Origin: Muribaculaceae bacterium
GTDB taxonomy: Bacteria; Bacteroidota; Bacteroidia; Bacteroidales; Muribaculaceae
DNA: 61,788 bases
Direction of reading: 5' to 3'
Assembly (NCBI GenBank): GCA_029062005.1
Contig: JAIDQZ010000023.1
Span: 1-61,788 of the forward strand
Shown: positions 1 through 61,788 of the stretch, piece after piece
Layout of the letters: the number at the start of each line of letters is the position of its first letter
Position numbering within the stretch: the first letter of the stretch is position 1
Translations under genes and position numbers: made by a program
Notes under the pieces: model-generated
The model's database searches: none
Seen by the model: the letters and a program-made list of their open reading frames with translations, nothing else
Told to the model about the DNA's origin: nothing

Positions 1-48
1 CCGAAAGAACAGTCGCCTGACAATATCCAAAGTTCTTGACACAAAAAA

Positions 49-80
49 ATGAGAGTGCGCCATTTTGACACACCCTCATT
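49..80. terminator. Imperfect hairpin with A/T flanks upstream of yidC
   Basis: The arms atgagagtg and caccctcat pair with one mismatch around a 12-nt loop. A run of seven A precedes the hairpin and TTTATT follows it, so it could terminate in either direction. It probably ends the gene lying left of the window edge. No coding region is visible in positions 1-255 apart from this hairpin and the yidC promoter. Confidence 0.45.
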
Positions 81-130
81 TATTGTTAGAGAGATTCATG
101 GAACTGTAAAAAAAAGTAAATATATTTTTC

Positions 131-162
131 TTGCGGATTTTGAAAAAAAAGATTAATTTTGC
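131..162 (+). promoter_or_regulatory. Bacteroidetes-type promoter of yidC
   Basis: TTG at 131-133 is followed after exactly 20 nt by TAATTTTG at 154-161, matching the Bacteroidetes -33/-7 consensus TTG...TAnnTTTG. The predicted transcript starts near 166, giving a leader of about 90 nt before the ATG at 256. Confidence 0.7.
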
Positions 163-255
163 ATCTTGAATATCCGTGCGCGATGTTTTTATTCCCCATA
201 ACGGAATGTTCATTATAAATCTACAATAACAATATTAAACTTATACCGCCCCATA

Positions 256-2361
256 ATGGACAAGAACACAGCCTATGGCCTTATTCTTATGGCCCTCGTC
301 TTCTTCGGTTTCATGTATTTTACAACTCCTGATCCGGCAGCCGTGGAGGAGTTGGCTCAGAATGAACAGGTTGTTGCTGAGAATAACCAGCCCGCGGCAG
401 CCGCAATTTTCAGCGACACCGAGCGCGAATGGCTTGCAAAAAACATACTCTCTAACGGCACGCCTGTGACAGCCGAAAATGGAAGTCCTGCAGTGGCCCT
501 CAACAGCGGAGACGTTCGTCTGACTCTCGTTGGCGACTCTGTCTTTGGAACTGTATCAGTAAATGGAAAGATGCTTGAATGGAATTCTGTCGTGAACAAT
601 GATCTCACTGTAATGACCGCAGCCGAGCATACAGCAGCGCTTGATAAGGTGCGTGCGCTTTCCAATTCAATAGGAAGATATGGTCGCTTCGCTTCATTCC
701 TCACAGGAGAAAGTAAAACTCTTACACTTGAGAACGACGTGCTGAAGATCGACCTTTCTTCAAAGGGTGGTATTGTAACGCGTGCTGAACTGAAGAAGTA
801 CGATACGGAATACGATCCTGACGAGACGAAAAAAGTGAAGAATAAAGTCGTTATGTTTGATGCGGAATCAAACAGGATGAGCTTCATCCTTCCTCTTCCT
901 CAGGAAATATCGACCTCTGACCTTTACTTTGCTCCACAAGAAATGACAGACTCTACTGTCCTTATGGCGCTAAACCTTTCATCAGACGCTTTCTGGGGTA
1001 TCAGGTACACTCTCCCGAAAGGAGATAGTTACATGATAAAGATGGAGGTAGTTCAAAAGAATATGGCTCCAATAGTCCAGAGCAATGTCCGTAAGCTCGG
1101 AGTGAACTGGTATCAGGAAATTCACCGTCAGGAAAAAGGCAGGATGTTTGAGGAACGCAACTCCCGTCTTGCTTATAAATTCCTCGGTGGATCTGTAGAG
1201 GAATTGAGCGAGAGTAAGAATGTAACCAAGGAGCGTCAGCAAAAACTTAAATGGATTGCTTTTAAAAATCAATTCTTCTCCTCTGTACTTATAGCCGACA
1301 AAAACTTCAACTCCGCAGACTTCAATAGTGAGGTGCTTAAAGGAAGTGTATATCTGAAGTCGCTCACTGCAGACGCAGAAGTGAATGACTATGACTGGAA
1401 TGCGGAAAATCCGGCAGGCTTTAATTATTATATCGGCCCCAATCTCTATCCCCTTCTCAATAAGATTGACAAGAGTACATATGAGGATGAAAATCTTAAG
1501 CTTACAAAGCTTATTCCACTCGGGTGGCCAATCTTCCGCTGGATTAATACGCTCATAGTAATTCCGGTATTCAACTTCCTCGGAAGCTTCGGCTGGAACT
1601 ACGGCATCGTGATCCTTGTGCTTACTATCCTTCTCAAGCTTGTACTCTTCCCTCTCACTTACAAGAGCTATGTGAGTCAGGCAAAGATGCGCATTCTTGC
1701 TCCGGATATCAAGGAGATCAACGAAAAGTATCCCGGTAATGAGAATGCTATGACACGCCAGCAGAAGACCATGGCACTCTACAACAAGGCTGGTGCCAAC
1801 CCGATGTCGGGCTGTCTGCCGATGTTGCTCCAGATGCCTATTCTCTTCGCTATGTTCACTTTCTTCCCGAACTGTATTGAACTGCGCGGGCAGTCATTCC
1901 TATGGGCACATGACCTGGCAGCTCCTGATGCCATAATTTCATGGAGCGGCAACATCCCTCTTGTCACGGAATATTTCGGCAACCATATCTCCCTTTTCTG
2001 TCTGTTGATGACTGCGACAAACATCATCTACACGCGCTCTACAATGCAGGGCCAGAGCAACGGAATGCCGGGAATGAAGTGGATGATGTATCTCATGCCG
2101 CTCATGTTCCTCGTGTTCTTCAATAACTATGCCGCAGGTCTTAGCTATTATTACTTCCTGTCGCTTCTCATCACAATTATTCAGACCTATGCAATACGCA
2201 AGTGGTTTGTTAAGGAGGAGGATGTGCGTCGCGCTATGAAGGAGAACGCCAAGAAGCCTCAGAAAAAGTCAGGTTGGATGGCACGTCTGGAAGAGATGCA
2301 GAAGGAGCAGCAGCGTATGATGCGCGAACAGCAAAAGAACGGAGGTGCCCGTAAGCGTTGA
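256..2361 (+). CDS. yidC: Membrane protein insertase YidC
   Basis: Inserts and folds inner-membrane proteins, alone or with SecYEG. The 701-residue protein has an N-terminal membrane anchor (about 5-24), a large periplasmic beta-domain (about 50-440) and a C-terminal five-helix insertase core from about residue 450 (conserved FPLTYKSYVSQAKMR and GCLPMLLQMPILFAMF). It ends in a very basic tail (MMREQQKNGGARKR), as in proteins that contact ribosomes. The length fits Gram-negative YidC. The next gene starts 8 nt downstream. Its usual partners rnpA and yidD lie 53 kb away, near 56 kb. The family assignment is secure. Confidence 0.97.
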   Translation: MDKNTAYGLILMALVFFGFMYFTTPDPAAVEELAQNEQVVAENNQPAAAAIFSDTEREWLAKNILSNGTPVTAENGSPAVALNSGDVRLTLVGDSVFGTVSVNGKMLEWNSVVNNDLTVMTAAEHTAALDKVRALSNSIGRYGRFASFLTGESKTLTLENDVLKIDLSSKGGIVTRAELKKYDTEYDPDETKKVKNKVVMFDAESNRMSFILPLPQEISTSDLYFAPQEMTDSTVLMALNLSSDAFWGIRYTLPKGDSYMIKMEVVQKNMAPIVQSNVRKLGVNWYQEIHRQEKGRMFEERNSRLAYKFLGGSVEELSESKNVTKERQQKLKWIAFKNQFFSSVLIADKNFNSADFNSEVLKGSVYLKSLTADAEVNDYDWNAENPAGFNYYIGPNLYPLLNKIDKSTYEDENLKLTKLIPLGWPIFRWINTLIVIPVFNFLGSFGWNYGIVILVLTILLKLVLFPLTYKSYVSQAKMRILAPDIKEINEKYPGNENAMTRQQKTMALYNKAGANPMSGCLPMLLQMPILFAMFTFFPNCIELRGQSFLWAHDLAAPDAIISWSGNIPLVTEYFGNHISLFCLLMTATNIIYTRSTMQGQSNGMPGMKWMMYLMPLMFLVFFNNYAAGLSYYYFLSLLITIIQTYAIRKWFVKEEDVRRAMKENAKKPQKKSGWMARLEEMQKEQQRMMREQQKNGGARKR

Positions 2362-2368
2362 ATGAATC

Positions 2369-3166
2369 ATGCGTAGCTTCCGGATAATGCTGGCTTTAGT
2401 GATGCTTTTTGTATCACTTCTTTGGCTGTTGTTAGGCACTGCAGCTCCGGTCTATGCAATCATTTCCGAGCAGGCTCAGATTATCCCTTCTGCAATTCAG
2501 TCCACTTTAGGCGCAACCATAGTCTGGATTGTGGCGACTATGCTGCTTGGAAGGGTCTATTGTGCAACAGCGTGTCCAGTCGGTACTATGCAGGATCTTG
2601 TGATCTGGGGTAGACGGAAACTTGATGTTGATCACAAATTCCACTATGAAGATGGCAGAAAAATCAGATTTGTGGTGTTGGCGGCGTATATTGTTTCCTT
2701 GATTTTGGGGATTTTCGCCGTCTGCTATGTGATAGAACCCTGGAATATCATGCGCAACGCCGCCTCTGTAGTGCGTCATGCCGACACTTCCATGACGTGG
2801 GGTGCAATCGGCATTTCCGTAGCAGTAGGAATGGCGACAGGCATCGTGACGCTTTCTGTCATTTTATTATGGGCATGGCGGTCTGGCAAAGCTTTTTGCA
2901 CTACAGTCTGTCCGATAGGAACAGCCCTTGGATGCATGCATTCGCAGACACTGATGCATATAGCTATTGATCCCGACAAATGTATCAGCTGTATGAAATG
3001 TGAGGATGTATGCGCGGCTAAATGTATAAAGGTAGTCCAGAGGTATGTCGACAATTCACGTTGTGTCCGCTGTTTCGAATGTACCGATGTGTGCCCTAAT
3101 GACGCAATACGTTTCCAGATCAACAAGGGCCGCAATAGGAATACTCCCATGTTGATTGAAAATTAA
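2369..3166 (+). CDS. NapH/YccM-like 4Fe-4S membrane protein
   Basis: Probable membrane-bound electron-transfer protein of the NapH/NosR/RdxA polyferredoxin family. Hydrophobic segments lie near residues 6-28, 45-62, 100-122 and 148-170. Each of two CxxxCP motifs (C65/C69 and C177/C181) follows a membrane segment, as is typical of this family. Two C-terminal ferredoxin clusters follow (C205, C208, C211, C215 and C232, C235, C238, C242), each able to bind a 4Fe-4S centre. The gene starts 8 nt after yidC and is probably co-transcribed with it. No nitrate or nitrous oxide reductase gene is nearby, so the redox partner is unknown. Confidence 0.85.
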   Translation: MRSFRIMLALVMLFVSLLWLLLGTAAPVYAIISEQAQIIPSAIQSTLGATIVWIVATMLLGRVYCATACPVGTMQDLVIWGRRKLDVDHKFHYEDGRKIRFVVLAAYIVSLILGIFAVCYVIEPWNIMRNAASVVRHADTSMTWGAIGISVAVGMATGIVTLSVILLWAWRSGKAFCTTVCPIGTALGCMHSQTLMHIAIDPDKCISCMKCEDVCAAKCIKVVQRYVDNSRCVRCFECTDVCPNDAIRFQINKGRNRNTPMLIEN

Positions 3167-3241
3167 TATAATCCGGAGTCTTGAAACAAGTAACTTTTGA
3201 CGGCCTTGCAGGGACAAATTCTAAATTCTAAACTCTAACAT

Positions 3242-4036
3242 ATGAAGCAATATCATGATCTGCTCCGACACATACTTGAGCATGGTCAGCGTAAGGATGA
3301 CCGTACCGGTACCGGTACAATTTCTACCTTCGGATATCAGATGCGTTTTGATCTGTCGGAAGGATTTCCTCTTGTCACTACTAAGAAAACTCATCTGAAA
3401 AGCATAATTTATGAGCTTCTGTGGTTTTTAAAAGGAGATACCAATGTAAAGTACCTTCAGGATCACGGTGTGAGGATATGGAATGAATGGGCAGATCCTG
3501 ACGGTGATCTCGGGCATATTTACGGTTATCAATGGCGCTCGTGGCCCGACTATGACGGAGGTTGTATCGACCAGATAAAGCAGGCTGTAGAGACTCTTAA
3601 GAATAATCCTGATTCACGTAGGATCATCGTGAGTGCCTGGAACGTGGCGGATCTTGACAATATGAACCTTCCGCCATGTCATGCTTTCTTCCAGATGTAT
3701 GTCAGCGATGGGAAGCTATCTTTGCAGTTGTATCAGCGAAGTGCTGACTGCTTCCTCGGCGTTCCGTTTAATATTGCCTCTTATGCGCTTCTTACCATGA
3801 TGCTTGCTCAGGTGTGTGGACTGAAACCGGGAGAGTTCATCCATACCCTTGGTGATGCTCACATATATGTAAATCATCTTGACCAGGTGAGGCTTCAGTT
3901 GACAAGGGAGCCACGTCCGCTTCCTGATATGCGTATAAATCCGGACATCAAGGATATTTTTGAATTTGATTATCAGGATTTCACATTGGAAAACTATGAT
4001 CCTTGGCCTGCCATAAAAGGGACAGTCAGCGTATGA
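3242..4036 (+). CDS. thyA: Thymidylate synthase
   Basis: Methylates dUMP to dTMP using methylene-tetrahydrofolate. The protein is 264 residues, the same length as E. coli ThyA. The catalytic cysteine is C146 in [12 protein letters not shown], and the folate/nucleotide-binding motifs [19 protein letters not shown] and HIYVNH are present. A 75-bp gap separates it from the iron-sulfur protein gene; I see no convincing promoter there. A glycosyltransferase gene follows after 31 bp. Confidence 0.97.
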
Positions 4037-4067
4037 GATGCTGAAATTGGGAGTGCAGCTTTGAATT

Positions 4068-5327
4068 ATGGATAAAAAACTGACCTTCATAAGTCGCAGC
4101 GACATTCGTGGCGGAGCGGCTATAGTCACATATCGTTTAGTTGAGGCACTGCGTGTCGCCGGAGTCGATGCAAGGATGCTCGTGTGTGAGAAAATGAGCG
4201 ATTCTGATTTTGTGCAGGTATGTGCTTCGGCATGGCGAATAAAGTATTCTTTTTTTAAGGAACGTCTTAAAGTGTTTTTCAACAATGGGTTCAACCGAAG
4301 TAATTTATTTAAGGTTGATCCTGCCTGTGAAGGTCTGCCTTTGTGGAATCATCCTTGGGTCCGTAATGCGGATGCCGTATTTCTTGGATGGGTGAATCAG
4401 GGGATGTTGAGTCTGCATGGATTACATAAGATAGCGGGGCTTGGAAAACCTGTGATATGGATAATGCATGATATGTGGAACATGACGGGGATATGTCATC
4501 ATGCCGGAGCTTGTGACGGTTTTCATGATAAATGTGGATGTTGTCCGCTATTAGGAGAAGGAAGTAAGCAAAACGACATGTCGCGTAAGACGTGGGAGTC
4601 CAAGAAACTTCTTTATGAAGACCGTAAGATAAGGTTTATTGCCGTCAGCTCATGGCTTGCACAAAAGGCGGCCGAGAGTAGCCTGCTGTGTGACATGGAT
4701 GTAAAGGTGATTCCTAATCCGTTTAATATTGGCGGTGATTCGGATATGAATGAAAGGTTAGGTAAAAGGACAGGAAAGGTTAGGATTATATTCGGGGCGG
4801 CAAGACTGGACGACCCTATTAAAGGTCTCCCGGTATTGAAAGAGGCTTTGGATGTGATAGGGAGCTCATATCCAGAGATTGCATCAGACCTTGAATTAGT
4901 GACTTTCGGATCGGTAAGGGAGGTCGGCAGTCTGAACGCTTTTACGATTCCTCATCGTCATCTCGGAGTGATTAAGGGAGCGGATGAGATCAAGAAGGCT
5001 TATGAAAGTTGCGATATAGTAGTGTCAACATCTGATTATGAGACGCTTCCCGGCACTCTTGTGGAGGGACAGGCATATGGATGCATTCCGGTAGCAGTCC
5101 ATCATGGAGGTCAAGGTGATATAATAGATCATCAGAAGACAGGCTGGCTGGCATCATGGAGTGATTCTCCCTCCGTTCGGGCAGCAAATGTTGCTGATGG
5201 CATCGTGTGGGCATACAGAAACTGCGGGAATATCGACTTGCTGAAAGCAATGAGAATGTCGGTGGAAAAGAAATTCAGCGCACCCGAAGTGGCAAGGAAA
5301 GTCCTTGAATTTGCATTTGAAAAGTGA
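4068..5327 (+). CDS. Glycosyltransferase, GT4-like
   Basis: Probable cytoplasmic GT-B glycosyltransferase of 419 residues. The N-terminus shows the donor-side glycine motif (SDIRGGAAIVTYRL). The middle carries HDMWNMTGICHH followed by a cysteine-rich CDGFHDKCGCCPLL, a pattern I know from GT4 enzymes of Bacteroidetes polysaccharide loci. The C-terminal half has the nucleotide-sugar E(x7)E-type region (STSDYETLPGTLVEGQAYG). The gene stands apart from the main polysaccharide operon, between thyA and tRNA-Pro. Its substrate cannot be read from sequence. Confidence 0.85.
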   Translation: MDKKLTFISRSDIRGGAAIVTYRLVEALRVAGVDARMLVCEKMSDSDFVQVCASAWRIKYSFFKERLKVFFNNGFNRSNLFKVDPACEGLPLWNHPWVRNADAVFLGWVNQGMLSLHGLHKIAGLGKPVIWIMHDMWNMTGICHHAGACDGFHDKCGCCPLLGEGSKQNDMSRKTWESKKLLYEDRKIRFIAVSSWLAQKAAESSLLCDMDVKVIPNPFNIGGDSDMNERLGKRTGKVRIIFGAARLDDPIKGLPVLKEALDVIGSSYPEIASDLELVTFGSVREVGSLNAFTIPHRHLGVIKGADEIKKAYESCDIVVSTSDYETLPGTLVEGQAYGCIPVAVHHGGQGDIIDHQKTGWLASWSDSPSVRAANVADGIVWAYRNCGNIDLLKAMRMSVEKKFSAPEVARKVLEFAFEK

Positions 5328-5366
5328 TCACGTGATGTCGTGACCGGTGTCAATATTGTTTAGCCA

Positions 5367-5397
5367 CAAAAAAAAGATGCAATCATGTGATTGCATC
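5367..5397 (-). terminator. Rho-independent terminator of tRNA-Pro
   Basis: Read on the minus strand, a perfect stem gatgcaatca / tgattgcatc (5376-5397) is followed by a run of eight T. It lies 7 nt past the tRNA 3' end. Confidence 0.8.
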
Positions 5398-5404
5398 CTT
5401 TCTG

Positions 5405-5478
5405 TCGGGGTGACAGGATTCGAACCTGCGACCACCTGGTCCCAAACCAGGTGCGCTACCGGACTGCGCTACGCCCCG
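5405..5478 (-). tRNA. tRNA-Pro (anticodon UGG)
   Basis: The minus strand folds as a cloverleaf. The anticodon stem CCTGG/CCAGG encloses a loop with anticodon TGG, the T-loop is TTCGAAT, and the D-arm begins TAGCGCAG. The acceptor strands CGGGGCG and CACCCCG pair except for a C6-A67 mismatch. The discriminator is A, and the 3' CCA is not encoded (ACAGA follows). It has its own promoter and terminator and stands alone. Confidence 0.93.
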
Positions 5479-5505
5479 ATTGCCGTGATTTTTTCATCGA
5501 CTGTG

Positions 5506-5536
5506 CAAAGTTAATTGTTTTTATTGGATCTTGCAA
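5506..5536 (-). promoter_or_regulatory. Promoter of tRNA-Pro
   Basis: On the minus strand, TTG (5536-5534), 20 nt and TAACTTTG (5513-5506) match the Bacteroidetes consensus exactly. The predicted start is about 24 nt before the tRNA 5' end. Confidence 0.75.
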
Positions 5537-5598
5537 GAAATTCTTTATTTTTTTCTCTTCTCTTATATACATTTTCGTTTATGAATCGTTAAAAGAGT

Positions 5599-5997
5599 AT
5601 GAGAAAGATGAAGCTTATATCGGTTTTTGCAATAGTGGCTGTTGTGATGATGATCATGACAGCTCTTCCTTCCTATGCTAAGGGGGACGCGAAAATTAAC
5701 TTTAAAGAAACTGTTTACGATTTCGGTGAGATATCTGTCAAGGACGGAAAGGTGTCGCATGAATTTGCGTTTACAAATGCCGGAGATAAAAATCTGGTCA
5801 TTACAAATGCACGTGCAGATTGTGGATGTACACGGCCTGAATATAGTGACGCCCCCGTCGCTCCAGGGAAATCGGGTAAGGTCAAGGTGACGTTTGCTCC
5901 GGCTGCACAGGGACATTTTTCGAAGAAAATCACCATTACTACAAATGGAGTCCCCCGAAAGGCGAGGCTTCTCATCAAAGGCGAGGTAGTGAAATGA
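5599..5997 (+). CDS. DUF1573 exported protein
   Basis: A 132-residue protein with a signal peptide (about 1-27, ending PSYA) and one DUF1573 immunoglobulin-like domain. The family hallmark NARADCGCTRPEYS (C75, C77) and the closing pattern APGKSGKVKVTF are clear. DUF1573 proteins are abundant exported proteins of Bacteroidetes with no established function; the two close cysteines could bind metal or form a disulfide (inference). The stop overlaps the start of a second DUF1573 gene by 4 nt, so the pair is translationally coupled. Confidence 0.88.
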   Translation: MRKMKLISVFAIVAVVMMIMTALPSYAKGDAKINFKETVYDFGEISVKDGKVSHEFAFTNAGDKNLVITNARADCGCTRPEYSDAPVAPGKSGKVKVTFAPAAQGHFSKKITITTNGVPRKARLLIKGEVVK

Positions 5998-6767
5998 AAA
6001 ATAACCTGCTCCCCAAAGGGAGATCGATGCCTTGTACAGTGATTCTCATTACAATTGTTCTGGGAATTGCCCTGTCAGCATACTGCCAGATTGAGAAGTC
6101 TCTTGAATTTATTCCGGGAGTGGTAGACTTCGGAATAATTCGGGAAGAAGATGGAAAAGTAAGCAGAGAAGTTAAGGCTGTCAACATTTCTTCTGATTCC
6201 ACATATATTATTTCAGCGAGGACAAGCTGCGGATGTTCAGAAGTGGAGTATAGTCAGGATATGATTGCTCCCGGTGATACTGCTTATGTGACAGTTACAT
6301 ATGATCCTAATAACCGTCCTGGCAAATTCCTTAAGACAGTCAAGTTCTTCACCGGAGAAGATAGGATAAGCAATTCTGTGAAACTTAGCGGCATCGTCAT
6401 CCCGAGCAGGGAGAATATTGATGAGGCATATCCCTTTCAAGCAGGGAGACTGCGTCTTTCTGCATTGCTTGTCAATGCCGGTGAGGTATCGAGAAAAGAG
6501 GCGCGCCCGCTTTTCGTAGGCATATATAATGACAGTGAACATCCTGTAACTCTTGTCGCAGATACCCGGGATACGGCTCTTGAGGTAACGTTGACTCCTG
6601 ATATTATAGAGCCTTTTGGAGTCTCCACCTTGACTATGATGCTTAAAGGAAGGCTTTTTAAAGGAGACGAGACGGATTTTTTGTATAAGACATTTATCAA
6701 GGATGCCTTGACCGGTGATACTGTAGTATGCATTCCGGTAGGAGGCACAATCAAATCCAACATATAA
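5994..6767 (+). CDS. DUF1573 exported protein, longer paralogue
   Basis: A 257-residue protein with a hydrophobic N-terminal segment (about 14-31), then a DUF1573 domain with ISARTSCGCSEVEYS (C79, C81) and APGDTAYVTVTY. A second beta-rich segment (about 140-255) lacks the CxC motif and may be a degenerate repeat of the same fold. It overlaps the upstream single-domain paralogue by 4 nt and is followed by meaB after 15 bp. No biochemical function can be assigned. Confidence 0.82.
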   Translation: MKNNLLPKGRSMPCTVILITIVLGIALSAYCQIEKSLEFIPGVVDFGIIREEDGKVSREVKAVNISSDSTYIISARTSCGCSEVEYSQDMIAPGDTAYVTVTYDPNNRPGKFLKTVKFFTGEDRISNSVKLSGIVIPSRENIDEAYPFQAGRLRLSALLVNAGEVSRKEARPLFVGIYNDSEHPVTLVADTRDTALEVTLTPDIIEPFGVSTLTMMLKGRLFKGDETDFLYKTFIKDALTGDTVVCIPVGGTIKSNI

Positions 6768-6782
6768 CCTAAATATTACATA

Positions 6783-7877
6783 ATGGAACATCCTGAAAAC
6801 GATGCGAAATATGTCGGACTCCGTGTGAATGCGGGCGTAAAGTCAAATCCGACAGTGAATCCATATAGAAAGGTCGTAAAGAAAAAAAGGATACTTACTG
6901 CTGGCGAATATGTGGAAGGTATTCTGAAAGGTGACGTAAGTCTTCTTGGTAGGGCGGTGACGCTTATTGAGAGCACTGCTGAAGATCATCAGTCAATTGC
7001 ACAGGAGGTCATAGAGAAATGCCTGCCTTATAGTGGCAATTCACGCAGAATTGGCATCACAGGCGTGCCGGGAGCCGGAAAGTCGACATCGATAGATGTG
7101 TTCGGTACCCATGTGATACGTCAGGGTCATAAGCTGGCTGTTCTGGCTATCGATCCCAGCAGCGAGCGTACAAGGGGAAGTATTCTTGGCGATAAGACGA
7201 GAATGGAGAAACTGTCGCTTGAAAAAGATGCGTTTATACGTCCCTCTCCCTCCGGAGGATCTCTTGGAGGTGTGGCTCGCAAGACGAGGGAGACGATTGT
7301 GCTTTGCGAGGCTGCCGGATATGACCGTATTTTTGTGGAGACAGTCGGAGTAGGGCAGAGCGAGACGGCGGTGCACTCAATGGTGGATTTCTTCCTGCTT
7401 ATCCAGCTTGCAGGCACAGGAGATGAACTTCAGGGTATAAAGAGGGGAATCATGGAGATGGCTGATGGAATCGCTATAAACAAGTGTGATGGTGACAATG
7501 TAGATAGATGCAAACTTGCTGCCCAGCAGTTTCGCACGGCATTGATGCTATTTCCTCCGACTCCGAGCAAGTGGGTGCCGGAAGTGGTGACCTACAGCGG
7601 ATATTATGAGCTGGATATCGACAAGGTCTGGGATATGATCGACAGATACTTTAAGTATGTCGAGGAGACTGGCTATTTCGAGCGCAAGCGTAATGAACAG
7701 GCTCGTTATTGGATGACAGAGACTATCGAGGAGCAGCTCCGGAGCAGATTTTATCATACACCAGGACTGAAGGAACTTCTTGAACAGAAAGAACTGCGCG
7801 TTCTGAATAATGAACAGTCTTCCTTCACGGCTGCTAAGGATGTTCTTGACTATTATTTTGAATATATCCGTAAATGA
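6783..7877 (+). CDS. meaB: Methylmalonyl-CoA mutase-associated GTPase MeaB
   Basis: A G3E-family GTPase of 364 residues that guards and reloads the B12 cofactor of methylmalonyl-CoA mutase, used in propionate/succinate metabolism. It shows a Walker A motif GVPGAGKS (residues 94-101), the family-specific DPSSERTRGSILGDKTRM and an NKCDGDN guanine-recognition motif. The C-terminal helical dimerisation part is present. The mutase genes mutA/mutB, commonly adjacent, are not in the window. It is probably the last gene of the run that starts with the DUF1573 pair. Confidence 0.93.
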   Translation: MEHPENDAKYVGLRVNAGVKSNPTVNPYRKVVKKKRILTAGEYVEGILKGDVSLLGRAVTLIESTAEDHQSIAQEVIEKCLPYSGNSRRIGITGVPGAGKSTSIDVFGTHVIRQGHKLAVLAIDPSSERTRGSILGDKTRMEKLSLEKDAFIRPSPSGGSLGGVARKTRETIVLCEAAGYDRIFVETVGVGQSETAVHSMVDFFLLIQLAGTGDELQGIKRGIMEMADGIAINKCDGDNVDRCKLAAQQFRTALMLFPPTPSKWVPEVVTYSGYYELDIDKVWDMIDRYFKYVEETGYFERKRNEQARYWMTETIEEQLRSRFYHTPGLKELLEQKELRVLNNEQSSFTAAKDVLDYYFEYIRK

Positions 7878-7927
7878 GTGATTGCTAATAGTGTAATGCT
7901 GATTGGCTAAAATGATGTGGGCAATAG

Positions 7928-7958
7928 TTGTTTTTGTTAAAATTTTTAACTAACTTTG
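7928..7958 (+). promoter_or_regulatory. Promoter of the wecA-wza-cpsB cluster
   Basis: TTG at 7928-7930, 20 nt, then TAACTTTG at 7951-7958: a full Bacteroidetes promoter. The leader to the ATG at 8025 is about 62 nt. Confidence 0.75.
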
Positions 7959-8024
7959 CAACACGGCAGAGTCGCTCTAAAAGAAGTCATGAGGCTATCG
8001 CGCTCTGAAGGAATAAAACAGTAA

Positions 8025-9167
8025 ATGTTGTTTATGGCATCATCATATTGGATATATACTGACATGATGGTTTTCTGTGTAGCATTATTGCTTACCGGAA
8101 TCATTATCCCCCAGATACTTCTCATAGCCTTCAGCAAAAAGCTTTTTGATGAAGTTGATGAGCGTAAGATTCATAAGGGGGTGGTCCCGAGGCTTGGAGG
8201 AATTGCCTTCTTGCCTGCCATAATTTTTTCCATATGTCTGGTGCTTGCCATAAACATGAGTCTTGGAATCACAGGTTCTGTATATGTGTTTTCAGATTGC
8301 AGCCGGTCGATCTTGTATCTGTTGTGTGCCGAGATGCTCATGTTTCTTGTAGGAATAGCCGATGACCTGATCGGAGTGCGGTATAAGGCGAAATTCGTTT
8401 GCCAGATACTATGTGCAATTTTCATATGTGCATCCGGATCATATATCCATGACATGGGTGGAATGTTATGGTTGGAAGATCTTCCTTCCTGGTTGGGATG
8501 GTGCTTGTCAGTATTCGTGGTGGTGTATATTGTCAACGCTGTCAATCTGATAGATGGTATCGACGGTCTTGCATCAGGATTAAGTGGCATAGCTTTGATA
8601 TACTTCGGTATTCTCCTTACACTTGCACAGGAGTGGATGCTTGCTTTGTTGGCATGGGCACAGCTCGGAACACTTGTGCCGTTCTTCTATTTCAATGTGT
8701 TTGGCAACCCTCAGAAACGCAAGAAAATATTCATGGGCGACACCGGTTCGCTCACTGTAGGAATAATGCTTTCTTTTATAGCTCTGAGTGTGACCGATAT
8801 CGATGCTCCGGAAGTGACGAAAGATTACAATATGCTTGTTCTAGCGTTCTCTCCCCTGATTATACCTGCGTTTGACGTAGTGAGGGTCTATTTCCATCGT
8901 ATCCGCCAGCATAGAAATCCTTTCCTGCCTGACAAATGCCATATACATCATAAATTACTCGCTCTTGGGCTTAACCAGAGGGCGTCCCTGTGTACGATTC
9001 TTCTTTCGGCTGTTATATTCATGCTTGTCAACGTATCGTTGTCTCCCTATATATCTGCAACTTGGCTTCTTGTTGGAGATGTCGCGATCTGGTTGTGCGG
9101 CAATCTGCTGATCACTCGTGCCATACGAAAGAAAGAAGCAAGAATTCACACTACATTGTACGAATAA
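8025..9167 (+). CDS. WecA/TagO-type undecaprenyl-phosphate sugar-1-phosphate transferase
   Basis: Polytopic inner-membrane enzyme of the MraY/WecA family that transfers a HexNAc-1-phosphate from a UDP-sugar to undecaprenyl phosphate, the first step of a lipid-linked glycan. The 380-residue protein has about ten membrane segments and the family motifs GIADDLIGVRYKAKF, NAVNLIDGIDGLASG, FMGDTGSLTVG and CHIHHKLLALG. ATG 8025 and ATG 8034 are both possible starts. It is followed after 12 bp by a Wza-type gene. It may supply the primed lipid for the polysaccharide operon at 22-39 kb, which has no initiating transferase of its own (inference). Confidence 0.92.
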   Translation: MLFMASSYWIYTDMMVFCVALLLTGIIIPQILLIAFSKKLFDEVDERKIHKGVVPRLGGIAFLPAIIFSICLVLAINMSLGITGSVYVFSDCSRSILYLLCAEMLMFLVGIADDLIGVRYKAKFVCQILCAIFICASGSYIHDMGGMLWLEDLPSWLGWCLSVFVVVYIVNAVNLIDGIDGLASGLSGIALIYFGILLTLAQEWMLALLAWAQLGTLVPFFYFNVFGNPQKRKKIFMGDTGSLTVGIMLSFIALSVTDIDAPEVTKDYNMLVLAFSPLIIPAFDVVRVYFHRIRQHRNPFLPDKCHIHHKLLALGLNQRASLCTILLSAVIFMLVNVSLSPYISATWLLVGDVAIWLCGNLLITRAIRKKEARIHTTLYE

Positions 9168-9179
9168 AAATTTAAGTAA

Positions 9180-10031
9180 ATGAATATCATAAAGATTTCT
9201 TTTAAGAAAATATTGTGGGCAGTCTCGCTTGCTTTCATTGTCTCCGGTTGCTCTACTCCCAAGAATGTGGCATATTTCCAAGGTGTTGAAAATGCTGAGG
9301 TTCTTGAGTATGTCGTCCCGACAGAAAATCTTATAAAGGTTCAGCCATTTGACAAACTTTCTATAATCGTTCAATCAAAAGATGCTGCATTGTCGAAACT
9401 CTTCAATCTGAATGTAGTCACCAACGGCGCTTCACAAAGGATGCCTCAAAGTGGTACAGGCAGTGATTTCCGTGACTATACCATAGCATATAATGACGGT
9501 ATGAGTGCATATACGGTATCTGCTGACGGAACAATTGATTTCCCGATTCTTGGAGTCCTGAAAGTGGAAGGAATGACCCGTGGTGAGGTCGCCGCATTCA
9601 TAAAAGGAGAGATAATCGGACGTGGACAGATTAAGGATCCGGTCGTGACTGTCGAATTTCTCAACACCGGCTTCTCTGTGCTCGGAGAGGTGCAAAGGCC
9701 CGGAAGATATGACCTGAACAAGGATGTCCTCACTATCGTAGAGGCGTTGTCGCTTGCGGGAGATTTGACTATTCAGGGACAGAGAGAAAATATAAAGGTC
9801 ATTCGTCAGGATGGAGATAAGACCATAACATATCTGGTTGATATCAGCGATACGAAGAACTTGTTGCAATCGCCTGCTTATTATCTGAGGCAGGGCGATG
9901 TGATATATGTGGAACCCAATAGCATTAGAAAACGTCAGACTGTGGCGAATGCCAATAATGTGATGAATGCAAGTTTCTGGCTTTCCGTAGCATCATTGAT
10001 TACTACAGCTGCAGTTCTCTTTAAGAAATAA
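9180..10031 (+). CDS. Polysaccharide export lipoprotein, Wza-like
   Basis: Outer-membrane polysaccharide export protein. The 283-residue precursor has a lipoprotein signal with lipobox VSGC (C24). A Poly_export domain follows (VQPFDKLSIIVQS; VSADGTIDFPILGVLKVEG), then an SLBB-type segment (VLGEVQRPGRYDL...LTIVEALSLAGDL). A C-terminal hydrophobic helix (about 262-280, ending LFKK) could span the outer membrane. Its usual partner, a Wzc-type chain-length regulator/tyrosine kinase, is absent here. The next gene, a CpsB-type phosphatase, starts 11 bp downstream. Confidence 0.9.
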   Translation: MNIIKISFKKILWAVSLAFIVSGCSTPKNVAYFQGVENAEVLEYVVPTENLIKVQPFDKLSIIVQSKDAALSKLFNLNVVTNGASQRMPQSGTGSDFRDYTIAYNDGMSAYTVSADGTIDFPILGVLKVEGMTRGEVAAFIKGEIIGRGQIKDPVVTVEFLNTGFSVLGEVQRPGRYDLNKDVLTIVEALSLAGDLTIQGQRENIKVIRQDGDKTITYLVDISDTKNLLQSPAYYLRQGDVIYVEPNSIRKRQTVANANNVMNASFWLSVASLITTAAVLFKK

Positions 10032-10042
10032 GAATCTGGATC

Positions 10043-10771
10043 ATGTGGCTTTTTAAGGATAAGGTTCCCACTATCGAAGAAAGTGGAATGCTTACAGGCA
10101 TCACCGACTGGCATTCCCATGTGCTTCCGGGTGTCGATGACGGAATAAAGACTTTGGAAGAATCCCTTGATGTGCTGCGTCATTTTGATGCGTTGGGGGT
10201 GGATACGTTATGGCTGACCCCTCACATCATGGAAGACTATCCCAACACGACGGAAAAGCTGAAAAGCAGATTTGAAGAACTTAAAGATGCATGGAATGGA
10301 AATGTGAAGCTCCGGCTTGCTTCGGAATACATGCTTGATTCCCTTTTTGAAGAGCGGCTGGCTGCCGGAGATGTCCTTCCTATCGGAAACAATGCCGATC
10401 ATCTGCTCGTGGAGACTTCATATTTCTCTGCGCCGATGGAATTTGACGATATTATAGATTCTATAAAGTCTGCAGGATATTTCCCTCTGCTCGCACATCC
10501 GGAAAGATATACCTATATGGATGAAAAGAAATATAAGGAGCTGAAGGAGCGTGACGTGAAGATGCAGCTCAATTATGTTTCCCTTGTCGGTGGCTATGGT
10601 GAGACTGCCATGAAAAAAAGCATATGGCTGTTGAAAAATGGATTTATTGACGTTTTAGGCAGTGATGTTCATAGGCTGGCAAGCAATCAAGGGCTTATTT
10701 CAAAGAAGCCTTCGAAAAAGGATCATCTTGACATGATTCTCTCTGTTGTCAAGGAGAAGAATGTCATATAA
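10043..10771 (+). CDS. CpsB/YwqE-type PHP tyrosine-protein phosphatase
   Basis: Metal-dependent phosphatase of the PHP superfamily, expected to dephosphorylate a capsule tyrosine kinase. The metal ligands are visible in DWHSHVLPGVDDG (H24, H26, D32), TPHIMEDYPNT, LLAHPERY and GSDVHRL. At 242 residues it has family length. It follows the Wza-like gene, as in capsule clusters, but no kinase gene is in the window. Confidence 0.9.
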   Translation: MWLFKDKVPTIEESGMLTGITDWHSHVLPGVDDGIKTLEESLDVLRHFDALGVDTLWLTPHIMEDYPNTTEKLKSRFEELKDAWNGNVKLRLASEYMLDSLFEERLAAGDVLPIGNNADHLLVETSYFSAPMEFDDIIDSIKSAGYFPLLAHPERYTYMDEKKYKELKERDVKMQLNYVSLVGGYGETAMKKSIWLLKNGFIDVLGSDVHRLASNQGLISKKPSKKDHLDMILSVVKEKNVI

Positions 10772-10800
10772 TCGTAATCACCGGCATTATATATCTCAGC

Positions 10801-11529
10801 ATGGAATTTGATATTTTCGGACGAACTGCATTGCTTGTCGGTGGGCAGGCGATGGAGAGGATCTCCCGTGCCAGGATAATAATATTTGGCGTCGGTGGAG
10901 TGGGCAGCTGGACAGCGGAATGCCTTGTCAGGACCGGAGTGAGGGATCTTACAATTGTGGATTCCGACAGAGTTTCGGCTACTAACGTCAACCGCCAGAT
11001 GCCGGCGACATCTTTCACTATAGGGGAAATAAAGACAGAAGCTGCAAGAAAAAGATTGCTGGAAATTAATCCGGACGCCGATATAAAGAGCATTCCATTA
11101 TTTTATGATGAGAATACTGCCCGGGATATAGACCTCACTCAATATGATTATATAGTTGACGCGATTGACTCTCTCAAAGACAAAGCGCTGTTGATTTTAA
11201 ACGCCACCGCCAGCGGAAAGAAGTTTTTCAGCAGTATGGGAGCCGCACTGAAGATTGACCCCGGAAAAGTGCGTACAGCTGAATTCTGGGATGTCAAAGG
11301 GTGTCCACTTGCAAGGGCACTCCGTCAGAGATTTAAAAAAGAAAGGAGATTTCCGGCAAGAAAATTCAGGTGTGTGTATTCTGATGAATTGCTCGCCAAT
11401 AAAGGTGAGTCCGGGGAAGTTCCCGACCGTTATAAAGCGAGTGTAAATGGAAGCCTTTGTCACATAACAGCTATTTTCGGCATGACTATAGCGGGAATGA
11501 TAATAAAGGACATTGTAGATAATATATGA
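10801..11529 (+). CDS. tcdA: tRNA threonylcarbamoyladenosine dehydratase TcdA
   Basis: ThiF/MoeB/E1-like ATP-dependent enzyme that cyclises t6A at position 37 of ANN-decoding tRNAs to ct6A. The 242-residue protein shows a Rossmann motif IIIFGVGGVGSWTAE (about 27-40), DSDRVSATNVNRQ for ATP contact, and DAIDSLKDK. It follows cpsB after 29 bp and ends at a strong bidirectional terminator. Confidence 0.92.
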   Translation: MEFDIFGRTALLVGGQAMERISRARIIIFGVGGVGSWTAECLVRTGVRDLTIVDSDRVSATNVNRQMPATSFTIGEIKTEAARKRLLEINPDADIKSIPLFYDENTARDIDLTQYDYIVDAIDSLKDKALLILNATASGKKFFSSMGAALKIDPGKVRTAEFWDVKGCPLARALRQRFKKERRFPARKFRCVYSDELLANKGESGEVPDRYKASVNGSLCHITAIFGMTIAGMIIKDIVDNI

Positions 11530-11550
11530 TGATTACTTTTGTCTTTACAA

Positions 11551-11589
11551 TAAATGAGTCCGGACGCCATGAGGTGCCGGACTCATTTA
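11551..11589. terminator. Bidirectional terminator between tcdA and fba
   Basis: A perfect 13-bp stem (11551-11563 with 11577-11589) with a 13-nt loop. TTATTATT follows on the plus strand and TTGTAAAG on the minus strand. It lies between two convergent genes and can serve both. Confidence 0.85.
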
Positions 11590-11627
11590 TTATTATGTTC
11601 TTAAGTGCGATTCTATAAATTGCTGGA

Positions 11628-12629
11628 TTATTCAGCTTTTCCGTCAGAACCAAGCACATTGATGATCTTGTGCTTGTAAAGCTTCTCCATTTCGTCGCGG
11701 GCAGGACCGAGGTATTTGCGCGGATCGAATTCACCCGGTTTCTCTGCGAGTACCTTGCGTACGGCGGCTGTCATTGCAAGACGGCTGTCGGAGTCAATGT
11801 TGATCTTGCAGACATCCATCTTGGAAGCCTTGCGGAGTTCTTCTTCCGGAATGCCAATTGCATCGGGAAGCTTACCGCCGTATTCGTTTATCTGGTCTAC
11901 ATATTCCTGGGGAACAGAGCTTGAACCGTGGAGTACGATCGGGAAGTCGGGAAGCTTTGCCTCGACTGCCTCAAGCACGTTGAATGCCAATGGAGGAGGA
12001 ACAAGTCGACCGGTCTTCTCATCGCGGGTGCACTGTGCGGGTGTGAATTTATATGCTCCGTGTGAAGTGCCGATTGAAATAGCGAGGCTGTCACACTGGG
12101 TGCGTGCCACGAATTCGATCACTTCTTCAGGATCTGTGTATGTGTGGTGGTCTGAGCTTACTTCGTCTTCAACGCCTGCAAGCACACCGAGCTCGCCTTC
12201 TACAGTCACGTCAAACTGGTGGGCATAGTCAACTACCTTCTTGGTGAGTTCGCAGTTTTCCTCGAAGCTGAGGTGGCTGCCGTCGATCATGACTGAGGAG
12301 AAACCGTTGTCAATGCAGTCCTTGCAAGTCTCGAAAGTATCACCGTGATCGAGGTGGAGCACAATCTGGGGCTTTTCCCATCCTAGGCTCTTGGCATATT
12401 CCACAGCACCCTGTGCCATGTAGCGGAGAAGAGTGGGGTTTGCATAGTTGCGTGCTCCCTTAGATACCTGTAGTATAACCGGGCTCTTGGTTTCAGCGGC
12501 AGCCTTGATGATGGCCTGAAGCTGCTCCATGTTGTTGAAGTTGAAGGCGGGAATTGCGTAGCCTCCGTGTACGGCCTTTGCGAACATCTCGCGTGTGTTT
12601 ACAAGACCAAGTTTTTTATAATCTACCAT
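11628..12629 (-). CDS. fba: Class II fructose-bisphosphate aldolase
   Basis: Zinc-dependent cleavage of fructose-1,6-bisphosphate to dihydroxyacetone phosphate and glyceraldehyde-3-phosphate. The 333-residue protein carries the zinc/catalytic motif VLHLDHGDTFE (H92, D94, H95), GFSSVMIDGSHLSFEEN, and the phosphate-binding SIGTSHGAYKF and ILHGSSSVPQE. It is transcribed alone, divergently from nnr. A candidate -7 box (TAAATTTG, minus strand, 12711-12704) lies about 75 nt upstream, but its -33 element is weak. Confidence 0.95.
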   Translation of the reverse strand: MVDYKKLGLVNTREMFAKAVHGGYAIPAFNFNNMEQLQAIIKAAAETKSPVILQVSKGARNYANPTLLRYMAQGAVEYAKSLGWEKPQIVLHLDHGDTFETCKDCIDNGFSSVMIDGSHLSFEENCELTKKVVDYAHQFDVTVEGELGVLAGVEDEVSSDHHTYTDPEEVIEFVARTQCDSLAISIGTSHGAYKFTPAQCTRDEKTGRLVPPPLAFNVLEAVEAKLPDFPIVLHGSSSVPQEYVDQINEYGGKLPDAIGIPEEELRKASKMDVCKINIDSDSRLAMTAAVRKVLAEKPGEFDPRKYLGPARDEMEKLYKHKIINVLGSDGKAE

Positions 12630-12703
12630 TTTACCTAAAACATTTATCGCATCGGGGAAGATATGACATGAGATCCGATGCGGGGTTATCTAAAAATAGT
12701 ATG

Positions 12704-12711
12704 CAAATTTA
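12704..12711 (-). promoter_or_regulatory. Candidate -7 box of fba
   Basis: TAAATTTG on the minus strand fits TAnnTTTG exactly. The expected -33 position reads GTG instead of TTG, so support is partial. Confidence 0.45.
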
Positions 12712-12742
12712 ATTAATATTTTTGAATCTTGCACTATCCTTT

Positions 12743-12773
12743 TTGGAAAAATCGGCTTTTTTGGCTAAATTTG
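12743..12773 (+). promoter_or_regulatory. Promoter of nnr and following genes
   Basis: TTTTG ending at 12745, 20 nt, then TAAATTTG at 12766-12773 match the consensus. The leader is about 50 nt to the ATG at 12828. Confidence 0.75.
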
Positions 12774-12827
12774 TAGTCGGAAAAGCAATTTCATGATTAA
12801 AGATAATTAATGGCCTGAAGAAAAGAT

Positions 12828-14360
12828 ATGTACATTTTCAGTTCCAAAGATATAAAAGACCTTGATGCAGCCACTTGTGAGGCTCAAGGTATCGACTCTC
12901 TTACGCTTATCGAGCGTGCAGCCAATGCTGTGGTGAAAGAGATATCGTCAAGATTTCTGCCAAGTTTCCGGATTGTAGTTGTTGCCGGTCCCGGCAACAA
13001 CGGTGCCGATGCCCTTGCCGTGTCGCGTATTCTTGCGGAGCATGGCTACGGTAATGTGGAGGTGTACCTTTTCAATGTAAGGGGAAAGCTTTCTGATGAG
13101 TGCGAGGCGCAGAAGCAGAGACTGCTTGAATCTGATGCGAAAGTAAAGTTTACCGAAATCACGACCACATTCTCACCGCCGCATCTAAGCGTGGATGATA
13201 TAATAATCGACGGTTTGTTCGGTGTCGGATTGCATGAGCCTTTATCCGGTGGCTTTGCAGCGGTCGCACGCCTTATCAATGAGTCGGGAGCTTATGTGGT
13301 GAGTATCGATATCCCTTCCGGACTTGCCGGAGAATGGAACTCCAATTCGCGCTTTCATGATATTGTGCATGCAAAGCTGACTCTTACTTTTCAGTTCCCC
13401 AAATTATCGTTTTTCTTCCCGGAACATGCGGATATCTTAGGGGAACGTGTCGTGCTTGACATTGGTCTTGATAGGAAAGCACTACGGAATAAGAAGTCGA
13501 GCTGGCTTCTTATTGAAAGCCGGACCATCAGGTCGCTGCTTCGCCAGCGCGACCCGTTCACAGCCAAACGCGATTATGGCTCGGTGATGTTGTTTGCCGG
13601 AAGTATGGGCATGATGGGCGCAGCGGTTCTGGCAGCAAAGGCTTCGTTGAAATGCGGTGCCGGACTTGCTACTGTGCATACCCCCCGCACAGGAGTTACG
13701 ATACTGCAGACAGCTGTTCCCGAAGCGATGTTTGAGCCTGACCGTAATGAAAGGGTCATCAGCGATATGAGTCTGCATCATACACACCAGGCAGTGGCGG
13801 TAGGACCCGGAATCGGTACTAATGACCTTACAATAAATGCTCTTGAATCTTTGCTTAAGACTTGTAAGTCCCCTCTCGTGCTTGATGCCGATGCCTTGAA
13901 CTGTATAGTGAAGCGCCCGTCGTTGCTCTCAATGATTCCTCCCCGTACGGTCATCACGCCACATATAGGGGAATTTGACAGGCTTTTTGGTGAGCAGCCA
14001 TCATCGGAGCAGCGATTGAAAAGGGCTATAGAAGTGGCGCAGCTGTATAATATTATAATTGTATTGAAGAGTCATTTCACCATGATAGTGCGTCCCAAAC
14101 CTGCCGGTAGTGTTTACTTTAATTCGACCGGCAACGCCGGAATGGCGACTGCTGGCGCCGGGGATGTACTGACGGGAGTGATAGCAGGATTTATGGCGCA
14201 GGGAATACAGCCTGAGAATGCCGCTACCCTCGGTGTATATATTCATGGGCTTGCCGGCGACATAGCATCGGAGGAACTCGGAGAATATGGTGTGGTCGCC
14301 TCTGATATTTCAGATCGTCTTGGCAGGGCTATCAAGGCTGTGATCGACAGAACGGTATAG
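12828..14360 (+). CDS. nnr: Bifunctional NAD(P)HX epimerase/dehydratase
   Basis: Repairs hydrated NADH/NADPH. The 510-residue protein fuses an N-terminal YjeF_N epimerase domain (about 1-215; VVAGPGNNGADALAVSR and DGLFGVGL) to a C-terminal ADP-dependent dehydratase domain of the ribokinase fold (about 230-505; KRDYGSVMLFAGSMGMMGA, VLDADALN, TPHIGEFDRLFG, NAGMATAGAGDVLTG). Both catalytic regions look complete. It heads a plus-strand run that continues to rsmA. Confidence 0.95.
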   Translation: MYIFSSKDIKDLDAATCEAQGIDSLTLIERAANAVVKEISSRFLPSFRIVVVAGPGNNGADALAVSRILAEHGYGNVEVYLFNVRGKLSDECEAQKQRLLESDAKVKFTEITTTFSPPHLSVDDIIIDGLFGVGLHEPLSGGFAAVARLINESGAYVVSIDIPSGLAGEWNSNSRFHDIVHAKLTLTFQFPKLSFFFPEHADILGERVVLDIGLDRKALRNKKSSWLLIESRTIRSLLRQRDPFTAKRDYGSVMLFAGSMGMMGAAVLAAKASLKCGAGLATVHTPRTGVTILQTAVPEAMFEPDRNERVISDMSLHHTHQAVAVGPGIGTNDLTINALESLLKTCKSPLVLDADALNCIVKRPSLLSMIPPRTVITPHIGEFDRLFGEQPSSEQRLKRAIEVAQLYNIIIVLKSHFTMIVRPKPAGSVYFNSTGNAGMATAGAGDVLTGVIAGFMAQGIQPENAATLGVYIHGLAGDIASEELGEYGVVASDISDRLGRAIKAVIDRTV

Positions 14361-14371
14361 AATTATAGAAA

Positions 14372-15454
14372 ATGAAAAAGACATTTTTAACTATTGCTGG
14401 TGTTCTGGCTTCCTTAGTTTGTTCCGGACAGTCCACCAAGGTTCTTACGGCTGAAAAAAGCAATGAATACGGATTGGTGTATTCACTGCCTGTCACTGCC
14501 TTGGAGATTGAAGTGACGGCAAGTCATCAGGTGGCAAAGAAAGGTCCTTTCTATCTTTACGCAAAAAAAATGATAGGGACGGACAAGGCAGTGAGTGAAG
14601 ATAATGAAAAGTGGACAATCACAGAAATCAGCGTACGTCCGTATGGAGTCCCGGATTCAGGTACCCAATACCTTATGCAGCTTCGCCCCGGTGCCCTTAC
14701 CTCAATAACAGTCGATTCCGATGGTATGCTTTTAGCGATAAACAGGGAGGTGTCTGCTCCGTCAAGGAATGACGTTAAGTCAAATAAGACTACGGAAAAA
14801 GTCAAGTGGCCTACAGGTAACGAATATCTTGACTTTGTAGATGAAGATTTTGTTGCGTCCAAAAGCTCCGCCAAACAGGCTCAGCTCCTTGCCGAATCCC
14901 TCATGGAAGTGAGGGAGTCAAAACTGTCGCTCACACGCGGCACTGCCGATGCCATGCCAGCTGACGGCAAACAGATGGAACTTATGCTTGCGTCTCTCGG
15001 TCAGCAGGAAGCGGCACTTACTGCGGCCTTTACCGGTACGGTCAGCACAGAATATGTAAGCCGGAAATATACATTTGTTCCTGAAGGAGATACGGAGGAG
15101 ATCCTTTTCCGTATGTCGGATTTTGCAGGATTCGTAGATGCCGATGATCTTTCCGGTGATCCGGTATATCTGAAGGTGGAGACGATCAATGAGGCATCTC
15201 TTCCTGTCGATGCCAAAGGGGAGCCTAAGAAACTTCCTAAAAATGCAGTGATCTATAATATCCCCGGCAGCGCGCAAGTGACTGTTACATCTGTAGGAAA
15301 GAAACTATTCGAAAAGGAGATCCAGATGTCACAGTTCGGTATGACTTTCGGACTTGATCCGTTGCTTTTCACCGACAAGAAAGAACCCTCTTATGCAGTG
15401 TTTGATCCTGTGACAGGAGCTCTCGTGGAGATAGGATCTATTGGTGCGAAATAG
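14372..15454 (+). CDS. DUF4831 family protein
   Basis: A 360-residue exported protein of a Bacteroidales family without known function. The signal peptide is about 1-19 (SLVCSGQ). The conserved family opening SNEYGLVYSLPVTALEIEV is evident, with the remainder predicted to be mainly beta and soluble. It starts 11 nt after nnr, so the two are probably co-transcribed. I can assign no role. Confidence 0.75.
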   Translation: MKKTFLTIAGVLASLVCSGQSTKVLTAEKSNEYGLVYSLPVTALEIEVTASHQVAKKGPFYLYAKKMIGTDKAVSEDNEKWTITEISVRPYGVPDSGTQYLMQLRPGALTSITVDSDGMLLAINREVSAPSRNDVKSNKTTEKVKWPTGNEYLDFVDEDFVASKSSAKQAQLLAESLMEVRESKLSLTRGTADAMPADGKQMELMLASLGQQEAALTAAFTGTVSTEYVSRKYTFVPEGDTEEILFRMSDFAGFVDADDLSGDPVYLKVETINEASLPVDAKGEPKKLPKNAVIYNIPGSAQVTVTSVGKKLFEKEIQMSQFGMTFGLDPLLFTDKKEPSYAVFDPVTGALVEIGSIGAK

Positions 15455-15523
15455 ATTTCTCCGAAATATGATATATCGGGTGTTGACTGATAAGAATTTA
15501 AACATAATATTTACAATAGAACA

Positions 15524-17161
15524 ATGGCTACTAAACCCTTTCATTATCAAAAGCCTTTCGAGCTTGGTCCTGACACTACGGAATACAAGCTCATCACAAA
15601 AGACTATGTAAAGACAGAAGACTGGAACGGTCACGAGATGCTCGTGGTTGATCCTGAAGCCCTCACCATCATTGCCAATGTGGCATCTCATGATTGCTCC
15701 TTCATGCTTCGCAGAGAACATAATGAGATGGTGGCAAAGATCCTTCATGACCCGGAGGCTTCCGAAAACGACAAATTTGTGGCTCTGACCATGCTGAGAA
15801 ATGCAGAGATTGCATCCAAGGGAGTTCTGCCTTTCTGTCAGGATACAGGCACGTCAATATGTGCCGCCTATAAGGGTCAGAATGTATGGACCGGATGCGA
15901 CGATGAAGAGAAGATATCTCTCGGTGTATATAAGACATATACCGAGAACAATCTCCGCTATTCCCAGAATGCGCCTCTTACCATGTATGATGAGGTCAAT
16001 ACCGGATGCAACCTTCCCGCGCAGATTGACATACATGCCACTGAAGGAAGTGAATATAAATTTCTTTTCGTAGCCAAGGGCGGAGGTTCTGCCAACAAGA
16101 CTTATCTCTATCAGGAGACCAAGGCGATCCTGAATAAGAAGACCCTTGTGCCTTTTCTTATCGAGAAGATGAAGACGCTTGGCACCGCCGCATGTCCTCC
16201 TTATCATATCGCATTTGTGATCGGAGGCACAAGTGCTGAAAAAAACCTTGAAGTCGTGAAGAAAGCTTCGGTGAAATATTTCGACAATCTTCCCACTACA
16301 GGCAATGAGTACGGGCGTGCGTTCCGTGACGTGGAGCTTGAGAAAGAACTTCTTGAAGCCGCTCACAACATAGGCCTTGGTGCTCAGTTCGGCGGCAAAT
16401 ATTTCGCGCACGACGTAAGGGTGATTCGTCTTCCACGTCATGGAGCATCCTGCCCTGTAGGTATGGGAGTAAGCTGTTCTGCAGACCGCAACGTGAAAGC
16501 CAAGATAAATAAAGACGGACTCTGGGTAGAGAAGCTTGATGAGAATCCCGGAGAACTCATTCCGGTAGAACTTCGTAAGGCAGGAGAAGGGGAGGTGATC
16601 GAGATCGACCTCAACCGTCCGATGGAGGAAGTGCTCGCCGAACTTGACAAGTATCCGGTGTCTACACGTCTCTCGCTCAAAGGCACTATCATTGTAGGCA
16701 GGGATATAGCCCATGCCAAGATAAAGGAACGCCTGGATGCCGGCGAGCCGATGCCTGACTATCTGAAGGAACATCCTATCTATTATGCAGGTCCTGCTAA
16801 GAAGCCCGAGGGTATGCCTTCCGGATCATTCGGACCTACCACTGCAGGGCGTATGGACCCATATGTAGATCAGTTCCAGGCAGCTGGCGGATCCATGATT
16901 ATGATTGCCAAGGGCAACCGTTCGCAGCAGGTTACGGATGCATGTAAGAAACATGGCGGCTTCTATCTCGGATCTATTGGTGGTCCCGCTGCAATTCTTG
17001 CTAAAGATTCCATCAAGAGTGTTGAGCTTCTTGAGTATCCTGAACTCGGAATGGAGGCTATCTGGAAGATTGAGGTCGAGAACTTCCCGGCATTTATCCT
17101 TGTAGACAATAAGGGTAATGATTTCTTCAAGCAGATCAAGCCTCGTTGTCCTCTTGCCTGA
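15524..17161 (+). CDS. fumB: Fumarate hydratase, class I
   Basis: Iron-sulfur fumarase interconverting fumarate and malate; in Bacteroidales it works mostly in the reductive branch leading to succinate. At 545 residues it has the length of the two-domain class I enzymes. Landmarks are [10 protein letters not shown] with the first cluster cysteine, YNxGCNLP-like [28 protein letters not shown], and in the C-terminal domain [19 protein letters not shown]. FumA and FumB types cannot be separated from sequence alone, so the symbol is tentative. Confidence 0.93.
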
Positions 17162-17180
17162 TCGCTGACACGACGTCTAT

Positions 17181-18512
17181 ATGACAGAAAGACAGCATAA
17201 TTCTCTATGGAAATGGATTCCCTCGCTATATATAGCCGAGGGAATCCCTTATTGTGCTGTCAATACCCTTCCTGTGCTCTTCTACTGTGAGCTGGGAATT
17301 TCAATTCCGGAAATCACTGCATGGACCGGGCTGCTGTCGTTGCCATGGATGATCAGACCATTCTGGAGTCCTTTTGTAGATATCTTCTCCACCAAGAGGA
17401 AATGGACACTGGCGATGCAGATGCTGATGACTGTCTGTATGCTGGCTGTGGCACTGTGCCTTCCTGCATCATTCTTTTTTGCTTCCACGCTAAGTGTTTT
17501 TGCCTGCATGGCATTTTTCTCTGCAACGCACGATATTGCTGCTGACGGATTCTATATGCTTGCATTGACGGAAAGACAGCAGGCGGATTTCGTCGGAATT
17601 CGTTCCACTTTCTATAAGGTTGCCACCGTGCTGGGTCAGGGAGGGCTCACCTTACTTGCAGGATATCTTGAGAGGCGCGGTATGCATCCTGCCGGTGCAT
17701 GGTCGATAGTCTTCTATTGCCTGTCGGCTCTTTTCTTCGGGATATGGCTGTGGCATACCCGAGCACTTCCCAGACTTGCAGATGACCGTCCTGCCGGAGG
17801 AAAAACAGTTTCAGATATTGTCAGAAATTTCGGCATGACCTTTGTCTCTTTTTTCAGGAAAAGACATATCGGAGCTGCACTGGCATTTATGTTGCTGTTC
17901 CGTCTTCCTGAATCCATGTGCGCTAAGATGGTGGCGATCTTTATGAAAACTCCTCTTGCCGAGGGCGGACTTGGGCTTTCGCTTACCGAAATAGGATTTG
18001 CCAACGGTACGGTTGGAGTTATTGCTCTGCTTGCCGGCGGTGTGCTCGGTGGAATCGCGATCGGACACGGGGGGCTGCGCCGCTGGATATGGCCTATGGC
18101 TGCGGCATTGGCATTGCCTTGTGTGGTGTATTGTCTGCTGGCGATATGGCGGCATTCCGGTTTTCCCTTCATATGCGTTGCGATCGGATTCGAGCAGTTC
18201 GGCTATGGATTCGGATTGACGGCACTTATGATGTATATGATTTACTTTGCGCGCGGAGAATCCGAGACATCGCATTATGCCTTTTGCATAGCATTCTCTA
18301 TGGCGGGAATAATGCTGCCAGGCATGGCTGCCGGTTGGATATTCGAGCGGATGGCAGAATTTGGTTTCGCAGGATTTAGTGACGGCAATGTATTTGAGAT
18401 CTATTTCTGGTTCGTGATGATATGCTGCATCACCACTTTTGCCGCATGCTGGATAGCGATGCCGTCGATACGGTATATTACACAATATAATAAACAAACT
18501 GAAATACAATGA
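17181..18512 (+). CDS. MFS transporter, AmpG-like
   Basis: A 443-residue protein with about twelve membrane segments. The N-terminus (LYIAEGIPYCAVNTLPVLFY and SLPWMIRPFWSPFVD) resembles AmpG/PAT-family permeases, which import muropeptides or related small molecules. Substrate is not determinable. Its stop overlaps the start of an exported C1 peptidase by 4 nt, which suggests joint use in peptide or muropeptide recovery (inference). Confidence 0.8.
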   Translation: MTERQHNSLWKWIPSLYIAEGIPYCAVNTLPVLFYCELGISIPEITAWTGLLSLPWMIRPFWSPFVDIFSTKRKWTLAMQMLMTVCMLAVALCLPASFFFASTLSVFACMAFFSATHDIAADGFYMLALTERQQADFVGIRSTFYKVATVLGQGGLTLLAGYLERRGMHPAGAWSIVFYCLSALFFGIWLWHTRALPRLADDRPAGGKTVSDIVRNFGMTFVSFFRKRHIGAALAFMLLFRLPESMCAKMVAIFMKTPLAEGGLGLSLTEIGFANGTVGVIALLAGGVLGGIAIGHGGLRRWIWPMAAALALPCVVYCLLAIWRHSGFPFICVAIGFEQFGYGFGLTALMMYMIYFARGESETSHYAFCIAFSMAGIMLPGMAAGWIFERMAEFGFAGFSDGNVFEIYFWFVMICCITTFAACWIAMPSIRYITQYNKQTEIQ

Positions 18513-19744
18513 AATATATTCTTACGTTGGTAGCCCTTTCAACGATGGCATTGAATTGCGGAGCTACCTATATGGATAAGTATCAGGCTGCTCAGGCTGA
18601 TCCTGAAATTGAAGTGCCTGATTCAACGGGGTTCAAGTTTACTGATGTAAAAGTCAATAAGACCACATCTGTCAAGGATCAGAACAAGTCGGGAACTTGC
18701 TGGGCTTTCTCCGGAACATCCATGATAGAAGATGACGTGATGAGAAAAGGAGGACCGGAACTTGACCTTTCTGAGATGTGGACCGTACGCAATTGCTATA
18801 TAGACAAGGCTAAGAAATTCATCAGTACCGGAGGAAAGATCAACTTCGCCCAGGGCGGATCTTTTGCCGATGTCACATATGCTATGGATAACTATGGAGC
18901 TGTGCCGGAAGAAGTATATGCCGGACTCAATTACGGAGAGGACAAGCACTCCCATTATGAGATGGCTGAAGCCTTGGAGGCTTATCTGAATGCTATAAAC
19001 AGAAATCCCAATAAGAGACTTTCTACGGCATGGTTGCCGGGTTTTGTAGCCATTCTTGACGCATATATGGGTCCGGCAGTGGAAAGTTTCACATACAATG
19101 GGAAAACGTATACTCCCGAGTCTTTTGCCAAGGCTATGAATATCGTGCCCGATGAGTATGTCTCATTCACAAGTTACACTCATCACCCCTTCTACAAGCC
19201 ATTTGCCCTTGAGATATCCGACAATTGGCTATGGTCGGAGAGTATTAATGTCCCGATGGAAGAGATGAAGAGGATCGTCGACGAGGCTCTTGACAATGGC
19301 TACACTATAGGATGGGCGGCAGATGTGAGTGAGAAGGGATTCAAATGGCGCAAGGGATATGCACTTCTTCCTGAGAAGAAAGCAATGGAAGATATGGACA
19401 ATGCAGAAGTCGCACGCTGGACACAGCTTTCTGATTCTGACCGTGATGCAATGCAATATGACATAAAGGGACCTGTAAAGGAACGCACCATCACTCAGGA
19501 GGATCGTCAGCGCACGTTTGAAAACCGTGAGACAACTGATGATCATGGCATGGTGATAGTCGGTTATGCCACTGATCAGGAAGGCAACCGATACTATAAG
19601 GTGAAGAACTCATGGGATACGAACCAGCTGTATGGTGGCTATCTCTACGTCTCGGAACCATACTTCCTTGAGAAGACCATTGATATTATGGTCAACAAGT
19701 CAGGAGTACCAAAGGATATCGCTAAGAAAGTCGGCTTGAAGTAA
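18509..19744 (+). CDS. Exported C1-family cysteine peptidase (PepC/bleomycin hydrolase-like)
   Basis: Papain-fold aminopeptidase of the C1B group. The catalytic triad is visible: C64 in QNKSGTCWAFS, H346 in DDHGMVIVGYA and N367 in VKNSWD, with the oxyanion glutamine Q58. Unlike cytoplasmic PepC, it starts with a signal peptide (about 1-19), placing it in the periplasm or outside. At 411 residues it is somewhat shorter than typical C1B members. The start codon overlaps the upstream transporter stop and rsmA follows after 3 nt, so translation is probably coupled. Confidence 0.88.
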   Translation: MKYILTLVALSTMALNCGATYMDKYQAAQADPEIEVPDSTGFKFTDVKVNKTTSVKDQNKSGTCWAFSGTSMIEDDVMRKGGPELDLSEMWTVRNCYIDKAKKFISTGGKINFAQGGSFADVTYAMDNYGAVPEEVYAGLNYGEDKHSHYEMAEALEAYLNAINRNPNKRLSTAWLPGFVAILDAYMGPAVESFTYNGKTYTPESFAKAMNIVPDEYVSFTSYTHHPFYKPFALEISDNWLWSESINVPMEEMKRIVDEALDNGYTIGWAADVSEKGFKWRKGYALLPEKKAMEDMDNAEVARWTQLSDSDRDAMQYDIKGPVKERTITQEDRQRTFENRETTDDHGMVIVGYATDQEGNRYYKVKNSWDTNQLYGGYLYVSEPYFLEKTIDIMVNKSGVPKDIAKKVGLK

Positions 19745-19747
19745 GGT

Positions 19748-20548
19748 ATGGAGGTCAAGGCAAAGAAAGCATTGGGGCAGCATTTCCTTACTGATCTGCC
19801 TACTGCCCGCCGGATAGCTGACACTATATCCGAGAGTCAGCTCATAGGATCATGCGGGGAGAAGAATGCTTCTGAATGGGGTATGCTCCCCGTTGTGGAG
19901 ATCGGTCCGGGAATGGGAGTTTTGACAGATTTTCTTGTAGCTGCCGGCAGAGATGTGACAGCGATCGAGATTGATCATGAAAGTGTTGAGTATCTCGGAA
20001 AATATAAAAAGGATATCAGGGTGATTGAAGGTGATTTCCTCCGTCTTGACCTTAACGAGGTCGTTCCGGGAGAAATAGCGCTTATAGGGAATTATCCCTA
20101 CAATATATCATCCCAGATCTTTTTCCGTGCCCTTGAATATAAGGAAAAAATTCCCGTGATTGCGGGAATGCTCCAGAAAGAGGTGGCGGAGCGCATATGC
20201 TCCGCTCCCGGTTCGAAGGTGTATGGTATTTTATCAGTGCTTCTTCAGGCTTGGTATGACTGTGAGTATCTTTTTACAGTTGAACCTGGTGTGTTTTCCC
20301 CTCCTCCGAAGGTCAGGAGCGGTGTATTGCGTCTTACCCGCAATTCTCGTAAGGATCTTGGGGTGGATGAGAAGAAGTTCAAGACTGTGGTGAAGACCGC
20401 CTTCGGACAGCGTCGTAAGACCCTCCGCAATTCTCTATCAGGCATGATCCCCCCGGGTAGCCCGCTCCTTGAAGACCCGATCCTGAAGGAGCGTCCCGAA
20501 CGCCTTTCCGTAGAGCAGTTTATATATATCACAAAAGCTCTCAGCTGA
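19748..20548 (+). CDS. rsmA: 16S rRNA dimethyladenosine transferase RsmA/KsgA
   Basis: Dimethylates the two adjacent adenosines in helix 45 of 16S rRNA. Motifs in the 266 residues: KALGQHFLTDLPTARRIAD at the N-terminus, the SAM-binding VVEIGPGMGVLTDFL, and the catalytic IGNYPYNISSQIFF (NxPY). The C-terminal part AFGQRRKTLRNSL is typical. It starts 3 nt after the peptidase stop and ends the run that began with nnr. Confidence 0.95.
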   Translation: MEVKAKKALGQHFLTDLPTARRIADTISESQLIGSCGEKNASEWGMLPVVEIGPGMGVLTDFLVAAGRDVTAIEIDHESVEYLGKYKKDIRVIEGDFLRLDLNEVVPGEIALIGNYPYNISSQIFFRALEYKEKIPVIAGMLQKEVAERICSAPGSKVYGILSVLLQAWYDCEYLFTVEPGVFSPPPKVRSGVLRLTRNSRKDLGVDEKKFKTVVKTAFGQRRKTLRNSLSGMIPPGSPLLEDPILKERPERLSVEQFIYITKALS

Positions 20549-20599
20549 ATTGTAAATAAATCTATTTTACTACGTCTTTAAGAAGTCTATTCTATTGTT

Positions 20600-21727
20600 A
20601 TGAATGAAACAGTTATGGATAATCCTAAACAATTAGGAACCTCGCATGACGAGGTCTTATTTTCGAAGGTGATAGATTATATGCGATTTCCGTTGATTGT
20701 AGGAGTTATTTTCATACATAATTATAGAATGGCAGATAATATGGAGGGAGTGGAGAGTTTCACTTCGACCAATTTGCCTATTTATTATTATGTGAGTAAT
20801 TTATTTTCCAATACATTGGCAAGTATTGCAGTCCCATTGTTTTTTTTTATATCTGGTTACTTATTCTTCTATAAGGTCAATTCGTTTTCAAGTACCACTT
20901 ATTTGTATAAACTGAAGAAACGTTTTAGGACTCTTTTAGTGCCATATATTTTCTGGAATTTATTATTGTATGTAGTCATATCGTTGGCAAGTTTACACCC
21001 AAAGACAGCGCCATTTGTCAGTGAATATGATTATAACATTTTTGAGGCATTTGTCGGAAAACTAAATTCTGCAGGAGCAGCTACATACCCCTTGGTGTAT
21101 CAATTATGGTTTATCCGTGATTTAATAGTATGTGTGATTATTTCTCCGTTAATATATTTTGTTATCACGAAACTGAGATATTTTGGGGTGATTCTCTTAG
21201 GTTTGGGCTGGTTTCTGGGTTATTCTATTCCTTTTATAGGAGGTAAGGTCATAAGTATGGTGGCGCTGTTCTTTTTCACTTTTGGATCATGGCTCAGCTA
21301 TCATAAGAATAATATGATTGCTTTGCTTAAGAACCTTAAATGGGTTGCTTTATCTTATCCGGTCATTATGATAATTGATCTTCTGACAAAACCAGAAGTT
21401 TATAATAGATACATACATCAGTTTGGTATTGTTGTTGGCATAATTGGTTGTTTCCTTTTGGTGGCATTATTAATTGAGAAATTTGATTTAAAGCCGGTAC
21501 CATTTCTTTCATCGGCATCATTTTTTATATTTGCAGTCCACGATCCATGGATATTATGGGTGTTAAGGAAAGTTATGTTTTCTGTATTCAATCCGCATTC
21601 AGACATTACAGTGACTATACTGTATTTTGCCGTAGTTTTAGTAGTAGTGCTTGTAGCATTGGCTGTCTATTGGATTTTGAAAAAATTGATGCCATCGTTT
21701 GCTTCAATAATATCCGGTGGTAGATAA
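20600..21727 (+). CDS. Acyltransferase 3 family membrane protein
   Basis: A 375-residue polytopic protein with about ten membrane segments. The N-terminal block IDYMRFPLIVGVIFIHNYRM matches the conserved arginine/histidine entry motif of acyltransferase 3 (OafA/NodX-like), and FFISGYLFF and KRFRTLLVPYIFWNLL are typical. Such enzymes usually O-acetylate glycans. It is AT-richer than rsmA and lies just beyond the terminator of the polysaccharide operon, on the opposite strand, so it may modify that polymer (inference). Confidence 0.85.
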   Translation: MNETVMDNPKQLGTSHDEVLFSKVIDYMRFPLIVGVIFIHNYRMADNMEGVESFTSTNLPIYYYVSNLFSNTLASIAVPLFFFISGYLFFYKVNSFSSTTYLYKLKKRFRTLLVPYIFWNLLLYVVISLASLHPKTAPFVSEYDYNIFEAFVGKLNSAGAATYPLVYQLWFIRDLIVCVIISPLIYFVITKLRYFGVILLGLGWFLGYSIPFIGGKVISMVALFFFTFGSWLSYHKNNMIALLKNLKWVALSYPVIMIIDLLTKPEVYNRYIHQFGIVVGIIGCFLLVALLIEKFDLKPVPFLSSASFFIFAVHDPWILWVLRKVMFSVFNPHSDITVTILYFAVVLVVVLVALAVYWILKKLMPSFASIISGGR

Positions 21728-21774
21728 TATCTTCGTTGGTATTTTGATGTAGCCCAATGTATACGGGTAGATAA

Positions 21775-21820
21775 TAAGCAAAAGCCGTTGACTTTTTTGA
21801 AAGTCAACGGCCTTTGCTTA
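21775..21820. terminator. Strong bidirectional terminator at the end of the polysaccharide operon
   Basis: A perfect 12-bp stem (21784-21795 with 21800-21811, loop TTTG) extends after one mismatch by another 8 bp (21775-21782 with 21813-21820). It lies between the convergent acyltransferase and DUF4422 genes. Confidence 0.85.
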
Positions 21821-21840
21821 GTATTTGAGCATGTCAGGAA

Positions 21841-22719
21841 CTAAATATTAGAATTATAATGACTCTTTCGGGGGAACAATAATCTATGGACTAAATTATA
21901 TCTTATGGCAATAAGAAAATTTTTGATATAAGTGCGAATGTTATTCTCATTGTCTAATCTGTCTTTGACCATTGCGATTGGCACTTTCATTGCTTTCAAT
22001 CTATTATGGTAAATATATACATTCAATAGATATTCTGACATATAGCCGAAAATCCTCGCTTGGTCTGAATATTGGGATATATGTACCCTACGTTCGACTT
22101 CAAAAAGCAGATCAAATAGCCATTTTGAATAATCCTGAAAGGTGTCATATTTCATTATAAACATGTTACAGCTGGAAAACTTATTATTCTGATACATGAT
22201 TTTATAATAGCTCTGCCAATATTCCGGATACTTTTCTTTGATTACCCCTTCCAAAATGTCCAAATCATTCGGAATACGATATTGCCTATAGTGCATTGCC
22301 CCACAAAATGAATGTATATGAGGTTTTGCCACTATGACATCATATTTTGAAAATATCTTGTCTAAATCAGGAAGTTTCGGAAAATTCTTTTCGATATCTT
22401 GCGAAGTGGTATCAAAAATATTGGTCCCGTAGGGAAGTTTATGAGAAAAATCAAAATATCTCCTGTAGTGATTTAGACCAATATATTTACTATGTGGTCC
22501 GTTTTTCCAAAGCCAGTAGTGACCGGTAAGCTCACAGAAGTTTGGATTTTTGGTGGATATTGAGTCTCCGGTATCGTCTCCTTGAATTCCCAAGTCAACT
22601 TTTGCGTTAGCTTTGCCTACTTGTAGGGGGAGGAATCCGGCTCCTTTGTGATAATAGTCTTGTTTATGGCAACATACTATAATCGACAAATCGTTTTCTT
22701 CTGGTTTCTTATTTTCCAT
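21841..22719 (-). CDS. DUF4422 protein (probable glycosyltransferase)
   Basis: A 292-residue protein of the DUF4422 family, found in polysaccharide loci and thought to be glycosyltransferases. Visible family blocks are LSIIVCCHKQDYYHKG, LQVGKANAKVDLGIQGDDTGDSIS, the CELTGHYWLWKN segment, IGLNHYRRYFDF, VIVAKPH and a distal CNMFIMKYDTFQDYSKWLFDLLFEVE. It is the last gene of the minus-strand operon and overlaps the glf stop by 11 nt. The sugar transferred is unknown; since glf precedes it, galactofuranose is a reasonable guess only. Confidence 0.82.
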   Translation of the reverse strand: MENKKPEENDLSIIVCCHKQDYYHKGAGFLPLQVGKANAKVDLGIQGDDTGDSISTKNPNFCELTGHYWLWKNGPHSKYIGLNHYRRYFDFSHKLPYGTNIFDTTSQDIEKNFPKLPDLDKIFSKYDVIVAKPHIHSFCGAMHYRQYRIPNDLDILEGVIKEKYPEYWQSYYKIMYQNNKFSSCNMFIMKYDTFQDYSKWLFDLLFEVERRVHISQYSDQARIFGYMSEYLLNVYIYHNRLKAMKVPIAMVKDRLDNENNIRTYIKNFLIAIRYNLVHRLLFPRKSHYNSNI

Positions 22720-23848
22720 TTGTTTTGAAAAAATTTTGAACCTTCGCTATAATGGGGGCCATGTCATAATACTTATATTCTGCCAGTCTCCCTCCGAATA
22801 TCACATTTTGTTCCTTATTTGCCAATTCTTTATATTGTTCGTACACTTTCTGATTGCGATCGTCATTGACGGGATAAAATGGCTCCATGCCATCGTGCCA
22901 TTCAGTAGAGTATTCTTCAGAAATGACTGTCTTGGGATTATCGTAGACTGCATTCCCGAACATCTCGAAATGCTTATGCTCGATGACTCTTGTGTATGGG
23001 ACATCTGCCGACGTATAATTTACTACTGCATTCCCCTGATGATTGGCTTCATCGAGAACTTTTGTGTCAAAATATACTGTCCTATATTCGAGTTTCCCGA
23101 ATCGGTAATCATAGAACTCATCAATCTTGCCTGTGAAAACAATCTTATCAGAAATGGACTCCCAATACTCGCGGGAATTGAAAAAGTCTGTATCCAGTTT
23201 GACGTCTATACCGTCGAGAAGTCCGTCTATGAGCCTGTTGTATCCACCGATTGGTATCCCTTGGTAATCGTCATTGAAATAGTTGTTGTCAAAGGTCAGA
23301 CGCACCGGAAGGCGTCTTATGATAAAGCCTGGAAGGTCAATGCACTTACGCCCCCATTGCTTTTCCGTATATCCTTTGATCAATTGCTCATATATATTTT
23401 TTCCGATGAGGGTAAGCGCCTGCTCTTCAAGATTACGCGGCTCTGTCACGCCTGCAGACCGCATCTTGTCAACAGCCTCCTTTCGCTGTTCATCCAGCTT
23501 CTTCTGTGCCTCTTCAGGTGTCTTGACTCCCCACATCTGATAAAAAGTGTTCATATTGAAAGGGAGGTTGTAAAGCTTGCCGTCGGGTGCCTGAGCCACC
23601 GGACAGTTTGTATATCGGTTGAAAGGTACAATCGAGTTGACAAAATCCCATACATCCTTGTCAGATGTGTGGAATATATGGGGTCCATACTTATGCACGT
23701 TAATGCCCTCGACTTCTTCACAATAGATATTCCCTCCTGCATGTGGTCGTTTATCGATCACAAGGCATCGTTTGCCCTGCTTATGGGCGAGGTGAGCGAA
23801 GGTCGCACCGAATAGTCCGGCTCCAACTATCAGGTAGTCGTATTGCAT
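22709..23848 (-). CDS. glf: UDP-galactopyranose mutase
   Basis: FAD enzyme converting UDP-galactopyranose to UDP-galactofuranose, so the polymer probably contains Galf. The 379-residue protein has the N-terminal dinucleotide motif DYLIVGAGLFGATFAH, the family blocks GGNIYCEEVEGINVHKYGPHIFHT and KGYTEKQWGRKC, and C-terminal GGRLAEYKYYDM. It overlaps the DUF4422 gene by 11 nt and is 29 bp downstream of the GT8-like gene. Confidence 0.96.
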   Translation of the reverse strand: MQYDYLIVGAGLFGATFAHLAHKQGKRCLVIDKRPHAGGNIYCEEVEGINVHKYGPHIFHTSDKDVWDFVNSIVPFNRYTNCPVAQAPDGKLYNLPFNMNTFYQMWGVKTPEEAQKKLDEQRKEAVDKMRSAGVTEPRNLEEQALTLIGKNIYEQLIKGYTEKQWGRKCIDLPGFIIRRLPVRLTFDNNYFNDDYQGIPIGGYNRLIDGLLDGIDVKLDTDFFNSREYWESISDKIVFTGKIDEFYDYRFGKLEYRTVYFDTKVLDEANHQGNAVVNYTSADVPYTRVIEHKHFEMFGNAVYDNPKTVISEEYSTEWHDGMEPFYPVNDDRNQKVYEQYKELANKEQNVIFGGRLAEYKYYDMAPIIAKVQNFFKTNGK

Positions 23849-23877
23849 AGATAAAAATGTGTTTTAAAATGACTTTA

Positions 23878-24861
23878 TCAGTGATGCAATTTGCTTTTTA
23901 CCTTGGAATAAAATGAAAAAAAACGTTCCATTGCCATATCTCGATCTTTCTTAAAGAATTGTTTGATAAAGAATGAGTAGGTAAGTGTATGAAAAAAATT
24001 AATTTCTTTACCCGCAAAGCAATGTGTTACTTCGGCAAGTCCCTTAAAAGGATCTCTGATCACTTCAATTATTTCAGTCGGAATTTTTCCTGTTTTTTTT
24101 ATATCCAGGAAGATCTCTTTTTCATTAAGTAAAAATAATTGTTTGTCATTGCTCCTGCTCGGATTTGTACATAGGTAATGAACGATGTAGGCATCTTTTA
24201 AATACCTTATACCATGCTTCAATTCGCAATTCCACTCATGTTCAAGTTTATGTATAGGATAACCCGATTCAATATTGGTAACCTCCAGAGAAGGCTGATC
24301 CATCTTTACACCTTTTTGATAACCTTTAAGGTAATTTTCGTTCCATCTTTTATAGAAATCCCGGGTGAAATCGTTATCCTTTACCAATATGACACCGCTA
24401 TTGAAATATACGGTCTCTTTTGATATATCCACTCCAAGCTTTCTTGTATCCCGGATGCATATATATCTGTATGGATTATGTGCAAAATCTGAATGAGAAT
24501 CCCAGCATGCGCATAGCGAGGAAGATTCATTGTCGATATTCGAAAGATCCTTTACCACGATGGTGTCGCAATCAATAAACAAGAAATCCCCATCAACATA
24601 ATTTCTTGCATTTGTCTTTAATAGTCTTGATCTTTTCTGTCCCGGCAATTCCGGATCCAACGGTATGGATATTATTTCATCTGCATATTTTGTCTCCTCT
24701 TTCCTTACGTCTTTAAAGGATTCATATGTCTTTTCATCTGTCAGAATAGTGATATGACATTCCGGCATCTGCATTTTTGCAGAAAACATCGACACATAAC
24801 CCTGTTCTAAGTATATGTCTTTCTCATCACTGACAATTACATATAATAACTTAGTTTTCAT
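23878..24861 (-). CDS. GT8-like glycosyltransferase
   Basis: A probable GT-A retaining glycosyltransferase of 327 residues starting KTKLLYVIVSDEKD after the initiator. It has the metal-binding DxD in LFIDCDTIVV, FNSGVILVKDNDFTRDF of the GT8 type, and a distal MDQPSLE acceptor-side motif. The reading frame stays open upstream to 25092, but that stretch lies inside rfbB on the same strand, in another frame, and does not resemble the family. ATG 24861 leaves a normal 58-bp gap after the rfbB stop. The sugar is unknown. Confidence 0.85.
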   Translation of the reverse strand: MKTKLLYVIVSDEKDIYLEQGYVSMFSAKMQMPECHITILTDEKTYESFKDVRKEETKYADEIISIPLDPELPGQKRSRLLKTNARNYVDGDFLFIDCDTIVVKDLSNIDNESSSLCACWDSHSDFAHNPYRYICIRDTRKLGVDISKETVYFNSGVILVKDNDFTRDFYKRWNENYLKGYQKGVKMDQPSLEVTNIESGYPIHKLEHEWNCELKHGIRYLKDAYIVHYLCTNPSRSNDKQLFLLNEKEIFLDIKKTGKIPTEIIEVIRDPFKGLAEVTHCFAGKEINFFHTLTYSFFIKQFFKKDRDMAMERFFSFYSKVKSKLHH

Positions 24862-24919
24862 GCAGATTCGAAATTTAGAGACGTCGATCAGTCCACTTGC
24901 GGTGAGAAGACGACCGGTG

Positions 24920-26050
24920 TCATCGGTTTTTGTACATATCGTCGTAATAGCGTTCGTATTCGCCCGATGTGATATTGTCCATCCACTCCTGATTGTCAAG
25001 ATACCAGCGGACTGTCTTCTCAATGCCTTCTTCAAACTGCAGGCTTGGCTCCCACCCGAGTTCAGACTGAAGCTTGCGGCTGTCGATGGCATAGCGCATA
25101 TCGTGACCGAGACGGTCTGTGACGAATGTTATGAGTTTCTCAGACTCTCCTTCCGGATTGCCGAGAAGTCTGTCGACAGTCCTGATAATAACTTTTATGA
25201 GGTCGATATTCTTCCACTCGTTGAAACCGCCGATATTATAAGTGTCGGCGATTTTCCCCTTATGGAAGATCAGGTCTATGGCGCGTGCGTGATCCTCCAC
25301 AAAAAGCCAGTCGCGTACGTTCTCACCCTTGCCATACACAGGCAGAGTCTTACCATGGCGGATGTTGTTGATAAACAAAGGTATCAGTTTCTCGGGGAAT
25401 TGATATGGTCCGTAATTGTTAGAGCAGTTGGTCACGATGGTCGGCATGCCGTATGTGTCGTGATATGCTCGCACAAAATGATCGCTGCTCGCCTTTGAGG
25501 CTGAGTAGGGAGAATGGGGATTGTATTTTGTAGTTTCAAGAAAGAATTCCGTGCCGTAAGCCATGTCATCCTCGCTCGAAGCCTTGGTGGTGAAGGGTGC
25601 GGGGACACCTTCCGGATGAGTCAGCTCAAGAGCGCCATACACTTCATCGGTAGAGATATGGTAGAAGCGTTTGCCTTCATATTTATTAGGAAGTGCTTCC
25701 CAATATTCTTTTGCGGCCTGAAGCAGTGCAAGAGTTCCCATCACGTTAGTCCGGGCAAACGTGAACGGATCCCTGATTGAGCGGTCCACGTGACTCTCGG
25801 CAGCAAGATGTATTATGCCGTCTATCTCATATTCCCTCACAATCCTGCGCATTTCATCAAGATCAGCGATGTCTGCCCTTACGAAAGTATAGTTTGGTTT
25901 GACCTCCACGTCCTTAAGGTTGGCGAGATTGCCTGCGTAAGTCAGTTTGTCAAGATTGACAATATGATATTCCGGATATTTATTGACGAAGAGGCGTACC
26001 ACATGGCTCCCTATGAAGCCTGCGCCGCCTGTGATGAGAATGTTCTTCAT
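24920..26050 (-). CDS. rfbB: dTDP-glucose 4,6-dehydratase
   Basis: Second step of dTDP-L-rhamnose synthesis. The 376-residue short-chain dehydrogenase has GGAGFIGSHVVRLF at the N-terminus, HLAAESHVDRSI, the catalytic region HISTDEVYGAL, and YSASKASSDHFVRAYH with the YxxxK pair. It comes last in the rfbA-C-D-B order read on the minus strand, 32 bp after rfbD. Confidence 0.97.
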   Translation of the reverse strand: MKNILITGGAGFIGSHVVRLFVNKYPEYHIVNLDKLTYAGNLANLKDVEVKPNYTFVRADIADLDEMRRIVREYEIDGIIHLAAESHVDRSIRDPFTFARTNVMGTLALLQAAKEYWEALPNKYEGKRFYHISTDEVYGALELTHPEGVPAPFTTKASSEDDMAYGTEFFLETTKYNPHSPYSASKASSDHFVRAYHDTYGMPTIVTNCSNNYGPYQFPEKLIPLFINNIRHGKTLPVYGKGENVRDWLFVEDHARAIDLIFHKGKIADTYNIGGFNEWKNIDLIKVIIRTVDRLLGNPEGESEKLITFVTDRLGHDMRYAIDSRKLQSELGWEPSLQFEEGIEKTVRWYLDNQEWMDNITSGEYERYYDDMYKNR

Positions 26051-26082
26051 CTTAATTATAATTATAAATGATTAATGATGAA

Positions 26083-26970
26083 TTATTTCGAGAGATTGGA
26101 AATACATTTTTTGAGTGAATCTGTCCAATATGGCACTTTCATGCCAAATGTATTCTTGAACTTGGTCTTGTCAAGCACTGAATATGAAGGGCGCGTGACC
26201 GGAGAAGGGAACTCATCACTATGGCATGGCTGGATGTCGCAGTCTTTGTTACCCGTGATTGATGCTATCGCTTTTGTGAAGTCATACCATGAGCAAACTC
26301 CTTCGTTAGAGTAGTGATAAAAGCCTTCGTTTTCGTCCGTCAGTCGATGTTCAACTATATGGAATATAGCGTCGGCAAGATCCTGAGCATATGTAGGTGT
26401 GCCTACCTGATCGAATACGACATTCAACTGAGGTCTTGAAGAAGTCAGTTCCATCATGGTCTTCACGAAGTTTTTACCGTATTCTGAGTAAAGCCATGCC
26501 GTACGGAAGATCAATGCCTTCACTCCGGATTCTACAATCTGCTGCTCGCCATGCAGTTTTGTAAGTCCATAGATCCCTGTCGGATTTACAGGCTCTTCTT
26601 CTGTGCGTGGTGTGTTTCCTTCAGCTCCTCCGAATACATAGTCGGTTGAGATATGTATCAGCGTACCTTCGTTATCTTTCAAGGCATCAGCTAAGTTCCT
26701 TACCGCTTTTGCATTAAGCGTTTCCGCGAATTCCCGGTCTGTTTCCGCCTTTTCTACATTAGTGTATGCCGCGCAGTTTATGATAAGCTTTATAGCCTTG
26801 TCCGATACCATTTTCTTGACAGCATCTGCATCTGTAATGTCCAGTTCGGCTACATCTGTGAAGATGTATGTGTCGTGCGTGTCATGCTGTGAGTTTTTCG
26901 AGGCGTTTTCAACGGCGTTCCGCATGCAGTTGCCAAGTTGTCCGTTGGCACCTGTTACAAGTATATTCAT
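26083..26970 (-). CDS. rfbD: dTDP-4-dehydrorhamnose reductase
   Basis: NAD(P)H-dependent last step to dTDP-L-rhamnose. The 295-residue protein shows ILVTGANGQLGN, NCAAYTNVEKAETD, HISTDYVFGG and YGLTKLHGEQ (catalytic YxxxK). Its start overlaps the rfbC stop by 4 nt. Confidence 0.96.
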   Translation of the reverse strand: MNILVTGANGQLGNCMRNAVENASKNSQHDTHDTYIFTDVAELDITDADAVKKMVSDKAIKLIINCAAYTNVEKAETDREFAETLNAKAVRNLADALKDNEGTLIHISTDYVFGGAEGNTPRTEEEPVNPTGIYGLTKLHGEQQIVESGVKALIFRTAWLYSEYGKNFVKTMMELTSSRPQLNVVFDQVGTPTYAQDLADAIFHIVEHRLTDENEGFYHYSNEGVCSWYDFTKAIASITGNKDCDIQPCHSDEFPSPVTRPSYSVLDKTKFKNTFGMKVPYWTDSLKKCISNLSK

Positions 26971-27521
26971 ATTTCAAATGGAGTTAGGAAATCCTTGAGG
27001 TTAGGATGCTTTGTATCCTTTTCAGAAAGGATTGCATTTGCCGGATCGATGTGCCAGTCTATGCCAAGAGTCGGATCAAGGATGGATATGCCACCGTCTG
27101 CCTCCGGATGATAGTAGTTGTCACATTTATATTGGAAAATGGCTGTGTCACTGAGCACTGCGAATCCGTGGGCAAATCCGTGTGGGATGAAAAACTGCCT
27201 GTGGTTTGCTTCTGAGAGTTCCACGGCGACATGTTTCCCATAAGTAGGAGATCCTTTTCTTATATCTACAGCTACATCAAGAACAGCCCCTTTGACACAT
27301 CTTACCAATTTTGCCTGGCAAAAAGGTGGACGTTGAAAATGTAGACCTCTGATCACTCCGAAGCTGGAACAAGATTCATTGTCCTGAACGAATTCAGTGT
27401 CAGCTACATTTTCGTCAAACCATCTTTTGGAATAAGACTCAAAGAAATAGCCTCTTGCATCAGTGAATACTTTTGGTTCAAGTATCTTTAGTCCTTCTAT
27501 TTCAGTGTCTATTATTTTCAT
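26967..27521 (-). CDS. rfbC: dTDP-4-dehydrorhamnose 3,5-epimerase
   Basis: Cupin-fold epimerase of dTDP-4-keto-6-deoxyglucose. At 184 residues it has standard length. Motifs: [29 protein letters not shown] with the catalytic histidine, [11 protein letters not shown] and [10 protein letters not shown]. Its start lies 20 nt inside rfbA; the strong N-terminal match ([16 protein letters not shown]) supports that start. Confidence 0.97.
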
Positions 27522-28392
27522 CCGTTGCTAATTTTATTAGATATTGTCCATATTGGTTTTTAAGCATCGGCCTGGCGATTTCGATAAGTTTTTCTTTCGA
27601 GATCCATCCATGGCGGAAAGCGATACCTTCGAGGCAGGCTATCTTAAGACCCTGTCTTTTCTCAAGCACTTCTACATATATGGATGCTTCTGCCAGAGAA
27701 TCGTGGGTGCCGGTGTCGAGCCATGCGAATCCACGCGGGAGAGTGCTTACCTTCAGAGCTCCATCCTTTAGAAATTCCTGATTTACTGTAGTGATCTCAA
27801 GTTCTCCACGCGCAGATGGTCTGATGCTTGATGCTATATCCACAACCTTGTTGGGATAAAAATATAGTCCTACGACTGCGTAGTTCGACTTGGGATGTTC
27901 AGGCTTCTCTTCAATGGAAAGACAATTTCCATTATTGTCAAACTCGGCCACGCCGTATCTTTCAGGATCATTCACCCAATATCCGAATACTGTAGCCTTT
28001 TTTTGAGCTTCTACAGTTGCTACTGCATCTTTAAGAATTTGTGAGAAATTAGCACCGTGAAAAATGTTGTCACCAAGTACAAGGCATACGGAATCATTTC
28101 CAATGAATTCCTTTCCGATTATGAAAGCCTGTGCAAGTCCGTCTGGCGATGGCTGTTCGGCATAAGAAAAATTCACACCATAATCAGAACCGTCACCGAG
28201 CAGGCGCTTGAACCCCGGGAGGTCTTGAGGGGTGGAAATAATAAGTATATCCCTTATTCCGGCAAGCATCAGTGTAGAGATGGGGTAATAGACCATCGGC
28301 TTGTCGAAGATAGGGAGAAGCTGCTTGCTGACTCCTTTCGTGATGGGATATAATCTTGTGCCGGATCCTCCGGCGAGAACGATGCCTTTCAT
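27502..28392 (-). CDS. rfbA: Glucose-1-phosphate thymidylyltransferase
   Basis: Makes dTDP-glucose from glucose-1-phosphate and dTTP. The 296-residue protein begins [19 protein letters not shown] (nucleotide-binding), with [20 protein letters not shown] and [13 protein letters not shown]. It is first of the four rhamnose genes, 6 nt after the LicD gene, which ties the rhamnose genes to the LicD block in one transcript. Confidence 0.97.
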
Positions 28393-28398
28393 GGTTCG

Positions 28399-29112
28399 CT
28401 AATACTTTATTTTGTTTCTGTCTACTTTAATCCCGAGTAGCTCACACTTTTTCAGGAATTTCTCCAGATCTTTGCGATGATGATGTCGTAGCATAGGATA
28501 ATAGATGAAATCCGGCATGGCATTCTTGATTGACACTTTCAGTCTAAGAATCAGTTTGGCAAGTGTCCCAAGCTCAAAATCCGCATATTGCACGGGAGTC
28601 TTCCAATCGCCGTAAAGCAGCGTGAGGTGTCGGTCTGTGTTTTGTGGAATATTTATATTTATGCCTTTGAAAACATGGTTGACAGTATCTGTGAAATCCT
28701 CGTCAAAAAGGAATGTCGCTCCGGTATGCCGGATTCCTCCGCCCACATCCTCCAATACGTATACATCCATATATTCTCCGTTTCGCATAAATGAGTAAAG
28801 TCCGCGCCGCTCATATCTGATAAGTTCGAAGCCTTTATCTTTCAATATTGGCAGGAGAGCGTCAAACGCGTCTTCCTGCTCCTTTAGCAGATACAGATCG
28901 ATATCTTCATCCCACGAAATAAAGTCATTGTCTCTGATGATACCTAAAAGTGATCCGAAGGCAGGACCTGTCTTCACACCGCCATCATTCATTACAGATA
29001 AGAAATCTCTGAGATTGGCTAAGGATATTTCCTTATCAATTTTCTTTATTCCTAAATATAGAAATTTCCTTTTATATCTGAAAGAGCCTGTCGACGTACG
29101 TTTTTTTGCCAA
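28399..29112 (-). CDS. LicD family phosphotransferase
   Basis: LicD proteins transfer phosphocholine or related groups (phosphoethanolamine, ribitol phosphate) from CDP-activated donors to glycans. This 237-residue protein has the family core GSLLGIIRDNDFISWDEDIDLYLL, whose acidic residues bind metal, and a YMDVYVLED continuation. It lies 2 nt after the GT4 gene, with a cytidylyltransferase-like fusion two genes further upstream. A CDP-linked small alcohol amine is therefore a likely donor (inference). No choline uptake or kinase genes (licA/licB) are in the window. Confidence 0.88.
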   Translation of the reverse strand: MAKKRTSTGSFRYKRKFLYLGIKKIDKEISLANLRDFLSVMNDGGVKTGPAFGSLLGIIRDNDFISWDEDIDLYLLKEQEDAFDALLPILKDKGFELIRYERRGLYSFMRNGEYMDVYVLEDVGGGIRHTGATFLFDEDFTDTVNHVFKGININIPQNTDRHLTLLYGDWKTPVQYADFELGTLAKLILRLKVSIKNAMPDFIYYPMLRHHHRKDLEKFLKKCELLGIKVDRNKIKY

Positions 29113-29114
29113 AA

Positions 29115-30203
29115 CTAAGATTTTTTGAGATTTTCTATGACCTTCACCACAGATTCGTCGAAAGTAAGATTCATGCGGCTTTCCGACTTACTGTCAGATT
29201 CGGCTAATTTGATGAAAGATTCGTCTATAAGAGCTGCAAGTTGTTCGGAAGAGGCCGGATCAAAGATCTTTCCATTGCTTTCATCTATGAGACATGTGGA
29301 ACCGCATGCTTCCGAAAGCAAAGTGAAACAACCGCCGAGCAGCGCTTCATTAGTGACGGCTCCGAATGGCTCCTGAGAACTGGGTAGTACGAAAATATCA
29401 GCGATGTTATACCATGCTCTGATTTCAGCATCCTCGAACCTTCCCAAAAAGCGAATATCCCGGTTTGTTTCGGAGGCTTCTTTTTTAAGCTGCTCCTTCA
29501 ATGGACCGTCTCCTATGATTACAGTCGTGAAATCAGTATGAGTTTGTTTAACAGCCCTGATTAAGGTGGAAATATTCTTTACCTCTGCCAGCCTCCCCAC
29601 ATAGAGAAGAATCTTCTTATCAGCCAGATCATATCTGGTCTTGAATGCCTCTGATATTTCTTCAGCTTTTCTATAAAGCGGAATCTCTACCTTTTCATCT
29701 CTCATGATGGGCAACCATTGTCCTTTCCCATATTTATCCCTGAACCATCGGCATACTTTATCATCTACGAGCAGCAGGTCGTCCAAGAACGGAGTGACCA
29801 ACTTTCTTGCCAATTTGTGTGTGCGGGTGAAGTCTTTGCCATGTGCTACCATATCATAACTGTCGTCGCACATGGATATTACCTTCATTTTCTTTCTAAA
29901 CAGAAATTTATATGCCAGTGCCTGCAGTGTGATGAGCTTGAATTCAGGCACAATGACAATATCAGGATTATTTTCACGGATAATCTTCCATATGTTCTTA
30001 TGATAGGGGATTCCTAAAAATTCCCCCTTTTCAAGAATCTCCGGTTTGAACTTGCAGCGACGTTCGATTTTACCGATATCGTAGTTTTGGGATGAGTCTG
30101 TGCGCGACATAAAATACATCCTGCAGTCGAGCTTTTCATTCAGTGCATTATAAGTGTCAACCCTATAGGGGGCTACGTTGGTACGGAAAAACAAGTTTGC
30201 CAT
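29115..30203 (-). CDS. Glycosyltransferase, GT4-like
   Basis: A GT-B enzyme of 362 residues. The C-terminal half shows ILLYVGRLAEVKNISTLIRA, TTVIIGDGPLKEQLKKEA, IRFLGRF and the donor-binding FVLPSSQEPFGAVTNEALLGG (E(x7)E). The N-terminal LFFRTNVAPYRVDTYNAL is typical of acceptor domains. It sits 6 nt after the opine-dehydrogenase-like gene, within the suspected decoration block. The sugar cannot be told from sequence. Confidence 0.9.
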   Translation of the reverse strand: MANLFFRTNVAPYRVDTYNALNEKLDCRMYFMSRTDSSQNYDIGKIERRCKFKPEILEKGEFLGIPYHKNIWKIIRENNPDIVIVPEFKLITLQALAYKFLFRKKMKVISMCDDSYDMVAHGKDFTRTHKLARKLVTPFLDDLLLVDDKVCRWFRDKYGKGQWLPIMRDEKVEIPLYRKAEEISEAFKTRYDLADKKILLYVGRLAEVKNISTLIRAVKQTHTDFTTVIIGDGPLKEQLKKEASETNRDIRFLGRFEDAEIRAWYNIADIFVLPSSQEPFGAVTNEALLGGCFTLLSEACGSTCLIDESNGKIFDPASSEQLAALIDESFIKLAESDSKSESRMNLTFDESVVKVIENLKKS

Positions 30204-30209
30204 GAATGC

Positions 30210-31223
30210 TTACTGAATCTTTGCTTTCCCCCACGTATATACCTGATCAATTTTTGGGGTACTCACATTATATTTTTTTCCTAATTCCCAGATATATTTC
30301 AGGCTGTATCCGAAATCCTCTGTGAAATACCTGCTGCCGAAGTCCGGATACCATCCGCGATCGTCTTCCTTCATGGGCGATGTTATCCCTTTGAATCCTT
30401 CAATGGAAGATAGTTTCTCTTTTAACGATGCGGCATCATGGCTTTCATAATATTCCAGTAGAGGAACAAGACATTTGATGTCTACCGGCAGATGCTTGAG
30501 TATATCGAACAATTCGGCATCCATCTGAATCATAAGTTCTGCCGCTTCTTCGGTCCACTCCTCATAGAAGAGTATGTTGTGGTCAGACCTGGTATCATCT
30601 GTCCAGTCTTTAAACATTGTAAATAGACGGGCGGTATGCAGTATAGGATTGCTGTTGCTGATACTAACTTCCAGGTAATTGTTCCTCAATACGGTAGGGG
30701 TCTTGAACGCCGTTTCTGTCCACTGTCTGAATTCCTCTTTTTCTTTTTCAGAAGCTCTTTCGACTGCAATATTGAGTTCCGCCTTTGAAGAAAGCAGGTT
30801 TGCTTCATGTCCATATTCTTTTACCCTTGAAATAAAGGGGACTCGCTGGAATCCCCAGAGTCGGATATTATCAGGGATTATCTTCAACGCTTCAAAGAAG
30901 AAGCCGGAAGACGAGAACACAGCTCCCAGATAGCTTCTCTCTTTAAGATAAGGAGCAATAGCCTGCAGTTCAGATAAATTTGCATATCCTGGAACGGTAA
31001 GCAGTATGATATCCGCATCCGGAATTATATCCGATGGGCGGTCGGTTATGTGCTTGATTTCTCCTGTCAGTTTTCCATTTGGAGTATTTATAACCAGACA
31101 CTTGCTCCATTTCGCGGGTCTGCGGCTCAGGACCGAGACATTGTATCCTTGAGCAGAAAGCCAGCCTGTAATGACATGTCCTAAAGATCCTCCTCCGACT
31201 ATGACAATATTCCGGATATTCAT
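30210..31223 (-). CDS. NAD/NADP octopine/nopaline dehydrogenase family protein
   Basis: A 337-residue protein with an N-terminal Rossmann motif IVIVGGGSLGHVITGW and, in the second half, the opine-dehydrogenase domain (NSNPILHTARLF with the likely catalytic histidine, and SRYFTEDFGYSLKYI). Family members reductively join an amine and a 2-oxo acid. In this operon it lies between a cytidylyltransferase/PLP-domain fusion and a GT/LicD pair, so its amine may be the product of that fusion (inference). The frame is open up to 31292, but that would overlap the upstream gene; ATG 31223 starts exactly at the Rossmann strand and leaves a 38-bp gap. Confidence 0.82.
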   Translation of the reverse strand: MNIRNIVIVGGGSLGHVITGWLSAQGYNVSVLSRRPAKWSKCLVINTPNGKLTGEIKHITDRPSDIIPDADIILLTVPGYANLSELQAIAPYLKERSYLGAVFSSSGFFFEALKIIPDNIRLWGFQRVPFISRVKEYGHEANLLSSKAELNIAVERASEKEKEEFRQWTETAFKTPTVLRNNYLEVSISNSNPILHTARLFTMFKDWTDDTRSDHNILFYEEWTEEAAELMIQMDAELFDILKHLPVDIKCLVPLLEYYESHDAASLKEKLSSIEGFKGITSPMKEDDRGWYPDFGSRYFTEDFGYSLKYIWELGKKYNVSTPKIDQVYTWGKAKIQ

Positions 31224-31261
31224 ATTGTTGTCTCTTGATTCAATTGCAACTCTATGGAATG

Positions 31262-33076
31262 TTATCCGAGTATATCCATAAAGGCTTTGCAAAGAGCGTG
31301 ATTGTCTTCCCTGTTGCGGATTGCTATGCGTATATATTGTTTGCCGTCATGAAAACCTTTCTTTGCCGAGCAGTCTTTGATGAGAATATCGTAGTCGGTG
31401 ATAAGGCGTAGCGCGAGTTCATGAGACGTGATACCTCCGGTCAGCTCGCAGAGGAAATAATTTGCCTGGGAAGGGATAGCTCTCAATCCTGGAATTTTCG
31501 TCAGTTCCTGATGGAATTCTTTTCTCTCTTTGCGGAAGAGAGCGCATGAATGAGCATAATCAGTCTCATATTTCCCGAATATCTGCATGTAGAATTCAGC
31601 AAATGAATTGATGTTCCATATTGCCACGTTATTCTTCATGCGTGATATCATATTTTCATCTCCGGATGCAAGCACCCCGAGACGGAGCCCGGGCACCCCG
31701 TAGGACTTAGAGATGCTTTTCATCACACATACTGAGGGATGCGACTCAAGCAGTTCATTTTTCAGCAAGGTATTCTCGAATCCCTTGTCAGAGAAGTCGA
31801 CAAAAGACTCATCGACAATAAGCCGGATCCCTTTTCCTTCAGCCCATGTTATGAGCCGGATCAAATCAGCGAAAGGTATGAAGTTGCCTGAAGGATTGTC
31901 CGGGTTGACAAGCAGCAGGGAATTAATTTCGTTTTTGGAGAAAAACGCCATAAGATCATCGGCTGTATAGGCGAAATCATCATTGTCTGGCCGGAATATG
32001 ACGAGTGATTCTGAATCCCGTCGGTTAGGATACTCTTCGAATGTCGGATAGATCACTCCGAGCTTTCCCTCCAGATTCTCCATTAGACATTTTATCAATT
32101 CGGCAGCCCCGTTTCCTGCTACGACATATCTTTGGCGTATTCCGAAATATTTGCCGGCGAGAAGTGAGTTGATTCCCATTCCGGATGGATAATCGCGGAG
32201 TAGGGATTCGAAGTTGGCTTTCATCTCGTCGATCATCCTCTTCCGAGGGAAATATGGATTGACGAGATAGCAGAAATCCAGTAGTCCGGGATATCTCCAG
32301 TAGCCACCGAAACTATGCTGAAGCTTGCGGAGTTTCTCTTCCGGAGTTGCAAACATGGTCTCGGCTATTCGCAGATCCTGCACATCGTCGATTTCATACC
32401 ATCTGGAGTCAATGGGGATTGCCTTTATATTGGCGGTGTCGATCAGTGTAATCACCCTCAATACCTGTTCGTAATATTCGTTCTCTCCAAGCACTTTGAT
32501 ATACGCCTCAAGAAAAGGGAGATAATGATCGCGACAGAATTCCTTTGTCAGCCGGTAGACATTTACCGTCTTGTAATAATAAGGTACATCCTCATATCGG
32601 AATGACTTTTTCGGAATGAAGTTGATGATGTTCTGTTCATCATCAATCCTAACCATTGTTCCGTCCATCCAGTTCTGGTATTTAGCTACAAGAGCTACGT
32701 TAGGATATCCAGCGTTGATGGCTTCATGCAGTATGGAATCGTCAAGGATCAGATCGCTTTCGAGAAGGAGTGTGTCATCCTCTTCCATATAGTCACGTGT
32801 CATCCAAAGTGAGTATATGTTGTTGGTTCGGTCATATACGGGGTTGTCTATGAAGACAATGTCAAGGTCCTGAAAGCGGGATGAGATATATTGTCGAAGT
32901 TTGGAACCTTCGTATCCGGTCACTATTATGATTCTTTCTAAATCGAGTGCGGAAAGCTGAGTCAGCATACGATCGATCAAACGTACGCCGTTGACCTCAA
33001 GCATGCATTTTGTGTTGTCAGCTGTAAACTCGCCGAGCCTCCGTCCCATCCCGGCTGCCAGTATTATAGCTTGCAT
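31262..33076 (-). CDS. Nucleotidyltransferase fused to a CobD/HisC-like PLP enzyme
   Basis: A 604-residue two-domain protein. Residues 1-240 form a LicC-like nucleotidyltransferase (AIILAAGMGRRLGEFTADNT near 3-22, then KCM; metal-binding ESD at 106-108). Residues 250-604 form a fold-type I PLP enzyme: GNGAAELI at 321-328, NPDNPSGN at 391-398, DESF at 422-425, the PLP lysine K457 in SISKSYGVPGLRLG, and a closing RIAIRNREDN with R587. The last motif resembles CobD (threonine-phosphate decarboxylase) more than HisC. A decarboxylase acting on a phospho-amino acid would make an amino-alcohol phosphate that the first domain could activate with CTP, for LicD to transfer (inference). An ordinary aminotransferase is the alternative. 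Confidence 0.82.
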   Translation of the reverse strand: MQAIILAAGMGRRLGEFTADNTKCMLEVNGVRLIDRMLTQLSALDLERIIIVTGYEGSKLRQYISSRFQDLDIVFIDNPVYDRTNNIYSLWMTRDYMEEDDTLLLESDLILDDSILHEAINAGYPNVALVAKYQNWMDGTMVRIDDEQNIINFIPKKSFRYEDVPYYYKTVNVYRLTKEFCRDHYLPFLEAYIKVLGENEYYEQVLRVITLIDTANIKAIPIDSRWYEIDDVQDLRIAETMFATPEEKLRKLQHSFGGYWRYPGLLDFCYLVNPYFPRKRMIDEMKANFESLLRDYPSGMGINSLLAGKYFGIRQRYVVAGNGAAELIKCLMENLEGKLGVIYPTFEEYPNRRDSESLVIFRPDNDDFAYTADDLMAFFSKNEINSLLLVNPDNPSGNFIPFADLIRLITWAEGKGIRLIVDESFVDFSDKGFENTLLKNELLESHPSVCVMKSISKSYGVPGLRLGVLASGDENMISRMKNNVAIWNINSFAEFYMQIFGKYETDYAHSCALFRKERKEFHQELTKIPGLRAIPSQANYFLCELTGGITSHELALRLITDYDILIKDCSAKKGFHDGKQYIRIAIRNREDNHALCKAFMDILG

Positions 33077-33119
33077 ACAAATTTGTTTTTATCCTCTTAC
33101 GTTGTAGATGTACGAGGAT

Positions 33120-33881
33120 TCATAATTCTTTCTTTGGAGAGTCCTTGCGGTGACTCTTGTTTTTGAATTCCATCGAGAGAAGCGACGGAAGTGTTGACAG
33201 GATTCCCCAGCACCTCTTTATCTGTTTCCGGGGCTCTGAATATATTCGATATATGAATTCAAGATGGTTTCTTACCATCCAAGCCGGAGCTCTCTTGATG
33301 TTGAGACCGCTGAAGAAATTAAACGTGGCCCCAATGGCTATCATGATCCCATGGTGAAGATGCGGTTTCAAGAGTGCCATGAAGCGTTCCTGCTTTGGCG
33401 CTCCGAGAGCAATCCATATTATTTCGGCTTTGTCGTCATCGATCATCTTGGCTATACCCTCGTAGTCGAAATCCTCGACAGGAAGAAAGGGGAGCTCCTT
33501 GAAAGTCATATTCTCTACCGAAGGATTGATTTTCTTGAGTTCTTTCTTCAGACTGTCGAGTGTACTTTGCTGAGTTCCCAAAAAAATCATTCGGTATTTA
33601 TTGCCTTTGACTATATCGTAGAATATGTCGCTACCTGCATATTGACCACGCTTGATGCCATAGATCCATTTCAGATATACGGGCACGTAGCTGCTGTCGC
33701 AGATGGAAAACATTCCGCCGTTGATGACATCCAGATATTCCTTGTTTCTATATGTGTTGTTGAGGATATTTCCGTCGGAAACGCAGATATAATCGCTACC
33801 TGGCTTTTCCAGGCGCGACGAGATAGCCTTATGAATCGCAGATTTGTCGAATTCATAACGGATATTAAAGTAGCGTTCCAT
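33120..33881 (-). CDS. WecG/TagA/CpsF family glycosyltransferase
   Basis: GT26-type enzyme that adds the second sugar (ManNAc or related) to undecaprenyl-diphosphate-HexNAc. The 253-residue protein shows DGNILNNTY, YAGSDIFYDI, IWIALGAPKQERFM, AIGATFNFFSGLNIKRAPAW and the closing LEFIYRIYSEPRKQIKR. It pairs logically with the WecA-type transferase at 8 kb. Gaps of 150 bp upstream and 43 bp downstream separate it from its neighbours. Confidence 0.92.
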   Translation of the reverse strand: MERYFNIRYEFDKSAIHKAISSRLEKPGSDYICVSDGNILNNTYRNKEYLDVINGGMFSICDSSYVPVYLKWIYGIKRGQYAGSDIFYDIVKGNKYRMIFLGTQQSTLDSLKKELKKINPSVENMTFKELPFLPVEDFDYEGIAKMIDDDKAEIIWIALGAPKQERFMALLKPHLHHGIMIAIGATFNFFSGLNIKRAPAWMVRNHLEFIYRIYSEPRKQIKRCWGILSTLPSLLSMEFKNKSHRKDSPKKEL

Positions 33882-33917
33882 CTTCAGCGTTTAAGGTTGA
33901 ATTCATATTGAATAATT

Positions 33918-33945
33918 AATAAACGTTTCTCAGGGAGCGTTTATT
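33918..33945. other. Intergenic hairpin upstream of the WecG-like gene
   Basis: AATAAACG (33918-33925) and CGTTTATT (33938-33945) pair perfectly around a 12-nt loop. There is no clear T-run on either strand. It may be a weak intra-operon attenuator or an RNA-stability element; no promoter was found in the gap. Confidence 0.35.
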
Positions 33946-34031
33946 TTGTAATGATGTCAATAAATAAGCAGATCTCCTGTTTGCACTGATCATTTGTAAA
34001 TCCTGATTATACAGGAATATGGCGCTTTCGA

Positions 34032-35144
34032 TCAATCGTCTGATTCGTCAACCGCTTTTCTGAGTGCATCGATATAACCTCTGCCATGAGAGAGGTCCGG
34101 CTCCATATAATTCCCCTCACCCCATTCATTCCAGGATTTCAGGAAAATTATTTGTCGGTCTGCCGGTTTATCCTTAACTGCATTGATGGCATCCAGAGCA
34201 TGTCTGTAGAAGTATTCGGGCTTTGAATTGTAGAGTATCATGCCGTTGCGTCCCGATCGTGGGGAGTGATCCCACTGTGGTATGATCATAGGAGCCACGT
34301 CATTGTCGCGCTCCTTGTCGGTGATGAAGTTATGGTATACCTCTTTATAATCCATTGCATAAGGCGGCACTCTGTGGGTAATGCCATGAATGTATTTCTT
34401 GGCATGTTTTATTATCTTGCCCAGTATACCCAACTTTTTAAGCATCGGACTTAACTCTTTGTCGAGTCTCTGATACATCACCATATCGAAACCTTTGGTG
34501 ATAAATTCGTTTTTGTCCATTTCAGGTCGACCAAGATACCCTACTGTGAAGATTCCGTCGAATCCTGCTTCCTTTGCAAGCTGCTGAAACCTTTCGAGGT
34601 ATTCCTTCGGAAGGCTAATAGGATCGAATATGACAAGGAGAGGCTTATTACCGACCTTTATATATCTCTTATCATGGAATGCCTTCAGCAGATATTCGAA
34701 ATGCTGCCGGATATCCTCTTCTCCTGGATAGGTCTGTTCCATCAGAAGTTTGTTGGTAGAGGAGCCGTCGCTGTTCCATGTTTTTGAGTACCAGCTGTGG
34801 TTTGCCCATCCGAGGCAGAAGGGAAAGTCCGGCTTGCCGCTGTCAAGCACTTCGTCGAAAATCTCACCCATGAGACGGCGACCGTTGCCAAACCAATAGT
34901 GCCAGTACATGAATCCTGTCACTCCCGCCTCCTTCGCCATCTCTGCCTGTGCTTCCCTCACTTCGGAGTCCTTTAAATTGTAGTAGCCGAGTTCTGTAGG
35001 TACACGAGGCTGGTCATGTCCTTTGAAATAGGCTTTGGCTTTACCTACGTTAGTCCACTCCGTGAATCCTTTTCCCCACCATTCATCATTTTCCTTGAAT
35101 GCGTGAAATTGGGGAAGATACAGTGCTATAATCGTTTCTTTCAT
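34032..35144 (-). CDS. WbsX-like (GH99-like domain) protein
   Basis: A 370-residue protein of the WbsX/glycosyltransferase family found in O-antigen and capsule loci. Characteristic blocks are ALYLPQFHAFKENDEWWGKG, FTEWTNVGKAK, YWFGNGRRLM, LGWANHSWYSKTW, IIPQWDHSPRSGRNG and FLKSWNEWGEGNYMEPD. These match GH99-related domains that may be hydrolases or transferases; the exact reaction is not settled for the family. It overlaps the polymerase-like gene by 4 nt. Confidence 0.85.
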   Translation of the reverse strand: MKETIIALYLPQFHAFKENDEWWGKGFTEWTNVGKAKAYFKGHDQPRVPTELGYYNLKDSEVREAQAEMAKEAGVTGFMYWHYWFGNGRRLMGEIFDEVLDSGKPDFPFCLGWANHSWYSKTWNSDGSSTNKLLMEQTYPGEEDIRQHFEYLLKAFHDKRYIKVGNKPLLVIFDPISLPKEYLERFQQLAKEAGFDGIFTVGYLGRPEMDKNEFITKGFDMVMYQRLDKELSPMLKKLGILGKIIKHAKKYIHGITHRVPPYAMDYKEVYHNFITDKERDNDVAPMIIPQWDHSPRSGRNGMILYNSKPEYFYRHALDAINAVKDKPADRQIIFLKSWNEWGEGNYMEPDLSHGRGYIDALRKAVDESDD

Positions 35145-36334
35145 CTTTGAGCGATATACTTCTGATTTGATTCGGTTCCGGTTGTGGATTCCCGATCTTT
35201 CTCATCTTTTGCGATGTATATTCCTGCTACGAACGTGAATAGCCATGAATACCAGAACGGATATGAGCGTTGCAAAAAGCAGAGGGCTATCAGTATAAAG
35301 AAACTGATTGTGTAGCGGTAATCAGGACGGGATGGGATCAGACTCAGATACAAAAGAAATGCTAATATCGTACCGATCATTCCATAATACAGGATATATA
35401 TCTTGTAGCCGGCACCTCCGATAAGAGCCATATTCGCTTTTGTCTTGACTCCAATCCAAAAGTATTTAGTGCCGAGTGATTTGTCATATTCATAATCGGT
35501 ATTGTTGAAAAAACGGTTATTACCCTTGATTCCATCGCTTTCATCGCGTTCCAGGCGACTGATAATCAAATCATTGAGAGCATTGTCTCCACCGCTCCAT
35601 AGATATGCGCCTGCAGAAATGGCTGTTATTGATGCAGCGACAGCCAAGAATTTCATCAGACTGTTGACCTTAAGTAATATGAATCCGATGGCACTTAGTA
35701 GATAACCTGCAAGAGAAAATGAAAAGATCACTCCGAGAGCCAACACATACAGCCATTTACATTTCTTGAAGTTAAACCGATTGGCTACCATCAGGAATGT
35801 ATCTACAAGGGCTTGATGTCCCGGTTCAAGGAAAAATGCATTGAAGCGTTCGAACAGTCCTCGGTTTTCAGTGGTCTTGATATAGAAGATATAATTGGTA
35901 TATGGCGGGTAATCAGAGTGGTTAAATGTTCCGACAGACGGTAATGTGGTAAACAATAGTAACCAATACAGAATAAGGGCTGGAATAAGAAGGATCGCAT
36001 ACCATTTGGTGGTGAATTTCAGCAAGTCTTTCAAATATTCATAAGGAAGTTGCATCAGGTATAATACCGGAAAGTATTGCATCGCCGTCATAAAACCGGC
36101 TGACCACCCATCGAGCCACATTGACCATAATGTCAATCCGAGAATGGCGAGAAGCACCCATCCTGACTTGGCATCAATATTGAATCTGATAGGCAGAAAA
36201 CTCATTGATATCAGCATGCCGGCGTTTGCTAATACTAGCAAGGGCATCAACGGCAACACCAACATTGGCCATGCATAGGTTGAGGTAAGAAGCCACCAGA
36301 GATTTACAATCTTAAATATTGTCCACATTGTCAA
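35141..36334 (-). CDS. Wzy-like O-antigen/capsule polymerase (putative)
   Basis: A 397-residue protein with about ten or eleven membrane segments and a central soluble loop (about 245-300, containing SRLERDESDGIKGNNRFFNN). This architecture, together with its location beside a flippase and transferases, fits a Wzy polymerase, which joins repeat units in the periplasm. Wzy proteins share little sequence, so the call rests on topology and context. A 190-bp AT-rich gap precedes it, and the WbsX gene overlaps its 3' end. Confidence 0.7.
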   Translation of the reverse strand: MTMWTIFKIVNLWWLLTSTYAWPMLVLPLMPLLVLANAGMLISMSFLPIRFNIDAKSGWVLLAILGLTLWSMWLDGWSAGFMTAMQYFPVLYLMQLPYEYLKDLLKFTTKWYAILLIPALILYWLLLFTTLPSVGTFNHSDYPPYTNYIFYIKTTENRGLFERFNAFFLEPGHQALVDTFLMVANRFNFKKCKWLYVLALGVIFSFSLAGYLLSAIGFILLKVNSLMKFLAVAASITAISAGAYLWSGGDNALNDLIISRLERDESDGIKGNNRFFNNTDYEYDKSLGTKYFWIGVKTKANMALIGGAGYKIYILYYGMIGTILAFLLYLSLIPSRPDYRYTISFFILIALCFLQRSYPFWYSWLFTFVAGIYIAKDEKDRESTTGTESNQKYIAQR

Positions 36335-36524
36335 ACGTTATCAAGTAGGTGTCTTATATAGTTGTATTTATTTAGACAAATATGAATTGCCGAATTCTAT
36401 AATTAACTCGGGAATGAAATAACTGAACCGTATTCATATCGCTTTAGTTGTTATACTAAGAATGTTGGCAGGTAAAAATTCATATATCTTTATCTTAATC
36501 TTAACCTAAGAGAAGATCCAGTTT
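36335..36524. other. 190-bp AT-rich intergenic gap in the polysaccharide operon
   Basis: I find no open frame, no consensus -7 box on the minus strand and no strong hairpin here. Transcription from the 39-kb promoter could run through it. Confidence 0.4.
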
Positions 36525-37469
36525 CTAAAATTCAATAATAGAAAAATCTTTTTTTCCAATTAGCGCAGCAAATTCAGGGAATCCGCTATTATACATATCT
36601 TCAGTTCGGAGAAGGGTGATTTTTTCAGCTTTTGCAAGTGCGAAGAGGTCGATGAAGCTTTTCATATAAACATCAAGTCCTTTCCCTGATTGAGAGAAAT
36701 GAGCCATTTCACCAGGAATAGTTATAATGTTATGAATATGTTTTTTTGCTTCATATAGAAATCTACGACTATCTGAGGTCAACAATACTGGAGAATTGTC
36801 TAACCCGGATTCGGATATCAAAGTCTTTATTTTATCTATGCATTTTTGAATGAGATATTCTTTTCTGGATTCTGATGTGGGGTTGAAATATCTTTCTTCA
36901 AAATCACCCAAAAGATTTTGGAATCGTAATGTGATAGCGGTATAAGATGATGGCAGTGAAAGGTTGTCAAGAGCAGCCTGAAGTGCAGGGGAAGGTCTAA
37001 AAAGAAATTTAAAGGTGTCAGCCCATCGTTCTTTCATTATGTGGGAGTTCCCATATACATGAATTTGCTGTTTGCCAATTAATCCCCTCTGAAGGATTCT
37101 ATATTGATTGAATGATTCCTCTTCCTCAGTAATGTCTGATGACTTAAAGTAACTATAAAGCTCAAGCCTTTTTGTCATTAGTAGAGACTTGCTTATTTCT
37201 CCGGGTTTAAGCCGCCAATCGTATGTAGATGGTATAAGAATGTCGTTTAATGCAAATGGAGATTGGTGGTCAATTCGAAAAGGGATATTAAGCTCTTGAC
37301 AAACTAAAAACACTGATAATATGTGTCGAAGCCTGTCGGTAAGTCCATATGCTGTCTGTATTGGATCAAATCTAACTACGGCAATTGATTTCCCTTTTTT
37401 GAATCCAAGTGGATCATAAAATTCAAGTAGAGTTCTTAAATGTCTTAGATTTTTCCTCAAAGAAGTCAT
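36525..37469 (-). CDS. Putative glycosyltransferase with fucosyltransferase-like features
   Basis: A 314-residue protein that I do not recognise by name. It shows a pattern reminiscent of GDP-fucose transferases of the NodZ/GT23 or GT11 type: an early GLTDRLRHILSVFLVCQ, AITLRFQN in the middle, VLLTSDSRRFLYEAKK and a late SFIDLFALAKAEKITLLRTE. It starts 4 nt after the flippase gene. AT-rich composition matches the flippase. Without structure prediction the family link is tentative. Confidence 0.55.
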   Translation of the reverse strand: MTSLRKNLRHLRTLLEFYDPLGFKKGKSIAVVRFDPIQTAYGLTDRLRHILSVFLVCQELNIPFRIDHQSPFALNDILIPSTYDWRLKPGEISKSLLMTKRLELYSYFKSSDITEEEESFNQYRILQRGLIGKQQIHVYGNSHIMKERWADTFKFLFRPSPALQAALDNLSLPSSYTAITLRFQNLLGDFEERYFNPTSESRKEYLIQKCIDKIKTLISESGLDNSPVLLTSDSRRFLYEAKKHIHNIITIPGEMAHFSQSGKGLDVYMKSFIDLFALAKAEKITLLRTEDMYNSGFPEFAALIGKKDFSIIEF

Positions 37470-37473
37470 AATG

Positions 37474-39042
37474 TCAACGATTGCTATTCGAAATTTTGTT
37501 AGTTAGTATATGGATCTTATTTATGACAAATCGTTTTTCTGACGTGTTGAGAGAGATAATATAGTTAATAATCAAAAGAATAGTGCACGATGATATAATG
37601 AATCCTATAAGTCCCAATAAGTTTGAGGGAAATAAAGTGTAAATTAGATTGATTATTGCAAAAGAGAGTGCCATTGCGGGGAGCGTACGAAGATATATGG
37701 TCTTAAAACAATACTTATAAGAAAATTTAATAAGATTATGCATTATGATTAAACGTAGTATTATGGCTCCTCCAGAGACTACAAGCATAACATAGAAGAT
37801 GATGTATGGATTCTTTATAAATTCCATCATGATCCAGCTTACAGGAATTATTGATAGCATCAATATAGATATTAAAATCTGAAACCATTTGATTTTACCA
37901 GTGGCTTGTATGGCTGTTGTTATTGGACTCACTACACTCTCCATAAGTCCTAACAATAGAGTTAATTTCATAAATCCTGAAGTGTAAGTCGCTGGATCTT
38001 TCAACCATAATGAAAGCACGGGAGATGAGGCTATTATCAAAGGAATTGTGGGGAGAGACATGAGTATAAAAGCATACTTACATCCATTGAATGTAAGCTT
38101 AATCATTGCTTCTATATTGTTTGACGCATATAGTTTTATGATTTGCGGATTTAGAGCCATTGTAAAATTGGATGCAAATCCAGTTATGACGTTGCCTACT
38201 TGGCCGGAAATTCCTTTGGCTGCTATTACATCCATTGAAAAGAATCGATTTAGGACTATTGTAATTCCACTATCTCTCGCGGAAAACCCTAAGAGCCCAA
38301 CAAATGTCCATTTCTGGAAATTCAGCATTCCTTTGATCAAAGATGGATCTGAATATTTTTTATAGTGGGTTTCCGGGAAGTGCCGGTAGCAATAAACTTG
38401 ATAGAGAATCCTCATCAATAAGCTTATTAATACAAGCAAAATGGAATATGCCACCAGTCTGTATGAAGGAAGAATAGATATCAATAATACAATACCTAAT
38501 TTGAGAATGACTTCAAGTATGCCGTAATATCCATAAATATGCATGTGTTCGTGAGCTACAATGGATGCATTATATGGAACACTGATAATTGTAATAAGGA
38601 ATGAAAATAAACAGCTTTGATAGACACAATTGGTAGCGAATTCCTTACCTATTGGGATCTTTAGCCAATGGTTTACAGCCCATAAACCAATGGTTTCTCC
38701 TAACAATAATACAATGACCATAAGTAGGATCTGGACTCTCAAAGATATGGAGAAAATCTTTTGGATGTATTCTTTATCGTCTTTACCCATGCCATATGAC
38801 ATGTATCTTTGTATAGCTCCAGTCATCGAACTGCTTATAAATGAAAACAATGTTACGAATCCGCCTACTAATGTAAACACTCCATAATCCTCCACGCCAA
38901 GTGCGAGCCAAAGGATACGCACAGTAACGAGATTGATAATTATGGACAAAAGCATACGAATATACAGGAATAGTGTATTCCTTGCTATACGAGTGCTATT
39001 GTTAAATGGGGTGTTTTCTTTAGTCCTAAGTTCTGAAGCCAT
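37474..39042 (-). CDS. Wzx-type oligosaccharide flippase
   Basis: Polytopic MOP/PST-superfamily protein of 522 residues with about twelve to fourteen membrane segments. The N-terminus (NTLFLYIRMLLSIIINLVTV, ALGVEDYGVFTLVGGFVTLF) is typical of Bacteroidetes lipopolysaccharide/capsule flippases that move undecaprenyl-linked repeats across the inner membrane. It is the first gene of the 17-kb minus-strand operon, with a candidate promoter about 240 nt upstream. Confidence 0.9.
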   Translation of the reverse strand: MASELRTKENTPFNNSTRIARNTLFLYIRMLLSIIINLVTVRILWLALGVEDYGVFTLVGGFVTLFSFISSSMTGAIQRYMSYGMGKDDKEYIQKIFSISLRVQILLMVIVLLLGETIGLWAVNHWLKIPIGKEFATNCVYQSCLFSFLITIISVPYNASIVAHEHMHIYGYYGILEVILKLGIVLLISILPSYRLVAYSILLVLISLLMRILYQVYCYRHFPETHYKKYSDPSLIKGMLNFQKWTFVGLLGFSARDSGITIVLNRFFSMDVIAAKGISGQVGNVITGFASNFTMALNPQIIKLYASNNIEAMIKLTFNGCKYAFILMSLPTIPLIIASSPVLSLWLKDPATYTSGFMKLTLLLGLMESVVSPITTAIQATGKIKWFQILISILMLSIIPVSWIMMEFIKNPYIIFYVMLVVSGGAIILRLIIMHNLIKFSYKYCFKTIYLRTLPAMALSFAIINLIYTLFPSNLLGLIGFIISSCTILLIINYIISLNTSEKRFVINKIHILTNKISNSNR

Positions 39043-39594
39043 TACAATAGTCGAACCGTTTGCAGTCTGACAAATATCTGTACAATCAAGGACATGGCAA
39101 TATTAGGTCGAAAAAAGGCTAATTTCGACATTTAGTTAGGTATGCCTAATGTGATTGTGTTGTTAATTAATTGGTTGTGTTTTTATTAAGGGTGAAAATA
39201 CATTTATTGGATACATGCATTTCTTCTTCCCATATATATTCATTTTTATATGGGTACAGTTGATTTTTATGTTTGGACTGCAAAATTAGTAAAAAATACT
39301 TACAATAGGAAATTTTGCATTTTAAAAACGTGTGAGTAAATACAGTTTTAATTGTCCTTCATATTGTCAGAATTAAACACTCTTATTTTTTGTAAACGTA
39401 TTTTTCTCTAATGATATTGTATCCAACACGCTATTCCTTTTAGAAGACTTAAAGATATCTTATTTCCCAGCCACAGCTCTTTCATTTAAAAAATCCATGT
39501 ACTTTCAGAATTCCTTATATTTTATAGCGATAAATAGTCTTTGCGCAGAGGTCCTGCATTGTATGCATTTCTTTGATTTTCAGAAAAATAAACA
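39043..39594. other. 550-bp gene-free AT-rich region upstream of the polysaccharide operon
   Basis: No credible coding frame is present on either strand. It contains a candidate minus-strand -7 box (39281-39288) and a perfect 8-bp hairpin (39229-39236 with 39247-39254). The part nearest the transposase remnant may include the left end of the insertion sequence, but I could not identify matching terminal inverted repeats. I see no invertible-promoter repeat pair. Confidence 0.5.
39281..39288 (-). promoter_or_regulatory. Candidate -7 box of the polysaccharide operon
   Basis: TAATTTTG on the minus strand fits TAnnTTTG. The -33 position 20 nt upstream matches only two of three bases. If used, it gives a long leader of about 235 nt containing the hairpin at 39229-39254. 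Confidence 0.45.
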
Positions 39595-40428
39595 GTGAAA
39601 AAGTTTGGTCAAGTGGCGGATTTTCTTGTAACTTTAAAGGTGAAAATCAAACAGTTACATAAAATAATGAATCCACTTGACCAAGAAAATCTGATTGGCG
39701 CATATGCGTCCAACTGCACTGCAAAAGACTCCTGTCAGCAAAAAAGCAACGAGATAAAGGCCATCCCGCTGCTTATAGACAAGATCGACATATCGGGTAA
39801 GGTCGCTACCGCTGATGCCATGTCCATGCAGAAAGACATAATAGACAGGATCAGGACAAAGGGAGTAGATTTCCTGATTGAGCTCAAGGCCAACCAGCCC
39901 TCGTTAAGATACGGAATTGAGGACAGGCTCAAATTGCACGTTCCTCTGTATTCATACACCGAAGGGCCCGAGCTTGGACATGGAAGGATAGAGACCAGGA
40001 CATATCGTATCCATGACGGGCTGGATATAATTGCTGACAAGGACAAATGGGGAGGGAGAATGACAATTATAGAATGCGAGGCTGATACTGTCAGGAAGTC
40101 GACGGGGACACAGACACATGAAAGGCGATTGTATGTAAGCAGTCTGCCGACGGATACACCGTTGCTCGGAGCGATCGTCCGCAATCACTGGTCGGTGGAA
40201 AGCATGCATTGGGAACTGGACTTCAATCTTATGCAGGACAAGGTCAAACGCAAGACATTGAATGCCGCGCGTAACCTGGACACGATTCAGAGGACCGTAT
40301 TCTCGGTGTTCTCGATATGGAAGGGACTCCGCAAAAAGCGCTCTGACAAGAGAAAGGGAATGGCTGAGCTTATGAGGCACGTTTCGATGAGCCTCACCAG
40401 ACTGGTGCGCTTCTTATGTCAAAAATGA
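39595..40428 (+). pseudogene. Truncated ISAs1-family transposase
   Basis: A 277-codon frame whose part from about residue 30 on matches the C-terminal region of ISAs1 (H-repeat) transposases: QQKSNEIKAIPLLIDKIDIS, ATADAMSMQKDI, FLIELKANQPSL, TQTHERRLYVSSL, RNHWSVESMHWELDFNLMQD and a basic RNLDTIQRT helix. Typical members have roughly 370 residues. The missing N-terminal part would hold the zinc/helical region and the first catalytic aspartate (DGKT-type motif). The frame opens with GTG and an unrelated lysine-rich segment. It is therefore probably inactive. A long hairpin lies at the breakpoint. Confidence 0.8.
39605..39684. repeat. Long imperfect inverted repeat at the transposase 5' breakpoint
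   Basis: Outer arms TTGGTCAAGTGG (39605-39616) and CCACTTGACCAA (39673-39684), middle arms ATTTT/AAAAT (39620-39624, 39661-39665) and inner arms TGTAACT/AGTTACA (39627-39633, 39653-39659) pair to form an approximately 80-nt hairpin. GATTTTCTTG (39619-39628) is also inverted at 39682-39691. It overlaps the point where transposase homology begins. Confidence 0.7.
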
Positions 40429-40479
40429 AAAAATAGATTTTAACAAAAGATAATTATCTGAAATACAGCATCAACAAAA

Positions 40480-40504
40480 TACCCGATTCGATATGAACCG
40501 GGTA
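40480..40504. terminator. Possible terminator hairpin after the transposase remnant
   Basis: TACCCG(A)TTC and GAA(C)CGGGTA pair with one mismatch around a 5-nt loop, between the convergent transposase and CotH-like genes. No strong T-run follows. A perfect 12-bp palindrome AGATAATTATCT lies nearby at 40448-40459. Confidence 0.4.
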
Positions 40505-40595
40505 AGGGAGATTATATCCTAATTTTTATCTTAAATGAAAGAGCCGTGTTTGAGAAGGAATCTTTTTCACCTCGCTACAAACCATACTTAAAAAA

Positions 40596-42032
40596 TCATG
40601 GTTTTACAAATATTTTCTTTCCACCCCTAATCTGTAGACCCGGAGTATCTTTATGAACACTTCTACCCAACATATCAAAAGCTTCTTCTTTTTTATTGTC
40701 ATAAAAATCCATTTCTACGTTGGATAAAAAATATTCTTCATCCATCTTAGAATCAATCCACTTTGCACGTTTAGTCAAGAAATCAACGGAATATTGACGC
40801 ATGAAATCTAAGTCTCCTAAATATGGTTGCCACCAATCATACGGAAATCCCAACTCGTTTTCAAGATTAATCGATCTTTGATAATCAATAGCCTCAGGAG
40901 AATCTGCAAAAGTATTAATTTTATCAATCACTCCATTTACCACTTCCCAACCATGATCTTGCCAAAGAGAGTAGAACGTCTTTCGGAAACGATCATTGGT
41001 AGAGTCAAACATAAGATGGAAATAAAAATATTTATAATGTAGACCAACCCAATCATCCGACCAATGAAGAGCATAATCAAAATCCCATATAGGTCCCATA
41101 CATATCTTTGAATTGGTATCTTTCTTCACCAAATACATATTTCCACCAGCAGTATCGTCATTGCAAAGCAAATCCCATGCAAGCAACCATTTAGCGAACG
41201 ACTCACAGTCATAAGCCTCATCATAAGTATCATCGGAAATTTTTGTTTCATGAGCTAATACATCTTCTGAAATAGCTTGATGCCATTCATCAGTCAAATC
41301 TTCCGTATCAGGATACTTGTAAGTAAACTTCAACTCAGGAGTTGTCAATGAAGATGAGAAACATAAATCCTCATTCCACCAATATGGATCAGCCTCTACT
41401 ACGTATCCATCCTCTTCATCTACGTTTATTCTGCATTTGCGATTTACCGAAATATGTTCGCAAAGCACGTAAAGACCTCTATAAGTTCCATTCATATACA
41501 CATTCACAAACTGATGTGATGGAGTCCATTCTTGTCCTATCAGCTCGCTAACCCAAAAACCTATAGGATTTATGAGGGATCTTCCGGTGCGGAGAAGCAC
41601 CCAATCTTTATCCTCGAATTTCTTATCATTGCGCAAAAGTAGATCAGCTTTCTTTTGAAGCTTTAGCTTGTATGGCTTCTTTGCCTTTTTGCCACTCGTG
41701 TTGCCACGAATCTTGATAGTGAGTCCGCTTTCTTTTTTTACATATTCACCACTGTCATATAATGTCGATCCATTAACTATTATCTTCATGGATGCCGGCA
41801 CCTTGGTAGCATTCTGAATGCCGGATCCCCATGCTCCGGGCGGAGGTGTGACCACTTCGCAAGTTGGTTCTTCTCCATCTACTGTATTAATTACTACCAG
41901 AGGAATTTTCATATTAACTAAAGTTTCATATAACAATGGATCAGATAGAGAAGTAAATGCAACAGCAATATTTGTCAATCCAGAAATCATGACCACAATC
42001 AGTAGTATGATAAAACGAAGATTTTGTTTCAT
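40596..42032 (-). CDS. Exported CotH-kinase family protein with C-terminal sorting-like tail
   Basis: A 478-residue protein with an N-terminal signal/anchor (about 6-26). The CotH kinase-like fold is marked by IKIRGNTSGKKAKKPYKLKL, WVLLRTGRSLINPIGFW, NVYMNGTYRGLYVLCEHI, DGYVVEADP and the metal-binding GPIWDFDYAL. CotH proteins are atypical, secreted protein kinases in spore formers; most bacterial members are uncharacterised. The end (FDMLGRSVHKDTPGLQIRGG, then KKIFVKP) resembles Bacteroidales C-terminal domains used for type IX secretion or surface attachment. Transcribed alone; AT-rich. Confidence 0.82.
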   Translation of the reverse strand: MKQNLRFIILLIVVMISGLTNIAVAFTSLSDPLLYETLVNMKIPLVVINTVDGEEPTCEVVTPPPGAWGSGIQNATKVPASMKIIVNGSTLYDSGEYVKKESGLTIKIRGNTSGKKAKKPYKLKLQKKADLLLRNDKKFEDKDWVLLRTGRSLINPIGFWVSELIGQEWTPSHQFVNVYMNGTYRGLYVLCEHISVNRKCRINVDEEDGYVVEADPYWWNEDLCFSSSLTTPELKFTYKYPDTEDLTDEWHQAISEDVLAHETKISDDTYDEAYDCESFAKWLLAWDLLCNDDTAGGNMYLVKKDTNSKICMGPIWDFDYALHWSDDWVGLHYKYFYFHLMFDSTNDRFRKTFYSLWQDHGWEVVNGVIDKINTFADSPEAIDYQRSINLENELGFPYDWWQPYLGDLDFMRQYSVDFLTKRAKWIDSKMDEEYFLSNVEMDFYDNKKEEAFDMLGRSVHKDTPGLQIRGGKKIFVKP

Positions 42033-42170
42033 CTATTAGTCAAATTAGTTTGCATATTCCACATTAATAACGACAATCCAAGCACAATATTACTTTAAAA
42101 CGCGAGTTCTGGATAAGAATTAGATGAAAAAGTTGAATATAAGACACAAATATAAGACAGGGAAGCTATA

Positions 42171-43955
42171 TCATTTTATCCAATTTTTGATTTTTTCATA
42201 AATTGGATTTTTTTTCAATTTGTTTTTATCGCTTTTCGATAGGATGATTCGTCCGTTTTTCTCTTTTGTCTGATTGAGAATCACATCTTTCTCCTGATCG
42301 TCAATGTTTTTAATGTGTTCTTTAGGGGTCGGATGTCCATCTTTATGTAGCAGATAGTTCATGCCTTTTATACAATCATTTTCTTTGTCTCTCCCTTCAA
42401 ATCGAATATCCCCGTCCACAATGTTATACATCATGACATCTCCGACGTTGACTTTCCCAAATTGATATTTCTCGCTTTTCTCCACGTCTGGAGTATGTCT
42501 CAGATCAATGCTGTAACTGTTTTTGACTCCAGTGATGATATTGCCGTAGATCTTCGTATTGCATGTGCCGTCGTCACAAAAGATTCCTCTATAGTCTTTC
42601 GTTCCGGCTATGTCATAAATCCTATTATACCTTACATGGACATTATCATTTACTGTGGCTACATAGATAGCTCCTGAATCCATTAATGTGTGTTGCTTGT
42701 AAGATGCATAGTAGTCCGGAGTATAATACAATTCATTGTATTCCACATATCCTTCCACTCTTCCTCTTTTGGTGCTTCCCCACCAATTCCCAACTCTGAT
42801 ACCTCCGTATGAAAAATTGACAATCACGTTGTGAGAGATCAAAAACTTTTCTCCCGAAACAGTAATATCGAAATAATTATTCCACTCTCTGCCGTTGTTT
42901 TTGAAATAATTGTTTATAATTGATGTTCTATAGCATCTATCATCTGTCTTTATGCATTCATTGAAATTGTCCAGGAAGCTGCATTCTTCAATAGTTACAT
43001 TCTTTGTATTGTTCAATTGAATGCACAGACTTTTGCAATCTGAAAACCGACAATCTTTAATGGTCGTGTTTCTGGTATCCAGATTGTTGAAAAAGATGAT
43101 GCCGAATTTGCTTAAAGAAGAGCAGGAAAAAGAAAAACCGGATAAATTCAGTGAATTGATCTTGGAATTGCTCATCTTCAAAAAGCATATGGGACGGTGT
43201 TCTAAAATTGAATTGTCTGATATGCTGTGGAAAATTCTGCAACGAGGCAAAACTTTGCCATAATCCAAATCAGAATTGACATCCCTGCCTTTTACATTTA
43301 CTGCGTACGGATAATCGGCTGAAAAATATATATAACCATCTTTTATATCTGTTATCTCATATACTGAACTGAGAAACCATTGAGAAATTTTTATGAAATC
43401 CCCGACATTCACTTGAATATCTGGCTTTTTTATCTTATAGACATCCGGTTTGTCAGTCGGAGATACGGCTTCCTCTAATTCGATCGTTTCAGACCATAAA
43501 TCTACGGGCTTCCCATTTTGAGAATATGCATAAGCAGGATTTTTTCGGTCATTGTTTTGATATGTCTTACCGGTCAATTCACTGCCATTACCTTCAATAA
43601 TTAGATTTACATCAGGATTGGATATCGACAAATTAATATGATTTTCTGAATACTCATACTTGGCACGCTTGAAATCAACTAAAATATTTTTATGGCCTTC
43701 ATCAATATCGCGTTTTATAGTAGAACTCAGATCGTCAAAATCATTTTGGTTTTGAATCCTTACGATGTGGTATTTGCTTAAATCTTCATCCTTGATCGTT
43801 GTTTTCCCGTGGTCCATAGCATCCAACACCATCCAGGTCGTATGATAATTCGTGCTTAGGATATTGCTGTCGGTTTGACTTGCAGATAATTCCAAGGCTA
43901 CTGAACCCATGATGAATAATAGCAACTTAATTGTTGACGATCCATTTTTTTTCAT
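42171..43955 (-). CDS. Exported right-handed beta-helix protein
   Basis: A 594-residue protein with signal peptide (about 1-25) and a pectate-lyase-like parallel beta-helix. It has repeating short strands such as TTIKDCRFSDCKSLCIQLNN, TKNVTIEECSFLDN, NVHVRYNRIYDIAG and NTKIYGNIITGV (about 290-500). The N-terminal half (about 60-250) is a beta-rich cap resembling chondroitinase-B/PL6-like proteins (tentative). It may bind or cleave acidic polysaccharide. It reads divergently from a PL11 lyase, and its leader carries a strong hairpin. Confidence 0.78.
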   Translation of the reverse strand: MKKNGSSTIKLLLFIMGSVALELSASQTDSNILSTNYHTTWMVLDAMDHGKTTIKDEDLSKYHIVRIQNQNDFDDLSSTIKRDIDEGHKNILVDFKRAKYEYSENHINLSISNPDVNLIIEGNGSELTGKTYQNNDRKNPAYAYSQNGKPVDLWSETIELEEAVSPTDKPDVYKIKKPDIQVNVGDFIKISQWFLSSVYEITDIKDGYIYFSADYPYAVNVKGRDVNSDLDYGKVLPRCRIFHSISDNSILEHRPICFLKMSNSKINSLNLSGFSFSCSSLSKFGIIFFNNLDTRNTTIKDCRFSDCKSLCIQLNNTKNVTIEECSFLDNFNECIKTDDRCYRTSIINNYFKNNGREWNNYFDITVSGEKFLISHNVIVNFSYGGIRVGNWWGSTKRGRVEGYVEYNELYYTPDYYASYKQHTLMDSGAIYVATVNDNVHVRYNRIYDIAGTKDYRGIFCDDGTCNTKIYGNIITGVKNSYSIDLRHTPDVEKSEKYQFGKVNVGDVMMYNIVDGDIRFEGRDKENDCIKGMNYLLHKDGHPTPKEHIKNIDDQEKDVILNQTKEKNGRIILSKSDKNKLKKNPIYEKIKNWIK

Positions 43956-43964
43956 GTAATGAAG

Positions 43965-44006
43965 TATTTAAGTTTCGCAAGTTGAGCTTGCGAAACGGCT
44001 TAAATA
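43965..44006. promoter_or_regulatory. Strong hairpin in the leader of the beta-helix gene
   Basis: GTTTCGCAAG (43972-43981) and CTTGCGAAAC (43987-43996) pair perfectly around a 5-nt loop. The outer arms TATTTAAG (43965-43972) and CTTAAATA (43999-44006) extend the stem after a small bulge. It ends 10 nt upstream of the ATG at 43955, so it could hide the ribosome-binding region or act as a terminator or operator. Confidence 0.6.
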
Positions 44007-44050
44007 ATTAAATTAAATGACACATTTAAAAGACTGTATCCTTTTGATTG

Positions 44051-44058
44051 CAAAGTTA
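44051..44058 (-). promoter_or_regulatory. Candidate -7 box of the beta-helix gene
   Basis: TAACTTTG on the minus strand fits the consensus. The -33 site is weak (two of three bases). The leader would be about 90 nt and include the hairpin at 43965-44006. Confidence 0.5.
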
Positions 44059-44109
44059 CATAAAATCGGGTTATATAAAAAATTGTGTCATCAAAAACAC
44101 ATCAAAAAT

Positions 44110-44140
44110 TTGTAAATTAGATTAATTGTTTTTAACTTTG
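44110..44140 (+). promoter_or_regulatory. Promoter of the PL11 lyase gene
   Basis: TTG at 44110-44112, 20 nt, TAACTTTG at 44133-44140: a full consensus match. The leader is about 24 nt to the ATG at 44168. Confidence 0.75.
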
Positions 44141-44167
44141 TAAAATCTAACCTATAACATCAATCAA

Positions 44168-46231
44168 ATGAAGAAATTTGTACTCAGTCTTGCTGCCCCT
44201 GCTTTTGCGGTATCTTTGTTGATGGCGCAGGATGTAAATATCAATGACAGAGCTCTCTGGGGCGCTGTGTGCGGGGCGTCGAATGCCACATATTATAACG
44301 AAACGGTCGGCAAGATGCTCGTCTCTTGGCGAATGTTGCCCGGAGACTCGTCTGACACAGCTTTCGATCTTTATCGTAAAATGACAGGGGGTAAGGAAGA
44401 GAAACTCAATAAAGAGCCTATCTATGGCACTAATTTCCAGGATCTCACTCTCTCGTTCAGTGGTCGAGGCGGTGGAGATGCCACTTATCGGCTCACTTAT
44501 GCAGGGAGCGATGAGACAATCGGCTTATATGTCCTTCCTAACAAGCAGAGGATAAGTAAGCTTCCGTATATATCAATTCCTCTTACTTCGACTTCGGATG
44601 TATGTGACATAGAGGGTATGGAGTACCAGGCTAATGATGTCAGCGTAGGCGACCTTGACGGTGACGGACAGATGGAGCTGATAGTGAAGAGACTTCTTGC
44701 GCATGGCGACAGTGACGGCACCGGAGGCGGACAGTCTCCTGCTGAAGTGCGCCACTCGCTTCTTTATGAAGCATATAAACTTGACGGCACTATGCTTTGG
44801 CGTGTATGTTCAGGACCCAACATACTTCTGGGCAACAGCAGCTCTTTCGCAGTTGCGGATTTTGACGGCGACGGAAAGGCGGAAATGGCTATCAAGACCG
44901 GTGAGGGTACTGTATTTGGCGACGGCATGGAGATCGGGGATACGGACGGCGATGGCAAGACCGACTACCGTGGAGGTGGTAACTACATCGGTGCCGGACC
45001 TGAATTCTTCTCTATCGTAGACGGAGTGACCGGAAAGGAACTCGCCCGTGCAGATTTTATCAAGCGTGGCAAAAGTGAGGACTGGGGCGACAACTATTTC
45101 AAGCGTGCCAGCAGTTTTCGTGTAGGGGTAGGTAATTTTGACGGTAAACTTCCTTCCGTGATCCTTGGCAGAGGCGTGTATGCAAAATCAGTGATCGAAG
45201 TGTGGGACTACCGTGACGGTGAACTGACACGTCGTTGGAATTTCAATACTGATGCGAAACTCGTCGGAAAGGATGGTCTTGCATACAGCAAATATGCAGG
45301 TCAAGGCAATCATTCTTTGAGTGTGGGAGATGTGGATGGCGACGGCTTCGATGAAATTGTTTATGGTGCCATGACAGTGGATCATGACGGAGTAGGACTT
45401 TATTCTTCATGTCTCGGACATGGTGATGCGCTTCATCTCGGCAAGTTTGATCCTTCCCGTCCGGGTCTTCAGATCTACTCCTGCTTCGAGAGCGGAAAGA
45501 CCGAGGTCGCTCTAAGGGATGCCGCTGACGGATCAATTATTTATGACCATAAAAGTGCTACAGACGGTGACATGGGACGTGCGATGATCGCTGACATAGA
45601 TCCTTCATCACCGGGTTGTGAGCTATGGTGGTACCAGAGCGCTGTTCATGACATCGATGGCAATGAACTTCCTGGTGGTCATGCCGATTATCCCGGTACA
45701 TGCAATTTCGCCATATGGTTTGACGGTTCTCTCAGTCGTCAGCCCTTCAGCGGCACAAAGATCGACAGCCGAATCAACGGACGTGTCTTTACTGTTTACC
45801 GCTACGACGTGACTCATGTCAACGGCACGAAGGAGAATCCCAGCTTTTATGGCGATATACTCGGTGACTGGCGGGAGGAGCTGATCTATCCCACATATGA
45901 CAAAACACAGGAGTTAAGGATTTTCAGCACATGGATTCCTACCACTCACCGCGTACCCTGGCTTATGACCGACCATGTGTATGAGATGAGCGCGTTGAAC
46001 CAAAACATTGGTTATAATCAGCCTACTCATACAGGCTATTATCTCGGTTCAGACTACAAGAATGATGAAGAGATATGGGCATCCGGAGGGTATACGAGCG
46101 GAGTCGAGGAGATTGGATCAGAAATAAAAGGATGTGAAGACGGAATGATCTACGACCTCGCGGGCAGAATTGTGAAGAATCCGGCACCGGGCATCTATAT
46201 TCGCAATGGAAAGAAGCTTGTGATCAGATAA
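44168..46231 (+). CDS. Rhamnogalacturonan lyase, PL11-like
   Basis: Secreted polysaccharide lyase expected to cleave the rhamnogalacturonan-I backbone of pectin. The 687-residue protein has a signal peptide (about 1-20), an N-terminal beta-sandwich and an eight-bladed propeller with many calcium-type motifs (GDLDGDGQ, ADFDGDGKAEM, GDTDGDGKTDY, GDVDGDGFDEI), typical of YesW/YesX relatives. Late blocks are DILGDWREELIYP and TTHRVPWLMTDHVYE. The tail MIYDLAGRIVKNPAPGIYIR, then NGKKLVIR, is a Bacteroidales C-terminal sorting-like domain. No SusC/SusD pair is adjacent, so it is not in a classical utilisation locus. Confidence 0.9.
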   Translation: MKKFVLSLAAPAFAVSLLMAQDVNINDRALWGAVCGASNATYYNETVGKMLVSWRMLPGDSSDTAFDLYRKMTGGKEEKLNKEPIYGTNFQDLTLSFSGRGGGDATYRLTYAGSDETIGLYVLPNKQRISKLPYISIPLTSTSDVCDIEGMEYQANDVSVGDLDGDGQMELIVKRLLAHGDSDGTGGGQSPAEVRHSLLYEAYKLDGTMLWRVCSGPNILLGNSSSFAVADFDGDGKAEMAIKTGEGTVFGDGMEIGDTDGDGKTDYRGGGNYIGAGPEFFSIVDGVTGKELARADFIKRGKSEDWGDNYFKRASSFRVGVGNFDGKLPSVILGRGVYAKSVIEVWDYRDGELTRRWNFNTDAKLVGKDGLAYSKYAGQGNHSLSVGDVDGDGFDEIVYGAMTVDHDGVGLYSSCLGHGDALHLGKFDPSRPGLQIYSCFESGKTEVALRDAADGSIIYDHKSATDGDMGRAMIADIDPSSPGCELWWYQSAVHDIDGNELPGGHADYPGTCNFAIWFDGSLSRQPFSGTKIDSRINGRVFTVYRYDVTHVNGTKENPSFYGDILGDWREELIYPTYDKTQELRIFSTWIPTTHRVPWLMTDHVYEMSALNQNIGYNQPTHTGYYLGSDYKNDEEIWASGGYTSGVEEIGSEIKGCEDGMIYDLAGRIVKNPAPGIYIRNGKKLVIR

Positions 46232-46235
46232 TCTG

Positions 46236-47087
46236 TTATATCTTTTCGGCGGGATGAAGGGAATAAACATTGTTGCGGATCTCTTCTGCTATTTGCGGAA
46301 ATGTCCCTGATAAACCCTTTATCTCGTCGATACTTATTGGCTTTCCGATGATGATGCGGAATCGTTTGCCTCTTGAAGCACACAGCTCGGCAGGTAATGT
46401 CGCCTGTTCGATATTGACCTTGATACCGAGTTTTTTCCTCCATTTGGCAAGTCTATAGAAGCGCTTGCGGTTGAGCGCAACGAATCTTACCGGCACTATG
46501 TCGCGGTTGTTCTCGATAGCTTTATGCACGAATGCCTTCTGCCATTTCAAGTCGTGTACTTCTCCTCCCGGATGAAGCCTTGAGACAAGTCCTGCCGGGA
46601 AAATTACAATCTGGTGGGCTGAGGCATATTCCGCGTTGATCGCTTCTGCTGCAGCGCGTGCCTGACTTCCGTATTTATTGATAGGCAGGAATACATTGCT
46701 CAGCGGCTCCACATTCATCAACAGGTCATTGACCAGAAACCGTATGTTTTCATCACCGTAGCGCCTTCCTAACACGGCGATAAGGGCGATACCGTCAAGT
46801 CCCCCGAGAGGATGATTCGACGCGAACACTACGTGCCGGTCAGGAGAGGGGAGATTCTCTTCGCCTTCCACATCCACTTCTATGTCAAGATATTCAAGGA
46901 CTTTCCTTGAAAACTCGCTGCCTTGCGACGGATAGCTGATCCTTAATATTTCGTTTAGCTCATTCTGGTGGATGAGCCGAGATAAAGCGGTAAACAGGAA
47001 GCGAGGTATGAACTTCTGTTTGCGCAAAGGGATTCTCTTCTTGAGAATCCCTTCAATATCTAACTGTAAAAGCTGTCTTTCTGCCAT
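46236..47087 (-). CDS. PlsC-like 1-acylglycerol-3-phosphate acyltransferase
   Basis: A 283-residue acyltransferase of phospholipid or ornithine-lipid synthesis. It shows the HX4D-type motif ASNHPLGGLDGIALIAVLG, the glycerophosphate-binding INKYGSQARAAAEAINAEYA and IFPAGLVSRLHPGG. An open frame extends upstream to 47258, but that part lies inside obgE in another frame; ATG 47087 gives a protein beginning AERQLLQLDIEGIL and leaves 4 nt after the obgE stop. It ends 4 bp from the convergent PL11 gene. Confidence 0.82.
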   Translation of the reverse strand: MAERQLLQLDIEGILKKRIPLRKQKFIPRFLFTALSRLIHQNELNEILRISYPSQGSEFSRKVLEYLDIEVDVEGEENLPSPDRHVVFASNHPLGGLDGIALIAVLGRRYGDENIRFLVNDLLMNVEPLSNVFLPINKYGSQARAAAEAINAEYASAHQIVIFPAGLVSRLHPGGEVHDLKWQKAFVHKAIENNRDIVPVRFVALNRKRFYRLAKWRKKLGIKVNIEQATLPAELCASRGKRFRIIIGKPISIDEIKGLSGTFPQIAEEIRNNVYSLHPAEKI

Positions 47088-47091
47088 ATTA

Positions 47092-48303
47092 TTATTTGCC
47101 GGTACCTTTTTTTGCCCCTCGCCAGGATGCGTCTTCATCGTTGACAGACTGCTCTTCATCCCAGAATTCGTCAGCCCATTCCTCATCTGTCGTTGGCATC
47201 CAGTCTTCTTCCTCGTCGTCATCCTGATGGAAGATAAATTCATCCTCTTCTTCCACACGGTGGTGGCGGTCGAGGTTGCGATGCGTTATGGTGGATTGTG
47301 CCAGATTGTCTTCTGAATTTATCTCACGCCATAGAAGGTCTTTGAGTTCGGTCAGTCCGAATCCTGTAACTGCGGATATGAAGACTGTCGGAACACCTTC
47401 AGGAAGTTCCTTTTTCATTTCCTCCATCATCTCCTCGTCAAGCATATCGCTCTTGGATATGGCGAGCACGCGGCTCTTGTCCATAAGCTCCGGATTGAAC
47501 TGCTTGAGTTCATTAAGCAGGATCTCATAATCCTTTTTTATGTCGGATGAGTCAGCGGGAATCATAAATAGCAACACTGCATTGCGCTCTATATGACGCA
47601 GAAAACGGAGTCCGAGACCCTTGCCTTCGCTTGCTCCTTCAATAATGCCGGGGATGTCTGCCATTACGAAACTTTGACCGTTTCGATAGCTTACGATACC
47701 GAGACTCGGCTCCATGGTAGTGAAGGGATAGTCGGCTATCTTCGGTTTTGCAGCAGATATGGCTGAAAGAAGAGTGGATTTTCCGGCATTAGGGAATCCC
47801 ACAAGTCCTACATCGCCAAGTAATTTCAGTTCGAGCACCACAGCCTTTTCAATAGCCGGCTGTCCAGGTTGTGCGTATCTTGGAGCGCGGTTGGTGGATG
47901 TGGCGAAATGCACGTTGCCGCGTCCGCCCTTGCCTCCTCGCAGAAGCTTTATCTCTTCTCCGTCGCGGGTTATCTCACACAGATATTCGCCCGTGTCAGC
48001 ATCAAATACAGTAGTGCCGACCGGCACTTCTATTATGCGGTCTTCGCCGTCCTTGCCTGTAGAGCGGTTTTCTCCGCCGCTCTGTCCGTCTGTCGCAAAA
48101 ATATGTCTCTGATACCTCAGATCGAGGAGTGTCCATTTATGGCGGTTGCCCCGGAGGATGATGTGTCCGCCGCGACCTCCGTCTCCTCCGTCAGGTCCCC
48201 CCTTCGGAATATATTTGGCGCGATGGTAATGCCGGCTTCCGGCTCCACCCTTGCCCGACCTGCAAAGTATCTTTACGTAATCTATGAAATTTGATTCAGC
48301 CAT
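47092..48303 (-). CDS. obgE: GTPase ObgE/CgtA
   Basis: Ribosome-assembly and stress GTPase of 403 residues. It has the glycine-rich Obg fold at the N-terminus (about 1-158; [17 protein letters not shown]), the G1 motif GFPNAGKST (169-177), [22 protein letters not shown] and SKSD. The C-terminal tail (about 335-403) is very acidic ([18 protein letters not shown]), as in other Bacteroidetes. It is followed by the PlsC-like gene after 4 nt. Confidence 0.96.
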
Positions 48304-48310
48304 CGTTATA

Positions 48311-48344
48311 TTAATTCATAATTCATTATGCACAGCGCATAATG
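48311..48344. repeat. Small intergenic hairpin upstream of obgE
   Basis: CATTATGC (48324-48331) and GCATAATG (48337-48344) form a perfect stem. The 15-mer cataattcattatgc at 48317-48331 recurs identically at 54003-54017 after prfB, and a related hairpin is at 50261-50283, so it may belong to a dispersed REP-like repeat. Confidence 0.45.
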
Positions 48345-48363
48345 TCCTGATAGAGAAACAACC

Positions 48364-50235
48364 CTATTCGACTTTGGTTTCAATATCTTCCGGAATTAAC
48401 GGAGTCTCTCCCTCTTTCGGACCGTCGTACATCGCTTCGATCTCCTTTGCATAACGCTTGGCGACAACCGGTCGGCGCACCTTCATCGTGTTGGTGACTT
48501 CTCCGTGGGTGATTGAGAAATGATTCGGAAGCAATGTGATTTTCTTTATCTGCTCATAGGATGCGAGATCTTTCTGGAGCTCGTTGATTTCTTCCATGAT
48601 CATTTCGATCACTTCGGGGTTTTTAAGCAGGATATCGATGTTTTCAGTGTCCAGCTTCTTTGATGCCGCCCACGCAAGCAGCTGGGAAAGGTTAGGCACT
48701 ACCAGAGCTGTCACATATTTACGCTCGTCTCCAATCACTGCCACTTCATCGATATATTTGTTTTCTGCAAGCCGGCTTTCAAGTAGCTGTGGAGCAATGT
48801 ATTTGCCGTTTGATGTCTTGAAGAGGTCTTTCACCCGCTCGGTAAGGACCAGGGCACCTGTATCGGTGAAATATCCGGCATCTCCCGTGCGGAACCATCC
48901 GTCGTCGGTGAATGCCTTTGCGTTTGCATCAGGATTGTTGTAATATCCGGCTGTTACGGTAGGACCCTTAACAAGTATCTCGCCTTCTTTGTCAATCTTA
49001 ACCTTAACCATCGGAAGTGGTTTCCCGACAGTCCCTATTTCAAAGTCGACCAATGGAAATGCCGAAACGGTAGCCGTAGTCTCGCTGAGACCGTAACCGA
49101 TTATTACATTGATGCCTATAGACTGCATGAATTCTGTGATTCTCGGGCTGAGCGGTGCCCCTGCGGTAGGGAACATCTTTGGATCCGGGATGCCGATGGT
49201 GGCTTTCACTTTTGAGAAAACGTTCTTGTCCCAGAACCGGTATTCCTTTTCAAGCCAGGAGGGTACCGGCTTGCCTTCCCTGCGGAATCCGAGATTGCGG
49301 CGATAGCCTACACGGATGGCGCGCCCCACCATCATTTGCTGCATCTTGCTCATCTTGGAGATTTTCTCCTTCACTCCGGCATACACCTTTTCCCAGAACC
49401 TTGGCACGCAAGTCATGATGTTCGGTTTCACCTGAGGCAGGGTATCCTGGATAATACGCGGGTCTTCATTGATCGCTATCCTGATTCCTTTGGTGAGGCA
49501 GAAGAAGCACCATGCTTTTTCAAGTATATGGCTCATCGGCAGGAATGCCATAGAGAGATCCTTGTCTGTGACGTTGATAAGAAATTTCAGGTGCGCGTCC
49601 ATTGCCGCATCGTAATTGGAATGACTCAGGCACACTCCCTTGGGCTCTCCGGTGGTGCCTGATGTATATATCAATGTGGCAATGTCATCGGGCAGCCCGC
49701 GTTCCGATCTTTGTTCCACTTCGATACGCACGTCTTCATCCGCTTCAACACCTATCCTCATAAAGTCTTCCCATACGATCGAAACGGTATCGTCGGCGTT
49801 GATGTCGAAACCTTCCTTCTTGAAAATAACAATCTTGTCGATCTGTTCAGGATGGCTTTTCCAATAGTTGTATGCAAGCGGATATTGGTGCTTTTCCCCC
49901 ACGAAAAGAATTCTCGGCTGACCGTTATTGACAATGAAGTCGTATTGCGACTGGCTACTGCTTGAATACAATGGGATTGTAGCCGCCCTGTTGCGGAATC
50001 CTGCGTATTCTGTTATCAGAATCTGGGGTGTGTTGTTTGAGCAGATGGCTATAGTGTCCTTTTCCTTTAGCCCGAGCCTTACGAGCGCCCGGGCAGCCAC
50101 GTCTATCTGAACCCGAAATTCCTCCCAGCTGGTGGGAAGCCATTCTCCTGCCTTACGCCAGCAATATCGGTAGGCTTCTCTGTCTCCGTATTTTTCCGCC
50201 TGACGGCGAATCATTTCTACAAGTTTATTTGCCAT
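48364..50235 (-). CDS. Long-chain fatty-acid-CoA ligase (AMP-forming)
   Basis: Adenylate-forming enzyme of 623 residues that activates fatty acids to acyl-CoA. The P-loop-like motif ATLIYTSGTTGEPKGVCLSH begins at about residue 186. Other motifs are AFLPMSHILEKAWCF, IIGYGLSETTATV, GWFRTGDAGYFTDTGALVLTERVKDLFKTSNG and the C-terminal lid with GEVTNTMKVRRP. It resembles FadD15/long-chain synthetases of Bacteroidetes. It is upstream of obgE and the PlsC-like gene on the same strand, so activation and acyl transfer may be co-expressed. Confidence 0.92.
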   Translation of the reverse strand: MANKLVEMIRRQAEKYGDREAYRYCWRKAGEWLPTSWEEFRVQIDVAARALVRLGLKEKDTIAICSNNTPQILITEYAGFRNRAATIPLYSSSSQSQYDFIVNNGQPRILFVGEKHQYPLAYNYWKSHPEQIDKIVIFKKEGFDINADDTVSIVWEDFMRIGVEADEDVRIEVEQRSERGLPDDIATLIYTSGTTGEPKGVCLSHSNYDAAMDAHLKFLINVTDKDLSMAFLPMSHILEKAWCFFCLTKGIRIAINEDPRIIQDTLPQVKPNIMTCVPRFWEKVYAGVKEKISKMSKMQQMMVGRAIRVGYRRNLGFRREGKPVPSWLEKEYRFWDKNVFSKVKATIGIPDPKMFPTAGAPLSPRITEFMQSIGINVIIGYGLSETTATVSAFPLVDFEIGTVGKPLPMVKVKIDKEGEILVKGPTVTAGYYNNPDANAKAFTDDGWFRTGDAGYFTDTGALVLTERVKDLFKTSNGKYIAPQLLESRLAENKYIDEVAVIGDERKYVTALVVPNLSQLLAWAASKKLDTENIDILLKNPEVIEMIMEEINELQKDLASYEQIKKITLLPNHFSITHGEVTNTMKVRRPVVAKRYAKEIEAMYDGPKEGETPLIPEDIETKVE

Positions 50236-50260
50236 CTTTTTTCAATTCACAATGCAGATG

Positions 50261-50283
50261 GAATCATGTCTGGAGCATGATTC
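50261..50283. repeat. Small hairpin upstream of the acyl-CoA ligase gene
   Basis: GAATCATG (50261-50268) and CATGATTC (50276-50283) pair perfectly around a 7-nt loop, 25 nt before the ligase start. The flanking attcataatgc resembles the repeats at 48311-48344 and 54001-54035. Confidence 0.4.
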
Positions 50284-50416
50284 ATAATGCAAATTAATGA
50301 TTTCATGTATGGGTTAAAGTGGCAGCGTTTTCATGCGAAAAGTTGCGTCCTTTCTACACCCCTACACATATATAACGATTAAGAATATATTTTTTCCAAA
50401 ACATTACACCTTAATA

Positions 50417-50447
50417 TTGTGTTTGTGAAATAAAAGTATTAATTTTG
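50417..50447 (+). promoter_or_regulatory. Promoter of topA-prfB
   Basis: TTG at 50417-50419, 20 nt, TAATTTTG at 50440-50447: a full consensus match, with a leader of about 68 nt. Confidence 0.75.
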
Positions 50448-50518
50448 CGGCACAAAATGAACACGAATGCGTGGAAAGCGCAGTTTGATTGATTTGAAAG
50501 CCTGATTATAAGGATATT

Positions 50519-52873
50519 ATGAATAATCTTGTAATTGTAGAGTCACCGGCAAAAGCTAAAACCATTGAAAAGTTCCTTGGTAAGGGTTATACCGTGCTTT
50601 CTTCCTACGGTCATATACGGGATCTGAAGAAGAAAGGAATATCGATAGATTTTGAAAATGATTTCCAGCCGGAATATGAGATTCCGGCTGATAAAAAAGA
50701 TACAGTCCGCAAACTTAAAGAGGCTGCCGGGAAGGCAGATATGGTATGGCTTGCTTCCGATGAGGACCGCGAGGGAGAGGCTATAGCGTGGCATCTATAT
50801 GAAGTGCTTGGACTGAATCCCGGAAATACCAAGCGAATTGTGTTTCATGAGATCACCAAGCCTGCCATACTTAATGCAATTGCAAATCCGCGTGATATAG
50901 ATATAGATAGGGTTAACGCCCAGCAGGCGCGCCGGGTACTTGACAGGATTGTGGGCTTTGAACTTAGCCCCGTGCTTTGGAAGAAGATCAAGCCGTCGCT
51001 TTCAGCCGGCAGGGTGCAGAGTGTCGCTGTCCGTCTCATTTGCGAGCGTGAAAAAGAGATCGGAGCGTTTGTCCCGGAATCATATTTCCGTGTTTCAGGT
51101 CAGTTTGAAATTCCCGGCAGTGATGTCGGTCTGAAGGCTGATCTTTCACGCAGGTGTTCTGATGAGAATGACGCTATGTCTGTCCTTGACGAATGCCAAG
51201 ATGCAAAATTCAGGATCGATGAAGTCAATGTCAGACCGGGCAGACGCCAGCCATATCCGCCGTTTACAACTTCAACTTTACAGCAGGAGGCTTCACGGAG
51301 ACTCGGCTTTTCAGTAAATCAGACCATGGTGATCGCCCAAAAGCTTTATGAAGATGGTAAGATCACATATATGCGTACTGATTCGACCAACCTTTCCGAA
51401 CTCGCCCTGCGCGACATATCGGACACTATTCGCAACGAAATGGGAGAGCAGTATCTTAAAGTGCGTCATTACCATACTCATTCGAAAGGGGCACAGGAAG
51501 CTCACGAGGCGATTCGTCCGACATATGTGAGCAACCGCACAATTGAGGGGGATGCAAAGGAACAGAAACTTTACGACCTCATATGGCGCAGGGCTGTTGC
51601 CTCGCAGATGGCTGATGCCGAGGTTGAGAAGACTGTTGTCGATATAGCGATAGTCCCCGGGTCGGATGTCAGGACTGCTGAAGATACTTCTCACGGAGTA
51701 TTCAAGGCAGAAGGTGAAATCGTGGTATTCCCCGGATTCCTTGCGGTATACCAGCAGGGTGTCGGAAAAGACACCTCTCTGCCGCCTTTGTCCGTCGGAA
51801 TGGACTTGAATGCCAAAGAGATCACTGCCACCGAAGACTTCACGCAAGCTCCTCCGAGATATTCCGAAGCCTCACTTGTCAAGAAGATGGAGGAACTCGG
51901 AATCGGGCGTCCGTCGACTTATGCTCCCACGATCTCTACTATTCAGCAACGTGAATATGTGAAACGGGGCGAAAAGGAAGGAGTCCCAAGGTCGTATAAG
52001 GAAATCGTCCTTAAAAAGGGAAAGGTATCGATGAAGAATAAGACGGTTTCGGTAGGATCAGAAAAAGGTAAACTTGTCCCTACTGATACCGGTATGGTGG
52101 TCAATGACTTTCTTACGGAATATTTCCCTGACATACTTGATTATAATTTCACCGCCAGAATAGAGGAAAAATTTGATGACATAGCGGAAGGAAAGCTCCC
52201 GTGGCAGAATGAGATGTCCGAGTTTTATGGAGGTTTCCATCCGGAGATAGAGAGGATAAACACGCTCAAAATGGAGCATAAGGTCGGAGAGCGGTGTCTC
52301 GGGTCTGACCCCAAGACCGGACGTAACGTTTATGTGAAAATCGGTCGTTTCGGGCCCATAGCTCAGATAGGGGAGGCTACGGATGAAGACAAACCCCTCT
52401 TTGCCTCCCTGCAGCCTGACCAGAGCGTTCAGACCATTACCCTTGAAGAAGCCTTGAAACTATTTGAACTTCCCCGCGATGTAGGTATGTATGAGGGTAA
52501 GAAGATTCTTGCCGCTGTAGGTCGTTTCGGACCCTATATACGCCATGACTCCATGTTTGTCTCCATACCCAAAGACATGTCTCCGCTTTCGATTACCGAG
52601 CAAGATGCGATAGCACTGATTGAGAAAAAAAGAGCGGATGATGCCAATAAGTTTATCAAGTCATTCCCTGATCATCCCGAGATTGAAATCCTCAATGGCA
52701 GGTTCGGACCATATTTTACATATCTTCCGGCCGGTGCCAAGAAGAAGATAAACTATAAGATTCCCAAAGGTGCTGATCCGGTATTGCTGACGTATGAAGA
52801 GGTGATGAAACTGATTGAGCAACAGGATGCAACCCCGAAAAAGCGTCCGTCTGTAAGAACAAAGAAGAAGTAA
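50519..52873 (+). CDS. topA: DNA topoisomerase I
   Basis: Type IA enzyme that relaxes negative supercoils. The 784-residue protein has the Toprim domain (VIVESPAKAKTIEKFLG at the start; WLASDEDREGEAIAWHL) and the catalytic tyrosine, about Y284, in ITYMRTDSTNLS. In place of the four-cysteine zinc fingers of E. coli, its C-terminal region has repeated GRFGP elements (IGRFGPIAQIG, VGRFGPYIRHD, NGRFGPYFTYL), then a basic tail. prfB starts 5 nt downstream. Confidence 0.97.
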   Translation: MNNLVIVESPAKAKTIEKFLGKGYTVLSSYGHIRDLKKKGISIDFENDFQPEYEIPADKKDTVRKLKEAAGKADMVWLASDEDREGEAIAWHLYEVLGLNPGNTKRIVFHEITKPAILNAIANPRDIDIDRVNAQQARRVLDRIVGFELSPVLWKKIKPSLSAGRVQSVAVRLICEREKEIGAFVPESYFRVSGQFEIPGSDVGLKADLSRRCSDENDAMSVLDECQDAKFRIDEVNVRPGRRQPYPPFTTSTLQQEASRRLGFSVNQTMVIAQKLYEDGKITYMRTDSTNLSELALRDISDTIRNEMGEQYLKVRHYHTHSKGAQEAHEAIRPTYVSNRTIEGDAKEQKLYDLIWRRAVASQMADAEVEKTVVDIAIVPGSDVRTAEDTSHGVFKAEGEIVVFPGFLAVYQQGVGKDTSLPPLSVGMDLNAKEITATEDFTQAPPRYSEASLVKKMEELGIGRPSTYAPTISTIQQREYVKRGEKEGVPRSYKEIVLKKGKVSMKNKTVSVGSEKGKLVPTDTGMVVNDFLTEYFPDILDYNFTARIEEKFDDIAEGKLPWQNEMSEFYGGFHPEIERINTLKMEHKVGERCLGSDPKTGRNVYVKIGRFGPIAQIGEATDEDKPLFASLQPDQSVQTITLEEALKLFELPRDVGMYEGKKILAAVGRFGPYIRHDSMFVSIPKDMSPLSITEQDAIALIEKKRADDANKFIKSFPDHPEIEILNGRFGPYFTYLPAGAKKKINYKIPKGADPVLLTYEEVMKLIEQQDATPKKRPSVRTKKK

Positions 52874-52878
52874 TAGAG

Positions 52879-54000
52879 ATGATAACGCAAGAGCAATTGA
52901 AAGAGGCTGAAGAGCGTACAGCCGCACTGAAAAGATACCTTGATATTGACTCCAAAAAAATTGAAGTGGAGGAAGAGGAGTTGCGCACACACGTAGCGGA
53001 TTTCTGGGAAGACCGTGCAAAAGCAGAGACTCAGATGAAGAAGATCAAGGATCTGCATTTCTGGATTGATGCATATGAATCGCTCGAAAAGCAGGTTGAG
53101 GAACTTCGTCTTGCAGTCGACTTCGTGAAAGAAGGGCTTGTCACAGAAGAAGAGGTCGATGATCAGTATGCTGTCGTAGCCAAGGATATAGAGAGTCTGG
53201 AACTCCGGAATATGCTGCGGCGGGAGGAAGACAAACTTGGTGTTGTGTTAAAGATTAATTCCGGTGCCGGTGGTACAGAAAGTCAGGACTGGGCACAGAT
53301 GCTGATGCGCCTTTATTTGCGTTATGCAGAGCGACACGGATATAAGACATCGATTGCCCAGCTGCTTGAAGGTGATGATGCCGGCATAAAGTCGGTGACG
53401 ATAAATATTGAAGGCGATTATGCGTACGGATATCTGAAAAGCGAGAATGGAGTTCATCGTCTTGTTCGCGTAAGTCCTTATAATGCTCAAGGCAAACGTA
53501 TGACTTCGTTTGCGTCAGTTTTCGTCACTCCTCTTGTTGACGACACTATTGAGATCAATGTAGAGCAGGCACGTATATCATGGGATACGTTCCGTTCAGG
53601 TGGTGCCGGAGGTCAGAATGTGAACAAGGTGGAATCAGGTGTGCGTCTGCGCTATCAATATAAGGATCCTTATACGGGAGAGGAAGAGGAGATCCTCATT
53701 GAAAACACCGAGACACGCGACCAGCCGAAGAACAAGGAAAATGCACTCCGTCACTTGCGCTCCATACTATATGAGAAGGAAATGAACCATCGTCTTGAAG
53801 AGCAGGCGAAGGTTGAGGCTGGAAAAAAGAAGATCGAATGGGGATCGCAGATACGAAGCTATGTATTTGACGACCGACGGGTCAAAGATCACCGCACCAA
53901 CTATCAGACATCTGACGTGAACTCTGTGATGGACGGAGAGATCGACGAATTCATCAAAGCCTATCTGATGGAGTTCGCTGCTTCAGATGTCAATGCTTGA
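52879..54000 (+). CDS. prfB: Peptide chain release factor 2
   Basis: Releases nascent chains at UGA and UAA stops. The 373 codons lie in one uninterrupted frame with the catalytic GGQ in RSGGAGGQNVNKVESGVRL (about residue 243). The codon-recognition tripeptide reads SPY in LVRVSPYNAQGKRM, where E. coli RF2 has SPF. The position of the classical programmed +1 frameshift (after YL, about residue 26) reads TAC CTT GAT with no UGA, so autoregulatory frameshifting has been lost. It is probably co-transcribed with topA. Confidence 0.97.
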   Translation: MITQEQLKEAEERTAALKRYLDIDSKKIEVEEEELRTHVADFWEDRAKAETQMKKIKDLHFWIDAYESLEKQVEELRLAVDFVKEGLVTEEEVDDQYAVVAKDIESLELRNMLRREEDKLGVVLKINSGAGGTESQDWAQMLMRLYLRYAERHGYKTSIAQLLEGDDAGIKSVTINIEGDYAYGYLKSENGVHRLVRVSPYNAQGKRMTSFASVFVTPLVDDTIEINVEQARISWDTFRSGGAGGQNVNKVESGVRLRYQYKDPYTGEEEEILIENTETRDQPKNKENALRHLRSILYEKEMNHRLEEQAKVEAGKKKIEWGSQIRSYVFDDRRVKDHRTNYQTSDVNSVMDGEIDEFIKAYLMEFAASDVNA

Positions 54001-54103
54001 TGCATAATTCATTATGCGCAATGCATGATTGAATCTGAGAAATAATAAAAATGCATAAGTCATAGTCTGTATTGATTATGAATTATGCTTTTTTTATGCA
54101 TTT
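54001..54103. other. prfB-GH3 intergenic region with repeat and hairpins
   Basis: It contains the recurring 15-mer cataattcattatgc (54003-54017) and a 10-bp inverted repeat AAATGCATAA (54048-54057) / TTATGCATTT (54094-54103) that reaches into the GH3 stop codon. The latter could terminate both convergent transcripts, though the loop is long (36 nt). Confidence 0.4.
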
Positions 54104-55608
54104 AATCGGAGGAGTTCATCGAGAAGCTTGCGGTTGTTGCTCAGACGTGGCACTTTTCTCTGCCCTCCGAGTTTATGGTTCCCCTCATTTGCAAGCCATT
54201 TGTCAAACAGTCCTTTTGATGCCGAGATTATTTCCGGAGGATCAAGGAAAATAGTATGGGCGCGTTTTGCCTGATAATCGGAGTTCACGTCCTGAAGTGT
54301 CCTGTCAAGGACATCCCGGAATTTCTCCATGGAATCGGGCTTTACATTCCATTCGATAAGCCATTGATGTCTGCCCCGCCGATTGTCGTGAGTATAATAC
54401 GGACCTGCTGTATAGTTGGCAATGCCGGCTCCGGTGGCGGCGCACGCTGCTTCAATGGCGCGGTTGGCATTGTCTTCCATCACCTCTTCGCCGAAAGCAT
54501 TGATGAAGCTTCTTGTGCGCCCTGCAATCCTTATCTTGACCGGATCTGTGGCTGTTACGGTCACAGTGTCGCCTAAATGATATCTCCACAGTCCATTGCT
54601 GCTTGAAATCAATAATTCATATGTCTTTCCGGCTTCTGTCTCCCATGCAGGCACCGGTTCGCCATCTCCGATAGGATTGAATTCATAGAATACGCTTCCG
54701 TCAAGAATCAGAAGCATTGAATGATCCGCCAAATCATTCTGGAATGCAAAGAATCCCTCACTTGCATTGTAAGTCTCCATAAAATGCATCTTGTCAGGAT
54801 CGGTCAGCGACTCATATTCTTTCCTATACGGACGGAAGTCAATACCACCGTGGAAGAACACTTCCAGATCGGGCCATACATCGGATATCCTATCGACATT
54901 CCTTAACTTGCAGACTTCCTTTATCACGGTAAGGAACCATGAGGGAACTCCCGATATGTTTGTAATGTTTGATCTGGATGCGGCTTTCGCAAGGGCAGGA
55001 AGCTTTTCACTCCAGTCTTCCATTAAGGCTATTCGCTTTTCCGGTACTCTCACCATGTCGGCGAGCTTCGGCATGCGGTCGATCAGTGTGGCGCTAAGGT
55101 CGCCGACCTTGACGCCGCTTTTTAGATTTAGCTCATTGGCGAAGCTCCCTCCGAGTATCAGGCTTTTACCTGAAAAGATGCGGCTTGCCGGGTTTATTTT
55201 CAGGTAGTGGGCCACCACATCCGATGTGCCGGGATAATGGTTGAGCCGTAGGCTGTCATCGGTGATTGGCACGAATTTTGACTTTCCTCCGCTTGTTCCG
55301 CTGCTCTGGGCGAATCTTGTGCACTTACCTCGCCAAAGCACGTCTTTCTCGCCGTCTACCATCCTCATGGCGTATGCTCTTATGTCATCATATTCCACTG
55401 TGGGAACGGTCATTTGGTATGCGGCAACGGGATCCTTGGCGTTAAGTATATCCTCAAAACCGTATTTTCTTCCTATTTCCGTACCGGCAGCTTTCTTAAG
55501 AAGCCAAAGAAGCTGCGAAGTCTGTATGCTCTCGACATTACCGCGCCATTTCTCGGTGCGTTTTGCTCGCGAAGCGAAAATAAGTCTTGCTATAGATGTG
55601 AAATCCAT
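54094..55608 (-). CDS. GH3-family acyl-amido synthetase-like protein
   Basis: A 504-residue member of the GH3 auxin-responsive promoter family, an ANL-related adenylate-forming fold. In plants these enzymes conjugate amino acids to jasmonate or auxin; bacterial members are largely uncharacterised. ATP-binding blocks are RFAQSSGTSGGKSKFVPIT and METYNASEGFFAFQ, and WRYHLGDTVTVTATDPVKIRIAGRT marks the hinge. It follows yidD by 24 bp at the end of the xseA operon. The substrate is unknown. Confidence 0.88.
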   Translation of the reverse strand: MDFTSIARLIFASRAKRTEKWRGNVESIQTSQLLWLLKKAAGTEIGRKYGFEDILNAKDPVAAYQMTVPTVEYDDIRAYAMRMVDGEKDVLWRGKCTRFAQSSGTSGGKSKFVPITDDSLRLNHYPGTSDVVAHYLKINPASRIFSGKSLILGGSFANELNLKSGVKVGDLSATLIDRMPKLADMVRVPEKRIALMEDWSEKLPALAKAASRSNITNISGVPSWFLTVIKEVCKLRNVDRISDVWPDLEVFFHGGIDFRPYRKEYESLTDPDKMHFMETYNASEGFFAFQNDLADHSMLLILDGSVFYEFNPIGDGEPVPAWETEAGKTYELLISSSNGLWRYHLGDTVTVTATDPVKIRIAGRTRSFINAFGEEVMEDNANRAIEAACAATGAGIANYTAGPYYTHDNRRGRHQWLIEWNVKPDSMEKFRDVLDRTLQDVNSDYQAKRAHTIFLDPPEIISASKGLFDKWLANEGNHKLGGQRKVPRLSNNRKLLDELLRLNA

Positions 55609-55632
55609 AATGAATGTCAGTTGCTTTGAGAT

Positions 55633-55869
55633 TCATGGTACAGGATCGTAGCCAGATCCTCCCCAGGGATGACATCGGCAGATACGTTTGATTGTCAGCC
55701 ATCCCCCTTTTATCGCGCCATGTTTCTTTATCGCCTCAATGCCATATTGGCTGCATGTCGGCACGAATCGGCAGCTTGGTGGAGTATGTGGGGAAATCGC
55801 ATATTGGTAAAAGCGTATGACTGAGGTCAGTAGAGTCTGCGCAATATTCATGTTCAATTCTGTTAACAA
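55633..55869 (-). CDS. yidD: Membrane protein insertion efficiency factor YidD
   Basis: A 78-residue protein with the conserved family core: [55 protein letters not shown]. YidD helps YidC-dependent insertion. It overlaps rnpA by 7 nt, as expected for the rnpA-yidD pair. Confidence 0.95.
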
Positions 55870-56342
55870 TCCTCACATGGCTTTGGTTGAGGATAAAGCT
55901 TTTTACTTATCTTTGACAGTGCCGATGCCATGGCATATGATATGATCTGCATGTCGGAGTTTTCTGTATCCATATACACTATGGCAAGGGAAAGCGTGCG
56001 GATTGCAGGGTCTTCCTGTACGGTCAGCCGTAGTGACTTCCATTGGTGTCGGAATGCTTCCCTTATGCGCCTTCGCATAAGGACTCTGTCTACCGCATGG
56101 CGTCGTTTCTTTTTGGGAACTGTAATCATGAATTGTACAGGTCCCATCTTATCTGGAATGCAGACACGGAATGACTTTTCAAGCTCTTCATTGGAAAGAA
56201 CTCGAAACGTAACGCGGAGCGGCCCTGAATATACGGATTTCCCTTTTTTGAAAAGTTCCTGCACCAGTGTCCTGTGACGCAGTTTGGCGCTTTTCCTCAA
56301 GGTCAGCCTGTCGTGATCGTTATTGGGTTCAAGATCAGTCAT
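55863..56342 (-). CDS. rnpA: Ribonuclease P protein component
   Basis: Basic protein subunit of RNase P for tRNA 5' maturation. At 159 residues it is longer than typical (about 120). The N-terminal [20 protein letters not shown] and the signature [24 protein letters not shown] are present; the signature matches the RNR motif, except that MR replaces the usual NxxKR spacing residues. It overlaps gph by 8 nt and yidD by 7 nt. rpmH, its usual neighbour, is absent. Confidence 0.92.
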
Positions 56343-56988
56343 CTTTGAATACGAGTTTAAGAATGTCGGAAGGTGAGCACACTATATAGTCGGCATAGGC
56401 TTTCCTGAGTTCCGTTATCGGGCGGAATCCCCATGTCACACCTACGGAATCGATACATGCTCTTCTGGCTGTCTCTATATCTACGGCAGAGTCCCCCACA
56501 TGCATGGTATCGCCTTTAGCTGTCGGATGGGCGAGAAGAACGGCGAAGTCAATGCTTGGATCAGGCTTTACAGGACGGTCTTCAGTCTGTCCCATAACAG
56601 CCACGAAAGGTATGTCAGGGAAGAAATAGTCGATGATCTTTTTGGCTGCAGACTCATATTTATTGGTGGCTACCGCAAGTGCTATCTTATTGTCAGTGAG
56701 CTGCTGGAGCAACTCGGGGATCCCGGGATAAGGCTTTGTGAGATCTGTACAATGCTCGTCATAATATTGCCTGAAAATGGCCAGCAATTCATCGATTTCT
56801 TCCGGAGATGCATCAGGTTGGGCTCTCTCCATGAGTTTTCTTACTCCGTTGCCGACCATATATGGATATGCGGCAAGAGGATGCTTATGGTATCCTTTGG
56901 TCTCAAGTGCATGGTTGCAAGCGGTGCCGAGATCTGCTATTGTGTCGAGTAGTGTTCCGTCAAGGTCAAATATGACAAGTTTCTTCAT
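56335..56988 (-). CDS. gph: HAD-family phosphatase, phosphoglycolate-phosphatase-like
   Basis: A 217-residue haloacid dehalogenase-like hydrolase with motif I VIFDLDGTLLDT (nucleophile D8, acid D10), a helical cap, motif II VATNK, and motif IV HVGDSAVDIETARRA. The Gph/PGP subfamily is the best guess; the true substrate may differ. It overlaps xseA by 4 nt and rnpA by 8 nt. Confidence 0.88.
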   Translation of the reverse strand: MKKLVIFDLDGTLLDTIADLGTACNHALETKGYHKHPLAAYPYMVGNGVRKLMERAQPDASPEEIDELLAIFRQYYDEHCTDLTKPYPGIPELLQQLTDNKIALAVATNKYESAAKKIIDYFFPDIPFVAVMGQTEDRPVKPDPSIDFAVLLAHPTAKGDTMHVGDSAVDIETARRACIDSVGVTWGFRPITELRKAYADYIVCSPSDILKLVFKDD

Positions 56989-58433
56989 TCTGTTGCTGGG
57001 TTGTGAGATTGTGAGGTTGACTTTGTATGGATATCGAGGATTTTGTCAGCAGTCGACACGATTATTCCGTCGGCGATCTGCGTCTCAAGTGCATCGCCCG
57101 GCTTTATGTCGTTGAGTGAGGTTATCGCCTTTCCTCCGGCTCTCGTGATAGAGTATCCGCGTTTCAATGTCGATATCGGGTTTAGAGCCTCCGTGAGTCT
57201 TTGAAGACCGTCAAGACGTGATTTTTCTTTTTCAAGAATAGATACTGCTCCCATCCTTAGTGCTGATGCCATACCCTGAAGCATCGGATATTCCTTCTCT
57301 ATTCTGGAATGCGAGGCAATGCGCAGGGCGGTGGTAAGGGCTTCGAGCCTTATGCGTGCTTTTGATGTGGCTTCTCCTGCAACAACGGGCAGGAGAGCGG
57401 ATATACCTTGAAGTCTTAGCCTGGCGTTCTTTATCCCGGAGTCAGCCAATGCCGGAATCATGGTCTCGATGCTTTGTAACCGTATATGTTCTCCTTTCAG
57501 TCGTTCGGAAGCGAATGATGCTATGAGGGAGGTGAGGTCGCATGCCCGTTGCCACGCCATTCCGACAAAGTCGGAAAGCCATGCCGCCACCGCGGTGGGA
57601 GTCTTGCACCTTACACATGCTATTTCATCGAGCACACATCTGTCGCGTTCGTGTCCTATACCGACTATTATGGGTATCGGAAAGGTCGCCACCCGTCGGG
57701 CAAGCTGAAGATTGTCAAAGCCGTTCATGTCGGTAGTGGCACCTCCTCCGCGTACTATCACTACGCAGTCCCAATGCGCTATGCAGTCGGTCTGTTCTAT
57801 ACGGTCAAGAGCATCTATGACACTCGCTGCAGTCTTGTCGCCCTGCATGACGGCTGGAAATAGCAAAGTGTGGAATTCTACACCTGACGGATTATTGTTC
57901 AGCTGGTTGATGAAGTCTCCGTATCCGGCTGCTTTTTCTGATGAAATTACAGCAATTTTCAAAGGGGGCTCCGTAATTTTCATATTACGGTTGCAGTCGA
58001 TCACTCCTTCACGCTGAAGAGCGGCAAGTATTTCACGGCGCAGGCGTTCAAGATCGCCCATTGTGTAAGAGGGATCTATATCGACTATATTGAACGACAA
58101 TCCGTAACTGCTGTGATAGTTGGTGCCTCCGAAGAACATAACCTTCATGCCATTGGAGAGATCCCTTTTTGTCGCTTCGAAAAATTTCCTCCTTATTAAA
58201 GAGAATCTATTTGCCCATATGGTAGCTCTCATACGCGCTACTGTAGTGCCGGAGGCATCTTTCTCGATGAGCGTCATATAGCAGTGTCCGCCGCTCGATG
58301 ACATGTCGCTGATCTCAGCCGTCACCCATGCGCCCATGAGCACCGGCTCACGGCTCATCGCAGCTGCGACGAAACGGGAGAATTGCGATAGTGTCAATGC
58401 TGTTGAGGCATCCTTTCGGTTGAACGGTTCCAT
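56985..58433 (-). CDS. xseA: Exodeoxyribonuclease VII large subunit
   Basis: A 482-residue nuclease subunit that degrades single-stranded DNA to oligonucleotides. It has an N-terminal OB fold (about 10-110; VLMGAWVTAEISDMSS), then the catalytic domain (PLKIAVISSEKAAGYGDFIN; DCVVIVRGGGATTDMNGFDN; PIIVGIGHERDRCVLDEIA) and a long helical, coiled-coil region with repeated arginine/leucine stretches (about 300-440). No xseB gene is next to it: its stop overlaps gph. A perfect -7 box ends only 5 nt before the ATG, which suggests a leaderless message. Confidence 0.94.
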   Translation of the reverse strand: MEPFNRKDASTALTLSQFSRFVAAAMSREPVLMGAWVTAEISDMSSSGGHCYMTLIEKDASGTTVARMRATIWANRFSLIRRKFFEATKRDLSNGMKVMFFGGTNYHSSYGLSFNIVDIDPSYTMGDLERLRREILAALQREGVIDCNRNMKITEPPLKIAVISSEKAAGYGDFINQLNNNPSGVEFHTLLFPAVMQGDKTAASVIDALDRIEQTDCIAHWDCVVIVRGGGATTDMNGFDNLQLARRVATFPIPIIVGIGHERDRCVLDEIACVRCKTPTAVAAWLSDFVGMAWQRACDLTSLIASFASERLKGEHIRLQSIETMIPALADSGIKNARLRLQGISALLPVVAGEATSKARIRLEALTTALRIASHSRIEKEYPMLQGMASALRMGAVSILEKEKSRLDGLQRLTEALNPISTLKRGYSITRAGGKAITSLNDIKPGDALETQIADGIIVSTADKILDIHTKSTSQSHNPATE

Positions 58434-58437
58434 ATTG

Positions 58438-58466
58438 CAAATTTAGTGAAAAATCGCGAGAGTCAA
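58438..58466 (-). promoter_or_regulatory. Promoter of xseA, possibly giving a leaderless mRNA
   Basis: TAAATTTG (minus strand, 58445-58438) matches the -7 consensus; a TTG lies 18 nt upstream (58466-58464). The box ends 5 nt from the ATG at 58433, so transcription should start at or beside the start codon. Confidence 0.55.
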
Positions 58467-58541
58467 GTAAAAAACATCGGTGAATTACAATATTTGTGAG
58501 TTTTATAGGTTCTGCAGGGTCTGTAATTCGGAAATTATATG

Positions 58542-58549
58542 TAATTTTG
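58542..58549 (+). promoter_or_regulatory. Candidate -7 box at the start of tamL
   Basis: TAATTTTG matches the consensus and ends 5 nt before ATG 58554. The -33 region is poor. Either the message is leaderless or translation begins at ATG 58581. Confidence 0.45.
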
Positions 58550-58553
58550 CATT

Positions 58554-60920
58554 ATGGTTGCTATTGGGCGGCGGATATTGATGAGCGGTAAGCCGGTGTC
58601 ATTGTTGATGCTGGTATTTGCTTGTTTCTGGCTGTTTGGTTGTTCATCTGGCAAGCATGTGCCTGATGGAAGCTATCTTCTTGACAAGGTGAACATAAGG
58701 GTTGATTCCACCGGCAGCGGTGAACATCTTGATGTTTCGGAAATGCAGGCATATCTGCGTCAGACCCCCAATCATAAGATACTTTGGAGCATTAAGTTCA
58801 GACTTGGTTTCTATAATCTGAGCGGAAAGGATTCGTCCAATTGGTGGAACCGTTGGATGCGTAAGCTCGGTGAGCCTCCTGTGATCTATGATCCGGCACT
58901 TTCAGATGCCAGTGCTGACCAGTTGCTCAATTATCTTGCGAGTAAAGGATATTTCAATGCCGGTGTGTCTGTCGATTCTATTAAAAATGAGAAGAAGAAA
59001 AAAATAGAGCTCATCTATCATCTCACTCCCGGTCCGCAGAAGATTATATCTAAAGTTGACTATGAGTTTCCTGACTCAGCCGTAAGACAGATAGTTATGT
59101 CTGATTCATCCAGGTTTCTCACGTTTCCGGGGCGCCCCCTTGCAAGGGATCTTCTTGAGGCGCAGCGCACAATGGTGGCAGATAATCTTCGTAATAACGG
59201 CTATTATAATTTTGGCAAGGAATGTGTCTCCTTTATTGCCGACACAACGGCGGGGTCGGCAGATGCCGAACTGCTGATGAGAGTCAGCTATCCCTCAACA
59301 GGATTGTCGAGGCAAAATGCTGATCTTTATTCAAGGTTCCTTATAAGGAAAGTTACAGTGATAGCGGATGCTGAAGCTATAAATGCAGAAAACCCTGTCA
59401 CTGCCGTCGGGAGGGATTCAGTCAGATATAGTGGAATTGAGATCCTTTATGCCGATTCCAGGTATCTTCGCCCATCCGTGATCACCGACAATTGTTATCT
59501 GGTGCCCGGAGAAGTATTCTCGCAAAAGAACGTAGACAGGACATACAGGGCTTTTTCTCGTCTCGGAATCCTTAAATTTATAAATGTGTCTTTCGTGCCG
59601 GCAGGGCATATAGGCGATGACGGACTTCTCGACGTATATATTATGCTGACGCCCGGAAAGTCGCAGACAGCAAGCGTGGAGATAGAGGGCACGAACTCTG
59701 AAGGTGATCTCGGAGTGGCAGTGGGACTGACTTACAATCATAGAAATATAGGCAAAGGATCGGAGACATTCACCGGTAAACTGCGTGGCAGCTACGAGTC
59801 GATTTCAGGAGACCTGAAGGGATTGCTCAACAATCGGTATATGGAATATTCCGTAGATCTGGGACTTTCTATGCCTGCGTTTAAGGCTCCGATTTCCAGA
59901 AAGGTCAGACGTCATATTCAGGCATCTACCGAAGTGAATTTTTCCATGAATTATCAGGAGCGCCCGGAATACACACGTGTGATTTCCACGGCAGGATGGA
60001 GCTATAAGTGGGTGGATGCACGCAAACAAAACCGGCACACCTTCACACCGATAGATATCAACTACGTATATTTGCCGGCATCGACCAATGATTTCATCGA
60101 TCTGATAGCCCCGGACAATCCTTTGCTTAGATATAGCTATGAAGATCACTTTATAATGAGGATGGGATGGAGATGGTATCATTCAAATAAGAGAGATGTC
60201 ACTCCATGGCAGAAATCGATGCAGAGAGACATTTATAATGTACGTGTAAATGCGGAGATCGCCGGTAATCTGCTTTTTGCCTTGTCTAACATATTCGATC
60301 ATCGTCGCAACTTTCATGATGACCCTTATGAGATATTCGGAATCCACTATTCCCAATATTTCAAGGTAGAGGCGGATTATGCCCTTCTTCATCGTTTTGA
60401 CGAGCGAAATTCAGTCGCCTTCCGTGTCGGGGGAGGAATAGGCGTGCCATATGGAAATTCAGAGATGCTTCCTTTCGAAAAGCGTTTCTATGGCGGGGGG
60501 GCTAATGGAGTGCGCGGATGGGCTGTGCGTACTCTTGGTCCTGGTGCTTATCCGGGGCGAAACTCAGTGAGTGATTTTATCAATCAGTGTGGAGACATAC
60601 GTCTGATCACGAGTGCTGAGTATCGTGCAAAACTTTTCTGGGTGCTGGAGTTGGGCGCATTTATTGATATTGGCAATATCTGGACTATCCGTGAATACCC
60701 ATTCCAGCAGGGCGGCGTGTTTAAGTTCGATGAGTTTTATAAGCAGTTTGCTGCTGCATATGGGCTTGGACTACGCATGGATTTCAACTACTTCCTCCTG
60801 CGATTCGACCTTGGCATGAAAGCCCACAACCCGGCTATGGGAGAGAAGCCCTGGCCTCTCATTTCACCCAATTGGCATCGGGATTCCTCCTTCCACTTCT
60901 CCATCGGCTATCCCTTCTAA
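58554..60920 (+). CDS. tamL: BamA/TamA-family outer-membrane lipoprotein (TamL)
   Basis: A 788-residue Omp85 protein of the lipidated Bacteroidetes type, which works in translocation/assembly of outer-membrane components. The precursor has a lipoprotein signal with cysteine at C30 (CFWLFGCSSGKHVPDGSYLL). POTRA-like repeats span about 35-360, then a barrel from about 390, with the late FYGGGANGVRGWAVRTLGPG (VRGW/L6 motif) and a C-terminal FSIGYPF ending in F. A second ATG at 58581 gives a cleaner signal peptide and would suit the promoter position. tamB is not next to it. Confidence 0.92.
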   Translation: MVAIGRRILMSGKPVSLLMLVFACFWLFGCSSGKHVPDGSYLLDKVNIRVDSTGSGEHLDVSEMQAYLRQTPNHKILWSIKFRLGFYNLSGKDSSNWWNRWMRKLGEPPVIYDPALSDASADQLLNYLASKGYFNAGVSVDSIKNEKKKKIELIYHLTPGPQKIISKVDYEFPDSAVRQIVMSDSSRFLTFPGRPLARDLLEAQRTMVADNLRNNGYYNFGKECVSFIADTTAGSADAELLMRVSYPSTGLSRQNADLYSRFLIRKVTVIADAEAINAENPVTAVGRDSVRYSGIEILYADSRYLRPSVITDNCYLVPGEVFSQKNVDRTYRAFSRLGILKFINVSFVPAGHIGDDGLLDVYIMLTPGKSQTASVEIEGTNSEGDLGVAVGLTYNHRNIGKGSETFTGKLRGSYESISGDLKGLLNNRYMEYSVDLGLSMPAFKAPISRKVRRHIQASTEVNFSMNYQERPEYTRVISTAGWSYKWVDARKQNRHTFTPIDINYVYLPASTNDFIDLIAPDNPLLRYSYEDHFIMRMGWRWYHSNKRDVTPWQKSMQRDIYNVRVNAEIAGNLLFALSNIFDHRRNFHDDPYEIFGIHYSQYFKVEADYALLHRFDERNSVAFRVGGGIGVPYGNSEMLPFEKRFYGGGANGVRGWAVRTLGPGAYPGRNSVSDFINQCGDIRLITSAEYRAKLFWVLELGAFIDIGNIWTIREYPFQQGGVFKFDEFYKQFAAAYGLGLRMDFNYFLLRFDLGMKAHNPAMGEKPWPLISPNWHRDSSFHFSIGYPF

Positions 60921-60958
60921 GGATTCCATTTTTTATGAGTCGGGGCCTAAATCCTTCC

Positions 60959-61651
60959 TTATTTGCGGGGTTGGGCTTTCTTTGTGGTTACCACGATGGC
61001 ACCATTGGCTCCTCTTGAGCCGTAGATCGAGCCATCCTTAATAACTTCGACATGATCTACATCATATATGCTTATGAAATCAAGCGAAGGAACCGTAACT
61101 CCGTCTACTATATAAAGAGGTTCGCTGGAAAGCATGAATGATTTTACACCCCGTATATTCACGGATTGCTCTCCTCTACGATTTGTTATGTTGAGACCTG
61201 GCACCAAACCCTGTAGGGCACTCATGATATCTTTTTGGCCGGTAGCCTTCAGCTTTTCTCCACTTATACCTGAACTCACACCGGTAAATTCGCGACGTTT
61301 TACAAACCCATAACCGGTATTTGCCATTCCCTCATCATCTTCTGCTTTGAATCCCTTCTCACCGGCAAGAACTATCCTCATGGCTTTTCTGCCTTCAACA
61401 GGAACTGTGATGGTTTCTTTCTTTGATATCACCAGATGCAGTGTATCATCCGGCAATACATCGGTAAGACCGAAACGTCCTTTCTTGTCTGTAGTCGCAT
61501 AGCGCTTAGGGTCTTTGACATATACCTTTACGCCCTTTTTCGGCTTCATTTCCCTGTCAAGAATCAACCCATTAAAAGGCACCTCTGCTACTGCACTTAA
61601 AGCAAAGGCAGACAGCAATCCAATGGAGAGTAAGCGTTTAAATATTCCCAT
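60959..61651 (-). CDS. Orphan TonB-receptor plug-domain protein
   Basis: A 230-residue exported protein (signal peptide about 1-22) built of a carboxypeptidase-regulatory-like domain (GLILDREMKPKKGVKVYVKD, DKKGRFGLTDVL) and a TonB-dependent receptor plug (IMSALQGLVPGLNITNRRG, SVNIRGVKSF, EPLYIVDGV, VDHVEVIKDGSIYGSRGANG). It ends at the plug with no beta-barrel. It resembles the N-terminus of SusC cut off after the plug. An in-frame ATG at 61672 lies upstream of the predicted transcription start near 61666, so ATG 61651 is preferred. Confidence 0.85.
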   Translation of the reverse strand: MGIFKRLLSIGLLSAFALSAVAEVPFNGLILDREMKPKKGVKVYVKDPKRYATTDKKGRFGLTDVLPDDTLHLVISKKETITVPVEGRKAMRIVLAGEKGFKAEDDEGMANTGYGFVKRREFTGVSSGISGEKLKATGQKDIMSALQGLVPGLNITNRRGEQSVNIRGVKSFMLSSEPLYIVDGVTVPSLDFISIYDVDHVEVIKDGSIYGSRGANGAIVVTTKKAQPRK

Positions 61652-61669
61652 GCGTCTCACATATTTTTG

Positions 61670-61700
61670 CAAATTTACTCAATTCTACTGATATTTACAA
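61670..61700 (-). promoter_or_regulatory. Promoter of the orphan plug gene
   Basis: On the minus strand, TTG (61700-61698), 20 nt and TAAATTTG (61677-61670) match the consensus exactly. The expected start near 61666 rules out the upstream ATG at 61672 and leaves a leader of about 15 nt. Confidence 0.75.
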
Positions 61701-61788
61701 ATTTTGCACTTGCCAGTTGACTCTACAGTGAAGAGTTCCCAAATGGATTGCAAGAAATCAAGACGAAAAAGAAATGACAATTGCTTGA

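Follow-up and report, generated by a model that had tools for sequence, protein, structure and literature searches.

A cytidylyltransferase–PLP enzyme fusion with exchangeable opine-dehydrogenase- and ornithine-cyclodeaminase-type partners in Muribaculaceae polysaccharide loci: a candidate route to opine-capped phosphoethanolamine

Results

Four head-to-tail genes in a polysaccharide locus

The window analysed here is the 61,788 nt contig JAIDQZ010000023.1 of Muribaculaceae bacterium GCA_029062005.1, within which the locus of interest spans positions 28,399–33,076 (Table 1). Four open reading frames lie head-to-tail on the minus strand, as a first-pass annotation of the sequence had described, and encode a fusion of a cytidylyltransferase with a CobD-like PLP enzyme (FUS), an opine-dehydrogenase-family protein (ODH), a GT4-type glycosyltransferase and a LicD-family protein. 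The identities proposed in that annotation were borne out by Pfam matches over the curated cut-offs for the glycosyltransferase, for both halves of FUS (NTP_transf_3, 46.0 bits; Aminotran_1_2, 99.4 bits), for ODH (Octopine_DH, PF02317, 117.8 bits, cut-off 30) and for LicD (PF04991, 44.4 bits, cut-off 22.6), the best stretch in the last covering only residues 53–79. The LicD protein scores 58.4 bits against the NCBIfam Mf1 model, under its cut-off of 225, and has the motif G-x-x-LG-x-x-R ... D-x-D-x-D in common with the other LicD sequences aligned. Because most ODH relatives are about 337 aa long, the ODH start was placed at the ATG at 31223. The GT4 enzyme is a candidate for making or extending the acceptor.

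Table 1. Genes and domains of the locus, its neighbours in the window, and the related operon L140.
Feature	Positions	Strand	Details
FUS, cytidylyltransferase + CobD-like PLP fusion	31262..33076	-	604 aa; coordinates include stop codon
FUS domain 1 (residues 1-245), LicC/PntC-like nucleotidyltransferase	32342..33076	-	alignment with PntC
FUS domain 2 (residues 250-604), fold-type I PLP enzyme	31265..32329	-	alignment with CobD
ODH, opine-dehydrogenase-family	30210..31223	-	337 aa; listed ORF 30210-31292
GT4-type glycosyltransferase	29115..30203	-	362 aa; Pfam Glycos_transf_1, 95.5 bits
LicD-family protein, short form	28399..29112	-	237 aa; TTG start; predicted phospho-amine transferase
WecG/TagA/CpsF glycosyltransferase (context)	33120..33881	-	profile match
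rmlA, rmlC, rmlD, rmlB-like, dTDP-rhamnose (polysaccharide-locus context)	24920..28392	-	profile matches
UDP-galactopyranose mutase (context)	22709..23848	-	PF03275, 263.5 bits
L140 operon (genome of another family)	FUS 4387-6201; ODH 6198-7217; LicD 7221-7910		

FUS joins a LicC/PntC-like half to a CobD-like half

The top Foldseek match to the predicted structure of FUS is the PntC-AEPT fusion. Its nucleotidyltransferase half is matched best by PntC (6pd1, 1.9e-13) and LicC (1jyk, 2e-8), and Glu106 (32759-32761) aligns with PntC Glu104 and is a glutamate in all 63 relatives aligned; Tyr202 is aligned with PntC Glu196. Sequence kinship and the conserved active-site acid thus place this half among the LicC/PntC cytidylyltransferases. 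The 63-row alignment excludes two contig-edge fragments of G346 (L119, L120), a stop-split copy in G714 (L127) and a 33%-identical protein of G143 (L128), and an additional 22 loci served reading and alignments and stand outside all counts.

In the second half, Lys457 (31706-31708) aligns with Lys216 of CobD, which we take to be the PLP lysine, and is a lysine in 62/63 relatives, in keeping with the K457 named for the PLP enzyme in the first-pass annotation; the C-terminal RIAIRNREDN noted at the same time is present in the sequence. Lys567 and Arg583 align with CobD Arg323 and Arg337 and are conserved in 55/63 and 61/63 relatives, respectively. The nearest solved structure by sequence is SMUL_1544 (PDB: 6oux, 1.2e-54), whose profile score of 189 bits exceeds those of Salmonella CobD (122) and Porphyromonas CobD (99), while by fold SMUL_1544 is tied with CobD and HisC belongs to the same fold family. 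This comparison of the model with CobD, HisC and PntC templates had been suggested as a check in the first-pass annotation. Of the 25 NCBIfam models listed, the best was TIGR01140 (threonine-phosphate decarboxylase CobD) at 163.2 bits, below its cut-off of 290.55, and TIGR01141 (HisC) reached 124.7 bits, below its cut-off of 276.55. By fold and PLP lysine, FUS groups with the O-phospho-amino-acid decarboxylases (CobD, SMUL_1544), and on this homology its PLP half is likely a decarboxylase.

ODH and its alternative partner

ODH aligns over its length with octopine dehydrogenase (3c7a, 9e-28), such that His196 (30636-30638) and Asp303 (30315-30317) match His212 and Asp329 of that enzyme, and this His-Asp pair is kept in all 27 locus-associated ODH sequences. 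Relatives of the locus may instead carry an ornithine-cyclodeaminase/mu-crystallin-type protein (OCD). One such partner (L003) matches PF02423 at 89.1 bits (cut-off 24), and its top PDB sequence match is SbnB (4m54, 4mp6; 2.5e-12). Foldseek matched the OCD model to pyrroline-2-carboxylate reductase (E 6e-22) and SbnB (3.5e-21), and also to alanine dehydrogenase and mu-crystallin. Both families work on amino- or imino-acid C-N bonds; octopine dehydrogenase and SbnB both act on N-carboxyalkyl amino acids, and the title of PDB 4m54 names a ligand of this type.

FUS and an ODH or OCD partner occur together

The co-occurrence survey that the first-pass annotation had called for was run on 197 sampled genomes of the Muribaculaceae family, 56 of which encode full-length FUS relatives. 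ODH or OCD is present in 54/56 genomes with FUS versus 1/141 without (Fisher p 7e-45), and the sole FUS-less genome with a partner (G360) has just a divergent 404-aa form of ODH. LicD is found in 48/56 and 49/141 of these genomes, respectively, and among the LicD-positive ones a partner is present in 47/48 with FUS versus 1/49 without. With the divergent form excluded, 25 FUS genomes have ODH only, 26 OCD only, 3 both and 2 neither; with it included, the numbers are 25, 25, 4 and 2. The partner is unlinked to FUS at 8/63 loci. Reading partner-free loci as true absence was therefore rejected, as 8 of the 12 cases scored 'not in locus' had a partner elsewhere in the genome. LicD was absent from the fetched stretch at 22/63 FUS loci. 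In the cultured isolate Parabacteroides sp. 52 (L021), FUS, LicD and an OCD gene all lie inside 22 kb.

Beyond the family, a compact operon with FUS, ODH and LicD in the same order was found in a genome from another family of Bacteroidales (L140), and each of the five order-level genomes in which ODH was matched strongly also encodes FUS. The recurrence of FUS in 56/197 family genomes together with this operon indicates that the four-gene arrangement is not a chance one. Six FUS genomes among all those examined have neither ODH nor OCD; FUS and LicD occur without a partner in G731 and G580, both outside the family, and in G342, and the LicD of the source genome groups with the LicDs of such partner-less genomes. 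FUS was also found on four viral contigs, one of which (L142) has a clear LicD and neither ODH nor OCD; 110 pattern matches to ODH on viral contigs yielded no confirmed case.

ODH and OCD replace one another beside FUS

ODH and OCD take each other's place beside FUS. The partner switches 20 times on the FUS tree, 11–12 of the changes being forced by well-supported branches, and the partner labels cluster no more strongly than shuffled labels do. No column of the 63-row alignment predicted the partner, the strongest being equalled in 44/100 permutations, and tracking the partner by FUS sequence was dropped. Tracking it by the nearest LicD fared similarly, with 11 changes over 39 LicD rows and weak or no clustering; with four labels there were 14 changes, a number equally low in 21/200 shuffles.

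Of 43 same-strand FUS–partner junctions, 39 range from an overlap of 31 bases to a gap of 7 bases, and 17 overlap by exactly 4 bases. Direct fusions also occur: a set of 112 database proteins includes 33 FUS-ODH and 75 ODH-LicD proteins, and three FUS-ODH fusions are present in the sampled genomes. The ODH-LicD fusions point to a step near transfer rather than to amino-acid supply.

Discussion

We consider it about an even chance that FUS, ODH or OCD, and LicD together place an opine-capped phosphoethanolamine onto a surface polysaccharide, the reactions, keto acid and acceptor being those that we infer. The PLP half of FUS would likely convert O-phosphoserine to phosphoethanolamine and CO2, and the first half would likely join phosphoethanolamine to CMP. 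ODH, or OCD in many relatives, is predicted to attach an alpha-keto acid to the amine by reductive coupling, pyruvate being the usual keto acid of opine dehydrogenases, and the N-carboxyalkyl (opine-type) phosphoethanolamine so formed would be passed by LicD to a sugar of the polysaccharide. Because a PLP enzyme can act only on a substrate whose primary amine is free, N-alkylation must come after decarboxylation; it could take place either before or after the CTP-dependent step. The first-pass annotation had drawn a path from phospho-amino acid through phospho-amine and CDP-amine to LicD, which homology and predicted fold favour, but had given ODH no role in it.

A simpler possibility is that FUS and LicD attach plain phosphoethanolamine while ODH or OCD serves some other step of polysaccharide synthesis. 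The partner-less genomes (G731, G580, G342), the grouping of the source LicD with theirs and viral contig L142 would fit this. We nevertheless think it rather unlikely, since a partner accompanies FUS in 54/56 family genomes, even where unlinked, and other proteins fuse ODH directly to FUS or LicD.

Alternatively, the PLP domain could be a transaminase giving another phospho-amine, for instance serinol phosphate, that is then activated, capped and transferred. The HisC fold family would accommodate such an activity, and the accessible texts describe an aminotransferase as the fusion partner of PntC (PMC6697681) and Campylobacter jejuni Cj1437 as the source of capsule serinol phosphate (PMC12409886). 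However, sequence and fold comparisons both put SMUL_1544, a decarboxylase by its PDB title, and CobD first, and Cj1436 of the same capsule cluster is described in the available part of PMC12409886 as decarboxylating serine phosphate, which gives such a decarboxylase role a precedent; a transaminase is thus unlikely. Use of phosphothreonine, with formation of 1-aminopropan-2-ol phosphate, appears less probable still: SMUL_1544 governs norcobamides, which have an ethanolamine linker (PMC6759758, as far as accessible), and outscores both CobD profiles. In favour of phosphothreonine are the threonine-phosphate decarboxylase model, the best of those listed (163 bits), and the tie between CobD and SMUL_1544 by fold.

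It is similarly improbable that ODH and OCD leave the amine unalkylated and instead supply or remove a FUS substrate as amino- or imino-acid dehydrogenases. The OCD fold is common to alanine dehydrogenase and pyrroline-2-carboxylate reductase, and SbnB cleaves, rather than makes, a C-N bond in its pathway. Against this, PF02317 proteins with such a His-Asp pair are presumably opine dehydrogenases in activity, and the 75 ODH-LicD fusions lead away from amino-acid supply. Two further routes were rejected for the source genome. The phosphonate (aminoethylphosphonate) route was set aside because its one partial PEP mutase match, 28.8 bits, stays under the 31.5-bit cut-off (6/56 FUS genomes exceed it, with a full-profile match in G412 only). 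Choline import followed by a kinase was discarded as the search of the source genome for choline kinase (LicA, PF01633) was negative (0/1; the control matched in 5/14 genomes), in keeping with the earlier suggestion that no lic kinase is needed.

If opine-capped phosphoethanolamine is indeed the product, the cassette would form a third, choline-independent branch of CDP-linked glycan decoration beside phosphocholine and aminoethylphosphonate, would account for opine-dehydrogenase and ornithine-cyclodeaminase-type genes in polysaccharide loci, and would allow strains bearing a carboxylated, net-negative group rather than zwitterionic phosphoethanolamine to be predicted from sequence. More tentatively, trading ODH for OCD in this three-step cassette may change the cap's stereochemistry or its keto acid, much as in a serotype switch, between antigens that are mirror images or sisters of each other; the repeated swap of two reductase families beside near-identical FUS proteins makes this directly testable. 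A literature search with little subscription coverage found no paper on opine-type phosphoethanolamine or on opine dehydrogenase in polysaccharide loci.

The O-antigen of Proteus mirabilis O14 carries 2-[(R)-1-carboxyethylamino]ethyl phosphate, which is the group that the proposed pathway would yield with pyruvate. The same search found no paper on this O14 group, and the accessible portion of PMC5560731 places Proteus O14 with the structures that lack rare monosaccharides, and makes no mention there of carboxyethylaminoethyl phosphate.

Among characterised enzymes, PntC-AEPT of Treponema denticola (6pd1, 6pd2) has the same order of an N-terminal LicC-like cytidylyltransferase and a C-terminal fold-type I PLP enzyme, and the amine-contacting Glu104 described in the available text (PMC6697681) is retained as FUS Glu106. 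The substrate of PntC is, however, a phosphonate, whereas no PEP mutase match in the source genome reaches the cut-off; the two PLP halves are of different classes, that of FUS being CobD-like (class I/II) and that of PntC-AEPT class V by its deposited name; and the domains are placed differently (rmsd 21 Å). The Lic-1 pathway (LicABCD; PMC10434233, accessible part) likewise uses LicD-family transfer of a CDP-activated phospho-amine, but here, given the negative choline kinase search, the amine would arise inside the cell; pneumococcal LicC is reported in the available part of PMC6697681 to disfavour phosphoethanolamine 2700-fold. Compared by description only, Cj1436 of the C. jejuni capsule is a dedicated PLP decarboxylase that turns serine phosphate into ethanolamine phosphate destined for a surface polysaccharide, as proposed here, but its product is amide-coupled and the phosphate removed, with no CDP activation or LicD described in the accessible text (PMC12409886). 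SMUL_1544, the closest solved relative of the FUS PLP half, differs in being stand-alone and in serving norcobamide synthesis (available part of PMC6759758). Octopine dehydrogenase (3c7a) and SbnB (4m54, 4mp6), finally, are homologous to ODH and OCD, respectively; they act on amino acids, whereas the proposed pathway would offer ethanolamine phosphate or CDP-ethanolamine as the amine.

Genes of the window locus

The first-pass annotation had described a set of four genes, and FUS (a cytidylyltransferase fused to a CobD-like PLP domain), ODH (an opine-dehydrogenase-family protein), a GT4 glycosyltransferase and LicD were indeed found together in the window. They are surrounded by WecG-, WbsX-, rml-, glf- and flippase-type genes, and this is therefore a surface polysaccharide locus. 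The closest named database relatives of the window FUS come from MAGs labelled Muribaculaceae or Bacteroides sp. The window LicD is a short form on a long branch, clustering with the LicDs of loci L110, L121 and L123, whose genomes contain neither ODH nor OCD (an ornithine-cyclodeaminase/mu-crystallin-type protein).

Features of the window locus and FUS relatives on viral contigs
Feature	Contig	Position	Strand	Pfam
FUS	window	31262-33076	minus	
ODH (by likely start)	window	30210-31223	minus	
GT4 glycosyltransferase	window	29115-30203	minus	
LicD (short form)	window	28399-29112	minus	
DDE transposase, at locus edge	window	39595-40428	plus	PF01609
CotH kinase-family protein, beside locus	window	40596-42032	minus	PF08757
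FUS relative	viral L141	6001-7806		
FUS relative	viral L142	6001-7815		
FUS relative	viral L143	6001-7800		
FUS relative	viral L144	6001-7797		

FUS is mostly accompanied by one of two partners

Among 197 sampled Muribaculaceae genomes, FUS (E≤1e-80) was present in 56, ODH (E≤1e-20) in 30 and OCD (E≤1e-20) in 29. FUS accompanies 29/30 ODH genomes and 29/29 OCD genomes; conversely, ODH and/or OCD occur in 54 of the 56 FUS genomes versus 1 of 141 others (p = 7e-45, by a Fisher test that counts genomes as independent and ignores kinship). The sole exception, G360, carries only a divergent 404-residue ODH form. When that form is excluded, the FUS genomes comprise 25 with ODH only, 26 with OCD only, three with both and two with neither (G427, where FUS lies close to a contig end, and G342, where LicD adjoins FUS), and both partner types are found side by side within several genera. 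The divergent form, approximately 26–29% identical to the window ODH, is encoded by ORFs of about 402–404 residues in G347, G360, G440 and G469, none of them adjacent to FUS. LicD was detected in 48/56 FUS genomes versus 49/141 others, both undercounts, as the search missed the short LicD of the window.

At 63 FUS loci (57 from the family, six from the order Bacteroidales), the neighbouring gene is ODH at 18 and OCD at 22; OCD then ODH follow FUS at three, OCD is convergent at three, ODH is fused to FUS at three (L086, L096 and L099, each a single nucleotidyltransferase-PLP-ODH protein) and lies farther away at one, and one contig ends. The remaining 12 have neither within the fetched stretch, with a partner elsewhere in the genome for eight. 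Spacing is short: measured from mechanically assigned ORF starts, 39/43 same-strand pairs overlap by no more than 31 bases or are separated by no more than 7. LicD was recognised in 41/63 stretches. Among 112 long database proteins bearing this ODH, 33 also contain the FUS PLP domain, 75 LicD and 1 OCD; the other 3 have a different partner or none that was recognised. As judged from domain architecture, ODH is thus coupled to both the step before (FUS) and the step after (LicD). Database proteins P0352 (663 residues) and P0280 (546 residues) combine ODH with an OCD domain and a HAD-type hydrolase, respectively.

Partner exchange and the wider distribution of FUS

On a FUS tree (63 rows, quick method, support by SH-aLRT only) the partner label switches 20 times, the starred branches alone forcing 11–12 switches, and labels are clustered no more than shuffled ones. 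Close FUS pairs can have unlike partners (L094, OCD, versus L099, fused ODH; L102, ODH, versus L103, OCD). No column of the FUS alignment predicts the partner, the strongest being matched by 44/100 permutations. The frequent switching and the lack of a predictive column together argue that the FUS product is probably the same whichever partner is present. In G399, locus L100 encodes a FUS relative with glycine replacing the PLP lysine, plus R465C; this copy has probably degenerated or been repurposed.

Outside the family, ODH is present in three of eight more distantly related FUS genomes, OCD in one and neither in four, and LicD directly follows FUS in G731 and G580. In a separate draw of 392 order genomes, five had a strong ODH match, all five with FUS, including a compact FUS-ODH-LicD operon (L140). 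Full-length FUS relatives (44–49% identity) are also found on four viral contigs, three with phage-type neighbours (a clamp loader in L142; DNA primase and tail sheath in L144; nicotinamide phosphoribosyltransferase in L141). LicD exceeds the Pfam cut-off in L142 and is marginal in L143; none was found in the stretch examined of the other two. A GFO/IDH/MocA oxidoreductase directly follows FUS in L142. Since FUS and LicD occur without the reductase outside the family and on a viral contig, they may be an older core yielding plain phosphoethanolamine, to which the reductase was added as a module.

Predicted chemistry and comparison with known systems

The octopine dehydrogenase His and Asp are kept in 27/27 FUS-associated ODH sequences. 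OCD is a PF02423 protein whose top sequence hit in the PDB is SbnB; by fold, its model (mean pLDDT 88.1) resembles pyrroline-2-carboxylate reductase, SbnB, alanine dehydrogenase, iminosuccinate reductase and mu-crystallin. Both families share redox chemistry at a C-N bond adjoining a carboxylate. As FUS would supply a primary amine, the simplest shared job would be reductive N-carboxyalkylation of that amine, which would have to come after decarboxylation because the amine must be free for the PLP enzyme to act. The route proposed at first pass, in which the PLP domain converts a phospho-amino acid to a phospho-amine for CDP activation by the first domain and transfer by LicD, is plausible as the core of this scheme but incomplete, as it omits the ODH/OCD step. 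The evidence best supports a pathway to opine-type phosphoethanolamine in which two reductases can stand in for each other, at a probability of about 0.5 because we infer each reaction. Known PF02317-type opine dehydrogenases form D-configured products, while the substrates of OCD relatives are L amino acids, hence the exchange might be a stereochemical switch; the bolder reading as a whole, an opine-capped phosphoethanolamine with stereochemistry or keto acid swapped, we hold only tentatively and think rather unlikely.

Published work describes Lpt3 adding phosphoethanolamine groups from the lipid phosphatidylethanolamine and CDP-choline as the LicD substrate (PMC10434233). In C. jejuni, Cj1436 converts serine phosphate to ethanolamine phosphate that goes into the capsule pathway (PMC12409886). 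A search of mainly open-access literature returned no link between opine dehydrogenases and surface polysaccharides and no description of the FUS fusion. The O-antigen of Proteus mirabilis O14 carries a 2-[(R)-1-carboxyethylamino]ethyl phosphate group.
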